Of a stretch of 64,000 nucleotides of DNA, positions 1-64,000 are shown piece after piece; the stretch's first letter is position 1, and every line of letters begins with the position of its first letter. The notes under the pieces were generated by a model that saw nothing but the letters and a program-made list of their open reading frames with translations, was not told the DNA's origin and did not search any database. Location of the stretch: NCBI RefSeq assembly GCF_900102795.1, contig NZ_FMWG01000002.1:310001-374000 (forward strand), read 5' to 3'. The translations under genes were made by a program, and so were the position numbers. The DNA is from Epibacterium ulvae. Its GTDB lineage: Bacteria > Pseudomonadota > Alphaproteobacteria > Rhodobacterales > Rhodobacteraceae.

Positions 1-113
1 AACACGCCAATTGCGAAGACATGCGCTTGCACTTGGTGAAGGATGCGGATCATCGGTTTTCGGATGAAACATGCCTTGATCTGATCGAATCCGCTGTCAA
101 AGAGGTGCTTTGA
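1..113 (+). CDS. C-terminal end of an alpha/beta hydrolase (partial)
   Basis: Only the last 36 codons are in the window; the gene begins upstream. The frame from base 3 reads HANCEDMRLHLVKDADHRFS and ends at the TGA at 111-113. The stretch LVKDADHRFS, with a His shortly before the C-terminal helix, is what the catalytic-His region of small serine hydrolases of the alpha/beta fold looks like. The stop overlaps the ATG of the next gene (TGATG), so the two are probably translated together. The substrate cannot be judged from this fragment. Confidence 0.6.
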   Translation, partial: HANCEDMRLHLVKDADHRFSDETCLDLIESAVKEVL

Positions 114-706
114 TGCGGCGTTTGCTGTTCATCACACATGCAGATGTGTTGATCGACCCAAACGTTCCGGTTGAACGATGGCCACTGAATGACAAAGGGC
201 GTGCGCGTCATGAAGCGTTTTCAAATGCGCCCTGTCTTGATGGTGTCTTGACTGTTTATTCCAGTGCGGAGCAAAAAGCGCTGGATGGTGCTGAGATTTT
301 GTCAAAAGCACGCGGCATTCCACATCGTATTGAAACCTTGCTTCACGAAAATGATCGCACCGCGACTGGTTTTTTGCCGCCTGAAGACTTTGAACAGGCT
401 GCAGATGCTTTTTTTGCGCACCCAACTGAAAGCATGCGGGGGTGGGAGCGTGCTTGCGATGCACAGGCGCGTGTTGTCTCTGTCTGTCAGCAGATCGCGC
501 GCACCGAGACTGAAGGTGATATTGCGATTGTTGGCCATGGCGGCGTCGGGGCGTTGTTGCTGTGTTATGCGGCAGGTGTCGAGATATCGCGCAGCTATGA
601 CCAGCCGGGACGTGGTGGCGGGAATGTTATTATTTTAAGCCTGCCGACGCTCTCGGTGATAGAAAGCTGGCAGTCGCTTGAGACGTTAAGCGAGAAAACT
701 TCGTAA
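113..706 (+). CDS. Histidine phosphatase (phosphoglycerate mutase-like) family protein
   Basis: A 197-residue cytosolic protein of the histidine phosphatase superfamily. The N-terminal strand LLFITHAD stands where the family has RHG: the phospho-accepting His is kept, but the preceding Arg is Thr and the following Gly is Ala. The second catalytic region IAIVGHGGVGALLL is intact. The ATG at 113 overlaps the stop of the upstream hydrolase gene; a TTG three bases earlier is a less likely start. Length fits a minimal member of the family. The substrate is unknown, and the lost Arg of the RHG box may mean low or altered phosphatase activity. Confidence 0.7.
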   Translation: MRRLLFITHADVLIDPNVPVERWPLNDKGRARHEAFSNAPCLDGVLTVYSSAEQKALDGAEILSKARGIPHRIETLLHENDRTATGFLPPEDFEQAADAFFAHPTESMRGWERACDAQARVVSVCQQIARTETEGDIAIVGHGGVGALLLCYAAGVEISRSYDQPGRGGGNVIILSLPTLSVIESWQSLETLSEKTS

Positions 707-842
707 AATACGCTGCATTTGCTTGTGGTTGTGTATTTAAATTCTCTTCTTTTAGGGCACAGTTTGAGAGACAGTTAAACCTAACGCGATCGCTCGGCTC
801 TTTGTTGGGGCTGAGCAAACACAAATATCAAGAGAGATGAAT

Positions 843-1589
843 ATGCAGCCAGTGCCAGATGCGATTGATCCTCTTGTCTTTATACCGGGCATGATGATGG
901 ATGGGCGATTGTTTCGTCATCAAAATCTGGCGCTTAACCCTGAGCGTGCGACGATCAGCTTTCTACCGATAGGAGAAGATCGCATCGAAGCTTTGGCTGA
1001 GCGTGCTCTGGCGCAACTGCCAGAACGGTTTGCGCTTGTTGGCCATGGGCTGGGGGGGATTGTTGCAATGGAAGTGGTGCGCCGCGCACCTGCGCGTGTG
1101 TTGCGGTTGTGTTTGATGTCGACCTCACCGTTGCCGGAAAGCCCGACGCAAGCCTCTGAACGAGAGCCATTGATTATCGGAGCGCGCACGGGGCGTCTGC
1201 TTGAAGCTGTGAAAGCCAACCTGTGTGCTGATTGGATGGCACCGGGTGCGGGGCGACTGACATTATCTGAAGAGATTTTACAGATAGGCCTAGAGCTTGG
1301 TGCAGATGTATTTGTTCAACAATCTCGCGCGTTACAGCGACGCGCGGATCTGCAAAGTGCTTTGCGACGTTTTAAGGGGCCATCACTGGTGCTGTGCGGA
1401 GAGCATGATCAATTGTTCCCGCTAAAGCGCCAAAAGCTTTTGGCTGATCTATTGCCGCATTCGCAACTACAGATTATTCCGCACGCCGCGCATATGGCGC
1501 CTCTTGAAAATCCTGTTTTGGTGACACAGGCGCTGGCAAACTGGTTGTCCTGGCCCGCTGAAGAAACCGGTCTTGCGCGGGATGCTTAG
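843..1589 (+). CDS. Alpha/beta hydrolase-fold protein with substituted nucleophile
   Basis: A 248-residue protein of the alpha/beta hydrolase fold. The oxyanion strand is LVFIPGMMMDGRLF, the acid loop is CGEHDQLFP and the catalytic-His loop is PHAAHMAPLENP. The nucleophile elbow reads VGHGLGGIVAMEV, so the expected Ser of GxSxG is a Gly (codon ggg). Either the protein is not a classical serine hydrolase or it is a degenerate copy. There are two in-frame ATGs, at 837 and 843; the AGAGAG at 831-836 sits at proper distance only from 843, so I chose that one. The 3' end overlaps the convergent gene by 4 bases. Confidence 0.7.
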   Translation: MQPVPDAIDPLVFIPGMMMDGRLFRHQNLALNPERATISFLPIGEDRIEALAERALAQLPERFALVGHGLGGIVAMEVVRRAPARVLRLCLMSTSPLPESPTQASEREPLIIGARTGRLLEAVKANLCADWMAPGAGRLTLSEEILQIGLELGADVFVQQSRALQRRADLQSALRRFKGPSLVLCGEHDQLFPLKRQKLLADLLPHSQLQIIPHAAHMAPLENPVLVTQALANWLSWPAEETGLARDA

Positions 1590-2194
1590 CGATCCAATGC
1601 GGCGCGCTCTTTCTGGCTGAGTACGAAAGGTTCACTGACCGGTGTTTTGGTTTCCATGTTGAAAAACGGGTTTTCTTTCCAGCGGCCAGACAGGCGCGCG
1701 CTCACAATTCGGTTTACCAGCGCCATGCCAAATTGCATCACGCCCTCGGTTCGTGGTGGGCCATTTTTTTGAGGCACAAAGGCTTTTACGCGGGCAGGGC
1801 CCAATGTCTCGGGGTGTTTGCAGAACCGCAATTGGAGCGCACAAAGCGGGATATCCGGTTTGGGCAGTGTTGTGGCTATGGGGGTGTTGCAGCACGTCGT
1901 ATGCCAACGCAGTGGTCCCCGCTTTGACAGCCGAAAGACACGTATATGTTCTATGCCGTTGGTAAACAAAAGACCGTCTGGCGACATGTGTAACAGTTCA
2001 ATACCGGATGCCTTTGGCGTGATTTGCGCTTCAGACTCGCGGCGCAAATAGGTGTCAGCCGCACGACAATCTCCACAAAAACAGGTTACACGGGTGGCAG
2101 CTTTTACGGCTTCAAGAGACGCAACAGCTGTCACCTTGCCACAGTCGCAAGAAAGCTCCTGAGTCTGCGGCGGGAATTTCTGACGCCCAAACAT
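1586..2194 (-). CDS. DUF6151/GFA-like zinc-binding protein
   Basis: A 202-residue protein with a cysteine pattern like the GFA (glutathione-dependent formaldehyde-activating) fold: LSCDCGKV near the N-terminus, TCFCGDC about residue 38, and HTTCCNTPIAT about residue 100. These Cys clusters would bind zinc. The overall shape matches the DUF6151 group, whose function is not established. I started at the ATG at 2194; a TTG one codon upstream is the other option. The gene converges on the upstream hydrolase and overlaps it by 4 bases. It is followed by phaZ on the same strand, but no link to PHB metabolism is evident. Confidence 0.65.
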   Translation of the reverse strand: MFGRQKFPPQTQELSCDCGKVTAVASLEAVKAATRVTCFCGDCRAADTYLRRESEAQITPKASGIELLHMSPDGLLFTNGIEHIRVFRLSKRGPLRWHTTCCNTPIATTLPKPDIPLCALQLRFCKHPETLGPARVKAFVPQKNGPPRTEGVMQFGMALVNRIVSARLSGRWKENPFFNMETKTPVSEPFVLSQKERAALDR

Positions 2195-2218
2195 CAAAAT
2201 CCTCGAAGTTGGTGCGTG

Positions 2219-3484
2219 CTATTCTGCAGCTGTTTTCTGATTTGGAGCTGTGGTTCGGCTGTTGGAGTTCATGAAATCGATCACCAATGGGCGAATGTTG
2301 TTGCGCCAGCTGCGGCCCGCAAAGATACCATAGTGACCTGCATTGGGTTCGACATGGCTCGCCTTTTTACTGTCATCCAATCCAGTACACAGATCAAGCG
2401 CTGCAATGCATTGACCGGGGGCGGAAATGTCGTCTTTAGCACCTTCAACGGTTTTAATCGCCACATCCGTGATCTTGCTTAGATCGACCTTATGGCCATT
2501 CACCACAAATGCGTTCTTTGCGATTTCGCGGTTTTTAAAGATGCGTTCAACGGTCGAAAGATAGAATTCGGCGGGCATGTCCATCACCGCAAGATATTCG
2601 TCATAGAACCGGTTGTGCGGATCGTGGTCTGAGGCGTCTCCCTGTGCGACGCGCCCAATCTGGTCTGCAAAGGCTTTTGAATGACGTTCCATGTTCATCG
2701 ACATGAACGACGAAAGTTGCAGTAGGCCTGGGTAAACTTTACGTCCAACGCCTTTGTATTTAAAACCAACACGTTGGATTGCTGTTTCTTCCAGCTGGCC
2801 CATGGTGACACGGCGCCCAAAATCAGTCACATCAGTTGGGGTTGCGTCCGGGTCAACTGGACCGCCGATCAGGGTGAGGGAGCTGGGCTGTGCCTTTGGG
2901 TCTTGCTCTGCAAGGTAGGCCGTTGCGGCAAGGGTCAAAGGCACGGGCTGACAGACCGCGACGACATGAATATCGTTGCCAAGTTCGCGCATGAAATCGA
3001 CAAGATACTGTGTGTAATCTTCCACATCAAATTTGCCCGCTGAGACGGGGATGTCGCGCGCGTTATGCCAATCCGTGACATAGACTTCGCAGTTTTCCAT
3101 CAGGCTTTTCACGGTTGAGCGCAGCAGCGTAGCATAATGCCCGGACATTGGTGCGACAAGCAGGACGCGGCGGGGTTGTGGTTTGCGGCCAGCAACATGG
3201 AAGTGGATCAGATCTCCGAAAGGACGCTCTACCACAGTGTCCACTTCTACAAGATGATCTTTCCCATCTTCGCAAGTTACGGTATGAATACCCCAGTCTG
3301 GTTTTACGATCATACGCTGAAAAGTTCGCTCGGTCACTTCGCCCCAAGCAGCCATCCAGCTCAGCGCTGGGTTCGGGATCGCCGAGAAGCACGGAGAAGA
3401 GGCAAAGGATAACGCGGAAGCCCCCAGCCATTGGTTGGTGTTTCGCATCGTTTCCATCAGGTCATATGCTACCATGTACCGCAT
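2219..3484 (-). CDS. phaZ: Intracellular polyhydroxyalkanoate depolymerase
   Basis: Hydrolyses intracellular PHB granules to 3-hydroxybutyrate units. The 421-residue product begins MRYMVAYDLMETMRNTN, a typical N-terminus of this depolymerase group. An alpha/beta core has the lipase-like box VAVCQPV, with Cys as nucleophile, as known for intracellular PHB depolymerases. Near the C-terminus EPNAGHYGIFAGRSWRN supplies the catalytic His. I chose the ATG at 3484 because GAGGAGAG lies just upstream; a longer reading to 3508 has no such site. The gene is divergent from phaC and shares a 137-base control region that carries a PhaR-type operator, so breakdown and synthesis may be regulated together. 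Confidence 0.93.
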   Translation of the reverse strand: MRYMVAYDLMETMRNTNQWLGASALSFASSPCFSAIPNPALSWMAAWGEVTERTFQRMIVKPDWGIHTVTCEDGKDHLVEVDTVVERPFGDLIHFHVAGRKPQPRRVLLVAPMSGHYATLLRSTVKSLMENCEVYVTDWHNARDIPVSAGKFDVEDYTQYLVDFMRELGNDIHVVAVCQPVPLTLAATAYLAEQDPKAQPSSLTLIGGPVDPDATPTDVTDFGRRVTMGQLEETAIQRVGFKYKGVGRKVYPGLLQLSSFMSMNMERHSKAFADQIGRVAQGDASDHDPHNRFYDEYLAVMDMPAEFYLSTVERIFKNREIAKNAFVVNGHKVDLSKITDVAIKTVEGAKDDISAPGQCIAALDLCTGLDDSKKASHVEPNAGHYGIFAGRSWRNNIRPLVIDFMNSNSRTTAPNQKTAAE

Positions 3485-3586
3485 CTGGCTCTCCTCAATG
3501 TGCCACACCTTGCAGGAATTTTTCGATAAGAAGGATCACCCTCTCGGAGTTCGCTCTCTTTGTCGTAAAATACCCAGGCCGCTATT

Positions 3587-3597
3587 CTGCATAGCAG
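3587..3597. promoter_or_regulatory. Candidate PhaR operator between phaZ and phaC
   Basis: Reads CTGC-ATA-GCAG, an exact match to the CTGC-N3-GCAG palindrome reported for PhaR of Rhodobacter sphaeroides. It lies 25 bases upstream of the phaC ATG, just before its AGGAGG ribosome site, inside the phaZ-phaC divergent region. A repressor bound here could block both promoters or phaC initiation. The match is direct; occupancy is inferred. Confidence 0.65.
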
Positions 3598-3621
3598 AAA
3601 GACTAGGAGGGATTATTTAAG

Positions 3622-5421
3622 ATGACAACAAGTGAAGACGTTTCAAAAGTGGGTTCGCCAGAACATGTTGATCTTCTTAAGGAAAACATGTCTCGTGTCG
3701 ATGAGCTATCCAAGCGATTGGCACAAGCAGTGGCACTTAAAGAACCACATAACCCGGGATTGGATGGTCCGAATCAAGAATTGTTTGCGCGTGCGGCGAC
3801 GGCATATTGGGCTGAGATGTGGCAGAACCCGGCGCGTTTGATGGAACAGCAAGCCGCCTATTGGGGGCAAACGATGGCAAATTTTGCTGAGGCGCAGAAT
3901 GCGGCCAAAGCAGAAGACGAGATTTCAGAGTCAGCAATCTCGGATCGGCGTTTTTCCCACGGTATGTGGGAGAGCAATCCTTATTTTAGATATATCAAGC
4001 AACAGTATTTAACCAACGCCAATGCCATTCATGAGGCGGTTGAAGAGGTCGACGAGCTTGAACCGATCGATAAAAAACGCTTGCGGTATTTTGCGGATCA
4101 GATTGTCCAGATGATGGCTCCGACGAATTTTCTGGCGACAAACCCAGAAGCGCTTGAACGGGCCCTGGAAACAGATGGTCAATCGCTTGTTGATGGGTTG
4201 GAGAACCTGGTTGCGGATCTTGAAGCCAACAATGGCGAAATGATCGTTCGCCTGGTGGATGAAAACGCCTTTGAGGTGGGCCGCAACCTTGCGACGACAC
4301 CGGGGGATGTGGTTTTTCGCAATAAAATGCTGGAACTGATCCAGTATCGTCCAACGACTGAGACAGTTCATCAGACACCGATCGTGATGTTTCCACCTTG
4401 GATCAACAAATATTATATCCTCGATCTGAAAGAGAAAAATAGTTTTGTGAAATGGGTGACAGATCAGGGCTACACATTGTTTGTGGTCTCATGGGTCAAC
4501 CCGGATGAGAGCTATGCCGATGTTGGCATGGAGGAATATATCCAAGATGGATATTTGAAAGTCATCGACGTTGTAAAAGAAATCTGTGACGTGCCACAGA
4601 TCAATGCGATCGGATATTGTATTGCTGGAACAACGCTGAGCCTGACCTTGGCCTTGCTGAAGGCGCGGGGCGACAAATCTATAAAGTCAGCCACTTTTTT
4701 CACTACGCTGACTGATTTTTCAGATCAGGGAGAGTTCACACCCTTTCTGCAGAATGATTTCATTGACGGGATCGAAGAACAGGTGAGCCATGACGGGATT
4801 TTAAAGTCTTGGATTATGGCGCGTACCTTTTCGTTCCTGCGTTCGAATGATTTGATCTATCGGCCGGCCATACGCAGTTACATGATGGGAGAGGCGCCGC
4901 CTGCTTTTGATCTTTTGTTCTGGAATGGGGATGGATCCAATCTGCCGGGCAAAATGGCGATGCAATATCTGCGTGGTCTGTGCCAGCGCAATGAATTTGC
5001 GGAAGAGGGGTTTGAACTTCTTGGTGAGACGCTCAAACTGAAGGATGTGGATGTACCACTTATGGCGATCAGCTGTGAGACAGATCATATTGCGCAATGG
5101 ACGGAATGTTTGCGCGGCGTGCAGCAGATGGGATCTCGCAGCAAGACCTTTGTCGTTTCCCAATCAGGGCATATCGCAGGGATTGTGAACCCGCCCAACC
5201 GGAACAAGTATGGCCACTATACCAATACCAAACTCAAGGGGAGTGCTGCTGAATGGATGGAAGGTGCCACCTTTAACGAGGGATCGTGGTGGCCGCTGTG
5301 GTCAAATTGGTTGAAAAAACGGTCCGGCAAGCAGGTTCCAGCGCGAAAACCGGGCAGTGAGTCGTCTCCAGCGCTACAGGATGCGCCCGGAAGTTATATT
5401 TTGATCAAGGCAACTGATTGA
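3622..5421 (+). CDS. phaC: Class I poly(3-hydroxyalkanoate) synthase
   Basis: Polymerises 3-hydroxyacyl-CoA into PHB at the granule surface. The 599-residue length suits a class I enzyme that works without PhaE or PhaR subunits. The N-terminal domain contains NPYFRYIKQQYL. The catalytic domain has the lipase-like box GYCIAGT with the nucleophile Cys at about residue 333, an acid region ISCETDHIAQW, and the catalytic His in SQSGHIAGIVNPP. The ATG at 3622 follows AGGAGGGATTATTTAAG. It heads a rightward group phaC-phaP-phaR, although the phaC-phaP gap carries its own operators and probably a separate promoter. Confidence 0.96.
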   Translation: MTTSEDVSKVGSPEHVDLLKENMSRVDELSKRLAQAVALKEPHNPGLDGPNQELFARAATAYWAEMWQNPARLMEQQAAYWGQTMANFAEAQNAAKAEDEISESAISDRRFSHGMWESNPYFRYIKQQYLTNANAIHEAVEEVDELEPIDKKRLRYFADQIVQMMAPTNFLATNPEALERALETDGQSLVDGLENLVADLEANNGEMIVRLVDENAFEVGRNLATTPGDVVFRNKMLELIQYRPTTETVHQTPIVMFPPWINKYYILDLKEKNSFVKWVTDQGYTLFVVSWVNPDESYADVGMEEYIQDGYLKVIDVVKEICDVPQINAIGYCIAGTTLSLTLALLKARGDKSIKSATFFTTLTDFSDQGEFTPFLQNDFIDGIEEQVSHDGILKSWIMARTFSFLRSNDLIYRPAIRSYMMGEAPPAFDLLFWNGDGSNLPGKMAMQYLRGLCQRNEFAEEGFELLGETLKLKDVDVPLMAISCETDHIAQWTECLRGVQQMGSRSKTFVVSQSGHIAGIVNPPNRNKYGHYTNTKLKGSAAEWMEGATFNEGSWWPLWSNWLKKRSGKQVPARKPGSESSPALQDAPGSYILIKATD

Positions 5422-5446
5422 TTTTGCGGGTTTTGCGATAATTTTT

Positions 5447-5486
5447 CTGCGATGCAGCATAAAAAACTTGATTTGCTGCATCGCAG
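5447..5486. promoter_or_regulatory. Paired PhaR operators upstream of phaP, arranged as a 13-bp inverted repeat
   Basis: Two exact CTGC-N3-GCAG sites occur at 5447-5457 (N3 = GAT) and 5476-5486 (N3 = ATC). They sit in perfectly complementary 13-base arms, 5447-5459 and 5474-5486, separated by 14 bases. The pair lies 26 bases after phaC and about 64 bases before the phaP start. PhaR is known in related species to repress phasin genes until granules form. The same arms could also fold as a hairpin at the phaC 3' end, but no T tract follows, so an operator is the better reading. Confidence 0.75.
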
Positions 5487-5549
5487 CATTCATATTGTCA
5501 TCATCAAACAACGCGGTACGAAATCCGCTGCTTTTCAAGGATTACTAAG

Positions 5550-5996
5550 ATGGCTAAGACCCAAGACTTCACCGCACTTATGAAAGACATGATGGGCTCT
5601 TTCCCTGTAGACACATCTGCAATGGAAGACGCATTCAAAAATACCGCCGCTTTGAACGAGAAGCTGGCTTCTGTAGCATTGGAAGCGGCAGAGAAATCTG
5701 CTGAGATTTCAAACGTCTGGACCAAAGACGCGATTGCAAAGCTGGGCACCATTTCCAAAGCGCAAGCAGAGCCTGCGGATTATGCAAAAGTCGCAACTGA
5801 TTATGCATCTGCGTCTGCCGAAGTTGCTGCCGAAAACATGGCGGCCTTTGCTGAAGTTGCCAAGAAAGTTCAAATGGAGACAGTTGAACTGCTGATGGCC
5901 GCTGGGAAAGACATCAGCGAAGAAGCCACAGCTGCTGTAAAAAAAGCCACCGATGAGGTGACCACAGCAGCAAAGAAAGCAACTGCTGCGAAGTAA
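5550..5996 (+). CDS. phaP: Phasin, PHB granule-associated protein
   Basis: A 148-residue Ala/Lys/Glu-rich, helix-forming protein with the phasin_2 look: MAKTQDFTALMKDMMGSFP, then NAAL-type amphipathic helices, and an Ala/Lys tail with two similar segments (AAVKKATDE and AAKKATAAK). Phasins coat PHB granules and control their number and size. The low-complexity tail resembles other phasins with PhaF-like C-termini. The gene stands between phaC and phaR, is preceded by two PhaR-type operators, and is followed by a strong terminator at 6056-6082. It is therefore probably a highly expressed single-gene transcript. Confidence 0.93.
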   Translation: MAKTQDFTALMKDMMGSFPVDTSAMEDAFKNTAALNEKLASVALEAAEKSAEISNVWTKDAIAKLGTISKAQAEPADYAKVATDYASASAEVAAENMAAFAEVAKKVQMETVELLMAAGKDISEEATAAVKKATDEVTTAAKKATAAK

Positions 5997-6055
5997 TTTA
6001 AATCGACATATTGTATCTGTTCCCTCCTCCCTAGAGGTACAGTGTGTTGGTGATA

Positions 6056-6082
6056 GGCAGACCTTTGGGTCTGCCTTTTTTT
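6056..6082 (+). terminator. Rho-independent terminator after phaP
   Basis: An 8-bp perfect stem (GGCAGACC at 6056-6063, GGTCTGCC at 6068-6075) with a four-base loop is followed by seven T. It separates phaP from phaR, so phaR must have its own promoter. Confidence 0.9.
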
Positions 6083-6178
6083 GTTTGATATATGGACAGG
6101 ATGCGGTTGCTGAAGGCGACCCAATCTTTTGTGGTGTTCGCAAGGCTTTTCTTTTGTTTTGCACTCGCATAGGATTTG

Positions 6179-6189
6179 CTGCAGCGCAT
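6179..6189. promoter_or_regulatory. Near-match PhaR operator upstream of phaR
   Basis: Reads CTGC-AGC-GCAT, seven of eight consensus positions of CTGC-N3-GCAG. It lies 22 bases before the phaR ATG. Autorepression of phaR is known in related bacteria and would fit, but the single mismatch keeps this tentative. Confidence 0.4.
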
Positions 6190-6210
6190 CAAGGTTCTGA
6201 GAGGATTGAT

Positions 6211-6768
6211 ATGGCGGAACAGGTCAGCCCCTTACTTATCAAACGATATGCAAGTCGACGGCTCTATAATACAGAAACCAGTGACTATGTGACGCTGGAG
6301 GATATCGCAGGCTTTATCCGCGAAGGGCGCGAAGTTCAGATCGTTGATTTGAAATCTGGCGATGACCTCACGCGCCAATATTTGCTGCAAATTATTGCGG
6401 AACATGAAAGCCGCGGTGAAAATGTGCTGCCAATCAACGTGCTAAGTGATCTGGTGCGCAGCTACATGGTTCCAGGTGGTGGTGTGATGCCGCAATTCCT
6501 GCAAAGCTCGTTTGATATGTTGCGGGAAAGCCAGTCTAAGATGATGGAAAACATGACTTCAATGAATCCCATGGCGCAAATACCGGGATTTGAGGCGATG
6601 AAAAGCCAGCAGGAAGCGTTTCTTAAGGCGATGACGGGCGGTTTTGGGACGGGATGGCCTGGCGCTGGAGAGGCAAGAGACGGCGAAGCATCAGACGGGG
6701 AGGAAGACCTGAGTGATATCAAACGCCAGCTTGCTGAATTACAGGATAAGCTTTCTAAAATGAAATAA
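6211..6768 (+). CDS. phaR: PHB synthesis repressor PhaR
   Basis: A 185-residue DNA-binding repressor that also binds PHB, tying phasin expression to polymer content. The N-terminal PHB/PHA accumulation regulator domain is clear (PLLIKRYASRRLYNTETSDY, then YVTLEDIAGFI and SGDDLTRQYLLQII). A Met-rich middle follows, then a C-terminal helix SDIKRQLAELQDKLSKMK with coiled-coil heptads. The reading frame is open upstream to 6085, but homologues start MAEQ/MA and GAGAGG precedes the ATG at 6211. It is likely autoregulated through the near-match operator at 6179. The 3' end is followed by a structured repeat at 6796-6875. Confidence 0.94.
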   Translation: MAEQVSPLLIKRYASRRLYNTETSDYVTLEDIAGFIREGREVQIVDLKSGDDLTRQYLLQIIAEHESRGENVLPINVLSDLVRSYMVPGGGVMPQFLQSSFDMLRESQSKMMENMTSMNPMAQIPGFEAMKSQQEAFLKAMTGGFGTGWPGAGEARDGEASDGEEDLSDIKRQLAELQDKLSKMK

Positions 6769-6795
6769 AGCGCGTTTGGAGCTTTGCTTAGAAAA

Positions 6796-6875
6796 GGGGG
6801 GCTCTCCCGCCCGAACTTTAGCCCCATTCGGGACTGCGTTCCGTTGGGCCAAGCGTCGCGCTGATGCGCGACGCT
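6796..6875 (+). repeat. Structured intergenic element, copy 1
   Basis: The order is a G-rich block GGGGGGCTCTCCCGC (6796-6810), a middle hairpin (CCCGAA 6810-6815 with TTCGGG 6827-6832), TTGGGCC (6844-6850), and a distal perfect 10-bp hairpin (6852-6861 with 6866-6875, loop TGAT). It starts 28 bases after the phaR stop and lies between the convergent phaR and aminotransferase genes. Two further copies with the same order but different stem sequences lie at 30035-30123 and 55916-56000. It could act as a bidirectional terminator or 3' stabiliser, or be a palindromic repeat. Confidence 0.7.
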
Positions 6876-6888
6876 GTATCATCAAGGA

Positions 6889-8097
6889 TCAGGCGGCAGC
6901 GCGGTTTGTTGCTGTTGCTGCAGCCTTTAGTAGGATGTCACAGATTACATCCAGTTCTTCGCGAGACAAACGCACAGGAAGTCTGACGTCACAGGCCTGC
7001 ATCAACATCTTTCGGGTTTGTGGAAGATTTGGCGTGTCGCCTAAAAACTGCCAGTTCCAAAATGCACGGGCATTGTCTTGTGAACGGCCAAAAATCTGAA
7101 CTTTTATACCGTTTTCTGCAGCTGTTGCTGCAAAGAGATCAATCTGTGCTTCGCTTAAACCGACAAGATTGAATTGGATCGAATCCGGCGCACGTTCTTC
7201 GGGCGGCAGCGGATCTGGCACGCGTAAAACATCTGAGCTGTGCAAGCGATCCGCGACATAATTATGATTGGCCAGACCATCGCGCACGCGACGGGCAAGT
7301 TCAGGCAGTTGAGGGCGGATCACCACAGCTGACAGATTGGACATACGCAGGTTGTACAGCGGCAGTTTGTTCTGCCAGCGGTCAAATGCATTCTGAAGCT
7401 CGGGGTCGTTTTGACCTTCTGGCCCTTTGTGCTTTTTCCAATTGTGCTCATAGGCGCCAGACATAATCACGGTACGCGCGATAAGGTCTGCATCGTTGGA
7501 AACAAGGATGCCACCTTCACCTGCGTTGATCATCTTGTAGGACTGAAAGGAGAAACAACCGATTTTCCCCAAGGTTCCTATGTTCTGACCGTGCCAAGTG
7601 GTGCCAAGGGAATGGGCGGCGTCTTCGATCACTGGGATATTACGTGCATTGCACAGCGCCATTATGGCGTCCATGTCAGAGGTGTGACCTCGCATATGGC
7701 TGATGATGACGGCTTTGATGTCTTGGTCCAGCTTGGCCTCAAAATCTGCCATATTGATACGATAGTTGTCTGCAACTTCGCACAGTACGGGCACGCAATC
7801 CGCATGTACAACGGACGAGGGCACGGCTGCAAATGTAAAGGCAGGGATCAGAACACGCGCGTCACGCGGCAGTTCAAGGGCTTTGAGAGAGAGAAACAAA
7901 GCTGCTGAGCAGGAAGAGACAGCCAGCGCATATTTTGTGCCAAGCAACGCCGCAAATTCCTGTTCCAAGAGTGTCACAGGCGCATTTTCTGCGGCCGTGT
8001 AACGGAAAAGATCACCACTTTGCAATAAGGCGTCGATGGCTGCGCGTGCATCCTGGGGAATGGCTTCAGCGGTGTGAACGTCGGGCACTTGTACCAT
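6889..8097 (-). CDS. DegT/DnrJ/EryC1/StrS-family PLP aminotransferase
   Basis: A 402-residue PLP enzyme. Seen are the cofactor-phosphate motif AVSSCSAALFLSLKAL, the Asp in PVIEDAAHSLG, and the Schiff-base Lys in SFQSYKMINAGEGG. The family usually aminates keto-sugars, but also some other carbonyl substrates. No sugar-nucleotide or polysaccharide gene is nearby; instead the gene is the last of a leftward series with glutamine-synthetase-like ligases and an amino-acid importer. A role in amine or amino-acid conversion is therefore possible, but this is inference from position. The ATG at 8097 has AGGA upstream. The 136-base gap to the next gene allows a separate promoter. Confidence 0.82.
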   Translation of the reverse strand: MVQVPDVHTAEAIPQDARAAIDALLQSGDLFRYTAAENAPVTLLEQEFAALLGTKYALAVSSCSAALFLSLKALELPRDARVLIPAFTFAAVPSSVVHADCVPVLCEVADNYRINMADFEAKLDQDIKAVIISHMRGHTSDMDAIMALCNARNIPVIEDAAHSLGTTWHGQNIGTLGKIGCFSFQSYKMINAGEGGILVSNDADLIARTVIMSGAYEHNWKKHKGPEGQNDPELQNAFDRWQNKLPLYNLRMSNLSAVVIRPQLPELARRVRDGLANHNYVADRLHSSDVLRVPDPLPPEERAPDSIQFNLVGLSEAQIDLFAATAAENGIKVQIFGRSQDNARAFWNWQFLGDTPNLPQTRKMLMQACDVRLPVRLSREELDVICDILLKAAATATNRAAA

Positions 8098-8233
8098 ATT
8101 TCAAAATCCTGAATTTACTCTTTGGATAATCTAAATGAAGACGTGAGCTATGCCAACCTGTGTCGCTGTGTTGCGCAAAGATTTCACAGAACTGTTGCGT
8201 GAGAGCGATTTTATCGGCTGAAGATTGCCAGTC

Positions 8234-9592
8234 TCAAACGTTCATAAGCAGATGTTCGCGTTCCCAAGGGGAAATGACCTGTAAAAACTCGTCGTATTCG
8301 GCACGTTTCACGATGGAATACACGCGGGCGAATTCAGGTCCCAGGATTTCATGCAATGCGTTGGATTGGTCAAATAGATCAAGTGCATCGCCCATCACCC
8401 GCGGGATATCCCCATCGCCTTCATAGGCGTCGCCTTTGGATTGGCGCCGCGGCCGCTTCTGCTCCATCAACCCCAAGTAACCACAGGCAAGCGAGAGAGC
8501 GATGCCAAGGTAAGGGTTACAATCCATGCCAGCGATACGGTTTTCGACGCGCCGGGCACTGGGGTCAGAGAGGGGAACGCGAATGCCGGTGGTGCGGTTG
8601 TCACGCGCCCATTCCAGGTTGATGGGGGCTGCGTGGTCTTTCACATAGCGCCGATATGAATTTACATAAGGTGCCATCACTGCAAGACCTGCAGGCAGGT
8701 GGTTCTGGAGCCCTGCGATAAAGTGATAAAAGGCGTCGGTCTCGCCACCTTGGGCACCAGAGAAAATGTTGTTTCCGCTTTCCATATCAATAATGGAATG
8801 GTGAATATGCATCGCGCTTCCCGGCTCATGCGCGATGGGTTTCGCCATAAAGGTTGCAAAGCAATTGTGGCGCAGGGCTGCTTCGCGGATCAGACGTTTG
8901 AAAAAGAAAACCTCATCGGCCAATTTGACGGGGTTTCCGTGGCGCAGATTGATTTCTAACTGACCAGCACCGCCTTCCTGCGTGATGCCATCAATCTCAA
9001 ATCCTTGAGCTTCGGCAAAATCATAGATGTCATCGATGACGGGACCAAATTCATCAACAGCAGTCATCGAATAGGCCTGCCGCGCCGCTGCGGGTCGTCC
9101 TGAGCGGCCCATCATGGGTTCGATTTCACGCGCCGGGTCTGTGTTGCGTGCAACCAGGTAGAATTCCATCTCAGGTGCGACGACAGGTTTCCACCCTTGA
9201 TCATGGTAGAGCTGTACAACGCGTTTCAGAACATTGCGCGGACTGTAAGGAATGGGATTGTGATCCCGATCATAAGCGTCATGGATGACCTGTAGCGTCC
9301 AGTCGCCGGTCCAAGGGGCCGCGGTTGTGGTTGTGAAGTCCGGTTTCAGGATCATGTCTTTTTCGATGAAGCCATCTTCATCGGCGGCTTCACCCCAGCC
9401 GCCTGTGATCGTCTGGAAAAAGATGCTGTCAGGTAGGTGAAAATAGTCTTGGCGTGCAAACTTTGACGCTGGCACCGCTTTGCCGCGGGCAATACCGGGG
9501 AGATCAGAGATGATACATTCCACCTCGTCCAGTCGGTGACCTTCCAGATAGAGCTGGGCGGCTGTGGGCCAAGAGGTGGTCCAATCTGACAT
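8234..9592 (-). CDS. Glutamine synthetase family protein (gamma-glutamyl-amine ligase type)
   Basis: A 452-residue ligase of the glutamine synthetase superfamily, of the PuuA-like class rather than GlnA. Active-site motifs are present: PEMEFYLVAR, TQEGGAGQLEINL, AKPIAHEPGSAMHIHHS and RDNRTTGIRVPLSDPSARR, with the metal-ligand region RVENRIAGMDCNPYLG. Relatives join glutamate to amines such as putrescine, using ATP. The first base of its ATG is the last base of the stop codon of the upstream amidotransferase gene (TAATG), which implies translational coupling. A pair in which one enzyme makes and the other hydrolyses gamma-glutamyl compounds is plausible. The substrate is unknown. Confidence 0.85.
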   Translation of the reverse strand: MSDWTTSWPTAAQLYLEGHRLDEVECIISDLPGIARGKAVPASKFARQDYFHLPDSIFFQTITGGWGEAADEDGFIEKDMILKPDFTTTTAAPWTGDWTLQVIHDAYDRDHNPIPYSPRNVLKRVVQLYHDQGWKPVVAPEMEFYLVARNTDPAREIEPMMGRSGRPAAARQAYSMTAVDEFGPVIDDIYDFAEAQGFEIDGITQEGGAGQLEINLRHGNPVKLADEVFFFKRLIREAALRHNCFATFMAKPIAHEPGSAMHIHHSIIDMESGNNIFSGAQGGETDAFYHFIAGLQNHLPAGLAVMAPYVNSYRRYVKDHAAPINLEWARDNRTTGIRVPLSDPSARRVENRIAGMDCNPYLGIALSLACGYLGLMEQKRPRRQSKGDAYEGDGDIPRVMGDALDLFDQSNALHEILGPEFARVYSIVKRAEYDEFLQVISPWEREHLLMNV

Positions 9593-10272
9593 TAGGGCCT
9601 CGCTGATTGAAAGAAAGACGCAATTTCCTTGGCGAAACGAGCATTGTCGGTGGGCTTATTCAAGCGATCCTGTGCGCGTGCCAACAAGGGATCGGGCACA
9701 ACACCTTTGCCGCGATTTTGAATCAGGCCATCGATAAATGCGCTGTCGAATTCTGGGTGCGCTTGTATCGTCCAAGCATTGCCTTCGTAAGATAGAATTG
9801 CATTCTCGCAAAAGGTGTTTCCAGCAATTGCGCGGGCTGCTTTGGGCCGTTCAACCACTTGATCCTGATGCCAAGCATTGAGGGCGATCGTCTCACCATT
9901 CATTTCATATTCAGTGCGTCCGACGCTCCACCCTTTGTCAAATTTTTCGACACGTCCGCCAAGGGCCTGCGCAATAATTTGATGTCCAAAGCACACGCCA
10001 ACGAGGGGGCGCTTTGCGGCATAGATCTCGCGGATCAATGCTTCGAGGGGGGGGATCCATGAATGGGATTCGTAAGCGCCGTGTTTGGACCCCGTGACCA
10101 GCCAGCCGTCGGCAGCTTCGATGGTATCTGGAAAGACGCCGTCAACCACGGCAAAGGTATCGAATGTAAACCCGTACCCAGAAAGCATCTTGTGAAACAG
10201 CTGGTCGTAATTGCCAAGATTTTGGAACAGCGCCTCTGGCGAGTGTCCGGTCTGAAGGATGCCGATTTTCAT
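9592..10272 (-). CDS. Type 1 (class I) glutamine amidotransferase
   Basis: A 226-residue stand-alone GATase1 domain of the GuaA-like class. The nucleophile elbow is GVCFGHQIIAQALGG and the catalytic His/Glu pair sits in TIQAHPEFDSAF. Such proteins hydrolyse gamma-glutamyl amides; next to a PuuA-like ligase, release of glutamate from a gamma-glutamylated intermediate is the natural guess. It is distinct from the PuuD peptidase C26 group, so the analogy is functional only. The gene is coupled to the downstream ligase by a one-base overlap. A TTTGATCAAG motif lies 11-20 bases before the start codon. Confidence 0.85.
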   Translation of the reverse strand: MKIGILQTGHSPEALFQNLGNYDQLFHKMLSGYGFTFDTFAVVDGVFPDTIEAADGWLVTGSKHGAYESHSWIPPLEALIREIYAAKRPLVGVCFGHQIIAQALGGRVEKFDKGWSVGRTEYEMNGETIALNAWHQDQVVERPKAARAIAGNTFCENAILSYEGNAWTIQAHPEFDSAFIDGLIQNRGKGVVPDPLLARAQDRLNKPTDNARFAKEIASFFQSARP

Positions 10273-10280
10273 AGGTCACC

Positions 10281-10292
10281 AATTTGATCAAG
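10281..10292. promoter_or_regulatory. TTTGATCAAG motif before the amidotransferase-ligase unit
   Basis: AATTTGATCAAG lies immediately upstream of the ribosome site of the gene starting at 10272. The same TTTGATCAA core occurs before two other units of this cluster (11707 and 15217). It is a candidate operator, not matched to a known regulator. Confidence 0.35.
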
Positions 10293-10327
10293 TTCTGTAG
10301 AATGCCAGATATCTCTGACTGATACAG

Positions 10328-11647
10328 TCATACGAGGTCCAGCCAAGTGCGCCAATGGTTCTGGGCTGGTAATGCCGCAAATGTTTTAATTTCTTGACGT
10401 TTCATCATGACCAGATTTTGAATGATCTGAGCCGGGAAAATACGCGCAATAAGCGGATCGCATTCAAAAAGATCTACGGCGTTTTGCCAGGTTGCGGCGA
10501 GACGTGGCAGTCCTTTTTCTTCATAGGTGTTGCCGCCAATGGCGGGCGGTGGGATCATCTTGTCCTCAATCCCGATCAAAGCGGCGCCCAGGATCGCAGT
10601 TAAAAGCAGGTAGGGGTTTATATCTCCACCGGCGACCCGGTGTTCGATCCGTCGGGCCGCAGGGTTTCCACCGGGAATGCGGATGGCTGCCGTGCGGTTT
10701 TCATACCCCCAGGCGGCTTTGGTGGGCGCATGTGCACCCGGAGTAAAGCGTTCATACGAGTTGCCGTGTGGCGCAAAGATCAATGTGCTGGCTGGCATCG
10801 CCGCCACACACCCCCCAACCGCATGTCGCAAGAGCGACGTTCCGGCCTCACCGCCATCATCGAAAACATTCCGGCCGTCTTTGTCCACAATTGAGAAATG
10901 CACATGCATTCCGTTTCCGGCTTCCTCCCCATAGGGTTTGGCCATAAAGGTCGCCGCAAAACCATGTTTGCGCGCAAGGCCGCGTACTAACCCTTTGAAT
11001 AAAAGCGCATCGTCCGCGGCGCGCAAAGCGAGTTGGTGATTGAGGTTAATTTCAAATTGCCCCAGTCCCCCCTCAGAGATCGCGGATTGCGCGGGGATAC
11101 CCATTTCTTCGGCTGCTGCGTAGAGATCAGAGAAAAATGCGTCAAATGCGTCTAGTTCTTCCAAGGACAGGACAGCCTGTTGATCAAGCCGTTGTCCTGT
11201 GGTCGGATTGATCGGCGGTGCGAGATGATCTGAGCTGTCGTCAACCAGATAAAACTCCATTTCGGTGGCAGCCCAGACCTGCCAGCCGCGGTGCGTAAAC
11301 TGTTGCAGTGTGTGGATCAAAGCATGGCGTGGGTCTCCGTCAAAGGCAGATCCATCTTCGTTGTACATCATCATTGGAAAGAGAGCGGATGGGGTGTCTA
11401 GCCATGGCATAGGAAGGGGTCCACGCTCTGTTGGCTTTAACACACCATCTGCGTCGCCTGTTTTAAAGACAAGCTCGCTCTCCTCTACATCCCTGCCAAA
11501 TAGATCCACGTTCAGCGTGGACAGGGGCATTCTTGCGGTACCGTCAGATAGCTTTTCGGCAAGATCAGATGGCATACGTTTGCCCCTCAGAATCCCATTC
11601 ATATCTGCTGCTGCAATGCGAATTGAGGACAAATCTGACAGATCCAT
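10328..11647 (-). CDS. Second glutamine synthetase family protein
   Basis: A 439-residue GS-superfamily ligase, clearly divergent from the 8234-9592 paralogue. Motifs: ATEMEFYLVDD, SEGGLGQFEINL, AKPYGEEAGNGMHVHFS, ENRTAAIRIPGGNPAARR and EHRVAGGDINPYLL. The frame is open to 11746, but the ATG at 11647 directly follows a strong AAGGAGG, and MDLSDLSSIRIA is a natural N-terminus. The N-terminal segment IAAADMNGILRGKRMP corresponds to the usual GS beta-grasp. It probably ligates glutamate to an imported amine or amino acid. A TTTGATCAAAATATT motif lies 60 bases upstream. Confidence 0.85.
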   Translation of the reverse strand: MDLSDLSSIRIAAADMNGILRGKRMPSDLAEKLSDGTARMPLSTLNVDLFGRDVEESELVFKTGDADGVLKPTERGPLPMPWLDTPSALFPMMMYNEDGSAFDGDPRHALIHTLQQFTHRGWQVWAATEMEFYLVDDSSDHLAPPINPTTGQRLDQQAVLSLEELDAFDAFFSDLYAAAEEMGIPAQSAISEGGLGQFEINLNHQLALRAADDALLFKGLVRGLARKHGFAATFMAKPYGEEAGNGMHVHFSIVDKDGRNVFDDGGEAGTSLLRHAVGGCVAAMPASTLIFAPHGNSYERFTPGAHAPTKAAWGYENRTAAIRIPGGNPAARRIEHRVAGGDINPYLLLTAILGAALIGIEDKMIPPPAIGGNTYEEKGLPRLAATWQNAVDLFECDPLIARIFPAQIIQNLVMMKRQEIKTFAALPAQNHWRTWLDLV

Positions 11648-11706
11648 ACCAACCTCCTTGTGCCTTTTTTCAACCGTAACGAAGCCGTGCGCAGACGCAA
11701 AGAAAA

Positions 11707-11721
11707 TTTGATCAAAATATT
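11707..11721. promoter_or_regulatory. TTTGATCAAAATATT motif before the second ligase gene
   Basis: This matches the motif at 15217-15230 (TTTGATCAAATATT) except for one inserted A. It lies 60 bases upstream of the ligase start at 11647 and just past the ABC-operon terminator. A shared operator is inferred from the repeat and its position. Confidence 0.4.
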
Positions 11722-11744
11722 CTGGTTGATGAAACGCTGGCCAC

Positions 11745-11774
11745 AAAAATAAAAAAGGCCCCCAATTGGGAGCC
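11745..11774 (-). terminator. Terminator of the amino-acid ABC transporter operon
   Basis: Reading leftward, a stem of GGC/GCC and CCC/GGG pairs with one internal mismatch and an AATT loop (11757-11774) is followed by a T-rich run (complement of 11745-11756). It lies 8 bases after the stop of the last permease gene. Confidence 0.8.
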
Positions 11775-11781
11775 TTTGGTC

Positions 11782-12588
11782 TTAACGGATCAGGTTGAGT
11801 TTGAGTTTTATCTTTTGTCTTTTGGGACGTGGAAGATGTCTGTTCAAACGGGTGTTTATACGTCCAAACAAAAAGATCACCAGCAGTGTCAGTAAGATGA
11901 AATAAGCCGCTAGGATAGGGTAGGGGACAAATGGATTGAACGTCTTATCCGCAAAGTAATTCGCATAATAAAGCGCATCCCCCTGCTGTCGTTTTGCAGG
12001 AAAGCCTGAGAAGAACACAAGGGTTGTCGCGTGAAACAGAAAGATCGCTTCGTTTGTGTAGGCAGGCCATGCAAGGCGCATTGAGGTCGGCCATAAAACG
12101 CGGCGAAATTTATTCCATCCGGTCAATCCGTATGCATCTGCGGCTTCGACATCTCCTTTTGGCACAGATCGCAAGGCGCCGTAAAAGATTTCAGCGGTAT
12201 AGGCCGAGGTGTTCAGGAACAAAACGACCAATGCCCCCAGCCAGGCTGATGAAAAGGGATCAAAAAACGAAGAGACCGATTTGAGGTTCAAGAACAGGAA
12301 ATACGCAAAGAAGAACTGAATAAACAGCGGAGAGCCCCGAAACAGGAAAACAAAGATCTCTGCTGGTTTGCGCAACACGGGAGATTGCGCCATTTTGGCC
12401 ACTGCAAGTGCATTGGCGAGGAAAAACCCCAAGAGCACAGCGATGCTTCCAAAGTAAATATTCCAAAGCATGCCTGACCCAATCAGGGTAAATTGCTCGC
12501 ATAGGGTGAAATCACTGCGGGGTAACAGGCGTTCCCCATAGCCGATCGCACGCAGGCCATAGTCTTGTATGGTTTGCAGACAGCTCAT
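11782..12588 (-). CDS. Polar amino-acid ABC transporter permease (HisM-like)
   Basis: A 268-residue inner-membrane permease of the His/Glu/Gln/Arg type. Hydrophobic segments are visible around residues 35-60, 75-100 and 105-130 and near the C-terminus (YPILAAYFILLTLLVIFLFG). The EAA-type loop that contacts the ATPase is EAADAYGLTGWNKFRRVLWP. It overlaps the upstream permease gene by 4 bases (ATGA), so the two are made together and presumably form a heterodimer. It is the last gene of the operon and is followed by a terminator at 11745-11774. Confidence 0.9.
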   Translation of the reverse strand: MSCLQTIQDYGLRAIGYGERLLPRSDFTLCEQFTLIGSGMLWNIYFGSIAVLLGFFLANALAVAKMAQSPVLRKPAEIFVFLFRGSPLFIQFFFAYFLFLNLKSVSSFFDPFSSAWLGALVVLFLNTSAYTAEIFYGALRSVPKGDVEAADAYGLTGWNKFRRVLWPTSMRLAWPAYTNEAIFLFHATTLVFFSGFPAKRQQGDALYYANYFADKTFNPFVPYPILAAYFILLTLLVIFLFGRINTRLNRHLPRPKRQKIKLKLNLIR

Positions 12589-13466
12589 GCGGCTTTCCTT
12601 TGGGCTTCTCCAGCGATTGTCGCTTGCCCACGTGAGAGGCGGAGGTGGATGCGATCCAGTATTTTTTCAGAAATTTTGGTGAAGCAGAGATAGAATATCA
12701 ACAAAGCAAGAAAATACCACATACGCCAATCACCGTGCGGGTAATCTGTGAAACGGGCAGATTTGATTCCACCAAGGTCTCGTGCCCAGTAGACGATGTC
12801 TTCCACTCCCAAGAGGAACAGAAGCGGTGTTGCTTTGATCAGAACCATCGAGAGGTTTGACAGACCGGGCAGTGCGTAGACCCACATCTGTGGAACCAGA
12901 ATGCGCCAAAAGGCCTGATTGGGGGTCATGCCATAGGCTTCCGCAGTTTCCATCTGACCATGGGGCACGGACTGCATCGCGCCATATAAGATGTTACCAG
13001 CAAAAGCACCAAAGACGATGGCAAAGGTGATCACGGCCAGCGCAAAGCCATAGGTTTCATGCACCCATTGTGGTGCGTCGCCCAAAGGCATTTTTGCCGT
13101 TTGGCAGACAATAAAATCGGCACCCTGACGAATAGGGTCGTCCCAGTCGGGACATTTTACTTTGTGGCGCAGATATTCGATGCCCTGATCAAGGGCGATC
13201 ACAAAGAATAGGAAAAACGCAACATCGGGTACACCACGCACAATGGCAATGTAGCCTTTGCCAAACCAACGAAATGGCGCGATGCGGGATCTTGCTGCTA
13301 TCGCACCGCCAAACCCGAAGCTGAGCGCAACAGGGGCCGTGACAGCAAGAAGAATAAGCACGGTGAAAACCGCACTATAAAGTGACATATGCTTTCCCGT
13401 GGTCAGATAGCAGGAGAGCCAGGTCAAACCAGAGAGAGATTGAGGGTCAGCGCAGTAAGAAAACAT
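12585..13466 (-). CDS. Polar amino-acid ABC transporter permease (HisQ-like)
   Basis: A 293-residue inner-membrane permease, partner of the downstream HisM-like protein. The EAA loop is ETAEAYGMTPNQAFWRILVP. Membrane segments include SAVFTVLILLAVTAPVALSF near the N-terminus and MWYFLALLIFYLCF near the C-terminus. An insertion of about 50 residues with two Cys (VKCPDWDDPIRQGADFIVCQ) lies in a loop between membrane helices and may form a periplasmic disulphide. It is separated from the binding-protein gene by a GC-rich hairpin at 13488-13523. The specificity is not readable from the sequence; a basic or polar amino acid is likely. Confidence 0.9.
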   Translation of the reverse strand: MFSYCADPQSLSGLTWLSCYLTTGKHMSLYSAVFTVLILLAVTAPVALSFGFGGAIAARSRIAPFRWFGKGYIAIVRGVPDVAFFLFFVIALDQGIEYLRHKVKCPDWDDPIRQGADFIVCQTAKMPLGDAPQWVHETYGFALAVITFAIVFGAFAGNILYGAMQSVPHGQMETAEAYGMTPNQAFWRILVPQMWVYALPGLSNLSMVLIKATPLLFLLGVEDIVYWARDLGGIKSARFTDYPHGDWRMWYFLALLIFYLCFTKISEKILDRIHLRLSRGQATIAGEAQRKAA

Positions 13467-13487
13467 CAGGCCTTCGTAAATAAAAGA

Positions 13488-13523
13488 CGCGACAAGCAGG
13501 CCTGAGGGGCCACGCCTGTCGCG
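13488..13523 (-). promoter_or_regulatory. Intercistronic hairpin between binding protein and permease genes
   Basis: A 7-bp outer stem (CGCGACA 13488-13494 with TGTCGCG 13517-13523) encloses an inner GGCC/GGCC stem. No T run follows. Hairpins in this place often stabilise the upstream binding-protein message or attenuate the permease genes. Confidence 0.45.
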
Positions 13524-13538
13524 GTACTGTTAGTGCAA

Positions 13539-14258
13539 TCAGAAGGTCTGAGCACCCTCGCCAAACCACTTGGAGATCAGTGTATTCAGGCTGCCATCTG
13601 CTTTCATCGTTTCGATTGCAGCGTCAAATTTGGCTTTGAGCTCGGCATCAGACTCGCGGATGCCCATGGCAACGCCGCCACCAAGAGGAACCGGTTCGCC
13701 AACCCAAACAATATCTGCATTCTCTTCGACGATGGGTTCAAGGAATGATCCCTGGAAGAAGACGCTGTCAGCTTCGCCACTGCGTAGGGCGGCAATCAGT
13801 TCATCGCCCGTTGCATATTCCAGCAGGGTAGCACCGCTTTCAGCCACATAGGCGGATTGGATGGTTGAGGTTTGTGATGCAACGACGCCATCAATGTCTG
13901 CATCTTCTGACAGACCGATATAGCGGGAGGCTTCTGGTGGAATGTAAGCTTGGGTAAAGTCGATGACCTCATCACGTTCATCGGTGATCGACATGCCAGC
14001 GATGATAGTATCATAGTTGCCAGAAACGAGATTCGGGATGATTGAATCCCATTCGTTTGTGACCCATTCACACTTCAGCTCAGCTGCCTCACACAGGGCG
14101 TCACCCAGTTCGCGCTCAAAACCATCAACCTCACCATCGTCATTGATAAAGTTATAAGGTGCATATGCGCCTTCGGTGCCCATACGTACAGTGGTATCCG
14201 CGAATGCGACACCCGCGCTCAATACAAGAGCTGTGGTGCTTAGGATAATGGACTTCAT
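13539..14258 (-). CDS. Periplasmic amino-acid-binding protein of the ABC transporter
   Basis: A 239-residue solute-binding protein of family 3. A signal peptide is clear (MKSIILSTTALVLSAGVAFA), followed by DTTVRMGTEGAYAPYNFIND, the usual start of the mature protein. Ligand-site features include DTIIAGMSITDERDEVIDFT, where the Arg would hold the substrate carboxylate. It belongs to the histidine/lysine-arginine-ornithine binding group by general look. The ATG at 14258 has an AGGGGAG site. The gene lies between the ATPase and permease genes, the usual order in this family. Confidence 0.92.
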   Translation of the reverse strand: MKSIILSTTALVLSAGVAFADTTVRMGTEGAYAPYNFINDDGEVDGFERELGDALCEAAELKCEWVTNEWDSIIPNLVSGNYDTIIAGMSITDERDEVIDFTQAYIPPEASRYIGLSEDADIDGVVASQTSTIQSAYVAESGATLLEYATGDELIAALRSGEADSVFFQGSFLEPIVEENADIVWVGEPVPLGGGVAMGIRESDAELKAKFDAAIETMKADGSLNTLISKWFGEGAQTF

Positions 14259-14307
14259 TTAGATTCATCTCCCCTTTTTGGATCGTTATTACTTGTTTTA
14301 TCTGAGG

Positions 14308-15084
14308 TTAACCGTGGCGCGTGGATTTGAGAAACCCCTTGAGCCGTTCGGATTGCGTATTGGCGAAGACTTGATCAGGTGACCCTTGTTCTTCGACCAA
14401 ACCTTGATGCAGAAAGACCACCTGGGTTGAGACATCTGCCGCCATATCCATGTCATGCGTCACAATAATCATTGTACGGCCTTCTTTCGCCAGATCTTTG
14501 ATGACTTTGATAACTTCCTGTTCCAACTCTGGGTCCAGCGCAGATGTTGGTTCATCAAAGAGCAGGGCTTCCGGCTCCATACACAAGGCGCGTGCGATAG
14601 CTGCGCGTTGCTGCTGGCCGCCTGAAAGCTGGGCTGGATACATATTGCCTTTGTCGCCAATACCAACCTGGTTTAGGTAGTGTCTGGCTTTTTCTTCGAC
14701 TTCGCCTTTGTCACGCCCAAGCACGGTAATGGGTGCTTCCATAACATTCTGCAGAATGGTCATATGCTGCCAGAGATTAAATTGCTGGAACACCATGCTG
14801 AGGTTCGTGCGGACGCGGATGACTTGTTTTGCATCACCAGGGCGACGGTTTGGCCCGCTCCCTGCCCAAGAAATAGGTTCGCCCTGAAAGAGGATTTCCC
14901 CGTTCTGGCTGTCCTCAAGCAAGTTGCAACAGCGCAGCAAGGTTGATTTCCCCGACCCCGACGATCCAATCAGTGAAACCACGTCTCCCCGATGTGCGGT
15001 GATACTGACGCCTTTTATGACGTCTAAATCGCCATAAGATTTGTGTAGATCACGAATTTCGAGAACGGGTGTTTGTTCAGTCAA
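14308..15084 (-). CDS. Amino-acid ABC transporter ATP-binding protein (HisP/GlnQ-like)
   Basis: A 258-residue ATPase that energises the importer. Walker A is GSSGSGKST, the Q-loop is in MVFQQFNLW, the signature is [15 protein letters not shown], Walker B is [12 protein letters not shown] and the H-loop is [10 protein letters not shown]. The start is a TTG at 15084: no ATG or GTG exists between the upstream in-frame region and Walker A that would leave a full N-terminus ([18 protein letters not shown]). It is the first gene of the operon ATPase - binding protein - permease - permease. A TTTGATCAAATATT motif lies 133 bases upstream. Confidence 0.92.
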
Positions 15085-15216
15085 GGGAATTTGGTCCGTT
15101 GTCTTTAGATTTATTCTCTATTGGACCTATTTTTTTGACGATTGCAATCCGCAAACATGGGCGCATATGCGCATATTGCTACAATTTGGGCAGAAGATCG
15201 GGCGCGACCGGGAATG

Positions 15217-15230
15217 TTTGATCAAATATT
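15217..15230. promoter_or_regulatory. TTTGATCAAATATT motif before the ABC operon
   Basis: A palindromic TTTGATCAAA core with an AT-rich extension, nearly identical to the motif at 11707-11721. It lies in the control region upstream of the operon starting at 15084, close to the neighbouring TerB gene end. Confidence 0.4.
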
Positions 15231-15241
15231 GAGAGTTTTAG

Positions 15242-15691
15242 TCACGAGTGTGAACGGTCTGTTTCGACTTTTTGGCGGATGCGCGCGCTGTCGACATCAT
15301 TTACCCCAAGGAGGTTGGTTGCCAAACGCAACAGCGCATCTTCTTCGGGATCGCGGTCTCCGTCTGCAAGGACCACTTGCCACATGGCTTCAACGATGGC
15401 GATACGCTCTTCGTAAACCACAGCTTCTTTGATCGCGCGGGTAAAGCGCACGGTGTCTGGCGCTTCGGCTTCCATTTCTTCAGCTTGTTCGCGCAAGAGT
15501 GTCGCTTCACCCAGCTCTAAGTCGAAACGAGTGCCAATAATTCGGTCGATCCGGTCTTTTTCAATCTCTGCATAATCGTGATCAGACCGGGCGATACGCA
15601 CCAAAAGGGCGCTTAAGGCCAGCCGCGCATCGGTGTCCTGTAGGGGTTCATTGATGGGGGCAAGCAGGAGATTGAGAATATCTTTAAACAT
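15242..15691 (-). CDS. TerB-like protein, second of two tandem copies
   Basis: A 149-residue acidic, all-helical protein of the TerB/tellurite-resistance type. The pattern LALSALLVRIARSDHDYAEIEKDRID in the first half and VVLADGDRDPEEDALLRLATNLLGV in the second provides two acidic, putative metal-binding helical hairpins. It is a paralogue of the gene directly upstream, which shares the LVRxAxSDxDYxxxE and VVLAD signatures. The frame is open to 15790, but the ATG at 15691 lies one base after the stop of the upstream copy, so the two are coupled. The cellular role is unknown; no other ter genes are present. Confidence 0.75.
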   Translation of the reverse strand: MFKDILNLLLAPINEPLQDTDARLALSALLVRIARSDHDYAEIEKDRIDRIIGTRFDLELGEATLLREQAEEMEAEAPDTVRFTRAIKEAVVYEERIAIVEAMWQVVLADGDRDPEEDALLRLATNLLGVNDVDSARIRQKVETDRSHS

Positions 15692-15692
15692 G

Positions 15693-16154
15693 TCACTCGG
15701 TCTTTGCACTTGGGTAAAGCTTTGCATGCGCTTTTGCGCGTGCTTTTTTGTTGTCGATGACAGAAAGGCCCATCGCTTTGCAGGCGTCATCTACAATCTG
15801 AACTTCGCCTTCACGTTCGATGTTGTCCGCTAAAACCACCTCCCACAGCGCATCAAGCGCAGCTAGGCGCTCTTCCAGCCCCGTGGTTTCGCGGATCAAC
15901 CGTCCAAAAGTATCGGTTTCGGGTGCTGCGGCGTGCAGTTTTTCACAGGTGGCGCGGACTTTGGCTGCTTCTAATGCATTGTGCTGATAAAGCCGTGCCA
16001 GAATGCGATCGATCAGGCTGATTTCCTCAACTTGGTAATCACGATCAGATTGTGCCACACGAACCAAAAGAGCCCCCAACGCCAGTTCAGCGTCTGGATC
16101 GGGCAAAGGTGAGGATGTCTTGGGGCGAAACGCCTGAAAAAGTTTTTTCAACAT
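15693..16154 (-). CDS. TerB-like protein, first of two tandem copies
   Basis: A 153-residue helical protein with the TerB pattern LALGALLVRVAQSDRDYQVEEI and, in the second half, EVVLADNIEREGEVQIVDDA. It begins MLKKLFQAFRP, followed by a short flexible linker. It lies immediately upstream of, and is paralogous to, the 15242-15691 gene, separated by one base. TerB-domain proteins are linked to tellurite and envelope stress in some bacteria, but these isolated copies are of unknown function. It is preceded by a weak GGGGGA ribosome site. Confidence 0.75.
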   Translation of the reverse strand: MLKKLFQAFRPKTSSPLPDPDAELALGALLVRVAQSDRDYQVEEISLIDRILARLYQHNALEAAKVRATCEKLHAAAPETDTFGRLIRETTGLEERLAALDALWEVVLADNIEREGEVQIVDDACKAMGLSVIDNKKARAKAHAKLYPSAKTE

Positions 16155-16208
16155 ATGTAGATCCCCCGGTGTCGCTGTTGTCTGAGCGTCTGCTTTGCTC
16201 CAACAGTC

Positions 16209-16511
16209 TTATGGTTGTGCGCCATCATAGCCCTCGATGATAATCAGATCCGCCTGTGCCACCGGATCACGCAGGGCTTTTGCGCGTTGATAAGCAGGTG
16301 AAGCATAACAGGCCCGTGCCGTTTCGATATCTTTAAATTCAATCACAACGGTACGCGCGCGCAATTTACCTTCTTGCGGCTCTTGGCTGCCACCACGCAC
16401 AAGGAAACGGGCTCCAAACTCAGCAAAGGGAGAGGCGTTGGCTTCTACATAAGATTGATATTGCGCTATGTCCTCAATATCGACGTGTCCGATCCAGTAT
16501 CCCTTTGCCAT
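16209..16511 (-). CDS. DUF1330 domain protein
   Basis: A complete 100-residue protein of the DUF1330 family (ferredoxin-like, dimeric alpha-beta barrel). Typical segments are KGYWIGHVDIEDIAQYQSYV at the start, FLVRGGSQEPQEG in the middle and VVIEFKDIETARACYASPAY, followed by the Ala-Lys-x-Leu-Arg region and DLIIIEGYDG. Members are small cytosolic proteins of unknown function. The ATG at 16511 has a GGGAGGC site. It lies between valS and the TerB pair on the same strand, with gaps that leave operon membership open. Confidence 0.85.
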   Translation of the reverse strand: MAKGYWIGHVDIEDIAQYQSYVEANASPFAEFGARFLVRGGSQEPQEGKLRARTVVIEFKDIETARACYASPAYQRAKALRDPVAQADLIIIEGYDGAQP

Positions 16512-16633
16512 TGGCGCCTGCCTCCCTTTTCCCGAATAAGGCTAAGCTGACGCAGATTGGCGGCAAAGGCAATGAGCCGATTGCGCTGACATTCCCCATG
16601 GAAAATTCTGTGCGATAGATATGCAAAGTGGAT

Positions 16634-16662
16634 CCGCCTGCCACGACATTTATGGCAGGCGG
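16634..16662 (-). terminator. Hairpin downstream of valS
   Basis: A perfect 10-bp stem (CCGCCTGCCA 16634-16643, TGGCAGGCGG 16653-16662) with a nine-base loop lies 16 bases after the valS stop. No real T run follows on the minus strand, so termination may be partial. Confidence 0.55.
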
Positions 16663-16677
16663 TTATGTCAGTTCAAA

Positions 16678-19600
16678 TCACGCGATTTCAGCAAGACGCT
16701 CAAAGGCTTCTTTGATCTTTGCTTCTTCTTCTTCACGTGCCGCAAGGTTGGCGCGGGTTTCCGCGATGACCTCAGCCGGGGCGCTGTCGGCGAATTTGGG
16801 GTTGTTCAAACGCCCGCGCAGTCCGCCCAATTCTTTGGCCAGTTTGCCAAGCGTCTTTTCCAGACGTGCCTTTTCTTTCGCCACATCAATGATCTCTGCC
16901 AGGGGGAGGCCAAAGCTTGCCCCCGGAGCGGCGATGGCAATGCTGCCCTTGGGCGCTTCATCCATTTCGGTCAGGCTGTCGATACGGGCAAAGCGTTTGA
17001 TCAGCGCTTCATTGCGATCCCAATAGGCTTTGCCTGCGGCATCAATCTGGGTGACAACCATAGGCACTTGGGCACCAGCAGGCACGTTCACCTGCGCCCG
17101 GGCTGAACGGACATTATCGATCACGGCAATGACCCAATTCATTTCTGCCTCGGCCTCTGCATCGACCAGATCTGCAGCCTTGTAGGTTGGCCAGTCTGCG
17201 TGGATCAGCATTTTTGAGGCATCGCCAGTTTCAATGCCGCGCCCGTCGGTGACGTTCCAGATTTCTTCGGTCACAAAGGGCATGATCGGATGCATCAGGA
17301 TCAGGGATTGATCAATCGCCCAAGCATAGACCGCCTGTGTTTCGTCCTTGGCCGCCTGATCGTCGCCGTGGAAGATCGGTTTGGTGAACTCCAGATAGCG
17401 GGCGCAGAAGGTGTTCCAGAAGAAGGCATAAAGCGCGTTGGCCGCGTCATTGAACCGGAAGGCGTCAAAGGCGCTGTCCACCTCTTCGCGCAGTTTGGCG
17501 ATTTCACCGATGATCCAGCGGTTGAGGGGCAGGGTGGCTTTGGGCGCATCCGCATCACGTTCCGCCGAGAAGGCATCAATGACATTGTCGCCATAGGATG
17601 AGGCCTGCCACAGTTTGGTGACAAAGTTCCGGTAGCCCTCAATGCGTTTCATATCAAGCTTCAGAACGCCACCAAGGCTGGCCATCGCGGCATTGGTAAA
17701 GCGCAGCGCGTCTGCGCCGTATTCATCCACGATATCCAGCGGGTCCACCACGTTGCCGGTGGATTTTGACATCTTCTTACCCTTGGCATCGCGCACAAGG
17801 CCATGCAGATACACGGTGTCAAACGGCACCTGATCCACAACGGCCAGCTGCATCATCATCATGCGCGCCACCCAGAAGAACAGAATGTCTTGGCCCGTAA
17901 TCAGGGTTGAGGTGGGGAAATACGTCGCCATCTCCTGCGTGTCATTCGGCCAGCCCAGCGTGCCGATGGGCCAGAGGCCGGAGGAGAACCAAGTGTCCAG
18001 AACGTCGGGGTCGCGGAAGCCAACCAATGACGAATAGTCTTCATTTGTGCCAAGGAGGCTATTCGTCATGAATGCATCCATTGGGTTGTTGTCTGGCGCT
18101 GAAAAGTCAGAAGAGATTTCTGTAAAGATAGCGCCGTTAAAGCGCTCTTTTACGATCGCCGCGAGTTCTTTGGTGTCTGATGCACAGATTGCAAGTGGGC
18201 CGTCGTAGGCACCGTCTGGGTCGCCGACCGATCCATCTTTATTCCGGCCAGGGAAATACCATACCGGGATCTGATGGCCCCACCACAGTTGGCGCGAGAT
18301 GCACCAGGGCTCGATGTTTTCCAGCCAGTGGTAATAGGTCTTCTCACCGCTTTCAGGCAGGATCTTGACGGTGCCGTCTTTTACGGCATCCAGCGCCGGG
18401 CCAACAACCTTTTCAGCGTCGACAAACCACTGGTCGGTCAGCATGGGTTCAATGACAACTTTGGAGCGGTCGCCAAAGGGCTGCATGATCGGTTTGTTCT
18501 CGACAAAGGGAACGATCTGGGAAACCTCAGTCTCGTTGCCGTCATCATCCTTTACCGTCTGCGTTTCGGTGATCATCACCGCCAGACCTTCGGATGTGAT
18601 CTGCTCCACAACCGCTTTACGCGCTTCAAAGCGATCAAGGCCGCGCAGCTCTTCTGGCACGAGGTTGATCGCGTCAATCTCGTTTTCGGTGAATTCTGCA
18701 CCCTTCGCATGCGCCTGCGCTTTGGCGGCTTCTTCCGCGTATGGCGCACCATCCGCGCGCATTGCGCCTTTGGTATCCATCAGGCGATACATCGGAATGC
18801 CGCCGCGCTTGGCAACCTGATAGTCGTTGAAATCATGCGCGCCGGTGATCTTTACCGCACCCGAGCCAAAGTCTTTGTCGGGGTACTCATCCGTGATGAT
18901 TGGGATCAGGCGACGGTGCTCTTTTGGCCCTACTGGGATTTCCACGAGCTTGCCCACGATGGGCGCGTAGCGTTCATCCGACGGGTGCACGGCAACTGCG
19001 CCATCGCCCAGCATGGTTTCAGGACGCGTGGTCGCGATTGAGATATAATCGCGGGTTTCTTCCAGCGTGACATTGCCGTCTTCGTCTTTTTCCACGTAGG
19101 TGTAGGTCGCCCCACCTGCGAGCGGATATTTGAAGTGCCACATATGGCCGGGGGTCTCGATGTTTTCGACCTCAAGATCGGAAATCGCGGTTTCAAAATG
19201 GGGATCCCAGTTCACCAGACGCTTGCCGCGATAGATCAGACCTTTGTTGTACATCTCAACAAAGACTTTGATGACGGCGTCGTGGAAATTGCCGTCGGCC
19301 TCATCCGCAGGCGCGCCCGGCGCGCCAGACATGGTGAAGGCGGTACGTGAGAAATCAGCGGAAGCCCCAAGGCGTTTGAGCTGATTGATAATGGTGCCGC
19401 CGGATTTGCCTTTCCAGTCCCAGACTTTTTCAAGGAAAGCCTCGCGCCCCATTTCAGCGCGGCTGGGCTGTTGGGTGTTGGCCAGTTCGCGTTCAACCAC
19501 CATCTGGGTTGCGATGCCTGCGTGATCACAGCCCGGCTGCCAGAGGGTGTCAAAGCCCTGCATGCGTTTCCAGCGGATCAGGATATCCTGCAGCGTGTTG

Positions 19601-19776
19601 TTAAACGCATGCCCCATGTGCAAAACGCCTGTGACGTTGGGGGGCGGGATCATGATGCAATAGCTGGAAGCCTCTGGTTTTGCATTGGCCCCAGCGGTAA
19701 AGCAGCCTGCTTGCTCCCAGGCGTTAAACAGGCGGCTTTCTGCGGTTGCCGCGTCGAATGTCTTTTCCATCGCCAT
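16678..19776 (-). CDS. valS: Valyl-tRNA synthetase
   Basis: Charges tRNA-Val in the cytosol. The 1032-residue class I synthetase has the HIGH-type motif [14 protein letters not shown] near residue 45 and the KMSKS motif in [15 protein letters not shown] large CP1 editing domain lies between them and contains an acidic, Glu-rich stretch around residues 370-430 that makes the protein somewhat longer than the Escherichia coli enzyme. The C-terminal arm ([17 protein letters not shown] onward) is the expected coiled coil. I chose the ATG at 19776 (MAMEKTFDA) because of AGGA eight bases upstream; the frame itself is open to 19821. Confidence 0.97.
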
Positions 19777-20263
19777 TGATCTAGTCCTGCGTGCATCTGT
19801 GTTCGAGTTGCACGATGACATATCGAATGGGAACGCGAAGGGAAAGACGCCTTTATCGCCAAGATAGGGGAAGGGCTGGGATTAACGCCCGCTGCGCGCT
19901 ATTGGATTGAGGTTGCCGCAGAATGCCGGATCCGGTGAGTATGTTCTGGTCTATGCGAGGGTATAACCGTCGCGACACTGTATGAGGCGCGCGCTTGTGT
20001 TACGATATTGAAAGCATTTTACGACAGGCTGAACGAAAGCGTGCGATTGTAACGTGCCTCACGCTATCGTTCGACTGCTGTGTGTTGTGGACAAGGGTGT
20101 CGATACACATGTTGAATACAGAAGGTGGCTCTCATCTTAGCATCTTGCCATAAGAGAGTTCGCTGATTGAACGGAGGTTGTTACAGTTCGTATGTCTTGT
20201 ACAGACTAACCTGTCGCGTCCGATCTTGATGGACCTGCAGCCGAATTGAGAAAGACAAAAAGG
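19777..20263. other. 487-base intergenic stretch without a recognised gene
   Basis: This is the shared upstream region of valS and the DUF2235 gene. I see no open frame with a convincing ribosome site, no tRNA and no strong hairpin. Presumably it holds both promoters, and it may contain a decayed or unrecognised short gene. Confidence 0.4.
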
Positions 20264-21343
20264 ATGATCCTGAAGCAGCTCAGCACAACTGTTCTTGAAT
20301 GGCTGGGACGCCCTTTGCGTTCTGAACATTCTGCAGAGAGCAAGCTTCGTGGGCCGCAAACCCATGTGATTATCTTAGATGGCACCATGTCGACCCTTGA
20401 TGCAGGACAGGAAACCCATGCGGGACGGCTATATCATATGTGTACCGAAATGGGGGCGTCGATTTCCGTCTTTTACGAAGCTGGGGTTCAGTGGCGTGGC
20501 TGGAAAAGCGCACCAGATGTGATGATGGGGCGTGGGATCAATCGTCAGATCCGACGTGGATATGGCTACCTCGCATCACGCTATCGTCCGGGGGATCGGA
20601 TCTTTTTGTTTGGCTATTCACGCGGGGCCTATGCTGTGCGTTCTTTGGCCGGGGTAATCGACCAGATCGGCTTGTTGCGGGCCGAAGAGGCGACCGTGCG
20701 CAATATCCGCACAGCGTACAGACATTATCAAAGAGAGTCAGCGCCTGATATGATTACGCGTTTTCGCGATAACCATTGCCATCAGAACGTGGATATTGAA
20801 ATGGTCGGCGTCTGGGACACGGTAAAGGCGTTGGGTCTGCGTCTTCCATTGTTGTGGCGCTGGGCGGAAAACCAGCATGCCTTTCACAACCATCAGCTGG
20901 GGCGACATATCAAAAACGGCTATCAGGCGCTTGCAATGGAAGAGACGCGGCAGGTGTTTGAACCTGTGTTGTGGGAGTGCCCTGAAGGATGGCAGGGCCA
21001 TGTTGAACAAGTCTGGTTTCGCGGCAGCCATGGCGACATCGGCGGCCAGTTAGGGGGCTTCGAAGAGGCGCGTCCCCTCGCAAACCTCTCGATGGTCTGG
21101 ATGTTGGAAAAGGCCGAAGATTGCGGCCTTTCTTTGCCTCAAGACTGGCGCATGCGGTTCCCGGTTGATCCAAATGCGCCCTCTGTTGGCACTTGGCGCG
21201 GATGGGGAAAGATCTTTCTGTTACGTGGTCGGCGCAGACAGGGGCGTGACCGTACAGAACGACTGCACAGCAGTGTGCGTCATCTGAATGGTCAACATGA
21301 TATATCAACTTTGAACACAACAGCACGCCGATCTGCAAGATAG
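20264..21343 (+). CDS. DUF2235 alpha/beta hydrolase-like protein
   Basis: A 359-residue protein of the DUF2235 family, related to the catalytic part of Tle1-type phospholipase effectors. HVIILDGTMSTL, about residue 33, is the family's first strand. The nucleophile elbow is FLFGYSRGAYAVRSLAG, with the Ser intact. An Asp-containing strand follows (VEMVGVWDTVKALGL), and the catalytic His would be in VWFRGSHGDIGGQ. No signal peptide, VgrG or immunity-like gene is adjacent, so a housekeeping cytosolic role is as likely as an effector role. An upstream in-frame TTG at 20246 is the alternative start. Confidence 0.82.
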   Translation: MILKQLSTTVLEWLGRPLRSEHSAESKLRGPQTHVIILDGTMSTLDAGQETHAGRLYHMCTEMGASISVFYEAGVQWRGWKSAPDVMMGRGINRQIRRGYGYLASRYRPGDRIFLFGYSRGAYAVRSLAGVIDQIGLLRAEEATVRNIRTAYRHYQRESAPDMITRFRDNHCHQNVDIEMVGVWDTVKALGLRLPLLWRWAENQHAFHNHQLGRHIKNGYQALAMEETRQVFEPVLWECPEGWQGHVEQVWFRGSHGDIGGQLGGFEEARPLANLSMVWMLEKAEDCGLSLPQDWRMRFPVDPNAPSVGTWRGWGKIFLLRGRRRQGRDRTERLHSSVRHLNGQHDISTLNTTARRSAR

Positions 21344-21374
21344 CGCGCTGTGGGTAAAAGAGGCGCAGCCCTGC

Positions 21375-22244
21375 TTAGGCGACATGTTCCAGTGCAACTT
21401 TTGGTGAAATGCCAAGTGCAAAGCAGACATCACGGGTCAGCTCTGGGCGGTTCAGGGTGTAAAAATGCAAACGCTCCACGCCACCATCAACCAGTTCTGA
21501 GCACAGCTCCGTACAGATCGCTGTTGCCAAAAGGTCTTCTCTGTCATCGCGGGTCGCTTTTTCAAAAGCTTCATCAACCCATGCGGGAATATATGTGCCG
21601 CAGCGTTTTGCAAAGTTGCGCGCACCTTTCCAGTTTTCGATGGGGAGAATGCCCGGCGTGATCTTGTCGCCATCGATCCCGGCCTTTTCACAGGCGTCCC
21701 GGAATCTAAAGAAAGTTTCGGCCTCAAAGAAAAACTGTGTCAGCGCTTCATCGGCGCCTGCGTCAATCTTGCGTTTTAGCCAATCCACGTCCGCCTGCGC
21801 ATTTGGGGCTTCGGGATGTGGATCAGGATAGGCACCAACACGCAGTTTGAATTTTCCGGTCTCTGCGAGCGCTTCGATCAGTTCAACAGAATTTGCAAAC
21901 CCTTCGGGGTGAGGCGTAAAGCTGCCTTCCCCTTTTGGCGGGTCACCACGCAGGGCGACGATCTCATTTACACCAGCAGCCGCAAACTGATCGGCAATTT
22001 CCAGCGTTTCAGCGCGAGAGGCATTCACGCAGGTCAAATGAGCGGCCACATTCAGACCAGAAGTTTTGTGCAAGGTTGCAACAGATTCTCGTGTCAACTC
22101 GCGGGTGGTACCGCCCGCGCCGTAGGTGACAGAGACAAATCGCGGGGCCAGTGGCGCCAGCACCTGAACCGTGTCCCACAGGCGGAAAGAGGCTTCCAGG
22201 TTTTTCGGCGGGAAGAATTCAAATGAAATCTGGGGCGTCGACAT
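21375..22244 (-). CDS. metF: 5,10-methylenetetrahydrofolate reductase
   Basis: Reduces 5,10-methylene-THF to 5-methyl-THF, the methyl donor for methionine synthesis. The 289-residue TIM barrel begins ISFEFFPPKN, the FAD-enzyme signature with its catalytic Glu. SVTYGAGGTTRE and EIVALRGDPPKGEG form the flavin site, and DEALTQFFFEAETFFRF lies near the folate site. The frame extends to 22373, but the ATG at 22244 has a GAGG site and the expected MSTPQISFE start. It is divergent from a metR-like regulator, as in other proteobacteria. Confidence 0.95.
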   Translation of the reverse strand: MSTPQISFEFFPPKNLEASFRLWDTVQVLAPLAPRFVSVTYGAGGTTRELTRESVATLHKTSGLNVAAHLTCVNASRAETLEIADQFAAAGVNEIVALRGDPPKGEGSFTPHPEGFANSVELIEALAETGKFKLRVGAYPDPHPEAPNAQADVDWLKRKIDAGADEALTQFFFEAETFFRFRDACEKAGIDGDKITPGILPIENWKGARNFAKRCGTYIPAWVDEAFEKATRDDREDLLATAICTELCSELVDGGVERLHFYTLNRPELTRDVCFALGISPKVALEHVA

Positions 22245-22307
22245 GGATACGGTCCTCTGTTTGCTTTGACCCCTTGTTGCACGCGTAGAGATGTGAGACA
22301 AATTCAA

Positions 22308-22321
22308 TATTCTCAAGAATA
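22308..22321. promoter_or_regulatory. Candidate LysR-type operator between metF and metR
   Basis: The inverted repeat TATTC-TCAA-GAATA lies 64 bases upstream of metF in the 268-base divergent region. It is shaped like a LysR-family site but is not an exact match to the enterobacterial MetR box TGAA-N5-TTCA. The rest of the divergent region shows no other clear signal. Confidence 0.35.
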
Positions 22322-22512
22322 ACATGAATGGATTGAGGGTTTGGCATTGGGGCGGTATTCGTTCATGGTACATTGGTTGAAAAAGCCAAGGTCAGGCAAA
22401 CGCTTAGTCGCCCTGAGGCTCTGGCCAAGAAATTCAATGTTACGCCACATGAGTAAGATATCTTGCATTTGCTTAAAATGCGAACAACCAATAGCCCAAG
22501 GATCATAGACCG

Positions 22513-23415
22513 GTGCACATAGAATTTCGTCACCTCCGGACAATAAAAGCCATTCATGAATTGGGCGGGCTGGCCCGTGCGGCGGATCAGTTAAACATCA
22601 CACAAAGTGCGCTGAGCCATCAGATTAAAGGTTTGGAAGATCAAACCGGTGTCGAACTTTTTGTACGTCGCTCTAAGCCGTTGAAACTGTCTGCGGCAGG
22701 CTTACGCCTGTTGCGGTTGGCCAATCAGATCTTGCCACAAGTGGAAGCTGCCCAAGCTGAGTTTTCGGCGTTGCGCAGCGGGAAAACCGGCCGAATGCAC
22801 ATTGCAATCGAATGCCATGCTTGTTTTGAATGGCTGTTTCCAGTGTTGGAAGGGTTTCGCAAAAACTGGGGGGATGTGGACGTGGACATCCGTCCGGGCC
22901 TTGCTTTTGATGCTTTGCCTGCATTGCAAAAAGAAGAAGTGGATCTGGTGGTCTCTTCTGACCCAGAAGATATTCCGGGCATTACCTTTCTTCACCTGTT
23001 TGATTACAAAGCTGTTTTTGTGGCCTCTGCACAGCATCCACTGGCAGAGAAATCCTGCATAGAGGCTGAGGATTTTCTAGGCCAGACGCTGATTACTTAC
23101 CCAGTTGATAAAACACGGCTGGATATCTTTAGTCAGCTGTTGATCCCGGCAGGGGTGGAGCCAGCCCATGTCAGGCAGGTTGAATTGACTGCGGTGATCT
23201 TATTGTTGGTGGCCTCTAATCGTGGAATTTCGGTTTTGCCAGATTGGGTGGTGCGCGAAGTAAAATATAACTCTGATTATGTGACACGGCCTTTAACAGA
23301 AACCGGGGTGACGCGCGGCCTATATGCTGCGATCCGCAGTGAGGATGAAGAGAAACCCTTTGTGCAAGAACTGGTTCGCCTCGCAAAATCCGAGGCGCGC
23401 AAACTGCAAGTGTAG
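22513..23415 (+). CDS. metR: LysR-family regulator, MetR-like
   Basis: A 300-residue LysR-type activator. The winged helix-turn-helix is clear (HLRTIKAIHELGGLARAADQ, then LNITQSALSHQIKGLEDQ), followed by a linker helix and a two-lobed sensor domain beginning MHIAIECHACFEWLFPVL. That CHACFEW segment and the HLFDYKAVFVAS region are typical of MetR, which senses homocysteine. The start is a GTG at 22513. Its position opposite metF supports control of methionine genes. Confidence 0.87.
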   Translation: MHIEFRHLRTIKAIHELGGLARAADQLNITQSALSHQIKGLEDQTGVELFVRRSKPLKLSAAGLRLLRLANQILPQVEAAQAEFSALRSGKTGRMHIAIECHACFEWLFPVLEGFRKNWGDVDVDIRPGLAFDALPALQKEEVDLVVSSDPEDIPGITFLHLFDYKAVFVASAQHPLAEKSCIEAEDFLGQTLITYPVDKTRLDIFSQLLIPAGVEPAHVRQVELTAVILLLVASNRGISVLPDWVVREVKYNSDYVTRPLTETGVTRGLYAAIRSEDEEKPFVQELVRLAKSEARKLQV

Positions 23416-23543
23416 CACAGGTTAACTATCCGTTGATTTGCAGGGTGAATATAGGTGAAACCCTCTTGGCAAGGGGCGTGATGCGGCGTATAGGCACGGC
23501 TTGACCGACATCTCCTCCCTACCGATACAGGATTCCAATACTC

Positions 23544-24329
23544 ATGATTGGCAGTGCAAACCTCAATGTGATGATCAAAGCGGCCCGTGCGGCAGGCCGC
23601 TCTTTGGTAAAGGACTTCCGCGAGGTTGAAAACCTTCAGGTCTCGATGAAAGGGGCAGGGGATTTTGTATCAAGGGCGGATATCGCTGCTGAAAAAATTC
23701 TCAAAGAGGAATTGCGCGGTGCGCGTCCGACGTATGGTTGGCTTGCGGAAGAAGGCGGCGAGGAAGCCGGTGAAGACCCAACCCGGCGCTGGATCGTTGA
23801 TCCTTTGGATGGGACCACCAATTTTTTGCACGGTTTGCCGCATTGGGCGGTTTCGATAGCGCTTGAACACAAGGGCAAAATCGTTGCGGGTGTGGTCTAT
23901 GACGCGGCCAAGGATGAGATGTATTTTGCAGAAAAAGGCGCTGGTGCTTGGATGAATGATACCCGTATCCGGGTTTCTGGGCGCAATCGTATGATTGAAT
24001 CTATCTTTGCAACCGGTCTTCCTTTTGGCGGGCGTTCTGATCTGCCTGAAACCATTCAGGATCTTGCGCAGATTATGCCAGCCTGTGCTGGTGTGCGCCG
24101 TTGGGGTTCTGCTGCGTTGGATATGGCTTATGTGGCCGCTGGCCGCTATGAAGGCTACTGGGAGCGCCGCCTGAATGCTTGGGATATTGCAGCCGGTATC
24201 ATCATCATCAAAGAGGCTGGTGGCTTTGTTCAGGCGATGGACCCCGAAGACAAAGTAATCGATTCCGGCACCGTGCTGTGTGGCAATGAAGTGATCTTTG
24301 ACAACTTTGCAAAAGTCATTCGCCGCTAA
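23544..24329 (+). CDS. suhB: Inositol monophosphatase family protein (SuhB-like)
   Basis: A 261-residue Mg-dependent, Li-sensitive phosphatase. The metal sites are visible: AEEGGEEAGED (Glu), WIVDPLDGTTNFLHG (the DPxDGT motif), and WDIAAGIIIIKEAGG near the C-terminus. Substrates in the family include myo-inositol-1-phosphate and, in bacteria, related sugar phosphates; SuhB also has an rRNA-maturation role in E. coli. It is preceded by AGGATTCC and followed by a strong bidirectional terminator. It lies alone between metR and putA. Confidence 0.9.
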   Translation: MIGSANLNVMIKAARAAGRSLVKDFREVENLQVSMKGAGDFVSRADIAAEKILKEELRGARPTYGWLAEEGGEEAGEDPTRRWIVDPLDGTTNFLHGLPHWAVSIALEHKGKIVAGVVYDAAKDEMYFAEKGAGAWMNDTRIRVSGRNRMIESIFATGLPFGGRSDLPETIQDLAQIMPACAGVRRWGSAALDMAYVAAGRYEGYWERRLNAWDIAAGIIIIKEAGGFVQAMDPEDKVIDSGTVLCGNEVIFDNFAKVIRR

Positions 24330-24350
24330 CTTTGACGCATCATGAAATTC

Positions 24351-24392
24351 AAAAAAACCCGCTCCTGTCGCGAAACAGGAGCGGGTTTTTTT
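24351..24392. terminator. Bidirectional terminator between suhB and putA
   Basis: A perfect 12-bp stem (24357-24368 with 24375-24386, loop CGCGAA) is flanked by seven A on the left and a run of T on the right. It can therefore end suhB transcription rightward and putA transcription leftward. Confidence 0.93.
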
Positions 24393-24457
24393 ATTGTGAT
24401 CTTGTCACAGGATACTGAGAAAGTACCCTGTGACAGCGTTGGTCGGAGGGGAGGGCG

Positions 24458-27400
24458 CTAACCCTGTCCTCCTAATAGCGATGCGTTGCCGCCTGCAGCG
24501 GTGGTGTCGACGCAGACGTGGTGTTCAGCCATCACGCGTGCGCGGTCTGGCAATCCGGGGATCAACGGCAATATCGCGCCGTCGCGGGCGGCTAGATGTT
24601 GCTCGATCTCACGTGCGGTTTGTTCATCGCCCCACCAAAGGACACCTGCGATGGCATCCAGCGTGCGCAGCTGATCAAGATCCAGATTGTCGGCCATTTG
24701 TATGGCGAGACCGCCATGGGAATGCACGGCCTTGGCCTGTTCTGCAGCTGCTTTTTTGCCGGGTCCCATGCAAAGCAAGGGCAAGCGCGGCGCGGTGGTG
24801 AGGCGGTTTGACTCTCCAGTTGGTCCGGGCAAGGTCTGTGTTGTCGGTTGTGCGGCGGTGCCCGTAGGGGCCGGGACAACACGGGTGCTATTGTTAAAGG
24901 TCTCAGCTGATGTTTGCCGGTCGGGGGCACAGTAACGGCTGAGGTAAAGCGGCCCGCCAGCTTTGGGGCCGGTGCCGGAAAGGCCTTCACCCCCAAAAGG
25001 TTGACTGCCGACAATCGCGCCGATCTGGTTGCGGTTTACATAGATATTGCCCGCTTTGATGCGATCGCAGACGTGTTGGACGCGATCATCAATTCGGGTG
25101 TGAAGACCGAAGGTCAACCCATAGCCTGTGCCATTGATGGCCTCTATCACCTTGTCCAGATCCCGTGCTTTGAAACGGGCAACATGCAGGACCGGGCCAA
25201 AGATTTCTTCTTTTAACGCATCGATCCCGGACACTTCGATGAGGGTTGGGGCGACGAAGGTACCGCCTTGTGGCGGATGCAGTTCATGCATCACCCGACC
25301 TTCGCTGCGCGCCGTGCTGATATGGGCAAGGATCCCGGATTGTGCGCGGCTGTCGATAACTGGGCCGCTGTCGGTAGACAGGTTCCAAGGGTCGCCCAAG
25401 TGCAGGCAATCCATTGCACCTTTCAACATGTCAAGCACGGTGTCAGCGATGTCTTCCTGCAGGTACAGGCAGCGCAATGCTGAGCAGCGCTGCCCTGCGG
25501 ATTGGAACGCGCTTTCGATAATGGCCTGCACGGCTTGCTCGGGCAGGGCGGTGGAATCCACGATCATTGCATTCAAACCACCGGTTTCGGCGATCAAAGG
25601 CGCACCCGGGCGCAGACCCTTTGCCATTTCGGTGCGGATATGCAGCGCTGTGGCTGTAGAACCGGTGAAAGCCACACCAGATACGCGCGGATCTCCGGTG
25701 AGAAGGGGACCAATTTCACGACCGCGGCCGGGGGTAAGCTGCAGCGCTGTGCGCGGCACGCCTGCTTCATGCAAAAGCTGCACTGCACGATGTGCAATAA
25801 GCGTGGTCGATTCCGCTGGTTTTGCGAGAACACCATTGCCAACAGCCAGCGCTGCCGCAATTTGACCGGTGAAAATCGCAAGCGGGAAATTCCAGGGCGA
25901 GATACAGGTAAAGATACCGGCAGGGTCTGCAGCGGGAATATTGGCCGCATAATAGCGCAGAAAATCGACGGCTTCGCGCAGTTCGGCAACGGCATCCATC
26001 AATGTTTTGCCAGCTTCACGATGCAAAAGTGCAAAGAGTTCCCCATAGTGCGCTTCGTAAAGATCAGCGGCCCGGTTCAAAATCTCTGCGCGTTCCTGTG
26101 CTGGCGCGGACCAGCGTGCGGCATCATTCAGTGCTTGTTCGACATCTTCCAAACGACATTCAGAGCTTTCTCCAACAAGTGCATGGTCGCTGGGGTTCAT
26201 GACGTTCTGCGGGGCCGATCCGGTGGTATCGCTGGCCAGCAGAGGCCGCGCGACCCAATTATGGGCGCGCCACGGGGTTCGCGCGCTATCAATCGCGGTC
26301 AGAGTGGGGGCATGTGCCAGATCAAACCCTTTAGAATTGGGTCGCTCTGCTCCGTATAGTTCGGGTCCGGTTGGGATTTGACGTTTCAGGTCGCCGATTT
26401 GGTCAAACGGATCGGTGGCGACACGTTCGGGTGCGACGCTTTCATCAACGATCTGGTTCACGAACGAGGAGTTTGCGCCATTTTCCAGCAATCGCCGCAC
26501 CAGATAGGCGAGCAGATCGCGGTGTGCGCCGACGGGGGCGTAGATCCGGCAGTTGGTTTTGTTTTGCTCCAGAACCAATTGGTGCAGGGTCTCCCCCATG
26601 CCGTGCAGGCGTTGGAATTCAAAAGCTTGGCCTTCTTGTGCCATATGCACGATTGCACTGACGGTATGTGCGTTGTGGGTGGCAAATTGCGGATAGATCC
26701 GATCGGTCATATTCAGCAGTTTGCGTGCATTGGCGATGTATGACACATCGGTCAACGCTTTGTTGGTGTAAACCGGAAACCCATCGATGCCTTCGACCTG
26801 CGCCAGTTTGACTTCGGTGTCCCAATAAGCCCCTTTGACAAGGCGGATCATAAACTTGCGATCGTAGCGGTCCGCCATTTCATAGAGCGCATCCAGTGCG
26901 ACACCTGTACGTGGCCCATAGGCCTGTACCACGATGCCAAAACCATCCCATCCAGCCAGAGCTGGATCTGAGACAACGGCCTCGATCACTTCAAGTGACA
27001 AGGACAGGCGGTTGGCCTCTTCGGCATCGACATTCAGGCCCATTTTGGCAGCTTTAGCCAATAGAGCGAGCGCTTTTAGACGCGGCACCAACTCTTCCAT
27101 GACAAGGGTTTCCTGCGCCAGTTCATAGCGAGGATGCAGCGCGGAAAGTTTGACCGAAATACCGGGGTTCTTGCGAATGTCATCTGATGTGCAAGCGTTT
27201 GCAATTGCCGAGATCGCTTTTGAATAAGACAGATGATAACGGGCTGCATCTGCTTCGGTTCGTGCGGCTTCCCCCAGCATATCGTAGGAGTAGGTATACC
27301 CCTTGTCTTCCATTCCGCGTGCCCGCGTCATTGCCGATTCGATGGTTTCACCCAAGACAAATTGGCGGCCCATTTCTTTCATGGCGCGCCCAACAGCCGT

Positions 27401-27865
27401 TCTGATCACGGGCTCGCCGAGGCGTTTGATGGCAGAGCGCAAGGCGCCAACTGGGCTGCGCCCTTCATCAAGCACTTTTCCTGTGAGCATCAAAGCCCAG
27501 GTTGACGCATTCACAAGAGAGGAAGAGGAATGACCAAGGTGTTTTCCCCAATCGGAAGGGGCAATTTTGTCTTCGATCAGCGCATCAATTGTTTCCGCAT
27601 CGGGGACCCGCAAAAGGGCCTCGGCCAGACACATGAGGGCAACACCTTCATCTGTCGATAATCCATATTCCGCCAGAAACACTTCCATCAGGCCAGGGGC
27701 GCTGTGGCCACGTATATCACGCACCAATCCAGCTGCTTGGCCGCAGATCGCTTTGCGATCCTCAGCCGAGAGTGCGGCGGTCGCAATCAGCTCGTCTCGC
27801 TTTTGTTCCGGATCTGCATAGGTTTGCAGATCAATGCGGTCACGTAATCTGGGTAACACAGTCAT
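24458..27865 (-). CDS. putA: Bifunctional proline dehydrogenase / glutamate-semialdehyde dehydrogenase
   Basis: Oxidises proline to glutamate in two steps, with FAD then NAD. The 1135-residue protein has the PRODH barrel in the first 480 residues (FMIRLVKGAYWDTEVK for substrate and flavin binding). An aldehyde dehydrogenase domain follows, with the general-base Glu in APLIAETGGLNAM and the nucleophile Cys in FQSAGQRCSALR. A C-terminal extension of about 130 residues is typical of long PutA forms. There is no N-terminal ribbon-helix-helix DNA-binding domain, so it cannot autoregulate as the E. coli protein does; the divergent Lrp-type gene fills that role. The start has AGGAGG. Confidence 0.96.
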   Translation of the reverse strand: MTVLPRLRDRIDLQTYADPEQKRDELIATAALSAEDRKAICGQAAGLVRDIRGHSAPGLMEVFLAEYGLSTDEGVALMCLAEALLRVPDAETIDALIEDKIAPSDWGKHLGHSSSSLVNASTWALMLTGKVLDEGRSPVGALRSAIKRLGEPVIRTAVGRAMKEMGRQFVLGETIESAMTRARGMEDKGYTYSYDMLGEAARTEADAARYHLSYSKAISAIANACTSDDIRKNPGISVKLSALHPRYELAQETLVMEELVPRLKALALLAKAAKMGLNVDAEEANRLSLSLEVIEAVVSDPALAGWDGFGIVVQAYGPRTGVALDALYEMADRYDRKFMIRLVKGAYWDTEVKLAQVEGIDGFPVYTNKALTDVSYIANARKLLNMTDRIYPQFATHNAHTVSAIVHMAQEGQAFEFQRLHGMGETLHQLVLEQNKTNCRIYAPVGAHRDLLAYLVRRLLENGANSSFVNQIVDESVAPERVATDPFDQIGDLKRQIPTGPELYGAERPNSKGFDLAHAPTLTAIDSARTPWRAHNWVARPLLASDTTGSAPQNVMNPSDHALVGESSECRLEDVEQALNDAARWSAPAQERAEILNRAADLYEAHYGELFALLHREAGKTLMDAVAELREAVDFLRYYAANIPAADPAGIFTCISPWNFPLAIFTGQIAAALAVGNGVLAKPAESTTLIAHRAVQLLHEAGVPRTALQLTPGRGREIGPLLTGDPRVSGVAFTGSTATALHIRTEMAKGLRPGAPLIAETGGLNAMIVDSTALPEQAVQAIIESAFQSAGQRCSALRCLYLQEDIADTVLDMLKGAMDCLHLGDPWNLSTDSGPVIDSRAQSGILAHISTARSEGRVMHELHPPQGGTFVAPTLIEVSGIDALKEEIFGPVLHVARFKARDLDKVIEAINGTGYGLTFGLHTRIDDRVQHVCDRIKAGNIYVNRNQIGAIVGSQPFGGEGLSGTGPKAGGPLYLSRYCAPDRQTSAETFNNSTRVVPAPTGTAAQPTTQTLPGPTGESNRLTTAPRLPLLCMGPGKKAAAEQAKAVHSHGGLAIQMADNLDLDQLRTLDAIAGVLWWGDEQTAREIEQHLAARDGAILPLIPGLPDRARVMAEHHVCVDTTAAGGNASLLGGQG

Positions 27866-27976
27866 ATCAAAGCCTCCTCAATAGTCTTTGAGGGTAGTAT
27901 GGCGCTTTTTTCATGGGTTTTTCGCCTGAATTATTGTTAATATAAATCAATCGTACCTAAGTTTTGGAGATTTTTG

Positions 27977-28453
27977 GTGCAAATGAACTATCCTGCACTT
28001 GATGGGTTTGATCGTAAGATTTTGGCTGTTCTGGGAGAAGATGGCCGTATTTCGATTGCCGATCTGGCACGTAAAATCGGATTGACCAAAACGCCGACAC
28101 AAGCGCGCCTGAAGCGGTTGGAGGCGGAAGGTATTATAACAGGATATCGTGCGATGGTTGATCCAATCCGGCTTGGCCTGGATCACGTGGCCTTTGTCGA
28201 AGTGAAACTGGATGACACGCGCGAAGCTGCCTTGCGCAAATTCAATGCGGCGATTGCCCGTATTCCTGAGATCGAGCAGGCCCATATGATGGCCTCACAT
28301 TTTGATTATCTGCTGAAGGTGCGCACACAGTCGATGTCGGCCTATCGCGCTGTTCTGGGAGAGAAGATCTCTTCGCTCCCGCATGTCGCCTCCACCTCGA
28401 CCTATGTGGCGATGCAGGCGGTGAAAGAAGATGCAGCGCTTGCCGCTCTTTAG
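27977..28453 (+). CDS. putR: Lrp/AsnC-family regulator, PutR-like
   Basis: A 158-residue Lrp-type regulator. The N-terminal helix-turn-helix (DRKILAVLGEDGRISIADLA then KIGLTKTPTQARLKRLE) is followed by a RAM ligand-binding domain (VAFVEVKLDD and AHMMASHFDYLLKVR). Divergence from putA, 111 bases apart, is the arrangement of alphaproteobacterial putR, which activates putA in response to proline. Start choice: GGAG at 27966 is spaced correctly for the GTG at 27977; the ATG at 27983 and a TTG at 27974 are alternatives. Confidence 0.9.
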   Translation: MQMNYPALDGFDRKILAVLGEDGRISIADLARKIGLTKTPTQARLKRLEAEGIITGYRAMVDPIRLGLDHVAFVEVKLDDTREAALRKFNAAIARIPEIEQAHMMASHFDYLLKVRTQSMSAYRAVLGEKISSLPHVASTSTYVAMQAVKEDAALAAL

Positions 28454-28568
28454 GGGTGGTTTTGAAATTAATACGGGGTGAGGTGCAAAATGATATTGTA
28501 CCTCCCGACGGGTATGGGTATCTCCAATCTCAGCAAATGTATCATTTGATGTGTTTGCGACGCTCGGT

Positions 28569-28654
28569 GCGGGCGTGATGGAATGGTAGACATACCAGAC
28601 TTAAAATCTGAGGGGCGTATGCCCGTGCGGGTTCGAGTCCCGCCGCCCGTACCA
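28569..28654 (+). tRNA. tRNA-Leu (anticodon UAA)
   Basis: A full cloverleaf with a long variable arm is visible. The acceptor stem is GCGGGCG with CGCCCGT, the anticodon loop is CTTAAAA (UAA), the T arm is GCGGG-TTCGAGT-CCCGC, and CCA is encoded at the 3' end. The extra arm identifies a class II tRNA, and UAA reads UUA/UUG leucine codons. It ends 12 bases before the stop of the convergent hydrolase gene. Confidence 0.97.
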
Positions 28655-28666
28655 AATTTGCATAAT

Positions 28667-29437
28667 TTAATCGAAGTTGGCGTTGAAAAACGCACGAGCC
28701 GCCGCTTCAAACTCGCGTGGTTTTTCCGCATGCAACCAATGTCCGGCACCCGGTATTTTTGCAAAGCGTGCGGCAGGGAATAGGGATTTAATCTGCGGGC
28801 GATATTCGGCTTTGACGTAATCAGACTGAGCCCCTGAAAGAAAAAGCGCGGGCTTTGTCCAATTTTCCGTAAGCCCTTCTGGAAAAGAAAGGATCAAAGA
28901 CATTTGATCGGCAAGCACGTCCAGATTCAATCGCCATCGTTTGTTTGGGATATCCAGAGACTGGGTGAAAAAGCTTTGCAATGCTGGATCAACGCCGGCT
29001 GCGGCCAATTGCGTTTCAGCGTCTGACCGGCGTGAGAGAGCCATCAGATCAACTTTGCGCATTGCTTCGATGAATTGGATTTGGCTGTGCGTGTAAGAAA
29101 CGGGCGCAATGTCAGCGACCAGCAATCTACCAACGTGCTCAGGGTGAAGTAGCGCCAGCATCATGGCCGCTTTTCCTCCCATTGAATGGCCGATCACATC
29201 CACAGGGCCATTGAGCGTTTCAATCACATCTGCAAGGTCTGCGGCAAGTTCGGGATAGCTGTGGCTGTCTTTCCAAGGGCTGTGGCCATGGTTGCGAAGG
29301 TCTACTGCGATCACCTGGCGTTCGTCTGACAGCCGCTTTGCAATTACGCCCCAGTTGCGCGCAGAGCCATAAAGGCCGTGGACAATGATAAGTGGAGGGC
29401 GGTCGGTTTCAGCACCGTGGGTAATCATATTCAGCAT
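28667..29437 (-). CDS. Alpha/beta hydrolase (YbfF-like esterase)
   Basis: A 256-residue cytosolic esterase of the YbfF type. The oxyanion region is PLIIVHGLYGSARNWG, the nucleophile elbow VIGHSMGGKAAMMLAL has an intact Ser, and the acid and His regions are FLSGAQSDYV and IPGAGHWLHAEKP. The frame extends to 29479; the ATG at 29437 gives an N-terminus fitting the family, with another Met three codons on. It is probably a general short-acyl esterase. Confidence 0.85.
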   Translation of the reverse strand: MLNMITHGAETDRPPLIIVHGLYGSARNWGVIAKRLSDERQVIAVDLRNHGHSPWKDSHSYPELAADLADVIETLNGPVDVIGHSMGGKAAMMLALLHPEHVGRLLVADIAPVSYTHSQIQFIEAMRKVDLMALSRRSDAETQLAAAGVDPALQSFFTQSLDIPNKRWRLNLDVLADQMSLILSFPEGLTENWTKPALFLSGAQSDYVKAEYRPQIKSLFPAARFAKIPGAGHWLHAEKPREFEAAARAFFNANFD

Positions 29438-29516
29438 AAAGATTAGATAACGATGGAAGACGTGCGGCGCCAGCCCCATTGAGAAGACACTAATAACGAT
29501 TTAAAAGTTGGCGTAG

Positions 29517-29912
29517 ATGAGAAGACCTATGGAGCGTGTAATCCGCATGTCAGAAGCATTGATTGAAGAAATCGAAGAGATGCATGTGTTGTTACGACAG
29601 CAAGATGGTGTTCGTGGAGATCTGCCGCGCGCCCTTGCCGCCTCACGTCGTCGTCTGCCCCGTGATATCTATCAAAAAGGGCTGTTGGTCGCGCAGGCGC
29701 TGCCTTTGTTGAAACATCCCAAATTGCGGATGTTGCAAGACGAGGAGATGTTGCGGGCGGCAGTGCAAGATGTCTCGCGCCATCTTTCTGAGATCAACGT
29801 GAGCGAACGGCGTAAAGGTTTGGTGTTGGATGTGCTTGGAGCGACCGTCTTTGCTCTGCTTGTCGTGGTCTGTGCGATGTTCTTCGTCTTACGCTGGCGC
29901 GGTTTTCTATAG
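29517..29912 (+). CDS. Small protein with a C-terminal membrane anchor, unknown function
   Basis: I do not recognise a named family. The 131-residue product has an acidic N-terminal helix (SEALIEEIEEMHVLLRQQDG), a helical middle (RDIYQKGLLVAQALPLLKHP), and one hydrophobic segment at the very end (DVLGATVFALLVVVCAMFFV) followed by LRWRGFL. That order suggests a tail-anchored protein with its body in the cytosol. In-frame starts also exist at 29529 and 29547. It stands alone between an esterase gene and glyA and converges on the latter. Confidence 0.65.
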   Translation: MRRPMERVIRMSEALIEEIEEMHVLLRQQDGVRGDLPRALAASRRRLPRDIYQKGLLVAQALPLLKHPKLRMLQDEEMLRAAVQDVSRHLSEINVSERRKGLVLDVLGATVFALLVVVCAMFFVLRWRGFL

Positions 29913-30034
29913 GACTACGGATTTCTCTTGTATCGATGCAGGGGGGCCGCCTCAGGTTGAACCTGTCAGAGGTAGGCGCACATGCGTTGGGGCAAACGTT
30001 GGGTAATTGCGCAGCGCGGATTGTTCTGCGGTGC

Positions 30035-30123
30035 AGCCCTGTGGCTCAGATTTGAGCCACAGGGCTAGGCCCAAGGCCTGGAGCCTGCGCATGTAATGCG
30101 CCGAGAGGGGGCGGGAGCCCTCT
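30035..30123 (-). repeat. Structured intergenic element, copy 2
   Basis: Read leftward, the order is the G-rich block AGAGGGCTCCCGC (30123-30111), a middle hairpin (30101-30096 with 30092-30087), TTGGGCC (30074-30068), and a distal perfect 14-bp hairpin (30066-30053 with 30048-30035, four-base loop). The same order with different stems occurs at 6796-6875 and 55916-56000. The G-rich block can also pair with the CCCTCT just inside it. It lies in the 3' region of glyA, beyond the glyA terminator, between convergent genes. Confidence 0.7.
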
Positions 30124-30125
30124 GT

Positions 30126-30159
30126 GAAAAAGCCACCGCAGATGAGATCTGCGGTGGCT
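30126..30159 (-). terminator. Terminator downstream of glyA
   Basis: A perfect 13-bp stem (30131-30143 with 30147-30159) has a three-base loop. On the minus strand it is followed by TTTTC. It lies 33 bases after the glyA stop. Confidence 0.85.
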
Positions 30160-30191
30160 CCGTTTTCAGGCCAAATCAGCTGTGCCGGTTT

Positions 30192-31487
<1,296 letters not shown>

Positions 31488-31671
31488 CTGGGCTCCGTCA
31501 GGCTTGAGGGTGGTTAGATAATTTCCTATCGGAAACTCCACATATTCCCACAGATGTAAAGCGACAATTCATAGGATATCTGCGGCATCTGCATCCAAAG
31601 GCTGGTCATCTGCGAAAAGCTGTGCTTGTTTTGGAACGAAATGCGCAACACCGGAAACAGAGGGTACGTTG

Positions 31672-32427
31672 TTGAAAATTGCCTTTTTGGCCAGCCGCGC
31701 GCCTGTCGCGCAAACTGCGCGGGCCGCATTGATCGGACGGTATGGCGATGCACGGCCAGAAGATGCGGATGTTGTTGTCGCCCTTGGCGGTGATGGATTT
31801 ATGCTGCATTCTTTGCACGAACTCGTCGATTTAGACATCCCGGTTTATGGAATGAATCGGGGCACAATCGGTTTTTTGATGAATGATTATGGCGAAAGTG
31901 AATTGATTGAACGGCTTGAAGCAGCCGAGCAAGAGGTCATTCACCCGTTGTCTATGCATGCGCAATGCCGCGACGGGCAGAGCTATCATGCGCTGGCGAT
32001 CAATGAAATTTCGCTTTTGCGCTCAGGGCCTCAGGCTGCAAAATTGCGCATTAAGGTTGATGATCGGCAACGCTTAGAGGAATTGGTGTGCGATGGTGCA
32101 TTGGTTGCAACGCCTGCAGGATCGACGGCCTATAACTATTCTGCTCATGGTCCCATTTTGCCGATTGGGGCAGATGTTCTGGCCTTGACGCCGATTGCGG
32201 CTTTTCGCCCCCGGCGCTGGCGTGGCGCTTTGCTGCCAAGCGACGCAAGGGTGCGATTTGAAGTACAGGATCCAGAAAAGCGACCAGTTATGGCACATGC
32301 TGATTCTGACTCATTTGCTGATATCGATTGGGTCGAAATCCAGATCGAGCGTAAAATCAGTCATAAGATTCTGTTTGATCCCGGACATGGTTTGGAAGAG
32401 CGACTGATCTCAGAGCAGTTTGCCTAA
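31672..32427 (+). CDS. nadK: NAD kinase
   Basis: Phosphorylates NAD to NADP. The 251-residue protein carries the family's GGDG motif ([17 protein letters not shown]) and the [11 protein letters not shown] loop, plus the Gly-rich [13 protein letters not shown] segment. There is no ATG in frame near the N-terminus: two adjacent TTG codons occur at 31669 and 31672, and AGGG at 31661-31664 is better placed for the second. The 3' end overlaps the convergent prpE gene by 4 bases. Confidence 0.93.
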
Positions 32428-34343
32428 AGAACCTTGTCTGATTGCGCCTTACGAATCTGTGCAAGGCCTATGCTGTGCAGGGCGCTCTCAATTTCATCCA
32501 GGATTGCCGGATCATCAATTGTTGCAGGTGATTTGTAAGGAACGCAATCTGCGATCTTGACCATTGTACCTCGCAATACTTTTCCCGACCTTGTTTTGGG
32601 CAGCCGGTTGACCACGAGCGCCTCTTTAAAGGCTGCAACAGGGCCTATCTTTTCGCGCACCCGCTGTACGACTTCAGCTACAATAACATCATTGGGGCGG
32701 GTGCATCCGGCCTTTAGGCAGAGAAATCCAAGAGGCCTTTGTCCTTTCAGACTGTCAGAGATGCCAATGACCGCACATTCCGCCACATCTGGGTGGTCCA
32801 GTAAAACCTCTTCCATTGCGCCGGTTGACAGGCGATGGCCTGCAACATTGATCACATCATCGGTGCGTGACATGATGTAAAGATACCCATCTTCGTCTAT
32901 CATACCCGCGTCACCCGTTGCATAGTAGCCGGGATAGGTGCTCAGATAACTTGTCTGAAAACGTTCATCGGCCTGCCACAAGCCGGGTAAACTGCCGGGC
33001 GGGAGCGGCAGTTTGATCGCAATCACGCCCAGCTCGTTTTCGGCAACAGGTGTGCCTGCTTCGTTCAGAATTTCAACCTGATAGCCGGGCATGGGAACCG
33101 TAGGTGAGCCAAGTTTTGTTGGCAACTCTTCAAGGCCAAGCGGGTTTGCAGCAATGGCCCAACCGGTTTCTGTTTGCCACCAATGGTCTACAACAGGAAC
33201 GTTTAACTTGGATTGCGCCCATGTGATGGTGTCGGGATCTGCGCGCTCTCCAGCAAGGAAGATTTGTTTTAGACAGCTCAGATTATAGCGGGAGACGCAA
33301 GCGCCTTCAGGATCTTCCCGTTTTATGGCGCGCAATGCGGTGGGGGCCGTGAAAAAACTGGTGACATTATGTTCACTGATCACCCGCCAAAATGCACCTG
33401 CATCGGGCGTGCCAACAGGTTTTCCCTCATAGATTACCGTGGTGTTGCCATGGATCAGGGGGCCGTAACAAATATAGGAATGCCCAACCACCCAACCCAC
33501 ATCAGAGGCGGCCCAGAAGACATCCCCGGGCGCAACATTGTAGATATGTTTCATGGACCAGTTCAGAGCCACAAGCTGGCCTCCAGTGTGTCGCAAGACC
33601 CCTTTGGGCTGTCCCGTTGTGCCGGATGTGTAAAGGATATAGGAAGGGTGATCGCCTTCAACAGGCAGGCAATCTGCGGGTTCTACCTGCTCTTGAAAGG
33701 CCAGCCAATCCAGATCCCGCCCTTCCGTGAGCGTGGCGGACTGTTCTGGACGCTGCAGGATGGCACAAAAGTCTGGCTGATGTTCTGCCTGTTCAAGTGC
33801 GGCGTTCAGCAGGGGCATATAAGCAATGATACGCCCTGGCTCGATACCACAGGAGGCGGCCAAAATGGCTTTGGGGCGCGCGTCCTCAATACGAACAGCA
33901 AGTTCTGGTGCGGCAAAGCCGCCAAAGACCACAGAATGTATGGCACCGATGCGCCCGCAGGCCAGCATTGCTTCGATCGTTTCTGGCACCATGGGCATAT
34001 AGATTAACACCCGATCCCCCTTTTCGATGCCTTGGGCCCGCAACGCACCGGCCAATTGCGCGACGCGCGTTTGCAGTTCGGCGTAAGTTATCTTGCGTTT
34101 GTCACCTGTGACGGGACTGTCGTAGATCAGCGCGTTTTGGCCTCCGCGACCGGCGGCAACATGACGATCGACGGCATTCCAGCAGGTGTTCGTCAGCCCA
34201 TTCGCAAACCAGCTTGCTCCCCCGCTCTCAAGCATTGTGAGCGCCTCAGTCGGAGTGCGTGTCCAGTCTATGTCACGGGCAGCTTCCATCCAAAATGTTT
34301 CGGGGTTGTCCTGCCAGCGGGCGTAGGTGTCGCGATATCCCAT
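32424..34343 (-). CDS. prpE: Propionyl-CoA synthetase
   Basis: Activates propionate with ATP and CoA. The 639-residue acyl-adenylate-forming enzyme begins [17 protein letters not shown], characteristic of PrpE. The P-loop is [15 protein letters not shown], further core motifs are [10 protein letters not shown] and [19 protein letters not shown], and the acetylatable catalytic Lys is in [10 protein letters not shown]. The ATG has GGAGGA nine bases upstream. No prpBCD genes are adjacent; propionyl-CoA could go through methylmalonyl-CoA or into PHA. The upstream region has an unusual nested palindrome at 34424-34472. Confidence 0.95.
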
Positions 34344-34423
34344 TTGAATTTGTCCTCCACATCTTACTGGCTAAGCGACAACAGCCTGTATCGACAGGGA
34401 GGACGTGGAAAAACAGATAATCT

Positions 34424-34472
34424 TGTAAAATAGTTTTCACAAATGGCGTGCCATTTTCACATGTATTTTACA
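34424..34472. promoter_or_regulatory. Nested palindrome between prpE and the yceI-like gene
   Basis: An inner dyad AAATGGC-GT-GCCATTT (34441-34456) lies inside an outer dyad TGTAAAATA (34424-34432) / TATTTTACA (34464-34472). The two centres differ by only half a base. TTTTCACA also occurs as a direct repeat (34434-34441 and 34454-34461). It lies 81 bases upstream of prpE and about 143 bases upstream of the divergent yceI-like gene. This has the look of a multi-site operator; the regulator is unknown. The rest of the 271-base gap has no gene. Confidence 0.6.
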
Positions 34473-34614
34473 CGGCGCGATGAGAATTCGCCGGTATCCG
34501 TCTCGGTTCACGCTACCTTTTTAAAGAGCGAATAATTGACCGTGCTCACGTGTTGTCAAAGCAGATCGCAACCATCGTCAAAGGTGGAATGTTATTGATG
34601 AGAGAGGGATCACA

Positions 34615-35205
34615 ATGATCATCCAACGATTTTATCTTACGTTTCTCGCACCGGCGCTTTTGTGGTTTGTTTCGATGACGCTAGCAGTGCAGGCGGCCCC
34701 CTTGAGTTACACATTGGATGACGCAAAGAGCGAGGTGGGGTTCACCTATTCCCTTGGCGGGAGCGCAACCGGAGGCATGATGCCTGTTGAAACCGCGCAG
34801 TTGCAAATCGATGTACGTGATATTCGTAACAGTGATATAGATGTGACCCTTAATGCGCGCCGGGCCAAAGCTGGCTTGTTTGTGGCAACAGAAGCCATGC
34901 GGGGGCCGCAAGTGTTGCATGCAAAACAGTTCCCGACCATCCGTTTTCAAACCCGTAAGATCACCGGAGACTTGCAGAATGCACAGGTTGCAGGAGATTT
35001 GACCATTCGCAATGTGACGCGGCCAGTGACACTTCAGGCACGCCTGTTTCGCAAACGTGAGGCAGACCTTGGTGATCTGTCTGAACTTGAGGTTTTGCTA
35101 ACGGGGGATATTGATCGACGCGAATTTGGTGCATCAGGATTTCCTGATCTGGTTGGTCCGGTGATTTCGCTTCGTATCCGGGCGCGGATGACGCGATCTG
35201 AATAA
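34615..35205 (+). CDS. YceI-family periplasmic lipid-binding protein
   Basis: A 196-residue protein with an N-terminal signal peptide (MIIQRFYLTFLAPALLWFVS, cleavage likely after VQAAP). The YceI lipocalin-like barrel follows: SYTLDDAKSEVGFTYSLGG, ADIxN-like segments, and the characteristic VAGDLTIRNVTRPVTL. YceI proteins bind isoprenoids or fatty amides in the periplasm. GAGAGAGGGA lies upstream of the ATG. It is divergent from prpE and convergent with maeB; neither neighbour explains its role. Confidence 0.88.
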   Translation: MIIQRFYLTFLAPALLWFVSMTLAVQAAPLSYTLDDAKSEVGFTYSLGGSATGGMMPVETAQLQIDVRDIRNSDIDVTLNARRAKAGLFVATEAMRGPQVLHAKQFPTIRFQTRKITGDLQNAQVAGDLTIRNVTRPVTLQARLFRKREADLGDLSELEVLLTGDIDRREFGASGFPDLVGPVISLRIRARMTRSE

Positions 35206-35229
35206 GCCAGCCTCGCATTGGAGGCTGGC
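35206..35229. terminator. Hairpin between the convergent yceI-like gene and maeB
   Basis: A perfect 9-bp stem GCCAGCCTC (35206-35214) / GAGGCTGGC (35221-35229) with loop GCATTG begins at the yceI-like stop codon and lies 14 bases past the maeB stop. It can act in both directions; there is no long T run. Confidence 0.6.
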
Positions 35230-35243
35230 ACAGGTTTGATATC

Positions 35244-37514
35244 TTAACCGTAGGTCTTGACCGGTGTTCCTGCGATTGCGGCCATATTTAGCAAGCCACG
35301 TGCGGTGACAGAAGGCGTTGTGATATGCACGCGATTGCCCATACCCATCAGGATTGGGCCGACCGCCAGAGCATTGCCTTTGGTTTTCAAAATATTGCGT
35401 ACGCCAGAGGCGGCGTCGGCATGACCAAAAACCAGAACGTTGGCCGCGCCATTCAAACGGTTTCCGGGCAACAAGCGCTCGCGCAGATCTGCATCCAGCG
35501 CGGCATCAATGTTCATTTCACCCTCGTATTCGAAATCGGTGTCCAAAGTGTCTAAAATCGCGATGGCTTCGCGTAGGCGTTGACCAGACCCGTAGCTCTG
35601 ATTGCCAAATTGCGATTGGGAGCAAAACGCAACACGTGGCTCAACTCCAAAACGCCGGGCATGACGTGCCGCTCCAAGGGCTGCTTTGGCAAGCTGTTCC
35701 GGCGTAGGTTGGGACCAGACGTGTGTATCTGTCAAAAACAGTGGACCATCTTCGAGGATCATCAACGATAGTGCGCCATCCGGGCTGTAGGTGTCATTCC
35801 CCAGAACCTGTTGAACATAATTCAAGTGCCATCTGTATTCTCCAAAGGTGCCACAGATCATACTGTCTGCGTCTCCGCGGTGCACCATGACGGCGCCAAT
35901 GGCTGTTGTATTTGTCCGCATGATCGCGCGGGCCAAATCTGGCGCGACGCCTTTACGGGCCATCAGGGCATGATAGCTTTGCCAATAGTCCCGGTAACGG
36001 CTGTCGCTTTCAGGGTTCACCAGTTCAAAATCACGCTCGGGACGAATGGCAAGACCTAGGCGTTCGCAGCGTGTGTTGATCACATCTGGGCGCCCAATCA
36101 GGATGGGTTTTTCGGTGGTCTCTTCCAAAATCGCCTGCGCGGCACGCAGCACGCGTTCATCTTCGCCTTCCGTAAAGACGATGCGGCGCGAGGCCGTGGC
36201 GGCGGCCTGAAAGACCGGGCGCATCAGCATTGAAGATTTGAACACGCCAGCATTCAGTTGATCGCGATATGCGTCCAAATCAGTCGGCCGGGTTGCAACA
36301 CCTGTTTCCATGGCAGCTTTTGCAACAGCGCGCGCGACGGTTTCAGACAGGCGCGGATCAAAAGGTTTGGGGATCAGATATTCCCGCCCAAAGGTCAATT
36401 GTTCTCCCTGATAAGCAGCGGCTGCTTCGGCAGAGGTCGTGGCACGAGCCAGCTCTGCAATACCTTCCACGCAGGCGACCTTCATTGCATCGTTAATTTC
36501 GGTCGCACCTACGTCCAAAGCCCCCCGGAATATAAAGGGAAAGCACAAGACATTGTTGACTTGATTTGGGAAATCGCTGCGGCCTGTGGCCATGATTACA
36601 TCCGGCTTCACAGCGCGGGCTTCATCAGGCATGATTTCGGGCGTGGGATTGGCAAGGGCAAAGACAATTGGATTGTCTGCCATTTTTGCAACCATTTCAG
36701 GTTTCAGAACGCCGGGACCAGATAGGCCTAGGAACAGGTCAGCGCCTTCGATTACGTCATCCAAAGTGCGCAGGTCACTCTTTTGGGCATAGTCCGCTTT
36801 TTGTGGTGTCATATCTGCGGTGCGGCCTTCATAAACCAGCCCTTCAATGTCGCAGAGCCAGACATTTTCGCGCTTTACACCCAGCTGCAACAGCATGTTC
36901 AGACACGCGATGCCCGCGGCACCTCCACCCGTCGAGACAATTTTTATGTCTTCAAATTTCTTCCCGGCCACATGCAGGGCATTGGTTGCGGCCGCGCCAA
37001 CGACAATTGCGGTGCCGTGCTGATCATCATGGAACACAGGAATATTCATGCGTTCACGGCACAGTTTTTCGACGATAAAACAATCTGGTGCTTTAATGTC
37101 TTCGAGATTGATCGCCCCAAAGGTAGGTTCCAGCGCACAGACAATATCAGCTAATTTCTCTGGGTCGCTTTCATTTACTTCAATATCAAAGCAATCAATA
37201 CCTGCGAACTTTTTAAACAGGACGGCTTTGCCTTCCATAACAGGTTTTGACGCCAGTGCGCCGATATTGCCCAAGCCCAGCACTGCAGATCCATTAGAAA
37301 CCACAGCGACGAGATTGCCCCGAGCGGTATAGCGAGAAGCTGTGGTGGGGTCTTTGCTGATCTCGATACAGGCCTCTGCCACACCAGGAGAATAGGCCAG
37401 TGCCAGATCTCGACCGGTTGCCATGGGTTTGGTTGCGCGGATCTCCAGCTTTCCCGGTTTTGGGAATTCGTGATACTTCAGCGCGTCCTCGCGCAGGGAT
37501 TTGGTGTCAGACAT
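35244..37514 (-). CDS. maeB: NADP-dependent malic enzyme with phosphotransacetylase-like domain
   Basis: Decarboxylates malate to pyruvate, supplying NADPH. The 756-residue two-domain protein has an N-terminal malic enzyme part ([12 protein letters not shown], then [14 protein letters not shown] and [13 protein letters not shown]). About residue 430 onward is a phosphotransacetylase-like domain ([18 protein letters not shown]) that is generally regulatory rather than catalytic in this family. The frame is open to 37559, but [15 protein letters not shown] from 37514 is the family start, with GGAGAG upstream. It provides reducing power for biosynthesis, including PHB. Confidence 0.95.
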
Positions 37515-37717
37515 CCAGCTCTCCAGAGGGGTCAGGGATTTTAGTTTAGTGTTAAACAAAAATGGTTCTCAGGGGAACCGAGAATAAATATCTGTTGATG
37601 TCTTGAGAGGTCAGAGCCGAAATTCTTAAGCGCTGAAACGCAAACGGGGCTTTTGTTTTCGCAAGAGATCGCGATATGTTTTACCTCTGACCAATTGATC
37701 AAAAATGGATCCATGAC

Positions 37718-38110
37718 ATGTGCTTGAAAGATGCTGCAACGGCTGTGCGTGAAAATGCGCACGCCCCGTATTCCAAATTTAAGGTTGGGGCGGCGGTCCG
37801 CTCTGCGTCTGGTGTGGTTTATGCGGGCTGCAATGTTGAAAATGCATCCTTTCCAGAAGGCACCTGTGCGGAAGCCGGCGCAATCGCGGCCATGGTCGCT
37901 GCAGGTGAAACAGAATTGACTGAGGTCTACGTCATTGCTGATTGCCCTGAACCGATCCCGCCCTGTGGCGGATGCCGCCAGCGATTAAAAGAATTCGGTG
38001 CAAGTGATGTTCCTGTCACAATGGCGACGATTGCAGGAAAAGAGCGGTCTTCTACAATTGGGGAATTGTTACCGGGCAGCTTTGACGCTGATTTTTTTGA
38101 GCAGGGTTAA
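37718..38110 (+). CDS. cdd: Cytidine deaminase
   Basis: Deaminates cytidine and deoxycytidine to uridine forms. The 130-residue tetrameric type has the zinc motif FPEGTCAEAGAI (Cys ligand with the catalytic Glu) and PPCGGCRQRL with the other two Cys, and APYSKFKVGAAV near the N-terminus. It is the first gene of a rightward nucleoside-salvage unit; deoA starts four bases after its stop. An out-of-frame ATG five bases before the start gives only a five-codon frame. Confidence 0.95.
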   Translation: MCLKDAATAVRENAHAPYSKFKVGAAVRSASGVVYAGCNVENASFPEGTCAEAGAIAAMVAAGETELTEVYVIADCPEPIPPCGGCRQRLKEFGASDVPVTMATIAGKERSSTIGELLPGSFDADFFEQG

Positions 38111-38113
38111 GGT

Positions 38114-39421
38114 ATGGACGCACGCGCCATTATTGCTGGGTTGCGTCAGGGGGAACAGCCTGATGCGGAGCAGTTGAACTGGTTTGCACAGGGGCTGGCA
38201 GATGGTCGTGTCAGTGATGCACAAGCCGGTGCATTTGCGATGGCGGTTTGCCTACAAGGGTTGAAGACTGACGCACGTAGCTTGCTGACACGTGCGATGC
38301 GGGACACAGGTGATGTGCTCACTTGGGGTGAGTTAGACGGCCCTGTGCTGGACAAACATTCAACCGGCGGTGTCGGGGATTGTGTTTCTTTGCTTCTTGC
38401 ACCTGCCTTAGCGGAATGCGGGGCTTATGTGCCGATGATTTCTGGCCGTGGGCTTGGCCACACTGGCGGCACATTGGACAAACTGGAGGCCATTCCGGGG
38501 GTGTCCACACAAGTTGACGAAGCACGCTTGAGGCGCATTTTGCAGGATGTTGGCTGTGCTATCGTCGGTGCGACCTCACAGATTGCACCCGCCGACAAGC
38601 GGCTTTATGCGATCCGAGATGTGACGGGAACTGTCGAAAGCATTGATCTGATCACGGCTTCTATTTTGTCCAAGAAACTGGCGGCGAGCCCAGATGTTCT
38701 TGTGCTGGATGTCAAGGTTGGCTCGGGTGCGTTTATGAAATCCCTTTCAGATGCGCGTGCTCTTGCAAAATCATTGGCAGACACGGCGAATGCAGCTGGA
38801 TGCAAAACATCTGCTTTCATTTCTGATATGTCGCAGCCTCTTGCTGCGTCCTTAGGCAATGCGTTGGAAGTGCGCGAAGTGATGCAGGCGCTTACATCAG
38901 GCCAAGACAACCGCCTGGTTGAGATCACATGTGCGCTTGGCGGCGCGCTGCTCGCAGATGGGGGGCTTGCAGAAAATTCAAATGCGGGTGCCGCTCAAAT
39001 TGCGGCTGCCATTCGTGATGGACGGGCAGCGGAGCGGTTTGCACGTATGATCGCGGCTTTGGGTGGCCCTGCTGATTTTTTGCAGCGATGGGAAGGCATC
39101 TTGCCGGTCGCACCGGTGCAACAAGCTGTTTTCGCAGGTGAAACCGGGTATATCGCTTCGATTGATGGGGAGGCGCTTGGCCTTGCTGTGGTCAGCCTTG
39201 GCGGTGGACGACAGGTTGAAGAGGATCACATTGATCCAAGTGTTGGCCTATCTGGCCTTTTACCCCTTGGCGCTGTTGTTACACCAGAAGTGCCGCTTGC
39301 GGTGGTGCATGCTGCAGATACTGTGTCGGCAGAGGCTGCGGCACTGGCGGTTCGTCGCGCGTTGACGATCGGTGCGCAGCCACCGGTGCTCGCTCCTTTG
39401 GTACATGAAAGGATTGCCTGA
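38114..39421 (+). CDS. deoA: Thymidine phosphorylase
   Basis: Splits thymidine to thymine and deoxyribose-1-phosphate. The 435-residue protein has the family signature LDKHSTGGVGDCVSLLLAP for phosphate binding and MISGRGLGHTGGTLDKLEA. The C-terminal alpha/beta domain is complete. Its TGA overlaps the deoB ATG by one base (TGATG), and cdd ends just before it, so cdd-deoA-deoB form one translationally linked unit. The product is passed to DeoB. Confidence 0.95.
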   Translation: MDARAIIAGLRQGEQPDAEQLNWFAQGLADGRVSDAQAGAFAMAVCLQGLKTDARSLLTRAMRDTGDVLTWGELDGPVLDKHSTGGVGDCVSLLLAPALAECGAYVPMISGRGLGHTGGTLDKLEAIPGVSTQVDEARLRRILQDVGCAIVGATSQIAPADKRLYAIRDVTGTVESIDLITASILSKKLAASPDVLVLDVKVGSGAFMKSLSDARALAKSLADTANAAGCKTSAFISDMSQPLAASLGNALEVREVMQALTSGQDNRLVEITCALGGALLADGGLAENSNAGAAQIAAAIRDGRAAERFARMIAALGGPADFLQRWEGILPVAPVQQAVFAGETGYIASIDGEALGLAVVSLGGGRQVEEDHIDPSVGLSGLLPLGAVVTPEVPLAVVHAADTVSAEAAALAVRRALTIGAQPPVLAPLVHERIA

Positions 39422-40632
39422 TGGCACGTGCGTTTCTGGTGGTGATGGATTCCGTTGGAATTGGGGGGGCGCGTGATGCGGCGTCTTATTTCAATGGGGA
39501 CCTGCCAGATATCGGAGCCAATACTCTGGCCCATATCGCGCAGGCCTGTGCCGCGGGACAGGCCGAAGACGGGCGCAGTGGGCCGCTTTATCTGCCACAT
39601 ATGGAGCGTTTAGGCCTTGGCGCTGCGATGCGGCTGGCATCATCGGTTCCATTTCCAGGGTTTGTCGCCGAACCCGTCGGCCTGTGGGGCGCTGCAAACG
39701 AGGTCAGTCCGGGCAAGGACACGCCGACAGGGCATTGGGAACTGGCGGGCTTGCCAGTTCCTTGGCAGTGGCATTTTTTCCCAGAGACCGTGCCAGCATT
39801 CACAGCTGATCTTGTTGAATACGTAGCGACAATGGCTGGGGGGGATGGGATTCTTGGCAATTGTCATGCTTCGGGCACGGCCATTATTGCCAAACACGGT
39901 GCAGAGCATATGCGAACCGGAAAGCCAATTTGTTATACGTCTGCAGACAGTGTGTTTCAGATTGCGGCACATGAAGAAACCTTTGGCCTGGATCGCCTGT
40001 TAGCGCTCTGTGCGGCGGTTGCGCCGCGCTTGCATGACATGAAGGTCGGACGTGTTATTGCGCGGCCCTTTATTGGCAATGCCAACGCTGGTTTTACCCG
40101 CACCTCCAATCGTCGCGACTATGCGATCAAACCCCCGGCGCCAATCCTGACAAATTGGGTGCAGGACGCTGGGCAAAGGGTGCATGCTATTGGCAAAATT
40201 GGTGATATTTTCACTATGGAAGGCATCGATACTCTCGCCAAAGGACCAGATGCACAGTTGATGAAACACCTGCGTGAAAAGGTCGAAACGGCAGAAGATG
40301 GCAGCCTGACCTTTGCCAATTTTGTTGAATTTGACAGCCTTTATGGGCATCGCCGTGATGTGTCTGGCTATGCCCGCGCGCTAGAATGGTTTGATGTTGA
40401 GATCGGTAAGATCCTTACTGCGTTAAAGCCAGATGATGTGATGATTTTGACGGCAGACCATGGAAATGATCCAACTTGGCCGGGCACAGATCACACACGC
40501 GAACGCGTGCCTGTGCTGATTGCAGGTGCAGGTCAGGGGGGGATCGGGCAGGTGGCGTTTGCTGATGTTGCAGCCAGTATTGCGCAACATTTAGGCGTCA
40601 AAAATCAAGGTAGGGGGCGTAGTTTTCTTTGA
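39421..40632 (+). CDS. deoB: Phosphopentomutase
   Basis: Converts (deoxy)ribose-1-phosphate to the 5-phosphate. The 403-residue metalloenzyme of the alkaline-phosphatase superfamily shows the first metal Asp in VVMDSVGIGGARDA, the phospho-acceptor Thr region KDTPTGHWELAG, and the metal site TADHGNDPTWPGTDHTRE. It is complete and coupled to deoA. No deoC aldolase gene follows; the next gene is upp. Confidence 0.95.
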   Translation: MARAFLVVMDSVGIGGARDAASYFNGDLPDIGANTLAHIAQACAAGQAEDGRSGPLYLPHMERLGLGAAMRLASSVPFPGFVAEPVGLWGAANEVSPGKDTPTGHWELAGLPVPWQWHFFPETVPAFTADLVEYVATMAGGDGILGNCHASGTAIIAKHGAEHMRTGKPICYTSADSVFQIAAHEETFGLDRLLALCAAVAPRLHDMKVGRVIARPFIGNANAGFTRTSNRRDYAIKPPAPILTNWVQDAGQRVHAIGKIGDIFTMEGIDTLAKGPDAQLMKHLREKVETAEDGSLTFANFVEFDSLYGHRRDVSGYARALEWFDVEIGKILTALKPDDVMILTADHGNDPTWPGTDHTRERVPVLIAGAGQGGIGQVAFADVAASIAQHLGVKNQGRGRSFL

Positions 40633-40706
40633 CCTGTTGATCAAATCCGGTTTGCCTCCTAAAGGAAGATTAATTTTCAGATATCCCGACAGACATGAGG
40701 CCCTTC

Positions 40707-41339
40707 ATGAGCGACCATCTTACCGTAGTTGATCATCCGCTGGTTCAGCATAAATTGACCCTGATGCGGGACAAGGGGACGTCGACCTCTGAGTTTCGCC
40801 GACTTTTGCGTGAAATCACCCAGCTTCTGGCCTATGAAATCACCCGCGAGATGGAGCTGACAAGCACAACAATCGACACTCCGATGGAAGAGATGGAAGC
40901 GCCAATCCTTGCCGGGAAGAAACTGGCTCTTGTTTCGATCTTGCGTGCGGGCAACGGAATGCTGGACGGTGTGTTGGAACTGATCCCGTCCGCACGGGTT
41001 GGTTTTGTGGGACTTTATCGGGATGAAGAAACGCTCAAGCCGGTACAATATTACTTTAAGGCCCCTGAAGCGATGGAAGACCGTCTGGTGATCGCGGTTG
41101 ATCCAATGCTTGCCACCGGAAACTCCTCTGCGGCGGCAATTGATCTGCTGAAAGAAGCTGGGGCGACAAATATTCGTTTTCTCTGTTTGTTGGCAGCGCC
41201 CGAAGGAGTGGCCAAGATGAAAGAAGCGCATCCTGATGTGCCGATTGTCACCGCCTCTTTGGATCGGCAGTTGAATGAAAAGGGCTATATCCTCCCCGGG
41301 CTTGGCGATGCCGGGGATCGGATGTTTGGTACCAAGTAA
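40707..41339 (+). CDS. upp: Uracil phosphoribosyltransferase
   Basis: Salvages uracil to UMP with PRPP. The 210-residue protein begins [20 protein letters not shown], the common UPRTase start, with [14 protein letters not shown] and the PRPP loop [17 protein letters not shown]. The C-terminus [14 protein letters not shown] is the conserved uracil-binding end. Of the two ATGs (40695 and 40707) the second has GAGG six bases upstream. It completes the pyrimidine-salvage group, 74 bases after deoB. Confidence 0.95.
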
Positions 41340-41477
41340 CAAGGGGTTGGTTTCACCTTCAGATTTTAGGGCACATCCGCAACGGTTTGCCCTACTTTTG
41401 CCACAAATTACCTAGCGTTCCCTTTACTCATAACCACTATTAATGCATTCTTTGCCCATATTTTGTGGGGCACAGGC

Positions 41478-42854
41478 ATGAAAATAACTAGAATTATTGC
41501 GCTTGGCATCGTTGCAGGAACTCTTGGGTGGACAGAAGGCACTGCTCAATCTCTGAGAAATTCGGGACCGCCGGCAGAAATTCCACCAAGCTCATATACA
41601 GGGCGCCAGTATGTAGACAGCCGTGGCTGTGTCTACATTCGTGCGGGAATAGATGGTGCGGTGAACTGGGTGCCGCGTGTTGCACGCAGTCGGCAACAGC
41701 TTTGCGGGTTTGAACCAACACAGATTTCAAGAGCGCAACGCGCCGCGGCGCCCAGTACGTCCAGCCAACCAGAGTTGATCACGCTTCCAGAGGCAGATCG
41801 TCCCGGTGGGCAGGCTGTTGCGGTTCAGTCACCGGCCCCAGCACAGCCAACACGCCGTGCAACAACTCCTGCGGTGCCGCGTCAGTCTGCACCAGTGGTG
41901 CGTCGTCCAGCTGCAACGGCTGTGCCGCAAAAACCACGCAGAACCGCGCCGGCACCTGTGGTGCGTCAGGCACGCCAGCCTCAGCGCAGGGTGCAGCAGC
42001 CAGCGCCGCAAGCCCAACGCCGTGTTCTTCAACCCGCACCGATTGCGCCACGGCCAAGCGCAGCTGCGCCCGCAGCTGGAACCTGCCCCGGTGCATCAGC
42101 AATCAGCCAGCAGTATATCAACAAAACCGGCGTGCGCTGTGGTCCACAGGCACAATCGCCCGTCAGCTATGGTGATGGATCTGGCATTGGACCGCAGTCT
42201 TCGCTGACACCAAATACCCGCGTTTTGCCAACGCATGTCTATCAACAACGGCGGCAGGCCGCTGATGTGACAGTGCCTGCAGGTTACAGAACTGTATGGC
42301 AAGATGATCGTTTGAATCCACGACGTGCTGAAGGCGCGTTTCAGCCAAGCCGCGCAATCGCTGGTCATAGCGCGGCCTATCAGAGCGCTTTTCAGGGACA
42401 AGATCGCTTTAATCCCCAGCGGGGGCGTGGTGGCGCAAATGGCGATTCCGCGATGGCGCGAGTTTGGAAGAGCACCGTTCCCCGCACACTGATACCTGCA
42501 CCTGTTGACAAGCAGATCGTGCGCCGAGTCGTGCCACGAGGTGTGTTTGAGGCAACCCCTGAACCGCTCACTGCCACAAACAGTTTTCATATATCGACAC
42601 GGTCCGCTTCAGAGGCCGTCAAAAGCACGCCCCGGTATATCCGGGCTGCGACCTTTGCGGACGCGCAGGCTGCGAGTGCCGCATTGCAGCGTGTACGCGG
42701 GGCAGGCCTGCCAGCGCGATTGGGGCGTGTGACACGGAATGGGCAGTCCTACAAAGTTGTGCTTGCAGGTCCGTTTCAAAGCAAGGATCGCGCGCAAGAC
42801 GCGTTGAACCGTGTTCGGGGTGCAGGGTTTTCAGGCGCAAGAATGAGCAACTAA
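41478..42854 (+). CDS. SPOR-domain envelope protein
   Basis: A 458-residue exported protein. A signal peptide is at the N-terminus (MKITRIIALGIVAGTLGWTE, cleavage near AQS). A short Cys-containing domain follows (RGCVYIRAGIDGAVNWVPRV), then a long Pro/Gln/Arg/Ala low-complexity region at about residues 100-200. A C-terminal SPOR domain (RYIRAATFADAQAASAAL and YKVVLAGPFQSKDRAQDALN) binds denuded septal peptidoglycan. A role at the division site or in cell-wall maintenance is likely. The upstream frame starts at a TTG, but the ATG at 41478 gives the proper signal peptide. Confidence 0.85.
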   Translation: MKITRIIALGIVAGTLGWTEGTAQSLRNSGPPAEIPPSSYTGRQYVDSRGCVYIRAGIDGAVNWVPRVARSRQQLCGFEPTQISRAQRAAAPSTSSQPELITLPEADRPGGQAVAVQSPAPAQPTRRATTPAVPRQSAPVVRRPAATAVPQKPRRTAPAPVVRQARQPQRRVQQPAPQAQRRVLQPAPIAPRPSAAAPAAGTCPGASAISQQYINKTGVRCGPQAQSPVSYGDGSGIGPQSSLTPNTRVLPTHVYQQRRQAADVTVPAGYRTVWQDDRLNPRRAEGAFQPSRAIAGHSAAYQSAFQGQDRFNPQRGRGGANGDSAMARVWKSTVPRTLIPAPVDKQIVRRVVPRGVFEATPEPLTATNSFHISTRSASEAVKSTPRYIRAATFADAQAASAALQRVRGAGLPARLGRVTRNGQSYKVVLAGPFQSKDRAQDALNRVRGAGFSGARMSN

Positions 42855-42887
42855 GCCGGTCTTACGCCGAATATTTCATCTATTAAT

Positions 42888-42914
42888 AAGGTCGGCTGCG
42901 AGAGCACCGGCCTT
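42888..42914. terminator. Weak hairpin between SPOR gene and convergent gene
   Basis: AAGGTCGG (42888-42895) pairs with CCGGCCTT (42907-42914) through one G-U pair. It lies between two convergent genes, with AT-rich flanks on both sides. Confidence 0.45.
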
Positions 42915-42944
42915 ATCTTATTGAGATATATATGCTTGTGTGGA

Positions 42945-43955
42945 CTAACCGCAGATGTTTTGGAGCGCGACCCATTGTTGATCCGTGAGGACCGGCTGCG
43001 TCTCTTGATGGGTCATTGGGTCAAATTCGATCAGGCCAAGCGTGGTCTCGCCAGTTTTGTCAATTGCATAGGCATAGGGAGACGAGGCGATATTTGTTTC
43101 GACAAAGGCAGCCAATAGGCGGTCTTCGTCTACTGTTGGGCGGCGTTGCGCGACTTTGGCTTCGGCATAGGCGTCTAGCGTTGCCTCATTCAATGTGCCA
43201 GTTGTCAAAAGCTGTACAGACGCTTTCAGCCCACTTGCTTTTAGCAGGGCGTAAAGCGGGTCTTGTGCCTCAGCCCTGATCCGTTCCGCCAATATCGCGC
43301 CAGCGGCCACATCCGGATCTTCATGATCTTCGATGAAGCTGCGATTGAGCAGGATCAGACCGCCTGGCAGCGCAAGGCTTGTCGTGACGCCTTCCCGAAC
43401 AATCAAAAGCTGCTCAACGCCAGTGCGTTGTGCGATCCTGGCGAGAAGGGGGGCAGATCCGCTGGCGCGACAGGTCTGTCCGCTTAACCGTTCTATACGT
43501 TTTAAAAGCGATTGCCCGATGGCCTTTCTGTTGACCTCTGGCACCACGCGCGTGGCGTGGGATTGCAACGCATTGGGCCCCCAAATTACCAATCCTGCAA
43601 GTGTTGCTGCAAGTGTCCCCCAGATGCCAAGGCTGCGAAGCCGCCCGGGGCGGGGGCGGGCACGATCCAGTGCGCCGCGTAGCTTGTCGATTGCTTCCAG
43701 CATGGTGGTTTCATTTGCGGCCAATTCAAGTGTTTCATCTTGATCGCCATCTGGGTAAAATACAGCAGGAACCGCGCCGGGGTTTTTTCGCACAATGGCC
43801 GCGAGTGACCAATGTGCCAAAGGACGATCCTGCAGATCCGTAATCGTCAGGGTCGCTTCCCCTAAGGAAACGATCACATCGCGGCGTTGCGCGTTTGCTC
43901 CATTGCGCCACAGGCCTGCAGCCTCAAGACGTTGGAATTCTTTTAGTGCGGTCAT
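42945..43955 (-). CDS. Membrane protein with M48-like C-terminal region lacking HExxH
   Basis: A 336-residue protein with no name I can assign firmly. An N-terminal soluble part (RRDVIVSLGEATLTITDLQD) is followed by one membrane segment at about residues 105-125 (LGIWGTLAATLAGLVIWGP). The periplasmic part includes GVTTSLALPGGLILLNRSFI, which looks like the strand before the helix of M48 peptidases. At the HExxH position it has DVAAGAILAERIRAE, so no zinc site. It is probably a non-catalytic relative. I chose the ATG at 43955; an upstream GTG adds seven residues. Confidence 0.6.
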   Translation of the reverse strand: MTALKEFQRLEAAGLWRNGANAQRRDVIVSLGEATLTITDLQDRPLAHWSLAAIVRKNPGAVPAVFYPDGDQDETLELAANETTMLEAIDKLRGALDRARPRPGRLRSLGIWGTLAATLAGLVIWGPNALQSHATRVVPEVNRKAIGQSLLKRIERLSGQTCRASGSAPLLARIAQRTGVEQLLIVREGVTTSLALPGGLILLNRSFIEDHEDPDVAAGAILAERIRAEAQDPLYALLKASGLKASVQLLTTGTLNEATLDAYAEAKVAQRRPTVDEDRLLAAFVETNIASSPYAYAIDKTGETTLGLIEFDPMTHQETQPVLTDQQWVALQNICG

Positions 43956-44143
43956 ATGTGACGCCTGCTCAACCACATCGTTCTTTTTTGTAGAGTAGCG
44001 CTATTCAACCACCGCGGTAAACCTATTTGCGTCTTTGTACTTGAGTAGAAATGTTAAAAATAAGCCTGTCTGTCTAAACCGATGGCCACAACCTGCATTA
44101 TTCCAGACTTTTGTTCATAGTCGGAAGAGCTTAGTCTGTGGTC

Positions 44144-44812
44144 ATGATCCTGTCTACTGGCCGCTCTTATCTGTTTATCCATATTCCCAAAACCGGTGGG
44201 ACAGCGATGTCTCTGGCTTTAGAGGCGCGGGCTATGGCGGATGACCTAATGCTGGGGGATACGCCAAAGGCGAAAAAGCGCCGCAGACGCTTACAGGATC
44301 GTAAAACTGCAGGACGTCTTTGGAAACATTCCGCTCTGACGGACCTTGAAGGTTTGCTACCACAAGACGTGATGCGGAGTTTGTTTACATTTACTATGGT
44401 GCGCAACCCGTGGGACCGAGCGCTAAGCTATTACAGTTGGCTGCGATCACAGCGATTTGATCATCCTGCTGTCGTCTTGGCGCAGGGATACAGCTTTGAA
44501 GATTTTATCTGTCACCCTCAAACAATGCAGAGCTTTCGACGCTCCCCGGCGCGCTCTTATGTTTTGAATACGGATGGTGAAGAGAGATGTAACTTGTTCA
44601 TAAGGCTGGAGCATTTCAAAGAAGATGCGCAGCCTCTGTTCACGCATCTTGGATTTTCGTTTGATCTGCAAAAAGCCAATGAAAGTCAGCGTGAGCGGGA
44701 CTGGCGTCTGTCTTACAGCGATAAATCTGCTGAAATAGTGGCCCAGTGCTGCGCAGAGGATATTGAGCGATTTGAATACTCTTTTAACGATTTCGACTTA
44801 CCAAAGACCTAA
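44144..44812 (+). CDS. Sulfotransferase family protein
   Basis: A 222-residue PAPS-dependent sulfotransferase of the type 2/NodH-like class. The 5'-phosphosulfate-binding loop is YLFIHIPKTGGTAMSLAL. The 3'-phosphate region is FTMVRNPWDRALSYYSW, with the conserved Arg, and IRLEHFKEDAQPLFTHLGF follows. These enzymes usually sulfate carbohydrates. The start is the ATG at 44144, two codons after a GTG. A Hint-domain gene follows at 47 bases; no glycosyltransferases are near, so the acceptor is unknown. Confidence 0.82.
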   Translation: MILSTGRSYLFIHIPKTGGTAMSLALEARAMADDLMLGDTPKAKKRRRRLQDRKTAGRLWKHSALTDLEGLLPQDVMRSLFTFTMVRNPWDRALSYYSWLRSQRFDHPAVVLAQGYSFEDFICHPQTMQSFRRSPARSYVLNTDGEERCNLFIRLEHFKEDAQPLFTHLGFSFDLQKANESQRERDWRLSYSDKSAEIVAQCCAEDIERFEYSFNDFDLPKT

Positions 44813-44859
44813 CAGACGGCATTCGGGCCGACGTGGTTTTAGTCTAGGAAGGACGACGC

Positions 44860-45549
44860 ATGTTAGAGTGGCTGATTAAAGGAAATGCGCGCGGTGGGTT
44901 TAATTCACTGGGTGGCGCGTTGAATGCAGTTGCGACTGGACAGGGCGGTTTGGTGGCCGGAACACGTGTTGCCTCCAACTTGGGGTGGCGTTCAGTGGAA
45001 GCTCTGGAAGTGGGCGACGAGGTTTTGACGTTTGACAACGGCATGCAGCCCATTATCGAGATGCATCGCGAAACTTTTATCTGGGATGGTGGGGCTTTGT
45101 TGACCCAGCAGGTGCCAGTCTACGTGCCTGCGGATGCTTTGCACAATCGCGCGCCTGTCTGGATGATGCCGGATCAAGGGGTTCTGATTGAAAGCGATCT
45201 GATTGAAACGCTTTTTAATGATCCATTTGCAATTGTGCCTGCAAGCGCACTGGTGGGGTATCGCGGGATTGACCGGGTCAAGCCAGGTCATCGAATGGAA
45301 GTTATCTTACCACTCTTTGCTGAAGATCAGGCAATTTATCTTGAAGCGGGGACTCTCGGCTTTAGTCCGGCCAAACGGAATTTGCTGACCTATGGTCTTT
45401 CTGCACAGGATAGTTTGTATCGTGTTCTCTCGGTTGAAGATGCCCGGACTGTGGTGAAGGATCTCATCAGCAAGGATGAGATCACGGCTGCTGCATTGCT
45501 GTCGACTGGTGCCCAAACCAGCCCCTATACGCCAACAGAATTACGCTAA
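44860..45549 (+). CDS. Hint-domain protein without the usual catalytic Cys
   Basis: A 229-residue protein with a Hint (hedgehog/intein) domain of the kind abundant in Rhodobacteraceae. The block GLVAGTRVASNLGWRSVEAL followed by EVGDEVLTFDNG matches the Hint start, and VWMMPDQGVLIESDLIETLF is the later block. The Cys that normally precedes the GT by four residues is Gly here, so autoprocessing is doubtful. In this family Hint domains are often at the C-terminus of secreted proteins; here it stands nearly alone. AGGAAGGA lies upstream of the ATG. Confidence 0.75.
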   Translation: MLEWLIKGNARGGFNSLGGALNAVATGQGGLVAGTRVASNLGWRSVEALEVGDEVLTFDNGMQPIIEMHRETFIWDGGALLTQQVPVYVPADALHNRAPVWMMPDQGVLIESDLIETLFNDPFAIVPASALVGYRGIDRVKPGHRMEVILPLFAEDQAIYLEAGTLGFSPAKRNLLTYGLSAQDSLYRVLSVEDARTVVKDLISKDEITAAALLSTGAQTSPYTPTELR

Positions 45550-45606
45550 AACAGAAGCGGGTGTCATCAAAACGCCCGCAATGGCAAGACCCGAGCAGTC
45601 AGGTCA

Positions 45607-45630
45607 ACGGGCAGGGATTACCCTGCCCGT
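45607..45630. terminator. Hairpin between Hint-domain gene and fadJ
   Basis: A perfect 10-bp stem ACGGGCAGGG / CCCTGCCCGT with loop ATTA lies 6 bases past the fadJ stop and 57 bases past the Hint-gene stop. There is no strong T run; it probably ends both convergent messages. Confidence 0.65.
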
Positions 45631-45636
45631 AAGTTA

Positions 45637-47835
45637 TTATGCGGCGGCCTGTTCTGGGGCAAAGCGCTTGTAAAATTGCTCTTGGTTCTCGGCCATTTCT
45701 TTTAATAGATCGGGGCACGTAAACCGAGGGCCAAATTCAGTGGCCAAGGCCTCTGCGCGTTCTGCAGCATAAGGCGCTCCCAGCATATCGAGCCAGCTGA
45801 GCGGGCCACCGGACCATGGCGCAAAGCCCCAGGCCAATATGGCGCCAACATCGCCTTCCCGAATATCGGTCAATACGCCTTCTTGCAAGGCGCGGACCGC
45901 TTCCAGGGCCTGCGCGAACATCAGCCTTTCCTGAACGTGTGCCAAAGCGGGTTGTTCCACTGCGAGAGGATATTTTTCCGCAAGGTCTGGCCAGTACTGG
46001 GTTCGCTTCCCGGTTGCATCATATTCAAAGAAACCTGCAGACGCTTTGCGCCCTAGACGTCCCTCTGCTTCCATCCAGAACAGCAGATCATCGGCAGGGC
46101 TGTCATCATAGGCATCACCCAGCGCCGCTTTGGTCGCGCGTGCGATTTTTGCGCCCAGCTCGATCGAGGTTTCATCAGCCAATTGGATCGGCCCCACAGG
46201 AAAACCCAATTGGCGTGCCGCATTGTCGATAAGCACCGGCGAAACGCCTTCGGTAACCATGCGCAGGGCTTCATTCATATAAGGAATGATGCAGCGGTTT
46301 GCGTAGAAGAAGCGTGCATCATTGACCACTATCGGTGTTTTACGGATCTGGCGCACAAAGTCCAAAGCCTTGGCGACAGCGCGATCACCTGTTTCTTTGC
46401 CGCGAATGATTTCGACCAGTAACATTTTTTCAACCGGTGAGAAGAAGTGAATGCCAATAAACTGATCGGGTCGTGTTGACGCTTTGGCAAGCTCTGAAAT
46501 TGGCAAAGTTGAGGTATTTGAAGCAAAAATACAGGTCTCAGGAATGATCGCTTCAACCTTTTGGGTGATTTCAGCTTTGACCTTCGGGTCTTCAAACACC
46601 GCTTCGATGATAAGGTCGCAGTCTTTCAGCGTGTTCAGATCGGTGGTTGCGGTGATACGCTCTAGCAGCGCCTCTTTTTTTTCTGGGGTCGCTTTGCCGC
46701 GCTTGATACCTTTGTCCATGTAGGTGGAGCTATAGGCTTTTCCACGCTCTGCGGCCTCTTGCACTTGGTCGATCAAGACCACTTCCATACCGGCCTGAGC
46801 AGAGACAAGCGCAATGCCCGCTCCCATCATACCCGCGCCAAGGACGCCGATTTTTTGTACAGTCTGATCTGGGACATCAGCAGGGCGCACGGCCCCTTTT
46901 TCCAAGGCTTGTTTGTTCAAAAACAAGGATCGGATCATTGCCGAAGAAGACGGATTCATCAACACCTGCGTAAACCAGCGGGCCTCGATCTTCAGTGCAG
47001 TGTCGAAATCAACCATCGCCCCTTCATAGATCGCTGAGAGCAGCGCTTTGGCAGCGGGAAAAGCCCCTTGGGTCTTGCCATTGATCATGGCAGATGCGCC
47101 TACATAGGTCATGTATCCGGCGGGGTGGTAGGGCGCACCACCGGGAAATTTGAACCCTTTCTGATCCCAGGGTTTCACAATATCAGCTGGTTTGGCTGCC
47201 AGAACCCATGCGCGGGCGGCTTCCAATGGATCTTCGCTGATCGCATCAACCAGCTGTGCTGATTTTGCTTTTTGGGGTGACAGCATCTTGCCTTCCAACA
47301 GCACCGGTGCGGCTGCCATGGCGCCAACCATACGTGAATAGCGCGTGGTGCCACCGCCACCCGGAAAAATCCCGATCAAGATTTCGGGCAGGCCGATTTT
47401 TGCTTTCGGATCGTCCGAGATTACGCGGTGATGACAGGCCAGTGCGATTTCAGTGCCAATGCCTGCGCAAATCCCGGTCAACGCACAGGCGATAGGTTTG
47501 CCACCCTTGTTGGTTTTAGGCTTCATCCCAGCGCGTTCGAGTTTGCGCAGGATCCGGTGCCCGTTCATGGTGAAATCAAACAGGCCTTGTGCCGGGGCCT
47601 CTCCGCTTTCCTCGCGGATATTGGCAAGAACGTTCAGATCCATGCCTCCAGCAAAGTCTTTTTTGCCGCTGGTAATCACCAGACCTTTTACAGCGTCGTC
47701 TGCCAATGCCTGATCGACCATGCTTTCGACTTCAAGAAATGCCTCGCGGGTGAGAACGTTCATGCTTTTTCCGGCCGCGTCCCATGTCAGGATTGCGACG
47801 CCGTCATCATCAACCGTATAGTGAAAGTCGCTCAT
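45637..47835 (-). CDS. fadJ: Fatty-acid oxidation complex: enoyl-CoA hydratase / 3-hydroxyacyl-CoA dehydrogenase
   Basis: Carries out the hydration and second oxidation steps of beta-oxidation. The 732-residue protein has an N-terminal crotonase domain (catalytic Glu regions GIGTEIALACHHR and GLPEILIGIFPGGGGTTR). From about residue 320 it has the NAD-binding domain (IGVLGAGMMGAGIALVSAQA) and the dehydrogenase His region IGIHFFSPVEKMLLVEI. It is the last gene of a leftward unit thiolase-cupin-fadJ. FadB versus FadJ type is hard to settle; the partner thiolase suggests the FadIJ-like pair. Confidence 0.94.
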   Translation of the reverse strand: MSDFHYTVDDDGVAILTWDAAGKSMNVLTREAFLEVESMVDQALADDAVKGLVITSGKKDFAGGMDLNVLANIREESGEAPAQGLFDFTMNGHRILRKLERAGMKPKTNKGGKPIACALTGICAGIGTEIALACHHRVISDDPKAKIGLPEILIGIFPGGGGTTRYSRMVGAMAAAPVLLEGKMLSPQKAKSAQLVDAISEDPLEAARAWVLAAKPADIVKPWDQKGFKFPGGAPYHPAGYMTYVGASAMINGKTQGAFPAAKALLSAIYEGAMVDFDTALKIEARWFTQVLMNPSSSAMIRSLFLNKQALEKGAVRPADVPDQTVQKIGVLGAGMMGAGIALVSAQAGMEVVLIDQVQEAAERGKAYSSTYMDKGIKRGKATPEKKEALLERITATTDLNTLKDCDLIIEAVFEDPKVKAEITQKVEAIIPETCIFASNTSTLPISELAKASTRPDQFIGIHFFSPVEKMLLVEIIRGKETGDRAVAKALDFVRQIRKTPIVVNDARFFYANRCIIPYMNEALRMVTEGVSPVLIDNAARQLGFPVGPIQLADETSIELGAKIARATKAALGDAYDDSPADDLLFWMEAEGRLGRKASAGFFEYDATGKRTQYWPDLAEKYPLAVEQPALAHVQERLMFAQALEAVRALQEGVLTDIREGDVGAILAWGFAPWSGGPLSWLDMLGAPYAAERAEALATEFGPRFTCPDLLKEMAENQEQFYKRFAPEQAAA

Positions 47836-47854
47836 ATCGTGCTCCTGTATTTGG

Positions 47855-48343
47855 TTACGGGGTATTTATGCCAGTAAGATCGGCGGGCAGGGGGCTGCCG
47901 TCTTTTTTGGTGAACGAGAAGGTTTGGCCTTCGATCTCAACTTTCATATCAAGGTCGCTGTAATAGGCGGTCTCTTGCTCTGTGTGGGTGCCAATTACCA
48001 GAAAACTCGCGTTTTTATCGCTTTTGTTCACGATGTGGTGGCCATTTGTATCGCTCGCAGGAAAACTTGCACACTCTCCCACCGACAATTGTGTTTCGCC
48101 ATGATCATCGATCAATGTGCATTGGCCTGCAGTGACCATCACAAATTCATCCTGCTGCATATGGTAATGCCGCAGGGAAGACATTGCGCCTGGCGCAAGA
48201 TGCACGAGGTTCGCGCCAAACTGGGTTAAGCCGCTGCTCGCACCGATACGCTGCGTGCTGCGCCCCTGCATTGTTTCTGACAGTTTGCCGGGATAGCCCG
48301 ACCCTGACTTTGCAGGAATTTGGGTAAGATCGACTTTTGGCAT
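47855..48343 (-). CDS. Cupin-domain protein within the beta-oxidation unit
   Basis: A 162-residue single-cupin protein. The first cupin motif is LRHYHMQQDEFVMVTAGQ (two His and a Glu as metal ligands), and the second is roughly SDTNGHHIVNKSDKNASFLV. Before it lies GSGYPGKLSETMQGRSTQRI, a segment seen in a widespread group of uncharacterised cupins. The last base of the thiolase stop is the first base of its ATG, and fadJ follows after 19 bases, so it is co-translated with beta-oxidation enzymes. No function is known; a CoA-ester or aromatic-metabolite role is conceivable. Confidence 0.8.
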   Translation of the reverse strand: MPKVDLTQIPAKSGSGYPGKLSETMQGRSTQRIGASSGLTQFGANLVHLAPGAMSSLRHYHMQQDEFVMVTAGQCTLIDDHGETQLSVGECASFPASDTNGHHIVNKSDKNASFLVIGTHTEQETAYYSDLDMKVEIEGQTFSFTKKDGSPLPADLTGINTP

Positions 48344-49554
48344 CAGACGCGCTCAATAATGGTCGCAGCGCCCATGCCGGATGCGATGCAAAGTGTTGCA
48401 AGACCACATTCTTTGTCCTGACGCTCCAGCTCATCCAGAAGCGTGCCGATAATGATTGCCCCCGTTGCGCCCAAGGGGTGTCCCATTGCGATCGAACCAC
48501 CGTTTACATTGACCAGATCCGGGTCGACATCAAAGGCCTGTTGGAACCGCAAAACCACGCTTGCAAAAGCTTCGTTGACCTCAAACAGATCAATGTCTCC
48601 TATTGTCATGCCATTGTCTTGCAGGATCTTTTGTGTGGCAGGGACGGGGCCAGTCAGCATGATCGTGGGATCTGTTCCGATCTTGGCCGTTGCTTTGATG
48701 CGCGCGCGCGGGCGCAGGCCGTGGGCCTCGCCAAAGGCTTTGTTGCCGATCAAAACGGCGGCTGCACCATCTACGATGCCAGAGGAGTTCCCCGCGTGAT
48801 GGATGTGATGGATTTTCTCTAGATGGGGGTATTTCAGCAGCGCGACCTTATCAAAGCCGGGCATCTGTTCCCCCATCATCTGAAACGCTGGGTTCAGCGC
48901 ACCAAGGGCCTGCATGTCCGTGCCCGGGCGCATATATTCATCACGATCCAGAATGGTAAGGCCGTTTTGATCCGTGACGGGGATAACGGATTTCGCAAAT
49001 CTGCCTTCTTCCCAGGCTTGTGCCGCGCGCCGTTGGCTCTCTACGGCGAGGGCGTCGGCCTGATCCCGGTTAAACCCATATTCGGTCGCGATAATGTCTG
49101 CAGAAATGCCTTGTGGGACAAAATAGGTTTCCATCGCCACCGAAGGATCAACCGCAATTGCAGCACCATCTGATCCCATCGGGACACGCCCCATCATCTC
49201 AACACCGCCGGCGATATAAGCCTGACCTGCACCGCCTTTAACTTGGTTGGCGGCGATGTTGACCGCTTCCATGCCGGAGGCACAGAAACGGTTGATAGAG
49301 AGGCCCGGAATGCTTTCATCCAATTCAGAGGCCAGCACGGCAGAGCGCGCCAGGCAGCCGCCTTGTTCTTTGACTTGTGTCACATTTCCCCAGATCACAT
49401 CCTCAATGGGGGCTCCGTCCAGCCCGTTGCGATCTTTCATTGCATTGAGCGTGAGGGCGGACAGGCGCAGGGCGGTTACCTCATGAAGGGATCCGTCTTT
49501 ACGGCCTTTTCCGCGGGGGGTACGCAGGGCGTCGTAGATATAGGCGTCTTGCAT
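48343..49554 (-). CDS. Acetyl-CoA C-acyltransferase (thiolase)
   Basis: Cleaves 3-ketoacyl-CoA in the last step of beta-oxidation. The 403-residue thiolase has the acyl-accepting Cys in SINRFCASGMEAVNIAA, the His in NVNGGSIAMGHPLGATGA, and the proton-shuttling Cys in LCIASGMGAA. The sequence looks like the FadI/FadA degradative group rather than PhaA. It is preceded after 25 bases by a glutathione transferase gene and overlaps the downstream cupin gene by one base. Confidence 0.93.
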   Translation of the reverse strand: MQDAYIYDALRTPRGKGRKDGSLHEVTALRLSALTLNAMKDRNGLDGAPIEDVIWGNVTQVKEQGGCLARSAVLASELDESIPGLSINRFCASGMEAVNIAANQVKGGAGQAYIAGGVEMMGRVPMGSDGAAIAVDPSVAMETYFVPQGISADIIATEYGFNRDQADALAVESQRRAAQAWEEGRFAKSVIPVTDQNGLTILDRDEYMRPGTDMQALGALNPAFQMMGEQMPGFDKVALLKYPHLEKIHHIHHAGNSSGIVDGAAAVLIGNKAFGEAHGLRPRARIKATAKIGTDPTIMLTGPVPATQKILQDNGMTIGDIDLFEVNEAFASVVLRFQQAFDVDPDLVNVNGGSIAMGHPLGATGAIIIGTLLDELERQDKECGLATLCIASGMGAATIIERV

Positions 49555-49579
49555 GGCGCTCTCCTGTGTTGTCTTAAGA

Positions 49580-50212
49580 TCAGTTGCGGTCGGATGGATT
49601 GCCGGGCATCAGATCATAGGGATGTTTCCAGCCGGGCAGATCGCTGATACGCGACAGCCAAGCATCAATATGGGGCCAGTCTGCCCGGTCAAATCCGAAA
49701 GATTCGGGATAGTAAAGATAGCTGCAGCAGCTGAAATCTGCGTTTGTGACGCTGTCGCCGACCAACCAGTCACGCCCTTCCAGATGTGTATTCAGCGTGC
49801 TCCAAGCGGTTTGTAAACGCCCCTGCATAAAGCCAATGACATCTGCTGGTCGCTTGTCTTCTGGCAGGAAATTCATCAAAAATCGGGTCATTCCGACTTG
49901 GCTGGAATGTTTGTGATTGTCCCATAAGACCCAGCGCAGGACTTCGTATTTATCCGCGCCCTCACCGCCAAACTTTCCCGTTTTATCTGTGATGTATTGT
50001 TGAATCACACCAGATTGGCTGAGTGTCACATCGCCATCAATCAGCAAGGGGGCTTCCCCTTGAACGTTCAGTTTACGGTAGTCTTCACTGCGAGTTTCTC
50101 CATTGAAGAAATCAACAAAGACTGGCTCCCAATCCAGACCAGAAAGTTCAAGCGCCAGTGCGGCTTTGTAAGCGTTCCCGCTTTCGCCAAAACAATAAAG
50201 TTTGAGTGTCAT
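49580..50212 (-). CDS. Glutathione S-transferase family protein
   Basis: A 210-residue protein with an N-terminal thioredoxin-like domain (MTLKLYCFGESGNAYKAALAL, then GEAPLLIDGDVTLSQSGVIQ with the glutathione-contacting Ser) and a C-terminal helical domain containing DWLVGDSVTNADFSCCSYLY, the usual N-capping motif of GSTs. It may detoxify reactive acyl or aldehyde products. The gene lies in the beta-oxidation group just upstream of the thiolase, likely in the same transcript. Confidence 0.9.
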   Translation of the reverse strand: MTLKLYCFGESGNAYKAALALELSGLDWEPVFVDFFNGETRSEDYRKLNVQGEAPLLIDGDVTLSQSGVIQQYITDKTGKFGGEGADKYEVLRWVLWDNHKHSSQVGMTRFLMNFLPEDKRPADVIGFMQGRLQTAWSTLNTHLEGRDWLVGDSVTNADFSCCSYLYYPESFGFDRADWPHIDAWLSRISDLPGWKHPYDLMPGNPSDRN

Positions 50213-50334
50213 CTGAGGTTCCTAAATCTTATTGCAGATACGCAAGACACTCGCATGTGTTGCGCAGGTGTAAGATGGCGAGGGTTTAACCGAAAGAAAA
50301 GGTGCTTTGGATCACTAACGCTACGGCAGCACGT

Positions 50335-50547
50335 TCATCGTTTGCGATCTTCGAGTTCACTGTTGAATACCCGCAAGCGATGGCTCAGCGCGTCGTTATC
50401 TGTGACACTGTCAAAGTGTTCAAACAGAAAGGAGAGCGCCTCTCCTTCATCAAGCCCCGCCTCATGAGAGAATTGTTTCAGGCGGCGATAGCCGTCTTCG
50501 GTCATTGCAATTGGAAAGCGTCTTGTAAGGCGAAAGCGTTTGGGCAT
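50335..50547 (-). CDS. Small basic protein, possible ribbon-helix-helix type
   Basis: A 70-residue basic protein. It begins MPKRFRLTRRFPIAMTEDGY with two short strands, followed by helices (RLKQFSHEAGLDEGEALSFL). That is compatible with a ribbon-helix-helix DNA-binding fold, but the match is loose. It lies on the same strand between the acyl-CoA dehydrogenase and glutathione transferase genes. I do not recognise a family; being placed in a metabolic unit and codon-consistent with its neighbours argues for a real gene. Confidence 0.6.
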   Translation of the reverse strand: MPKRFRLTRRFPIAMTEDGYRRLKQFSHEAGLDEGEALSFLFEHFDSVTDNDALSHRLRVFNSELEDRKR

Positions 50548-50614
50548 TTGTAGCGTCCTGATTTGAATGCTCTGCCCCTTCCTTTCGGTGATAGGAGCAG
50601 AGCAGCGCTGTCAG

Positions 50615-52396
50615 TTAGAATTGATCCGCGTCTAATGACATCACAGGATCTGCGCCGCTTTGGATACGCGATAGATGTAGAGCGGTGGCAGGCAGACGGC
50701 GGGCCATGTAAAACCGTCCGGTGGTCAGTTTCGCGTTGTAGAAGTCAGCATCTTCCTGCCCGGAGTCCAGTGCGGTTTGGGCGGTCTTTGCAATGTCAGC
50801 CCACATTAAGCCGAGGCAAACATGACCAAACAGGTGCATAAAGTCATAAGATCCAGCCAATGCATGATTGGGGTTTTTCATTCCATTCATCATGAAGAAC
50901 TGTGCCGCAGCTTGCAGGTCTTTGGAGGCTGCTTTCAGGGGGTCGATAAACTGTGTCTTGTAGTCTTCGTTGAGATCTGCGTTTTCTTTGCAGAAGGTTT
51001 TGACGCGTTCAAAGAAACCAAGAAGGTGCTTTCCACCGTCCTGCGCAAGTTTGCGGCCCACAAGATCCAGTGCTTGAACACCATTGGCACCTTCATAAAT
51101 CATTGCAATACGGGCATCACGGGTGAATTGCGACATGCCCCATTCTTCGATGTAGCCATGCCCGCCCAGAACTTGCTGCGCTTGCACCGTCATGTCGTAG
51201 CCCTGATCGGTCAGGAAGCCTTTTAGTACGGGTGTCAGGAGCGAGATGAGACCTTCGGCCTCAGCGTCGCCGGTAAGATGGGCCTGATCAATTAACTTAG
51301 CCCCCCATAGCAGGAAAGCACGGCCGCCTTCGATAAAGCTTTTCTGGTCTAACAAATTTCGCCGGATATCGGGGTGGACGATCAAAGGATCAGCTGGACC
51401 ATCGGGGTTTTCGGCGCCAGTGACGGCGCGGCCCTGCAAACGGTCTTTGGCGTAAGCGAGCGAATTTTGATATGCCGCCTCAGCCTGCGCAAGACCTTGC
51501 ATCGCGACACCAAGCCGTGCTTCGTTCATCATTGTGAACATCGCACGCATCCCCTTATGGGCTTCGCCAAGTAAATAGCCGGTTGAATCGTCATAGTTCA
51601 TCACACAAGTGGCGTTGCCATGGATGCCCATTTTTTCTTCGATGCTTCCTACGCTGACACCATTGTGCGCGCCAAGGCTTCCATCATCGTTCACCATGAA
51701 TTTCGGGACGATAAAGAGAGACACACCTTTGATGCCATCTGGGCCACCGGGAATTTTTGCGAGGACAAGATGGATTACATTTTCCGACAGGTTGTGATCA
51801 CCCGCAGAGATAAAGATCTTCTGCCCACTGATTTTATAGCTGCCATCCTCTTGAGGGTCCGCTTTGGTGCGCATCAAACCAAGGTCCGTTCCGCAATGAG
51901 GTTCCGTGAGGTTCATTGTGCCCGTCCAGGTGCACTGGATCATGGGAGGCAGATAGGTTTGTTTCTGTTCTTCCGTTCCATGTGCAAGGATGGCAGAGGC
52001 GGCACCATGGGTCAGGCCCTGATACATCGTAAAAGATTGGTTGGCGGCCGAGAAATACTCTCCGACAGCGGTGCCAATAACATTTGGCATATTTTGACCA
52101 CCATAGGCCTCTGGCATGTCCAGTCCCGGCCAGCCCCCGGCCTTCATTTCATCAAAAGCCTCTTTAAAGCCGTTAGGAGCGGTCACTTGTCCATCTTCAA
52201 AACCACAGCCCTCCTGATCACCTGACTGATTGAGAGGTTGCAGCAAACTGCTGGCGATTTTACCGGCTTCAGTCAGGATTGCATTGGTGAAATCACTCTC
52301 AAGCTCTGCATATCCGGGGATGTCAGCCTCGGTGAGCTTGAACACTTCGTGAAGCAGGAACTGTGTATCTTTTGTCGGTGCCGTATAGCTGGGCAT
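50615..52396 (-). CDS. Acyl-CoA dehydrogenase (FadE-like, with C-terminal extension)
   Basis: Catalyses the first, FAD-dependent step of acyl-CoA oxidation. The 593-residue form has the flavin loop [19 protein letters not shown], the active-site Glu in [15 protein letters not shown], and an added C-terminal domain ([15 protein letters not shown] and after) seen in long acyl-CoA dehydrogenases. The N-terminal [18 protein letters not shown] is typical. The same class includes DmdC, the methylmercaptopropionyl-CoA dehydrogenase of roseobacters; the neighbours here (thiolase, fadJ) favour fatty acids. A merR gene lies 31 bases upstream. Confidence 0.92.
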
Positions 52397-52427
52397 GAGA
52401 GGCTCTCCCTGGGCAAAGTGAATGTGG

Positions 52428-52883
52428 TCAGTCTGGTTTTGGTCCGGTCGTTAAGTCATCAGTGTCAGAAACGCTTTTGTTCGCTTGTAATTCCGCAATC
52501 CGTCCGGCCCCCCAATCAAGTTGAGAGCGCAGATCTGTTATCGCATCGTCAAGTTCCGCGCGGCGACGTTCCATATCTGCAAGGCGCTCTTGTGCGAGTG
52601 CATAAACACGGGTCATCTGCAGCAGGTTTTTGCCGTCCGCATTATAGAGATCAAGCAGTTCGCGTAGCTCTTCCAAGCTGAACCCAAAGCGCTTTCCTCT
52701 CAAGATCAGTTTCAGGCGTGCGCGATCTCGTCGTGTATACAAGCGCCGCTGCCCTTCGCGGATCGGGAATAAAAGCTCTTTGGTTTCATAAAATCGCAAA
52801 GTGCGTGGCGTTACATCAAACAGTTCACACATCTGGCGAATGGTTAAGGTTTCATCTGGCCTTTCTGTCACTGGATCCTTCAC
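52428..52883 (-). CDS. MerR-family regulator of acyl-CoA catabolism (LiuR-like)
   Basis: A 151-residue MerR-type regulator. The helix-turn-helix and wing are [20 protein letters not shown] and [20 protein letters not shown], followed by a dimerising coiled coil ([20 protein letters not shown]). There is no Cys-rich metal site, so it is not a metal sensor. It is transcribed just ahead of an acyl-CoA dehydrogenase gene. Upstream at 52934 lies TTGACGTTCACGTAAA, resembling the box of LiuR, the MerR-family regulator of branched-chain amino-acid and acyl-CoA breakdown in proteobacteria. It is a paralogue of the 53043-53423 gene. Confidence 0.85.
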
Positions 52884-52933
52884 TTTCGGTCTGGTTCAAA
52901 CCTGAGCACGAGGTGGGTGCATTGCAAGCCAAA

Positions 52934-52957
52934 TTGACGTTCACGTAAACTGAACGT
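52934..52957. promoter_or_regulatory. LiuR-like operator upstream of merR-acyl-CoA dehydrogenase unit
   Basis: TTGACGTTCACGTAAA (52934-52949) is a near-palindrome like the LiuR box. It overlaps a second perfect dyad ACGTTCA (52937-52943) / TGAACGT (52951-52957). It lies 51 bases upstream of the MerR gene start, where an autoregulatory site is expected. Confidence 0.6.
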
Positions 52958-53003
52958 GGCGTCACCACCTTGCATCGTCTTTGCTCAACGCTGGGTCGGG
53001 TGC

Positions 53004-53029
53004 AAAAAAAACGGGCACAGTGCCCGTTT
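53004..53029 (-). terminator. Terminator of the second merR gene
   Basis: The stem AAACGGGC (53009-53016) / GCCCGTTT (53022-53029) with a five-base loop is followed on the minus strand by a run of T. It lies 14 bases after the stop at 53043. Confidence 0.9.
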
Positions 53030-53042
53030 CCTGTTTCTCGTT

Positions 53043-53423
53043 CTATTCTTTTTGTTTGGCGACCTCATCAAGAGTCGTCTGTCTTAATACTTCCAATTCT
53101 TCTAAAGCTTCGTTGATCTGTTCGCGTTGGTTGCGAAGCTCAACCAATTGGCGATCTGCCATCCCGACGAATGCCTGCATTTGAGCGTGGTTGCCTTTGT
53201 CTTCATAGATCAAAAGCCATTGGCGTATCTCTTCCAGTTGGAACCCAAATTTACGTCCCCGCAGGATGAGTTTCATACGTGCACATTCGCGCGCAGTATA
53301 AAACCGTGAACGCCCCTCACGTCGAGGCTGCAACAGCTCGATATACTCGTAATATCTGAGAGTGCGTGGGGTTACATCAAATTCCGCACACATCTCTTTG
53401 AATGACAATATTTGTTCATCCAT
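53043..53423 (-). CDS. MerR-family regulator, second paralogue
   Basis: A 126-residue MerR-type protein. The DNA-binding part [20 protein letters not shown] and RFYTARECARMKLILRGRKF closely parallels the neighbour at 52428-52883. A coiled coil follows (LVELRNQREQINEALEEL). It lacks metal-binding Cys residues. It ends at its own terminator, so it is a single-gene transcript. It is divergent from the thioesterase-MATE operon and has a small dyad AATGC-N7-GCATT (53439-53455) just upstream, so it may control itself and that operon. Confidence 0.85.
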   Translation of the reverse strand: MDEQILSFKEMCAEFDVTPRTLRYYEYIELLQPRREGRSRFYTARECARMKLILRGRKFGFQLEEIRQWLLIYEDKGNHAQMQAFVGMADRQLVELRNQREQINEALEELEVLRQTTLDEVAKQKE

Positions 53424-53438
53424 TTTAGCTCCCCCTTA

Positions 53439-53455
53439 AATGCAGCCTAGGCATT
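53439..53455. promoter_or_regulatory. Possible MerR operator between merR and thioesterase genes
   Basis: The dyad AATGC-AGCCTAG-GCATT lies 16 bases upstream of the MerR gene starting at 53423 and 71 bases upstream of the divergent thioesterase start. MerR operators often have arms of this size and spacing; no matching site elsewhere was noted. Confidence 0.3.
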
Positions 53456-53525
53456 GCGTTTTGAGAGTGCAACCATTGCTATTGTTCTTTACAATTTTGG
53501 CAAAGAAACATTTAGGATAAGCGGG

Positions 53526-53948
53526 ATGAGTAAACTTTTAGAGCAAGCACAGGGCTTTATCCAGATGTTGCCCCATGCGCGTGCTTTGGGCATGGAGCTG
53601 ATAGATCTTAAAGATGCTCAGGCCAAGATCATCATGCCATATGACGAAAAACTGATCGGTGATCCTGATACGCGGGTTATTCATGGAGGCGCGGTGTCAG
53701 CGCTTATGGACACCTGTTGCGGGGCAGCTGTGATGGCGCATCCGATGCGCCCTGTCAGTACGGCCACAATCGATCTGCGCATTGATTATATGCGCGCGGC
53801 CACCCCCGGCCAGACGATTACAACCACCGCAACCTGCCACCATGCAACGCGCTCTGTTGCGTTCGTGCGTGCTGTTGCAGTTGACGAAGATGCCGATCAT
53901 CCAGTTGCAACTGCAACGGGTGCTTTTACCGTGGAGATCTCTGCATGA
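53526..53948 (+). CDS. PaaI-family hotdog thioesterase (first of pair)
   Basis: A 140-residue single-hotdog acyl-CoA thioesterase. The active-site segment is TRVIHGGAVSALMDTCCGAA, with the HGG-x-x-x-x-x-D motif, and the later strand is STATIDLRIDYMRAATPG. It would release free acids from acyl-CoA or phenylacetyl-CoA-like esters. The frame is open from 53454, but MSKLLEQAQGF at 53526 with GCGGG upstream is the natural start. It overlaps the next thioesterase gene by 4 bases (ATGA). Confidence 0.87.
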   Translation: MSKLLEQAQGFIQMLPHARALGMELIDLKDAQAKIIMPYDEKLIGDPDTRVIHGGAVSALMDTCCGAAVMAHPMRPVSTATIDLRIDYMRAATPGQTITTTATCHHATRSVAFVRAVAVDEDADHPVATATGAFTVEISA

Positions 53949-54466
53949 ACCGTCCTCGGCCAGAGCCTATTCAACAGGTTAAAAAACGACGCGATGACGC
54001 ATTGACTGCGCTGGTTCAATCCGTGCCTTATATTCAGTTCCTTGGCGTGACATTTGATCGGCGCGGGGATGAGCTGACCGCGCAGTTGAATTATTATGAG
54101 AATTTGATTGGGAACCCGCTGTTGCCAGCCTTGCACGGTGGCGCAACGGCGGCGTTTTTAGAAATCACCGCGATGGTGACACTCAATTGGTCGGTGTTGT
54201 GGCAACGGATCGAAAATGGAGAGCTGGATGCGCAGGATATGGCGCAAGGCAATTTGCCACGGCATCCTAAAACGATTGATTTCAGTGTTGATTATCTGCG
54301 CTCAGGACTGCCGCGGGATGCATATGCGCGGGCACGGGTCTGGCGTTCGGGACGTCGATACGCTTCGGTGCATGTTGAGGCTTGGCAGGATAACAAAGAG
54401 CGCCTGCTTGCGCAGGCTACGGGCCATTTCCTCATGCCGCAGTCGGGTGATGTGGGTCATAAATGA
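53945..54466 (+). CDS. PaaI-family hotdog thioesterase (second of pair)
   Basis: A 173-residue hotdog protein. The central segment LPALHGGATAAFLEITAM has the HGG loop, but Glu stands where Asp does in its neighbour. The later strand is KTIDFSVDYLRSGLPRDAYA. The N-terminal extension PEPIQQVKKRRDDALTALVQ is helical and basic. With the first copy it may form a heteromeric enzyme. Its 3' end overlaps the MATE exporter gene by 4 bases, so all three are translationally coupled. Confidence 0.85.
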   Translation: MNRPRPEPIQQVKKRRDDALTALVQSVPYIQFLGVTFDRRGDELTAQLNYYENLIGNPLLPALHGGATAAFLEITAMVTLNWSVLWQRIENGELDAQDMAQGNLPRHPKTIDFSVDYLRSGLPRDAYARARVWRSGRRYASVHVEAWQDNKERLLAQATGHFLMPQSGDVGHK

Positions 54467-55818
54467 CAATGGCAAACAGTGCATCCCAAGACCACAGGAC
54501 AACGGAAATCACGCATCTTCGCGTTCTAAAAATCGCGGTGCCTGTGGTTCTGTCAAATGCAACTGTGCCACTCTTGGGGGTTGTTGACACTGCTGTTGTG
54601 GGCCAATTGGGGGCGGCTGCCCCCGTTGGCGCGGTGGCGGTTGGGGCTGTGATCCTGACCTCACTTTTTTGGGTGTTTGGTTTTTTGCGTATGGGCACAG
54701 TTGGCCTTGTGTCGCAGGCGATCGGGCGTTCAGAAGACGCTGAGGTCACGGCATTGTTGACCCGCTGTCTTTTGATCGGTGGCTTTGCTGGCTGTGTGTT
54801 GATTGCGTTGCAGGTTCCGTTGTTTTGGGCGGCCCTTGCGCTGGCGCAGCCTTCACCAGCTGTGCACACTCTTGCCAACGATTATCTGAGCATTCGCATT
54901 TGGTCGGCTCCGGCAGTTATTGCGCTTTATGGTATTTCGGGCTGGTTGATTGCACAGGAACGAACACGCGCTTTCTTTGTGATCCAACTGGTGACCAACG
55001 GGACCAATATTCTACTGGATTTCTGGTTTGTGCTTGGGCTTGGATTGGGCGTCAACGGTGTTGCCTTTGCGACGCTTATTGCCGAGTGGGGCGGCTTTGC
55101 GCTTGGGTTGTGGTTTTGCAGAGGCGCTTTTTACAGCTCAGCCTGGCGCAATTGGGCACAGGTCTTAAAAACCTCTGCATTGCGTAATATGGCGATTGTT
55201 AACACGGACATTCTTATCCGATCATTACTGCTGCAGCTGGTTTTTGTGTCATTTACGTTCTTGGCTGCACGACAGGATGATGTGACTTTGGCAGCCAATC
55301 AGATTTTGGTGCAGTTGATGTTTATTACGGCTTACGGAATGGACGGGTTTGCCTTTGCTGCAGAAACATTGGTGGGGCAAGCTGTAGGCGCGCGTGCGCG
55401 GGCTGCATTGCGACGTGCGGCCATAATAACCAGCATCTGGGGGGCTGTGGTTGTGCTGAGCATTGCCGTGGTTTTTGCGCTGTTTGGACCACTTTTGATT
55501 GATGCGATGACAACTGCTGTTCAGGTGCGTGAGATGGCGCGTGTCTTTCTGCCCTATATTGTGTTGGCGCCCTTGCTTGGTGGAGCCAGCTGGATGCTTG
55601 ATGGGATTTTTATCGGAGCCACTGCAACGCGTGATATGCGGAATATGATGGGTGTCAGCGTTGTTATCTATGGTGCTTCGGCGGCGCTGTTGATACCGGT
55701 CTTTGGCAATCATGGACTATGGGCCGCATTGCTGATCTCATTTGTGGCCCGTGGGGTGACCCTGAGTATGAAATATCCGCAACTTGAACGACAGGCCGAT
55801 AAGCTGGAAGGGGTATAA
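54463..55818 (+). CDS. MATE-family multidrug/metabolite exporter
   Basis: A 451-residue inner-membrane antiporter with about 12 hydrophobic segments. The N-terminal half begins LRVLKIAVPVVLSNATVPLL and contains GVVDTAVVGQLGAAAPVGAV, typical of DinF-like MATE proteins. The second half begins about SALRNMAIVNTDILIRSLLL. MATE proteins use Na or proton gradients to export organic compounds. Coupling to two thioesterases suggests it exports a free acid or other product released by them; this is inference from gene order. Confidence 0.9.
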   Translation: MTMANSASQDHRTTEITHLRVLKIAVPVVLSNATVPLLGVVDTAVVGQLGAAAPVGAVAVGAVILTSLFWVFGFLRMGTVGLVSQAIGRSEDAEVTALLTRCLLIGGFAGCVLIALQVPLFWAALALAQPSPAVHTLANDYLSIRIWSAPAVIALYGISGWLIAQERTRAFFVIQLVTNGTNILLDFWFVLGLGLGVNGVAFATLIAEWGGFALGLWFCRGAFYSSAWRNWAQVLKTSALRNMAIVNTDILIRSLLLQLVFVSFTFLAARQDDVTLAANQILVQLMFITAYGMDGFAFAAETLVGQAVGARARAALRRAAIITSIWGAVVVLSIAVVFALFGPLLIDAMTTAVQVREMARVFLPYIVLAPLLGGASWMLDGIFIGATATRDMRNMMGVSVVIYGASAALLIPVFGNHGLWAALLISFVARGVTLSMKYPQLERQADKLEGV

Positions 55819-55915
55819 GGAGATCGGGGCGATACCTTGAGAATTTGGCGACACCGTCAGAATTTGAAGAGAGTGTTGGCAAGAGGTTTTGCGCTGCGCG
55901 TTGCGCATCGCCGGG

Positions 55916-56000
55916 AGGCAGGCCGCACCTATGGCGCGGCCTGCCTGGCCCAAGGGGCAAGGGTGTTTTCTAAAACACCTGTGACGCGCGGGAGCCCCCC
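55916..56000 (-). repeat. Structured intergenic element, copy 3
   Basis: Read leftward, the order is GGGGGGCTCCCGC (56000-55988), a middle perfect 8-bp hairpin (55979-55972 with 55969-55962, two-base loop), TTGGGCC (55953-55947), and a distal perfect 11-bp hairpin (55946-55936 with 55926-55916). It begins 16 bases after the arsC stop and lies between the convergent arsC and MATE genes. Its layout matches the copies at 6796 and 30035, although the stem sequences differ. Confidence 0.7.
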
Positions 56001-56015
56001 TTTTTCGCCTTTGAA

Positions 56016-56357
56016 TTATAATAAGGCTTTCAGGGCGTCGGTCGGGCGCCCAATTATGGCCTGCGTGTCAGTTATTGCAATCGGGCGCTCAATCAGGGCA
56101 GGATTTTGCGCCATGGCGTTCAGCAAAATCTCCTCAGAATCCTGAGGAGACAAACCGAGATCCTTAAACAGAGCGTCTTTGTGACGTATCATATCCGCCA
56201 CTGGTCGCTGGAGTTTATCGAGCACGTCGCGCAGTTCATCTGCAGAAGGAGCATCTTCTTTGTAAAGCCGAAGGCTAACCTTTACGCCTTCTGCTTCGAA
56301 CAGTGCCAGCCCGGCTCTTGATTTAGAACAACGTGGATTGTGCCAATAGGTGATCAT
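56016..56357 (-). CDS. arsC: ArsC-family reductase
   Basis: A 113-residue thioredoxin-fold protein of the ArsC/Spx family. The catalytic Cys is in [19 protein letters not shown]. The Arg residues expected to bind the oxyanion are in LIERPIAIT and [10 protein letters not shown]. It would reduce arsenate with glutathione and glutaredoxin, although some members act otherwise. The ATG at 56357 overlaps the pyrD stop (ATGA); an upstream GTG is an alternative. No arsenite exporter or ArsR is nearby, so it may not be part of a resistance locus. Confidence 0.85.
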
Positions 56358-57412
56358 AACCACTCCCCGCGTTTGTGTCCTACAGCTGCGGCGACAGTTT
56401 CAAACCCGTCTCGTTTCAGTCGCTGCTCCAGTCCTGTGACGATCTCTTGCACCAGTGAGAGCCCACCATAAACAAGGGCGGTGTAAAGCTGCAGTGCGCT
56501 CGCACCAGCGGCGATCTTGGCATAGGCTTGATCGGCTGAGCCGACACCTCCAACACCGATCAACGGCAGGGCACCATCCAGTCGTTGAGACAGCCCCGCA
56601 AGGACGTGCGTGGATTTTTCAAACAAAGGTGCTCCAGATAGCCCACCCTTTTCCTCTCGATGCGCGCTGCTCAACCCTGTGCGGTCCAATGTTGTATTGG
56701 TGGTAATGATGCCATCAATGCCTGTTTCCAAGGCCACGGCGGCTATGTCATCTAGTTCCGCTTCATTCAGATCAGGTGCAATTTTCAGAAAGACTGGAAG
56801 TGGGCGAGAAAGGTCGCTTCGTGTTTCCAAAACACCCTTTAGCAAAGCCGAAAGCGCGGCTTTTCCCTGAAGATCCCGCAGTTTCTCTGTGTTTGGCGAC
56901 GACACATTTACGGTTGCGAAATCGATGCTCTCTCCGCACTGTTTTAGGACTGTTGCAAAGTCACGTGCCTTGTCTGTGCTGTCTTTGTTGGCGCCTAAGT
57001 TCAGGCCGACGACCCCGCTGCTGGACCGTTTGTTCAGTCGCGCGGCGATGACCTCCATCCCGTCATTGTTAAAGCCAAATCGGTTGATTGCTGCGCGGTC
57101 TTCGCTCAATCGAAAAAGGCGGGGTTTTGGGTTGCCGGGTTGCGGGCGCGGGGTTGCTGCGCCGACTTCGATAAATCCAAAACCCGCCTTTGACAGCGGA
57201 GAGAGCGCTTGGGCATTTTTATCAAAGCCTGCCGCCAGACCAACAGGATTGGGCAGATCCAATCCGGCCAAATTGGTTCTAAGTCGCGGTGAGGTAGTAG
57301 GCCCAGGCGCTGGTGTCAGCCCCAGCTGCAGCGCTTTGATGGACAGCCCATGTGCGGCTTCTGGATCCAGTTTGTGCAAGGCCTTTAGGCCGAGGTTTTC
57401 CAAAACATTCAT
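56354..57412 (-). CDS. pyrD: Dihydroorotate dehydrogenase (quinone), class 2
   Basis: Oxidises dihydroorotate to orotate in pyrimidine synthesis, passing electrons to quinone at the membrane. The 352-residue flavoprotein has an N-terminal amphipathic region ([20 protein letters not shown]) typical of class 2, then [37 protein letters not shown], and the catalytic-Ser loop [16 protein letters not shown]. Phosphate-binding Gly loops are in [15 protein letters not shown]. It lies between a DUF952 gene and arsC on one strand, 18 bases after the former. Confidence 0.95.
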
Positions 57413-57430
57413 GTCTAGACGTCTTTGCTG

Positions 57431-57769
57431 TTAGGCCATTTCCAAGGGGAATTGATGGGTTCCCTTTACCAGTGGCAGCGGTTTGGCCCAAAGGATGTCG
57501 GATAGATGCAACATTCGATAAAGATGCGGAAAGTCAGCGCCGCCACGTGAGACTTCCCATTTCAAGTCCTCGCCTAAGGTGTCCACGTCGACAGCCAACA
57601 ACCACAGTCCTTCCGCCATTGCAAAGTGCTTTGCTGCGGTTTCTGGGGCTTGGTTTGCGGTTGAAAAGTGAATGTAACCATCTGCTAGGTCAATTGGCGC
57701 GCCTTTTGTTTGGCCTGCAGCCTGAAGCGCGTCCCATTCGTCGGTACGGAAAATTTTGTAGATCAGCAT
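57431..57769 (-). CDS. DUF952 domain protein
   Basis: A 112-residue cytosolic protein of the DUF952 family. Key segments are LIYKIFRTDEWDALQAAGQT, the family hallmark DLADGYIHFSTANQAPETAA with a conserved His, and WEVSRGGADFPHLYRML. The fold is thought to be related to ADP-ribosyl-handling enzymes, but no activity is established. The frame is open to 57820; MLIYKIFRT at 57769 is the usual start. It sits 18 bases before pyrD and is probably co-transcribed. Confidence 0.85.
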   Translation of the reverse strand: MLIYKIFRTDEWDALQAAGQTKGAPIDLADGYIHFSTANQAPETAAKHFAMAEGLWLLAVDVDTLGEDLKWEVSRGGADFPHLYRMLHLSDILWAKPLPLVKGTHQFPLEMA

Positions 57770-57922
57770 GGCATGGGTGATGCGCCGGATTGGCTGACCG
57801 GTCAAGGAAAGACTGACCACATATGATGCAATTTCAGGCGAAAATAATAAGTAATTTGGCGCGCGAGGTTCAATTTGTCATTTTCTTGTTACCCTGAACT
57901 AGATAGGTGCGGCATAGAGCTT

Positions 57923-57951
57923 TTGACACATAGCGATATTCATGCGCCTAT
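57923..57951 (+). promoter_or_regulatory. Possible promoter of the 5'-nucleotidase gene
   Basis: An exact TTGACA (57923-57928) is followed after 17 bases by GCCTAT. The -10 element is weak, so this is a tentative call. Confidence 0.3.
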
Positions 57952-57979
57952 GGGTCCAATTAAATGACAGGAGAGTAAC

Positions 57980-59560
57980 ATGTTTACACGTCTTCTTAGT
58001 GGCGCTGCTGCGGTGGCACTGACCGCAGGTATGGCTTCGGCAGAGTATAAGCTGACCATTTTACACACCAATGACATTCACAGCCGTGTCGAATCTATTA
58101 ACAAATATGATTCAACCTGTGGCGCAGAAGATGAGGCTGCTGGAGAGTGTTTTGGTGGTGTTGCACGCATCAAAACTATCGTGGCTGAGAAACGCGCTGA
58201 ATTGGCGGATCAGAATGTATTGGTGCTGGACGCAGGGGATCCGTTTCAAGGCTCTTTATTCTACACCACCTACAAGGGCGCAGCCGAAGCTGAATTTATG
58301 GAAGCGATCGGCTATGATGTTATGGCCGTCGGCAATCATGAATTTGATGATGGTCCCGCAGCACTGGAGAAATTTGTAGACGCAGTGTCTTTCCCTGTGA
58401 TCTCTGGCAATCTGGATCTGTCAGCTGAACCTTTGCTGAAAGGCAAAGTTGGCAATCATGTTGTTCTAGAGGTTGGCGGTGAAAAGATTGGTATTATTTC
58501 TGCCCTTGCGACAGATACAGTTGATACGTCTTCACCCGGTGACAATGTTGTTTTTCAGGACGAAATCGAAAGCCTAAAGGCAGATGTTGCGGCGCTTGAA
58601 GCCGAAGGTGTCAATAAAATCATTGCATTGACACATGTTGGCCTGCCAAAAGATCTGGATATTGCTGCGCAGGTTCCTGGGATTGATGTTGTTGTTGGCG
58701 GGCACTCACACACGCTTTTGTCGAACACCTCTGATCGTGCTTCTGGTCCATACCCGACTATGGTTGGCGATGTGCCGGTTGTTCAAGCCTATGCCTATTC
58801 CAAATATCTTGGTGAGTTGGAGCTGACATTTGATGCCGCAGGTAAAGTGACTGCAGCAAATGGTGAGCCAATTTTGTTGGATGCTTCTATCACGCCGGAT
58901 GCAGATGTTGCGGCACGCGTTGCGGAAATGGGCGCACCAATCGAAGAGATGAAGCAGCGGATCGTTGCGGAAACAGCTGAAGTTGTGGAAGGTTCCCGCG
59001 ATATTTGTCGTGCCGAAGAGTGCGCGATGGGCAATCTTGTTGCGGATGCGATGCTGGATCGTGTCAAAGATCAAGGCATCACGATTGCGATCCAGAACGG
59101 TGGTGGATTGCGTGCCTCTATCGATGCGGGCGAAGTAACCATGGGCGAAGTCCTGACCGTTTTGCCTTTCCAAAACACGCTTTCAACTTTCTTCGTCTCT
59201 GGCCAAACTGTGGTTGATGCGTTGGAAAATGGTGTGAGCCAAGTCGAAGAAGGCAAAGGCCGGTTTCCTCAGGTTGCGGGGTTGAAGTATACCTTTGACA
59301 TGTCAGTGGCGCCAAACGAAGGCCGTGTGTCTGATGTATTAGTGCACGACGGTGGCGAATGGATTGCAATTGATCCAGCCAAGACTTATGGCTTGGCGTC
59401 CAATAACTACGTGCGTGGCGGTGGCGACGGATACAAGATGTTCCGTGACGCTGAAAATGCTTATGATTTTGGCCCCGATCTTGCTGATGTCACCGCAGAG
59501 TTTTTGGCGAAAAATGGTGCATATAAGCCTTATACCGATGGCCGTATCACACGCAAATAA
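57980..59560 (+). CDS. Periplasmic 5'-nucleotidase / 2',3'-cyclic phosphodiesterase
   Basis: A 526-residue exported metallophosphatase. A signal peptide (MFTRLLSGAAAVALTAGMAS) is followed by the metal-binding domain: LTILHTNDIHSR, LDAGDPFQGSLF, AVGNHEFDDG, ALTHVGLPKD and VVGGHSHTLL. The C-terminal 5'-nucleotidase domain has QNGGGLRASIDAGEVTMGEV and SNNYVRGGGDGYKMF for base stacking. It frees nucleosides and phosphate from nucleotides outside the cytosol, feeding the salvage genes. An AGGAGAG site precedes the ATG. Confidence 0.92.
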   Translation: MFTRLLSGAAAVALTAGMASAEYKLTILHTNDIHSRVESINKYDSTCGAEDEAAGECFGGVARIKTIVAEKRAELADQNVLVLDAGDPFQGSLFYTTYKGAAEAEFMEAIGYDVMAVGNHEFDDGPAALEKFVDAVSFPVISGNLDLSAEPLLKGKVGNHVVLEVGGEKIGIISALATDTVDTSSPGDNVVFQDEIESLKADVAALEAEGVNKIIALTHVGLPKDLDIAAQVPGIDVVVGGHSHTLLSNTSDRASGPYPTMVGDVPVVQAYAYSKYLGELELTFDAAGKVTAANGEPILLDASITPDADVAARVAEMGAPIEEMKQRIVAETAEVVEGSRDICRAEECAMGNLVADAMLDRVKDQGITIAIQNGGGLRASIDAGEVTMGEVLTVLPFQNTLSTFFVSGQTVVDALENGVSQVEEGKGRFPQVAGLKYTFDMSVAPNEGRVSDVLVHDGGEWIAIDPAKTYGLASNNYVRGGGDGYKMFRDAENAYDFGPDLADVTAEFLAKNGAYKPYTDGRITRK

Positions 59561-59581
59561 GCTGTATTAAAGCTGAATTCT

Positions 59582-59614
59582 AACCGCCGTATCCCAGCGA
59601 TGCGGCGGTTTTCT
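59582..59614 (+). terminator. Terminator after the 5'-nucleotidase gene
   Basis: The stem AACCGCCG (59582-59589) / CGGCGGTT (59603-59610) is followed by TTCT. It lies about 20 bases after the stop. Confidence 0.75.
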
Positions 59615-59654
59615 ATTGCTGGTATTTCCAGTTTTCGCCCTTCATAATACTGGT

Positions 59655-59963
59655 ATGGATCACCCGCTTATCGACCTTATCAATCAACGTATCGCCGCCG
59701 CGGAAGCTGACGGTGCATTTGATAACTTGGAAGGTGCAGGGCGTCCGTTACCCGACTGTGATGATCCTGAAAATGCGTTGCTCAACCGTTTGGTACAGGA
59801 AAGCGGTGGCGTCCCTGAATTTGTGACACTGTCTCGTGAATTGTCCCGTCTGCGTGTAGAGCTGCAGGAAACCGGTGATCGCACGCGCCGCCGTGAGATT
59901 ATGAAAGACATGTCGATGACAGAGGCACGCATCGATTTGGCCCGTAAAGCCTATTTGCGGTAG
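59655..59963 (+). CDS. DUF1992 (DnaJ-homologue-like) protein
   Basis: A 102-residue protein with the DUF1992 block: MDHPLIDLINQRIAAAEADG, then AFDNLEGAGRPLPDCDDPEN, and a charged helical tail (SRLRVELQETGDRTRRREIM). It is known as a DnaJ-homologue subfamily C member 28-like domain without an actual J domain; its function is unknown. The reading frame is open from 59616, but the ATG at 59655 gives the family N-terminus. It converges on the FAD oxidoreductase gene with a 38-base gap. Confidence 0.82.
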   Translation: MDHPLIDLINQRIAAAEADGAFDNLEGAGRPLPDCDDPENALLNRLVQESGGVPEFVTLSRELSRLRVELQETGDRTRRREIMKDMSMTEARIDLARKAYLR

Positions 59964-60001
59964 GGGGCTTTCCAGTCTGCAAGTATGATCAGATCTTTAG
60001 C

Positions 60002-61123
60002 TTATCTGACGGATTTTAACTCGCGAAACTGATCCATAAAAGACTGATCAATATAATCTTTCCAACGCCACATCAAAGCTCCGCTCATTGGTATATTAAA
60101 TTTCTCAGCTAACGCAATTTTACCACCAAGCGATATGAGCTTTAAGTAATCACTTTGAGGGTTATATGGATTCATGGAACTATTAGATGTAAATGATCTT
60201 AAGTTACTATAAAGAACTTTTGATTGGCGAACCGCATATACGCCAGCTTTGGGCCGTGGTGCGTAGGCGAGGTGGGCACAGTCCCCAGTTGCAAAAATAT
60301 TTGGTTGTGAACTCTGCAAGTTTTCATTCACCACCACGTAGCCATTATGAAGCTTCAATCCGGTCTGTTGTAGCCAGTCATAGGCCCGTGCACCTGCAGC
60401 CCCTGTGGTGAAATCTGATAGGATCTCGCGCCCGTTCTCTAAGATGATTCGATCTGACAGGATCTGTTTAATTTCAACATCTTCCAAAACTGTAACGCCA
60501 AGGGCAGTGAGCTGGTTGCGCAATTTTTGCGCGGCTGATGCGCCGATTGCTGTCAGCGCCTGCGCATTGTCAATCAAGGTGGCGCGCGCCAGTCTATTAT
60601 GATGTCGCAGATCATAGGCCATCGCCATGATCAGCTCAGCGCCAGCGATGCCGCCGCCGATCACAGCCACATGAGCAGGCGTTGTTTCACTGCGAAACAT
60701 TTCCCATTCTGCCGCAAAAGGGCCCAAAGGTTTGGCAGGCACCGCGTGGTGGCCAAATCCAGCCATCTGGGGCATATCTGAGGTGATCCCAATATCTATC
60801 GCAAGCGCATCATAGGGGATTGGAGCATGACCTTCGACGTCAACAGTTTGGTCTTTAATGTCGATATTACGTGCCGCGCCCAGAATAAGATTCGCGCCAG
60901 AAAACTCTGCGAGATCGACGAGATTGATATCCAGTTCTTCGCGTTTGTAGTGTCCTGCGACAAAGCCGGGTAGCATTCCCGAATAGGGTGCAGTAGGGCC
61001 GGGATTAATGAGCGTCAGCCGTACACCGGGCAGTGGATTTAATCCCCATTCGCGCAGGACCAACGCGTGTGAGTGGCCTCCTCCGATCAACACGATATCC
61101 TGAGTTTTGGAAGGTTGATCCAT
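60002..61123 (-). CDS. FAD-dependent oxidoreductase, lacking the SelD domain often fused to it
   Basis: A 373-residue NDH-2-like flavoprotein. The first Rossmann motif is IVLIGGGHSHALVLREW, the second is VAVIGGGIAGAELIMAMA, and the FAD-binding Asp is in NIFATGDCAHLAY. The N-terminal GGGHSH pattern with PTAPYSGMLPG is characteristic of the domain that in many Rhodobacteraceae precedes selenide-water dikinase (SelD) in one fused protein. Here it stops after WKDYIDQSFMDQFRELKSVR, before any SelD sequence, and no selD follows. The last 60 codons are AT-rich compared with the rest. It is probably an NAD(P)H:quinone-type reductase. Confidence 0.8.
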   Translation of the reverse strand: MDQPSKTQDIVLIGGGHSHALVLREWGLNPLPGVRLTLINPGPTAPYSGMLPGFVAGHYKREELDINLVDLAEFSGANLILGAARNIDIKDQTVDVEGHAPIPYDALAIDIGITSDMPQMAGFGHHAVPAKPLGPFAAEWEMFRSETTPAHVAVIGGGIAGAELIMAMAYDLRHHNRLARATLIDNAQALTAIGASAAQKLRNQLTALGVTVLEDVEIKQILSDRIILENGREILSDFTTGAAGARAYDWLQQTGLKLHNGYVVVNENLQSSQPNIFATGDCAHLAYAPRPKAGVYAVRQSKVLYSNLRSFTSNSSMNPYNPQSDYLKLISLGGKIALAEKFNIPMSGALMWRWKDYIDQSFMDQFRELKSVR

Positions 61124-61153
61124 AGGCGGCCTCTGTTTGTGTTATGTCGTGCG

Positions 61154-61534
61154 TTACGCCTTTTCTTCTGCGGTCGCTTCGGGCGCAATGTTGTGGGTGG
61201 CCCAAAGTTTATCTTTACCTGCGTCAGGAAGGCTCTTGGGGGTTTCATGCCCGTGCATATGCACTTTCGCAATGAAATTTGCCGTGATGGGTGCTGTGAG
61301 GAAGATGAACAATGTGATCATAATTTCATGCACCGAAAGATGACCCTCTAGCCATACAGAGTGCAGAATAGAGGCCAGCAAGACACCCCCAACGCCCAAA
61401 GTTGAGGCTTTGGTCGGTGCATGCAGCCGTGACATGGCATCATTTAATTTGATCAAGCCGTAAGAGCCGACAAGACCAAACACACCGCCAATAATCAAGA
61501 AGGCACTGACTGCGATTTCGAGGATTAAATCCAT
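61154..61534 (-). CDS. mrpG: Mrp-type cation/proton antiporter subunit G
   Basis: A 126-residue membrane protein with three hydrophobic helices. The start LILEIAVSAFLIIGGVFGLV and the segment NDAMSRLHAPTKASTLGVGG are the MnhG/PhaG hallmark. A hydrophilic tail follows from about residue 92. It is the last gene of the mrp operon, 12 bases after mrpF. Confidence 0.93.
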   Translation of the reverse strand: MDLILEIAVSAFLIIGGVFGLVGSYGLIKLNDAMSRLHAPTKASTLGVGGVLLASILHSVWLEGHLSVHEIMITLFIFLTAPITANFIAKVHMHGHETPKSLPDAGKDKLWATHNIAPEATAEEKA

Positions 61535-61546
61535 GAGAGCGCTCCT

Positions 61547-61816
61547 TTATTCGATGATGTTGCCGCGCAGGATAAAGCGGGCATAGGCAACGGTTGAAAC
61601 AAAACCAAGCATGGCAACAATCATAGAAGCCTCGAAATAAACTTCGGTGCCCAATGCGAGGCCGTAAAGGACCATCAGAACGATTGCGTTTATAAACATG
61701 GTATCGAGCGCTAGGATGCGATCTGCGACCTCAGCGGCATAGACCACCTTATACAGGTTCATCATGACGGCCAGAGAGAAGCAGGCAAAGGCAAATGTAA
61801 CAGCAATGGTGATCAT
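61547..61816 (-). CDS. mrpF: Mrp-type cation/proton antiporter subunit F
   Basis: An 89-residue protein with three membrane helices (AVTFAFACFSLAVMMNLYKV first). The MrpF pattern VADRILALDTMFINAIVLMV lies in the middle, with its conserved Asp. Its start overlaps the mrpE stop by 4 bases. It is a required part of the multi-subunit Na+/H+ (or K+/H+) antiporter. Confidence 0.93.
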   Translation of the reverse strand: MITIAVTFAFACFSLAVMMNLYKVVYAAEVADRILALDTMFINAIVLMVLYGLALGTEVYFEASMIVAMLGFVSTVAYARFILRGNIIE

Positions 61817-62310
61817 TCAAAGATCTCCTTTAGGCGGGCCTCATAGCGGGTCTTAATCTCGTCTCGCACTGCATTTGTGTCTTCTGCATCAAGGCAGTGC
61901 ACCAATAGCGCATGGCCTTCAGCGGACACATCAGCAGATACAGTGCCGGGGGTCATGGTAATCGTCCCGGCGAGTACGGTAATGGCCTCTGGCGTACGTA
62001 GATCCAGTGGAATGGTGACCCATCCAGGCTTACGGTCTGCATTCGATTTGAACAAAACGATCAGTGCCACCTGAATATTTGCCACAACGATATCGTAGAA
62101 TACGACAAAGACATATTCGATGATCTTTAAGGGGGCCCGCACTTTGGGTTGTTGGGGCCAATAGGCTCTGGTCACAAATGGAATGAGCCATCCCATCAAA
62201 AATCCAAACACCAATGAGTTCAATGACCAGCCATTTACCAGCAAAAGCCATGTCACCGTCAGCAGAAGTGTCAGGAAAGGATGAGGTAGAAGTTTGCGCA
62301 GAAATGTCAT
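61813..62310 (-). CDS. mrpE: Mrp-type cation/proton antiporter subunit E
   Basis: A 165-residue protein. Hydrophobic helices lie at the N-terminus (FLTLLLTVTWLLLVNGWSLN) and around residue 65 (IIEYVFVVFYDIVVANIQVA). A cytosolic C-terminal domain contains GTITMTPGTVSADVS, the conserved MnhE segment. It overlaps mrpD by 4 bases upstream and mrpF by 4 bases downstream. Confidence 0.93.
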   Translation of the reverse strand: MTFLRKLLPHPFLTLLLTVTWLLLVNGWSLNSLVFGFLMGWLIPFVTRAYWPQQPKVRAPLKIIEYVFVVFYDIVVANIQVALIVLFKSNADRKPGWVTIPLDLRTPEAITVLAGTITMTPGTVSADVSAEGHALLVHCLDAEDTNAVRDEIKTRYEARLKEIFE

Positions 62311-63827
62311 TTCGCAGCACCTCCCAGCACGGTTTCAAGATAAGCCGTAGGCGTGAACAATTGTTCTGCGGTTGCTTGCGCATATGAGCTCATAGGCCCA
62401 GCAAAGAGTGTGAGTGCTACGAGCCCCGCAATCAGTGCGAATGTTGCGACAAAAGGCAATGCAGCGGGCCGGCCTGCCTCGTCTGTGGTGTCAGAAGGTT
62501 TTGTATCAGCATCATAGGCTTTCCAGAAAATCAGAGTGCCAGCACGAGCAAGCCCCAGAATAGTTACGAGAGAGCCGCCAAGGATCACAGCCCATATGGT
62601 CCAGACCATATCGTGATCACGTGCCGCATCCATCACCAAAAGTTTGCCTAAGAAACCTGACAGCGGAGGCATCCCTGCCAGCGCAATGGCAGCGACAAAA
62701 AACATCGCCGAGATCAGCCCGTTTTGTGCCATGGGTGCTTTGGGGGATATTTCGACGCCGCGGCGCTCGATCACCAGATCAGAGATCAGGAACAACAAAG
62801 CTGCGGCCAGCGTGGAATGCACCGTGTAGTATAGTGCTGCTGCTGCAGCTTCTGGCGTGAACAGGGCCACAGCTGTGAGCAGCGTGCCCATTGATGTGAT
62901 TGCACCATAGGCGATGAGGCGGCCAATATCACGCGCACCTAAAACACCCACAGCCCCTGCGCCAAGGGTAAGGAGGGCCGCAGGCAGCAACCAGTCTCCA
63001 CCCAAACCTGCAGCGGCGTCCACCTCTGGACCAAAGACCAGAGTGTAAAACCGCAGGATGGCGTAGGCTCCGACTTTGGTCATGATGGCGAAAAGTGCAG
63101 CAACGGGCGCAGGCGCATAGGCATAAGAGGCGGGCAGCCAGAAATGCAAAGGCAGCAGTGCAGCTTTAATGGCGAACACCAGCAATAGCATGATGGCGCC
63201 GACCCGGATCAACGCGGTATTATCAGGTGATAGTTCCACAACCTTTACCGCAAGGTCTGCCATGTTCAACGTGCCTGTGACGGAGTAAATTGTACCCAAG
63301 GCAAAAAGAAACAGGGTAGATCCCAGAAGGTTATAAACCACGTATTGGACGCCAGCCTGAAAGCGCTTTGTGCCGCCGCCGTGGATCATCAGGCCATATG
63401 AGGCGATCAACAGGACTTCAAAGAAGACAAACAGATTGAAGGCATCGCCGGTTAAAAACGCGCCTTGAATGCCCATCAGCTGGAATTGGAATAAGGCATG
63501 GAAGTTTTTCCCACGCGCGTCCCAGCCCGATCCAATCGCATAAAGGTTTACAATCAGGCCCAGAACGGCTGTCAGCACAATCATCATCGCGGATAGGCGG
63601 TCCAGCACCAGAACGATTCCAAAGGGCGCTTGCCAGTCGCCCAATTCATATACCTGTACAGTGCCATCTGCAGCTTGCCAGCCTAAGGCGAGGGTGAAAA
63701 TCACCATCAACACAGACGCTGCAACAGAGAATACACGGGTCAGGTCCATATGGTGCCGGGTCACCATCGTGATAAAGGGCGCCGCCAGTGCGGGAAGCAC
63801 CACGGGCGCAATCAGCAGGTGGTTCAT
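62307..63827 (-). CDS. mrpD: Mrp-type cation/proton antiporter subunit D
   Basis: A 506-residue membrane subunit homologous to NuoL/M/N of complex I. About 14 hydrophobic helices are present. The proton-channel core shows the conserved Glu in LFVFFEVLLIASYGLMIHGG and the Lys in LLLVFAIKAALLPLHFWLPA, and HSTLAAALLFLISD carries the later conserved region. It overlaps mrpC upstream (ATGA) and mrpE downstream, so subunits are made in fixed order. Confidence 0.95.
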   Translation of the reverse strand: MNHLLIAPVVLPALAAPFITMVTRHHMDLTRVFSVAASVLMVIFTLALGWQAADGTVQVYELGDWQAPFGIVLVLDRLSAMMIVLTAVLGLIVNLYAIGSGWDARGKNFHALFQFQLMGIQGAFLTGDAFNLFVFFEVLLIASYGLMIHGGGTKRFQAGVQYVVYNLLGSTLFLFALGTIYSVTGTLNMADLAVKVVELSPDNTALIRVGAIMLLLVFAIKAALLPLHFWLPASYAYAPAPVAALFAIMTKVGAYAILRFYTLVFGPEVDAAAGLGGDWLLPAALLTLGAGAVGVLGARDIGRLIAYGAITSMGTLLTAVALFTPEAAAAALYYTVHSTLAAALLFLISDLVIERRGVEISPKAPMAQNGLISAMFFVAAIALAGMPPLSGFLGKLLVMDAARDHDMVWTIWAVILGGSLVTILGLARAGTLIFWKAYDADTKPSDTTDEAGRPAALPFVATFALIAGLVALTLFAGPMSSYAQATAEQLFTPTAYLETVLGGAAK

Positions 63828-64000
63828 GCGTCGTCTCCTGCTGTTTGCTCTTCAGTCATATTGATCTTATCCGTTTTGGACGAGAGGTAAGAGGCGAGCG
63901 CGATCATCACCACAACCGCAGTCATGCCAAAGGAAATCACAATCGCTGTCAGAACCAGCGCCTGGGGCAGCGGATCCGTATAGGCAACCTCTTTGTATTT
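63824..64000 (-). CDS. mrpC: Mrp-type antiporter subunit C (C-terminal part)
   Basis: The gene runs off the right end of the window. The last 58 codons read KYKEVAYTDPLPQALVLTAI and then a second hydrophobic helix (ISFGMTAVVVMIALASYL), ending TEEQTAGDDA. The segment DPLPQALVLTAIVI is the hallmark of MrpC and its complex I relative NuoK. The stop overlaps the mrpD ATG. mrpA/B are expected just outside the window. Confidence 0.93.
   Translation of the reverse strand, partial: KYKEVAYTDPLPQALVLTAIVISFGMTAVVVMIALASYLSSKTDKINMTEEQTAGDDA

Follow-up and report, generated by a model that had tools for sequence, protein, structure and literature searches.

The DNA under study is a stretch of 64,000 nt from contig NZ_FMWG01000002.1 of Epibacterium ulvae, here called the window, and all positions follow its numbering. 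The eight open reading frames of the locus, every one on the minus strand, were confirmed at the coordinates of an initial annotation, and their Pfam domains agree with the layout that it described: two ligases flanking a GATase, with an importer and a DegT-type aminotransferase. The features are as follows.

6889-8097, minus strand: DegT/DnrJ/EryC1-family aminotransferase, an accessory neighbour in our preferred reading (PF01041; PLP-lysine motif FSFQSYK)
8098-8233, no strand: gap of 136 bp, site of a PuuB-like oxidase gene in relatives; no recognisable remnant here
8234-9592, minus strand: GS1, SpuB-like glutamate-amine ligase (PF00120; ~50% identical to Pseudomonas/Aeromonas GS beside SpuC)
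9592-10272, minus strand: GATase1, class-I glutamine-amidotransferase fold, probable gamma-glutamyl hydrolase (PF00117; Cys and His-x-Glu motifs)
10328-11656, minus strand: GS2, PuuA-like glutamate-amine ligase (PF00120; 41% identical to PuuA over 384 aa)
11754-11777, minus strand: intrinsic-terminator-like hairpin at the importer/ligase boundary (10-bp stem, T-rich tail)
11782-12588, minus strand: ABC permease 2 (PF00528)
12585-13466, minus strand: ABC permease 1 (PF00528)
13539-14258, minus strand: family-3 substrate-binding protein (SBP), 3i6v orthologue (PF00497; phmmer E 1.3e-101)
13752-13754, minus strand: codon of SBP Gln169, at the ArgT/LAO Asp161 position (from the alignment; codon checked)
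14308-15084, minus strand: ATPase of a polar amino-acid (HisP-type) ABC importer (PF00005)

An alternative start for GS2 is the TTG at 11746. No RNA element reaches the Rfam gathering thresholds within positions 5000-17000. Promoter-like matches are not more frequent than expected from shuffles (8 found, 7.2 expected), and terminator-like hairpins show no overall enrichment across the region (11 versus 9.5 in shuffles).

Ligases and Hydrolase

GS2 and GS1 are 40.9% and 34.6% identical to PuuA, respectively. Both retain the metal, ATP and glutamate residues of glutamine synthetase, and the ammonium-pocket residues D50, Y179 and E327 are changed in both, as they are in PuuA. The loss of these pocket residues rules out GS1 and GS2 as ammonia-forming glutamine synthetase paralogues. 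When scored with the NF045547 GGputSyn profile, the two ligases reach 171 and 190 bits, as compared to a cut-off of 650. Apart from GS1 and GS2, the genome has only two GS-family proteins, a presumed GlnA and a ligase that belongs to an ethanolamine-type cluster.

GS1 is also ~50% identical to GS genes of Pseudomonas and Aeromonas that adjoin genes for SpuC and polyamine SBPs. Outgroup contexts were inspected for eight plasmid matches to GS1, from 25 listed of 188 records. A FAD oxidase adjoins or lies near the GS1-like ligase in matches H2, H14 and H17, and a SpuC-like gene and polyamine SBPs lie beside the GS1-like gene in H10 and H24; neither kind of neighbour is found near it in H23. Match H1 is unannotated, and H22, likewise unannotated, gives weak transporter and GntR matches only. 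On the Sinorhizobium, Azospirillum and Shewanella plasmids, no polyamine importer adjoins the GS1-like genes.

The GATase scores 40.9 bits with PF00117, and its closest solved relative is gamma-glutamyl peptidase 1 (E 2e-24). It passes the Pfam Peptidase_C26 cut-off (23.0 versus 20.5 bits), but across 31 residues only. Orthology to PuuD is ruled out, as BLAST against PuuD gives E 0.19 over 33 residues. By sequence, the GATase is probably a gamma-glutamyl hydrolase of the PRK05665/gamma-glutamyl-peptidase-like kind.

Conservation of the Module and Its Oxidase

Related loci were retrieved from GTDB by GS2 similarity, and the best 80 of 343, a set biased to close relatives, were compared. Genes after GS2 were counted in the 74 of these loci with at least 6 kb there, and genes before GS2 in the 70 with at least 5 kb. 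GATase follows GS2 in 74 of 74 loci, GS1 in 73 and DegT in 67, so that the gene order, whose conservation the initial annotation had proposed as a check, is indeed conserved. GS1 identity is 80-89% in 65 of the 74 loci and 67-76% in the other nine. GS-GATase-GS is thus a conserved Rhodobacterales module.

A PuuB-like FAD oxidase, 44% identical to PuuB, is present at 70 of the 74 loci, and it sits between GS1 and DegT in 64/64 loci from this set that have all three genes. The window lacks this linked oxidase. Its genome holds a full-length PuuB homologue elsewhere, at C20:60416-61753, with 40.8% identity to E. coli PuuB over 422 aa (E 3e-117). This C20 oxidase belongs to a type that we call type B, whose seven members group as a single clade (support 100/100). 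Two of these members are found in clusters with a PotF-type polyamine importer; the C20 oxidase stands alone, and four of the other six likewise have no polyamine genes nearby. Because it stands alone, its pairing with GS1 and GS2 is made by elimination: the genome's other two GS proteins are the presumed GlnA and the ethanolamine-type ligase, which leaves GS1 and GS2 as its only obvious partners. For PuuC, 11 homologous dehydrogenases are found in the genome at E<=1e-60, 32-40% identical and none of them linked.

Among 41 genomes searched, 22 bear DegT. The oxidase is linked in 13 of these, and seven, the window's included, have only an unlinked type-B oxidase. Of the remaining two, G014 is undecided owing to contig ends, and G003 has no oxidase at E<=1e-100 and no GS1 at the locus.

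Across 100 sampled genera of the window's family, 94 have both a GS1-class ligase and the oxidase, one has the ligase only (G099, with no oxidase at the threshold used), two have the oxidase only (G047 and G062) and three have neither (Fisher p 2.4e-4, with no correction for relatedness). For 17 of the 95 ligase-bearing genera, the best ligase match shows just 50-61% identity and could represent the paralogue GS1'. Ligase and oxidase lie <=3 kb apart in 75 of the 94 genera, two of them via a second ligase copy.

Importer and Its Binding Pocket

The importer ATPase is closest to HisP among NCBIfam profiles, at 328.6 bits, under the cut-off of 466. A structure model of the SBP (pLDDT 90) has the SBP_bac_3 fold (PF00497) and aligns to the 3i6v, NocT and LAO entries with Z 22-28; VIA-align to 3i6v gives Z 27.7 at 71% identity. 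Equivalents of Ser72 and of the carboxylate-binding Arg77 are conserved in 36/36 aligned SBPs. The equivalent of LAO Asp161, which we take to be the Asp that binds the alpha-amino group, is Asp in 34 of the 36 as well as in 3i6v and the E. coli proteins ArgT and HisJ, and it is Gln in the window SBP and in that of one other locus (L036) only. A D161A mutant is among the listed LAO structure entries. The title of 3i6v, a Silicibacter pomeroyi protein, reads "in complex with ly", where it ends; we presume that "ly" is lysine. PMC8786288, in contrast to the structure title, attributes 3i6v to A. variabilis.

Judged by family, the importer would carry a basic amino acid or derivative, and the enzymes suggest polyamines. 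There is no support for import of polyamines through the linked ABC system: its SBP is of SBP_bac_3 type, and a further importer, of PotF type, is encoded at C8 beside a SpuC-like class III aminotransferase. The complete four-part importer precedes GS2 in 40 of the 70 loci from the best 80 of 343, and Xdh-type genes occupy its position in 25. The full order importer-GS2-GATase-GS1-oxidase-DegT is found in 31 of those 80. Hairpins similar to the one at the importer/ligase boundary occur in 14/46 gaps between permease 2 and GS2 of other loci, with some genomes counted twice.

Comparison with Known Systems

The locus shares with E. coli Puu the PuuA-like ligases without an ammonium pocket and a probable gamma-glutamyl hydrolase adjoining a ligase, and its genome also encodes a PuuB homologue. 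E. coli has one ligase, whereas the window has two; the hydrolase is PuuD in E. coli but a PRK05665/gamma-glutamyl-peptidase-like GATase, for which BLAST shows no homology to PuuD, in the window. In addition, the oxidase is unlinked in the window, an ABC importer replaces PuuP, and no dehydrogenase or regulator is linked. In P. aeruginosa, the spuI/spuABCDEFGH and PauABCD polyamine pathways (spu gene order in part from PMC10606097) resemble the window in having GS, GATase, GS, an aminotransferase and an ABC importer together. The Pseudomonas aminotransferase is the class III SpuC, in contrast to the DegT-fold PF01041 enzyme of the window, and its importer is SpuDEFGH rather than the family-3 amino-acid type.

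A second Rhodobacterales arrangement, here called module B, was found in G006 and at L173. It comprises a PotFGHI-like importer, a GntR gene, GS1', a PuuB-like oxidase, GS2', a second FAD oxidase, an agmatinase (above the cut-off in G006) and GATase'. Its ligases are 56% and 47%, its hydrolase 49% and its oxidase, which is of the window's type, 61% identical to those of the window. A polyamine-type importer and an agmatinase accompany the module B genes, whereas the C20 region of the window genome holds only the oxidase and such an importer lies at C8. The ethanolamine gamma-glutamylation operon of Phaeobacter (PMC10132767) similarly combines a GS-family ligase and a gamma-glutamyl hydrolase with an oxidation step on the capped compound. 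The ethanolamine-type cluster of the window genome, matched to that operon by gene order only, is separate from the locus, on contig C29, with a TRAP importer and Fe-alcohol and aldehyde dehydrogenases. Among the literature matches listed, titles and abstract openings describe neither the present module nor a gamma-glutamyl-lysine catabolic route, which is weak evidence of novelty.

Proposed Pathway and Alternatives

From the gene content and its conservation, the active-site residues, and the homology and distribution of the oxidase, we infer the following reactions, trans pairing and substrate. GS2-GATase-GS1 would be a gamma-glutamyl-amine catabolic module of the Puu/Spu/Pau type that uses a trans-encoded oxidase, a reading to which we give a probability of roughly 0.68. 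GS1, GS2 or both would cap the amine with glutamate, a PuuB-family FAD oxidase would convert the free amino end of the capped amine to an aldehyde, an aldehyde dehydrogenase would convert the aldehyde to an acid, and the GATase-fold hydrolase would take the glutamate off. The orphan PuuB homologue at C20:60416-61753 would supply the oxidase step in trans, and a basic amino acid or derivative, probably taken up by the adjacent importer, would enter the same pool of amines. The substrate is most likely a putrescine/cadaverine-type diamine. The initial annotation had already suggested a gamma-glutamylation pathway, and the PuuA homology, the lost ammonium pockets, the gamma-glutamyl-peptidase-like GATase and the conserved order bear this out.

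Several observations count against a trans-oxidase pathway. No aldehyde dehydrogenase is linked, and the GGputSyn scores are far below the cut-off. The importer is of family-3 amino-acid type, and the genome has a PotF-type one, with the SpuC-like aminotransferase, elsewhere; a terminator-like hairpin separates the family-3 importer from the ligases, and Xdh-type genes take its place in 25 of 70 loci (from the best 80 of 343). The C20 oxidase is alone, the Sinorhizobium, Azospirillum and Shewanella contexts have no polyamine importer, and ligase and oxidase are mismatched in G099, G047 and G062.

The initial annotation regarded PuuB and PuuC as missing and proposed that the aminotransferase could stand in for them; on this reading DegT would deaminate the gamma-glutamyl intermediate. 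DegT is adjacent in the window and occurs at 67 of 74 loci, its PLP-lysine motif is present, and Pseudomonas SpuC, according to PMC10606097, is an aminotransferase performing a comparable step. However, a PuuB homologue exists in trans, and oxidase and DegT occur together in 64 loci, in the full order in 31 of 80 (all from the best 80 of 343). DegT is missing in 39 of the 100 sampled genera, of which 36 have the GS1-class ligase and 36 the oxidase, so that 36 of 95 ligase-bearing genera lack it; where both ligase and DegT occur (n=59), DegT is >3 kb from the ligase in 17, some by contig breaks, and G006 keeps DegT although its ligases are lost. Solved relatives of DegT act on sugars, cyclitols or aminohydroxybenzoate. 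Oxidase co-occurrence and this independent distribution led us to reject DegT as the deaminating enzyme; we consider the substitution highly improbable, and DegT is, within the trans-oxidase explanation, an accessory neighbour. That the pathway is decaying in the window lineage, with the genes as leftovers, is very unlikely. The linked oxidase is gone from the window, and the related G003 has neither GS1 at the locus nor any oxidase at E<=1e-100, but every window ORF is intact with catalytic residues kept, GS1 still shares 80-89% identity with 65 of 74 loci (best 80 of 343), and six other sampled genera with DegT <=3 kb of GS1 and no nearby oxidase all have an unlinked one (6/6).

The importer raises a different alternative, in which the module acts directly on imported lysine, ornithine or an N-substituted, opine-like relative, with gamma-glutamylation of the alpha-amino group, oxidation of the far end and release of a dicarboxylic amino acid. 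A linked basic-amino-acid-type importer in 40 of 70 loci (best 80 of 343), the 3i6v title and the invariant Arg77 and Ser72 equivalents are consistent with it. The enzyme families and paralogous modules, however, indicate polyamines, the hairpin sets the importer apart, the importer is replaced in 25 of those 70 loci, and the Asp that binds the alpha-amino group is Gln in the window SBP; we judge this alternative unlikely. A specific form of it, which appears quite unlikely, is an undescribed route in which lysine or ornithine would be alpha-capped by GS1/GS2, its terminal amine oxidised by the PuuB-type enzyme and the product uncapped to 2-aminoadipate or glutamate, the Asp-to-Gln change having shifted the window importer to an N-substituted, opine-like amino acid. 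If true, capping the alpha-amino group of a basic amino acid would prevent ring closure.

Implications

The gamma-glutamyl-amine set is ordinary in kind and unusual in arrangement, because the candidate oxidase lies elsewhere in the genome: the oxidase is absent from the window cluster, and the genome has a paralogue that belongs to another module. Since the oxidase is outside the cluster, an annotation based on the cluster only would call the pathway incomplete or credit the wrong enzyme. The co-occurrence of a GS1-class ligase and a PuuB-like oxidase in 94 of 100 sampled genera suggests an amine-nitrogen route that would be widespread among marine Rhodobacterales.

Gene order and transcription units

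All eight open reading frames claimed by the initial annotation were found in place on the minus strand, each with the expected Pfam domains. They are transcribed in the following order.

14308-15084, minus, importer ATPase
13539-14258, minus, substrate-binding protein (SBP)
12585-13466, minus, permease 1
11782-12588, minus, permease 2
11777-11754, minus, terminator-like hairpin between permease 2 and GS2, with a 10-bp stem and T-rich tail
10328-11656, minus, ligase GS2
9592-10272, minus, amidotransferase-like hydrolase (GATase)
8234-9592, minus, ligase GS1
6889-8097, minus, DegT-type aminotransferase

The GS2-GATase-GS1 set is compact, with a one-base overlap between GATase and GS1. The hairpin suggests that the importer and the enzymes, although neighbors, are probably separable units. 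A script found comparable hairpins in 14 of 46 permease 2-GS2 gaps shorter than 600 bp, with some genomes counted twice; in several deep-branching loci the gap is too short to hold one. Across the whole region, terminator-like matches are not enriched (11 found vs 9.5 in shuffled sequence).

The ligases and the hydrolase

Identity to E. coli PuuA is 41% for GS2 (384 aa) and 35% for GS1 (436 aa); the two ligases share ∼31% identity with each other. An alignment that included E. coli GlnA, PuuA, and relatives shows positions E129, E131, E212, E220, H269, R321, R339, R344, E357, and R359 preserved in the two ligases. D50, Y179, and E327, the ammonium site, are altered in both, as they are in PuuA. 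This residue pattern fits amine ligases rather than glutamine synthetases. The pathway class first proposed, gamma-glutamylation, is probably right. Neither ligase reaches the NCBIfam GGputSyn cut-off, so the amine cannot be assigned by family.

BLAST does not recover GATase as a PuuD homologue (E 0.19), although GATase carries a 31-residue Peptidase_C26 match above the Pfam cut-off. Its best NCBIfam model, PRK05665, falls below cut-off. Among solved structures, the top match is the plant enzyme gamma-glutamyl peptidase 1 (E 2e-24).

Conservation of the module

GS2 was used to retrieve 80 GTDB loci; these are the best 80 of 343 matches and hence close relatives. Where at least 6 kb follows GS2 (n = 74), GATase is present in 74, GS1 in 73, an FAD oxidase in 70, and DegT in 67. 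In all 64 loci that have GS1, DegT, and the oxidase, the oxidase gene stands between the other two; its product shares 44% identity with PuuB over 427 aa. The window lacks this gene at the locus, as do L025, L033, L036, and L078. At L036/L145 (genome G003), a close relative of the window, only GS2, GATase, and DegT remain, GS1 and the oxidase both having been lost.

Where the sequence before GS2 extends to 5 kb or more (n = 70), all four importer parts are present in 40 loci, and 25 have an Xdh-type pair without an importer. In loci of this kind, for example the Ruegeria locus L020:6466-9870, a TetR-like gene and a two-subunit xanthine-dehydrogenase-type oxidoreductase occupy the importer's place; this enzyme could provide an aldehyde-oxidizing step. 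A phaR match in 69 of the 80 loci implies that the whole PHB and module block is syntenic; in the window, the PHB genes phaZ, phaC, phasin, and phaR adjoin the module (2219-6768). Two tandem TerB-domain (PF05099) proteins, listed as overlapping ORFs, lie upstream of the importer (15242-16154), and many relatives have this pair. Locus L005, from a record titled Nocardioides marinus, holds this roseobacter cluster at 59-86% identity and is probably contamination or mislabeling.

In a family sample of 100 genomes, one per genus and including the window's, the oxidase occurs in 96, DegT in 61, and a GS1-class ligase in 95, a count that takes in paralogues (the best match is at only 50-61% identity in 17 genomes). 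Both ligase and oxidase occur in 94 genomes, only the ligase in 1, only the oxidase in 2, and neither gene in 3. In 75 of the 94, no more than 3 kb separates the two, in G024 and G071 by a second ligase copy.

The role first suggested for DegT, that of substituting for PuuB and PuuC, is not supported. Across the same 100 genomes no association with the ligase was found: DegT is present in 59 and absent from 36 genomes with the ligase, versus 2 and 3 without it (p 0.38). In 17 of the 59 genomes having both, the two are more than 3 kb apart, some through contig breaks. Genome G006 keeps DegT between TerB and PhaR, having lost the importer, GS2, GATase, and GS1 there. Solved relatives of DegT are sugar, cyclitol, and aminohydroxybenzoate enzymes. 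We read DegT as an accessory neighbor.

A PuuB-class oxidase elsewhere in the genome

PuuB, first reported as missing, has one homologue with E <1e-100 in the window genome (3.99 Mb, 99.7% complete), at C20:60416-61753. It shares 41% identity with PuuB and 54% with the linked form; the matches that follow it are 30-33% identical. Searching 41 genomes, the window's included, at E ≤1e-100 gave a match in 27, exactly one each. Among the 22 with DegT, the oxidase adjoins DegT on the same contig in 13, and seven (G000, the window's own, G002, G006, G008, G013, G017, and G024) have the unlinked type only. Linkage is undecided in G014 because both genes sit at contig ends, and G003, whose locus has also lost GS1, has no oxidase at this threshold. 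In a 37-row tree, the seven unlinked oxidases form one clade (support 100/100), separate from the linked ones (88/89). Two of the seven lie in polyamine-type clusters, listed here with an ethanolamine-type cluster of the window genome.

G006: PotFGHI-like importer, GntR, GS1', oxidase, GS2', FAD oxidase, agmatinase, GATase'
G024: PotF, PotG, PotH, GntR, GS1', SpuC, oxidase
G000:C29:2193-10839 (L094), outside the window: RpiR-like regulator, amidohydrolase-like protein, TRAP importer, GS-family ligase, aldehyde dehydrogenase, Fe-alcohol dehydrogenase

In the two polyamine-type clusters, the PotF-like proteins score below the NCBIfam cut-offs and the agmatinase above. R. pomeroyi PotFGHI is reported to import cadaverine, putrescine, and spermidine (PMC10130141). 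In the module of the G006 type, the second FAD oxidase (L173:11320-12627) is 49% identical to E. coli PuuB, versus 41% for the unlinked-type oxidase. A CheB/CheD pair lies ∼5-6 kb from the oxidase in G006 and in the window genome; none was found in the 17-kb stretches around the oxidase of G002, G008, G013, and G017. A ZnuA-like gene adjoins the oxidase in these four and in the window genome.

The other GS-family genes of the window genome are the best PF00120 match, presumed to be GlnA, and the ligase of the C29 cluster. That cluster matches the Phaeobacter MED193 ethanolamine operon (PMC10132767), with gene order as the sole ground of the match. Because these are the only other candidates, the C20 oxidase is paired with GS1 and GS2; by this elimination, we infer that it would be a remnant of a polyamine module now serving them. 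A paralogue encoded outside the cluster probably provides the oxidase step.

The importer pocket and the substrate

The SBP model matches 3i6v from Silicibacter pomeroyi (Z 27.7, 71% identity). That structure shares 87-90% identity with the six module SBPs it matches best and therefore belongs to the same importer. Its title reads "in complex with ly", the remainder missing, and we take the ligand to be lysine. The importer type and 3i6v favor basic amino acids as substrate. However, the residue equivalent to LAO Asp161 is Gln in the SBPs of the window and L036, whereas the remaining 34 SBPs in the alignment, 3i6v, ArgT, and HisJ have Asp there, which speaks against plain lysine import in the window. 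The equivalents of Arg77 and Ser72 are kept despite this change, and the importer of the window's lineage may have a changed ligand.

Polyamines are favored by the PuuA/PuuB homology, by the linkage of the paralogous G006 module to a PotF-type importer and agmatinase, and by GS1 homologues that adjoin SpuC and polyamine SBPs in Aeromonas and Pseudomonas; against them, no polyamine importer lies beside GS1-like genes in Sinorhizobium, Azospirillum, and Shewanella records. Polyamines could enter the cell without this locus, since elsewhere the window genome encodes a PotF-type importer next to a SpuC-like aminotransferase. The two substrate readings would converge if arginine, lysine, or ornithine, once taken up, fed diamines. 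The window genome encodes a SpeA-type arginine decarboxylase above cut-off (635.7 vs 624.1 bits) and an unassigned PLP decarboxylase.

Overall, we read the locus as a variant of the Puu/Spu route for the catabolism of gamma-glutamyl amines.
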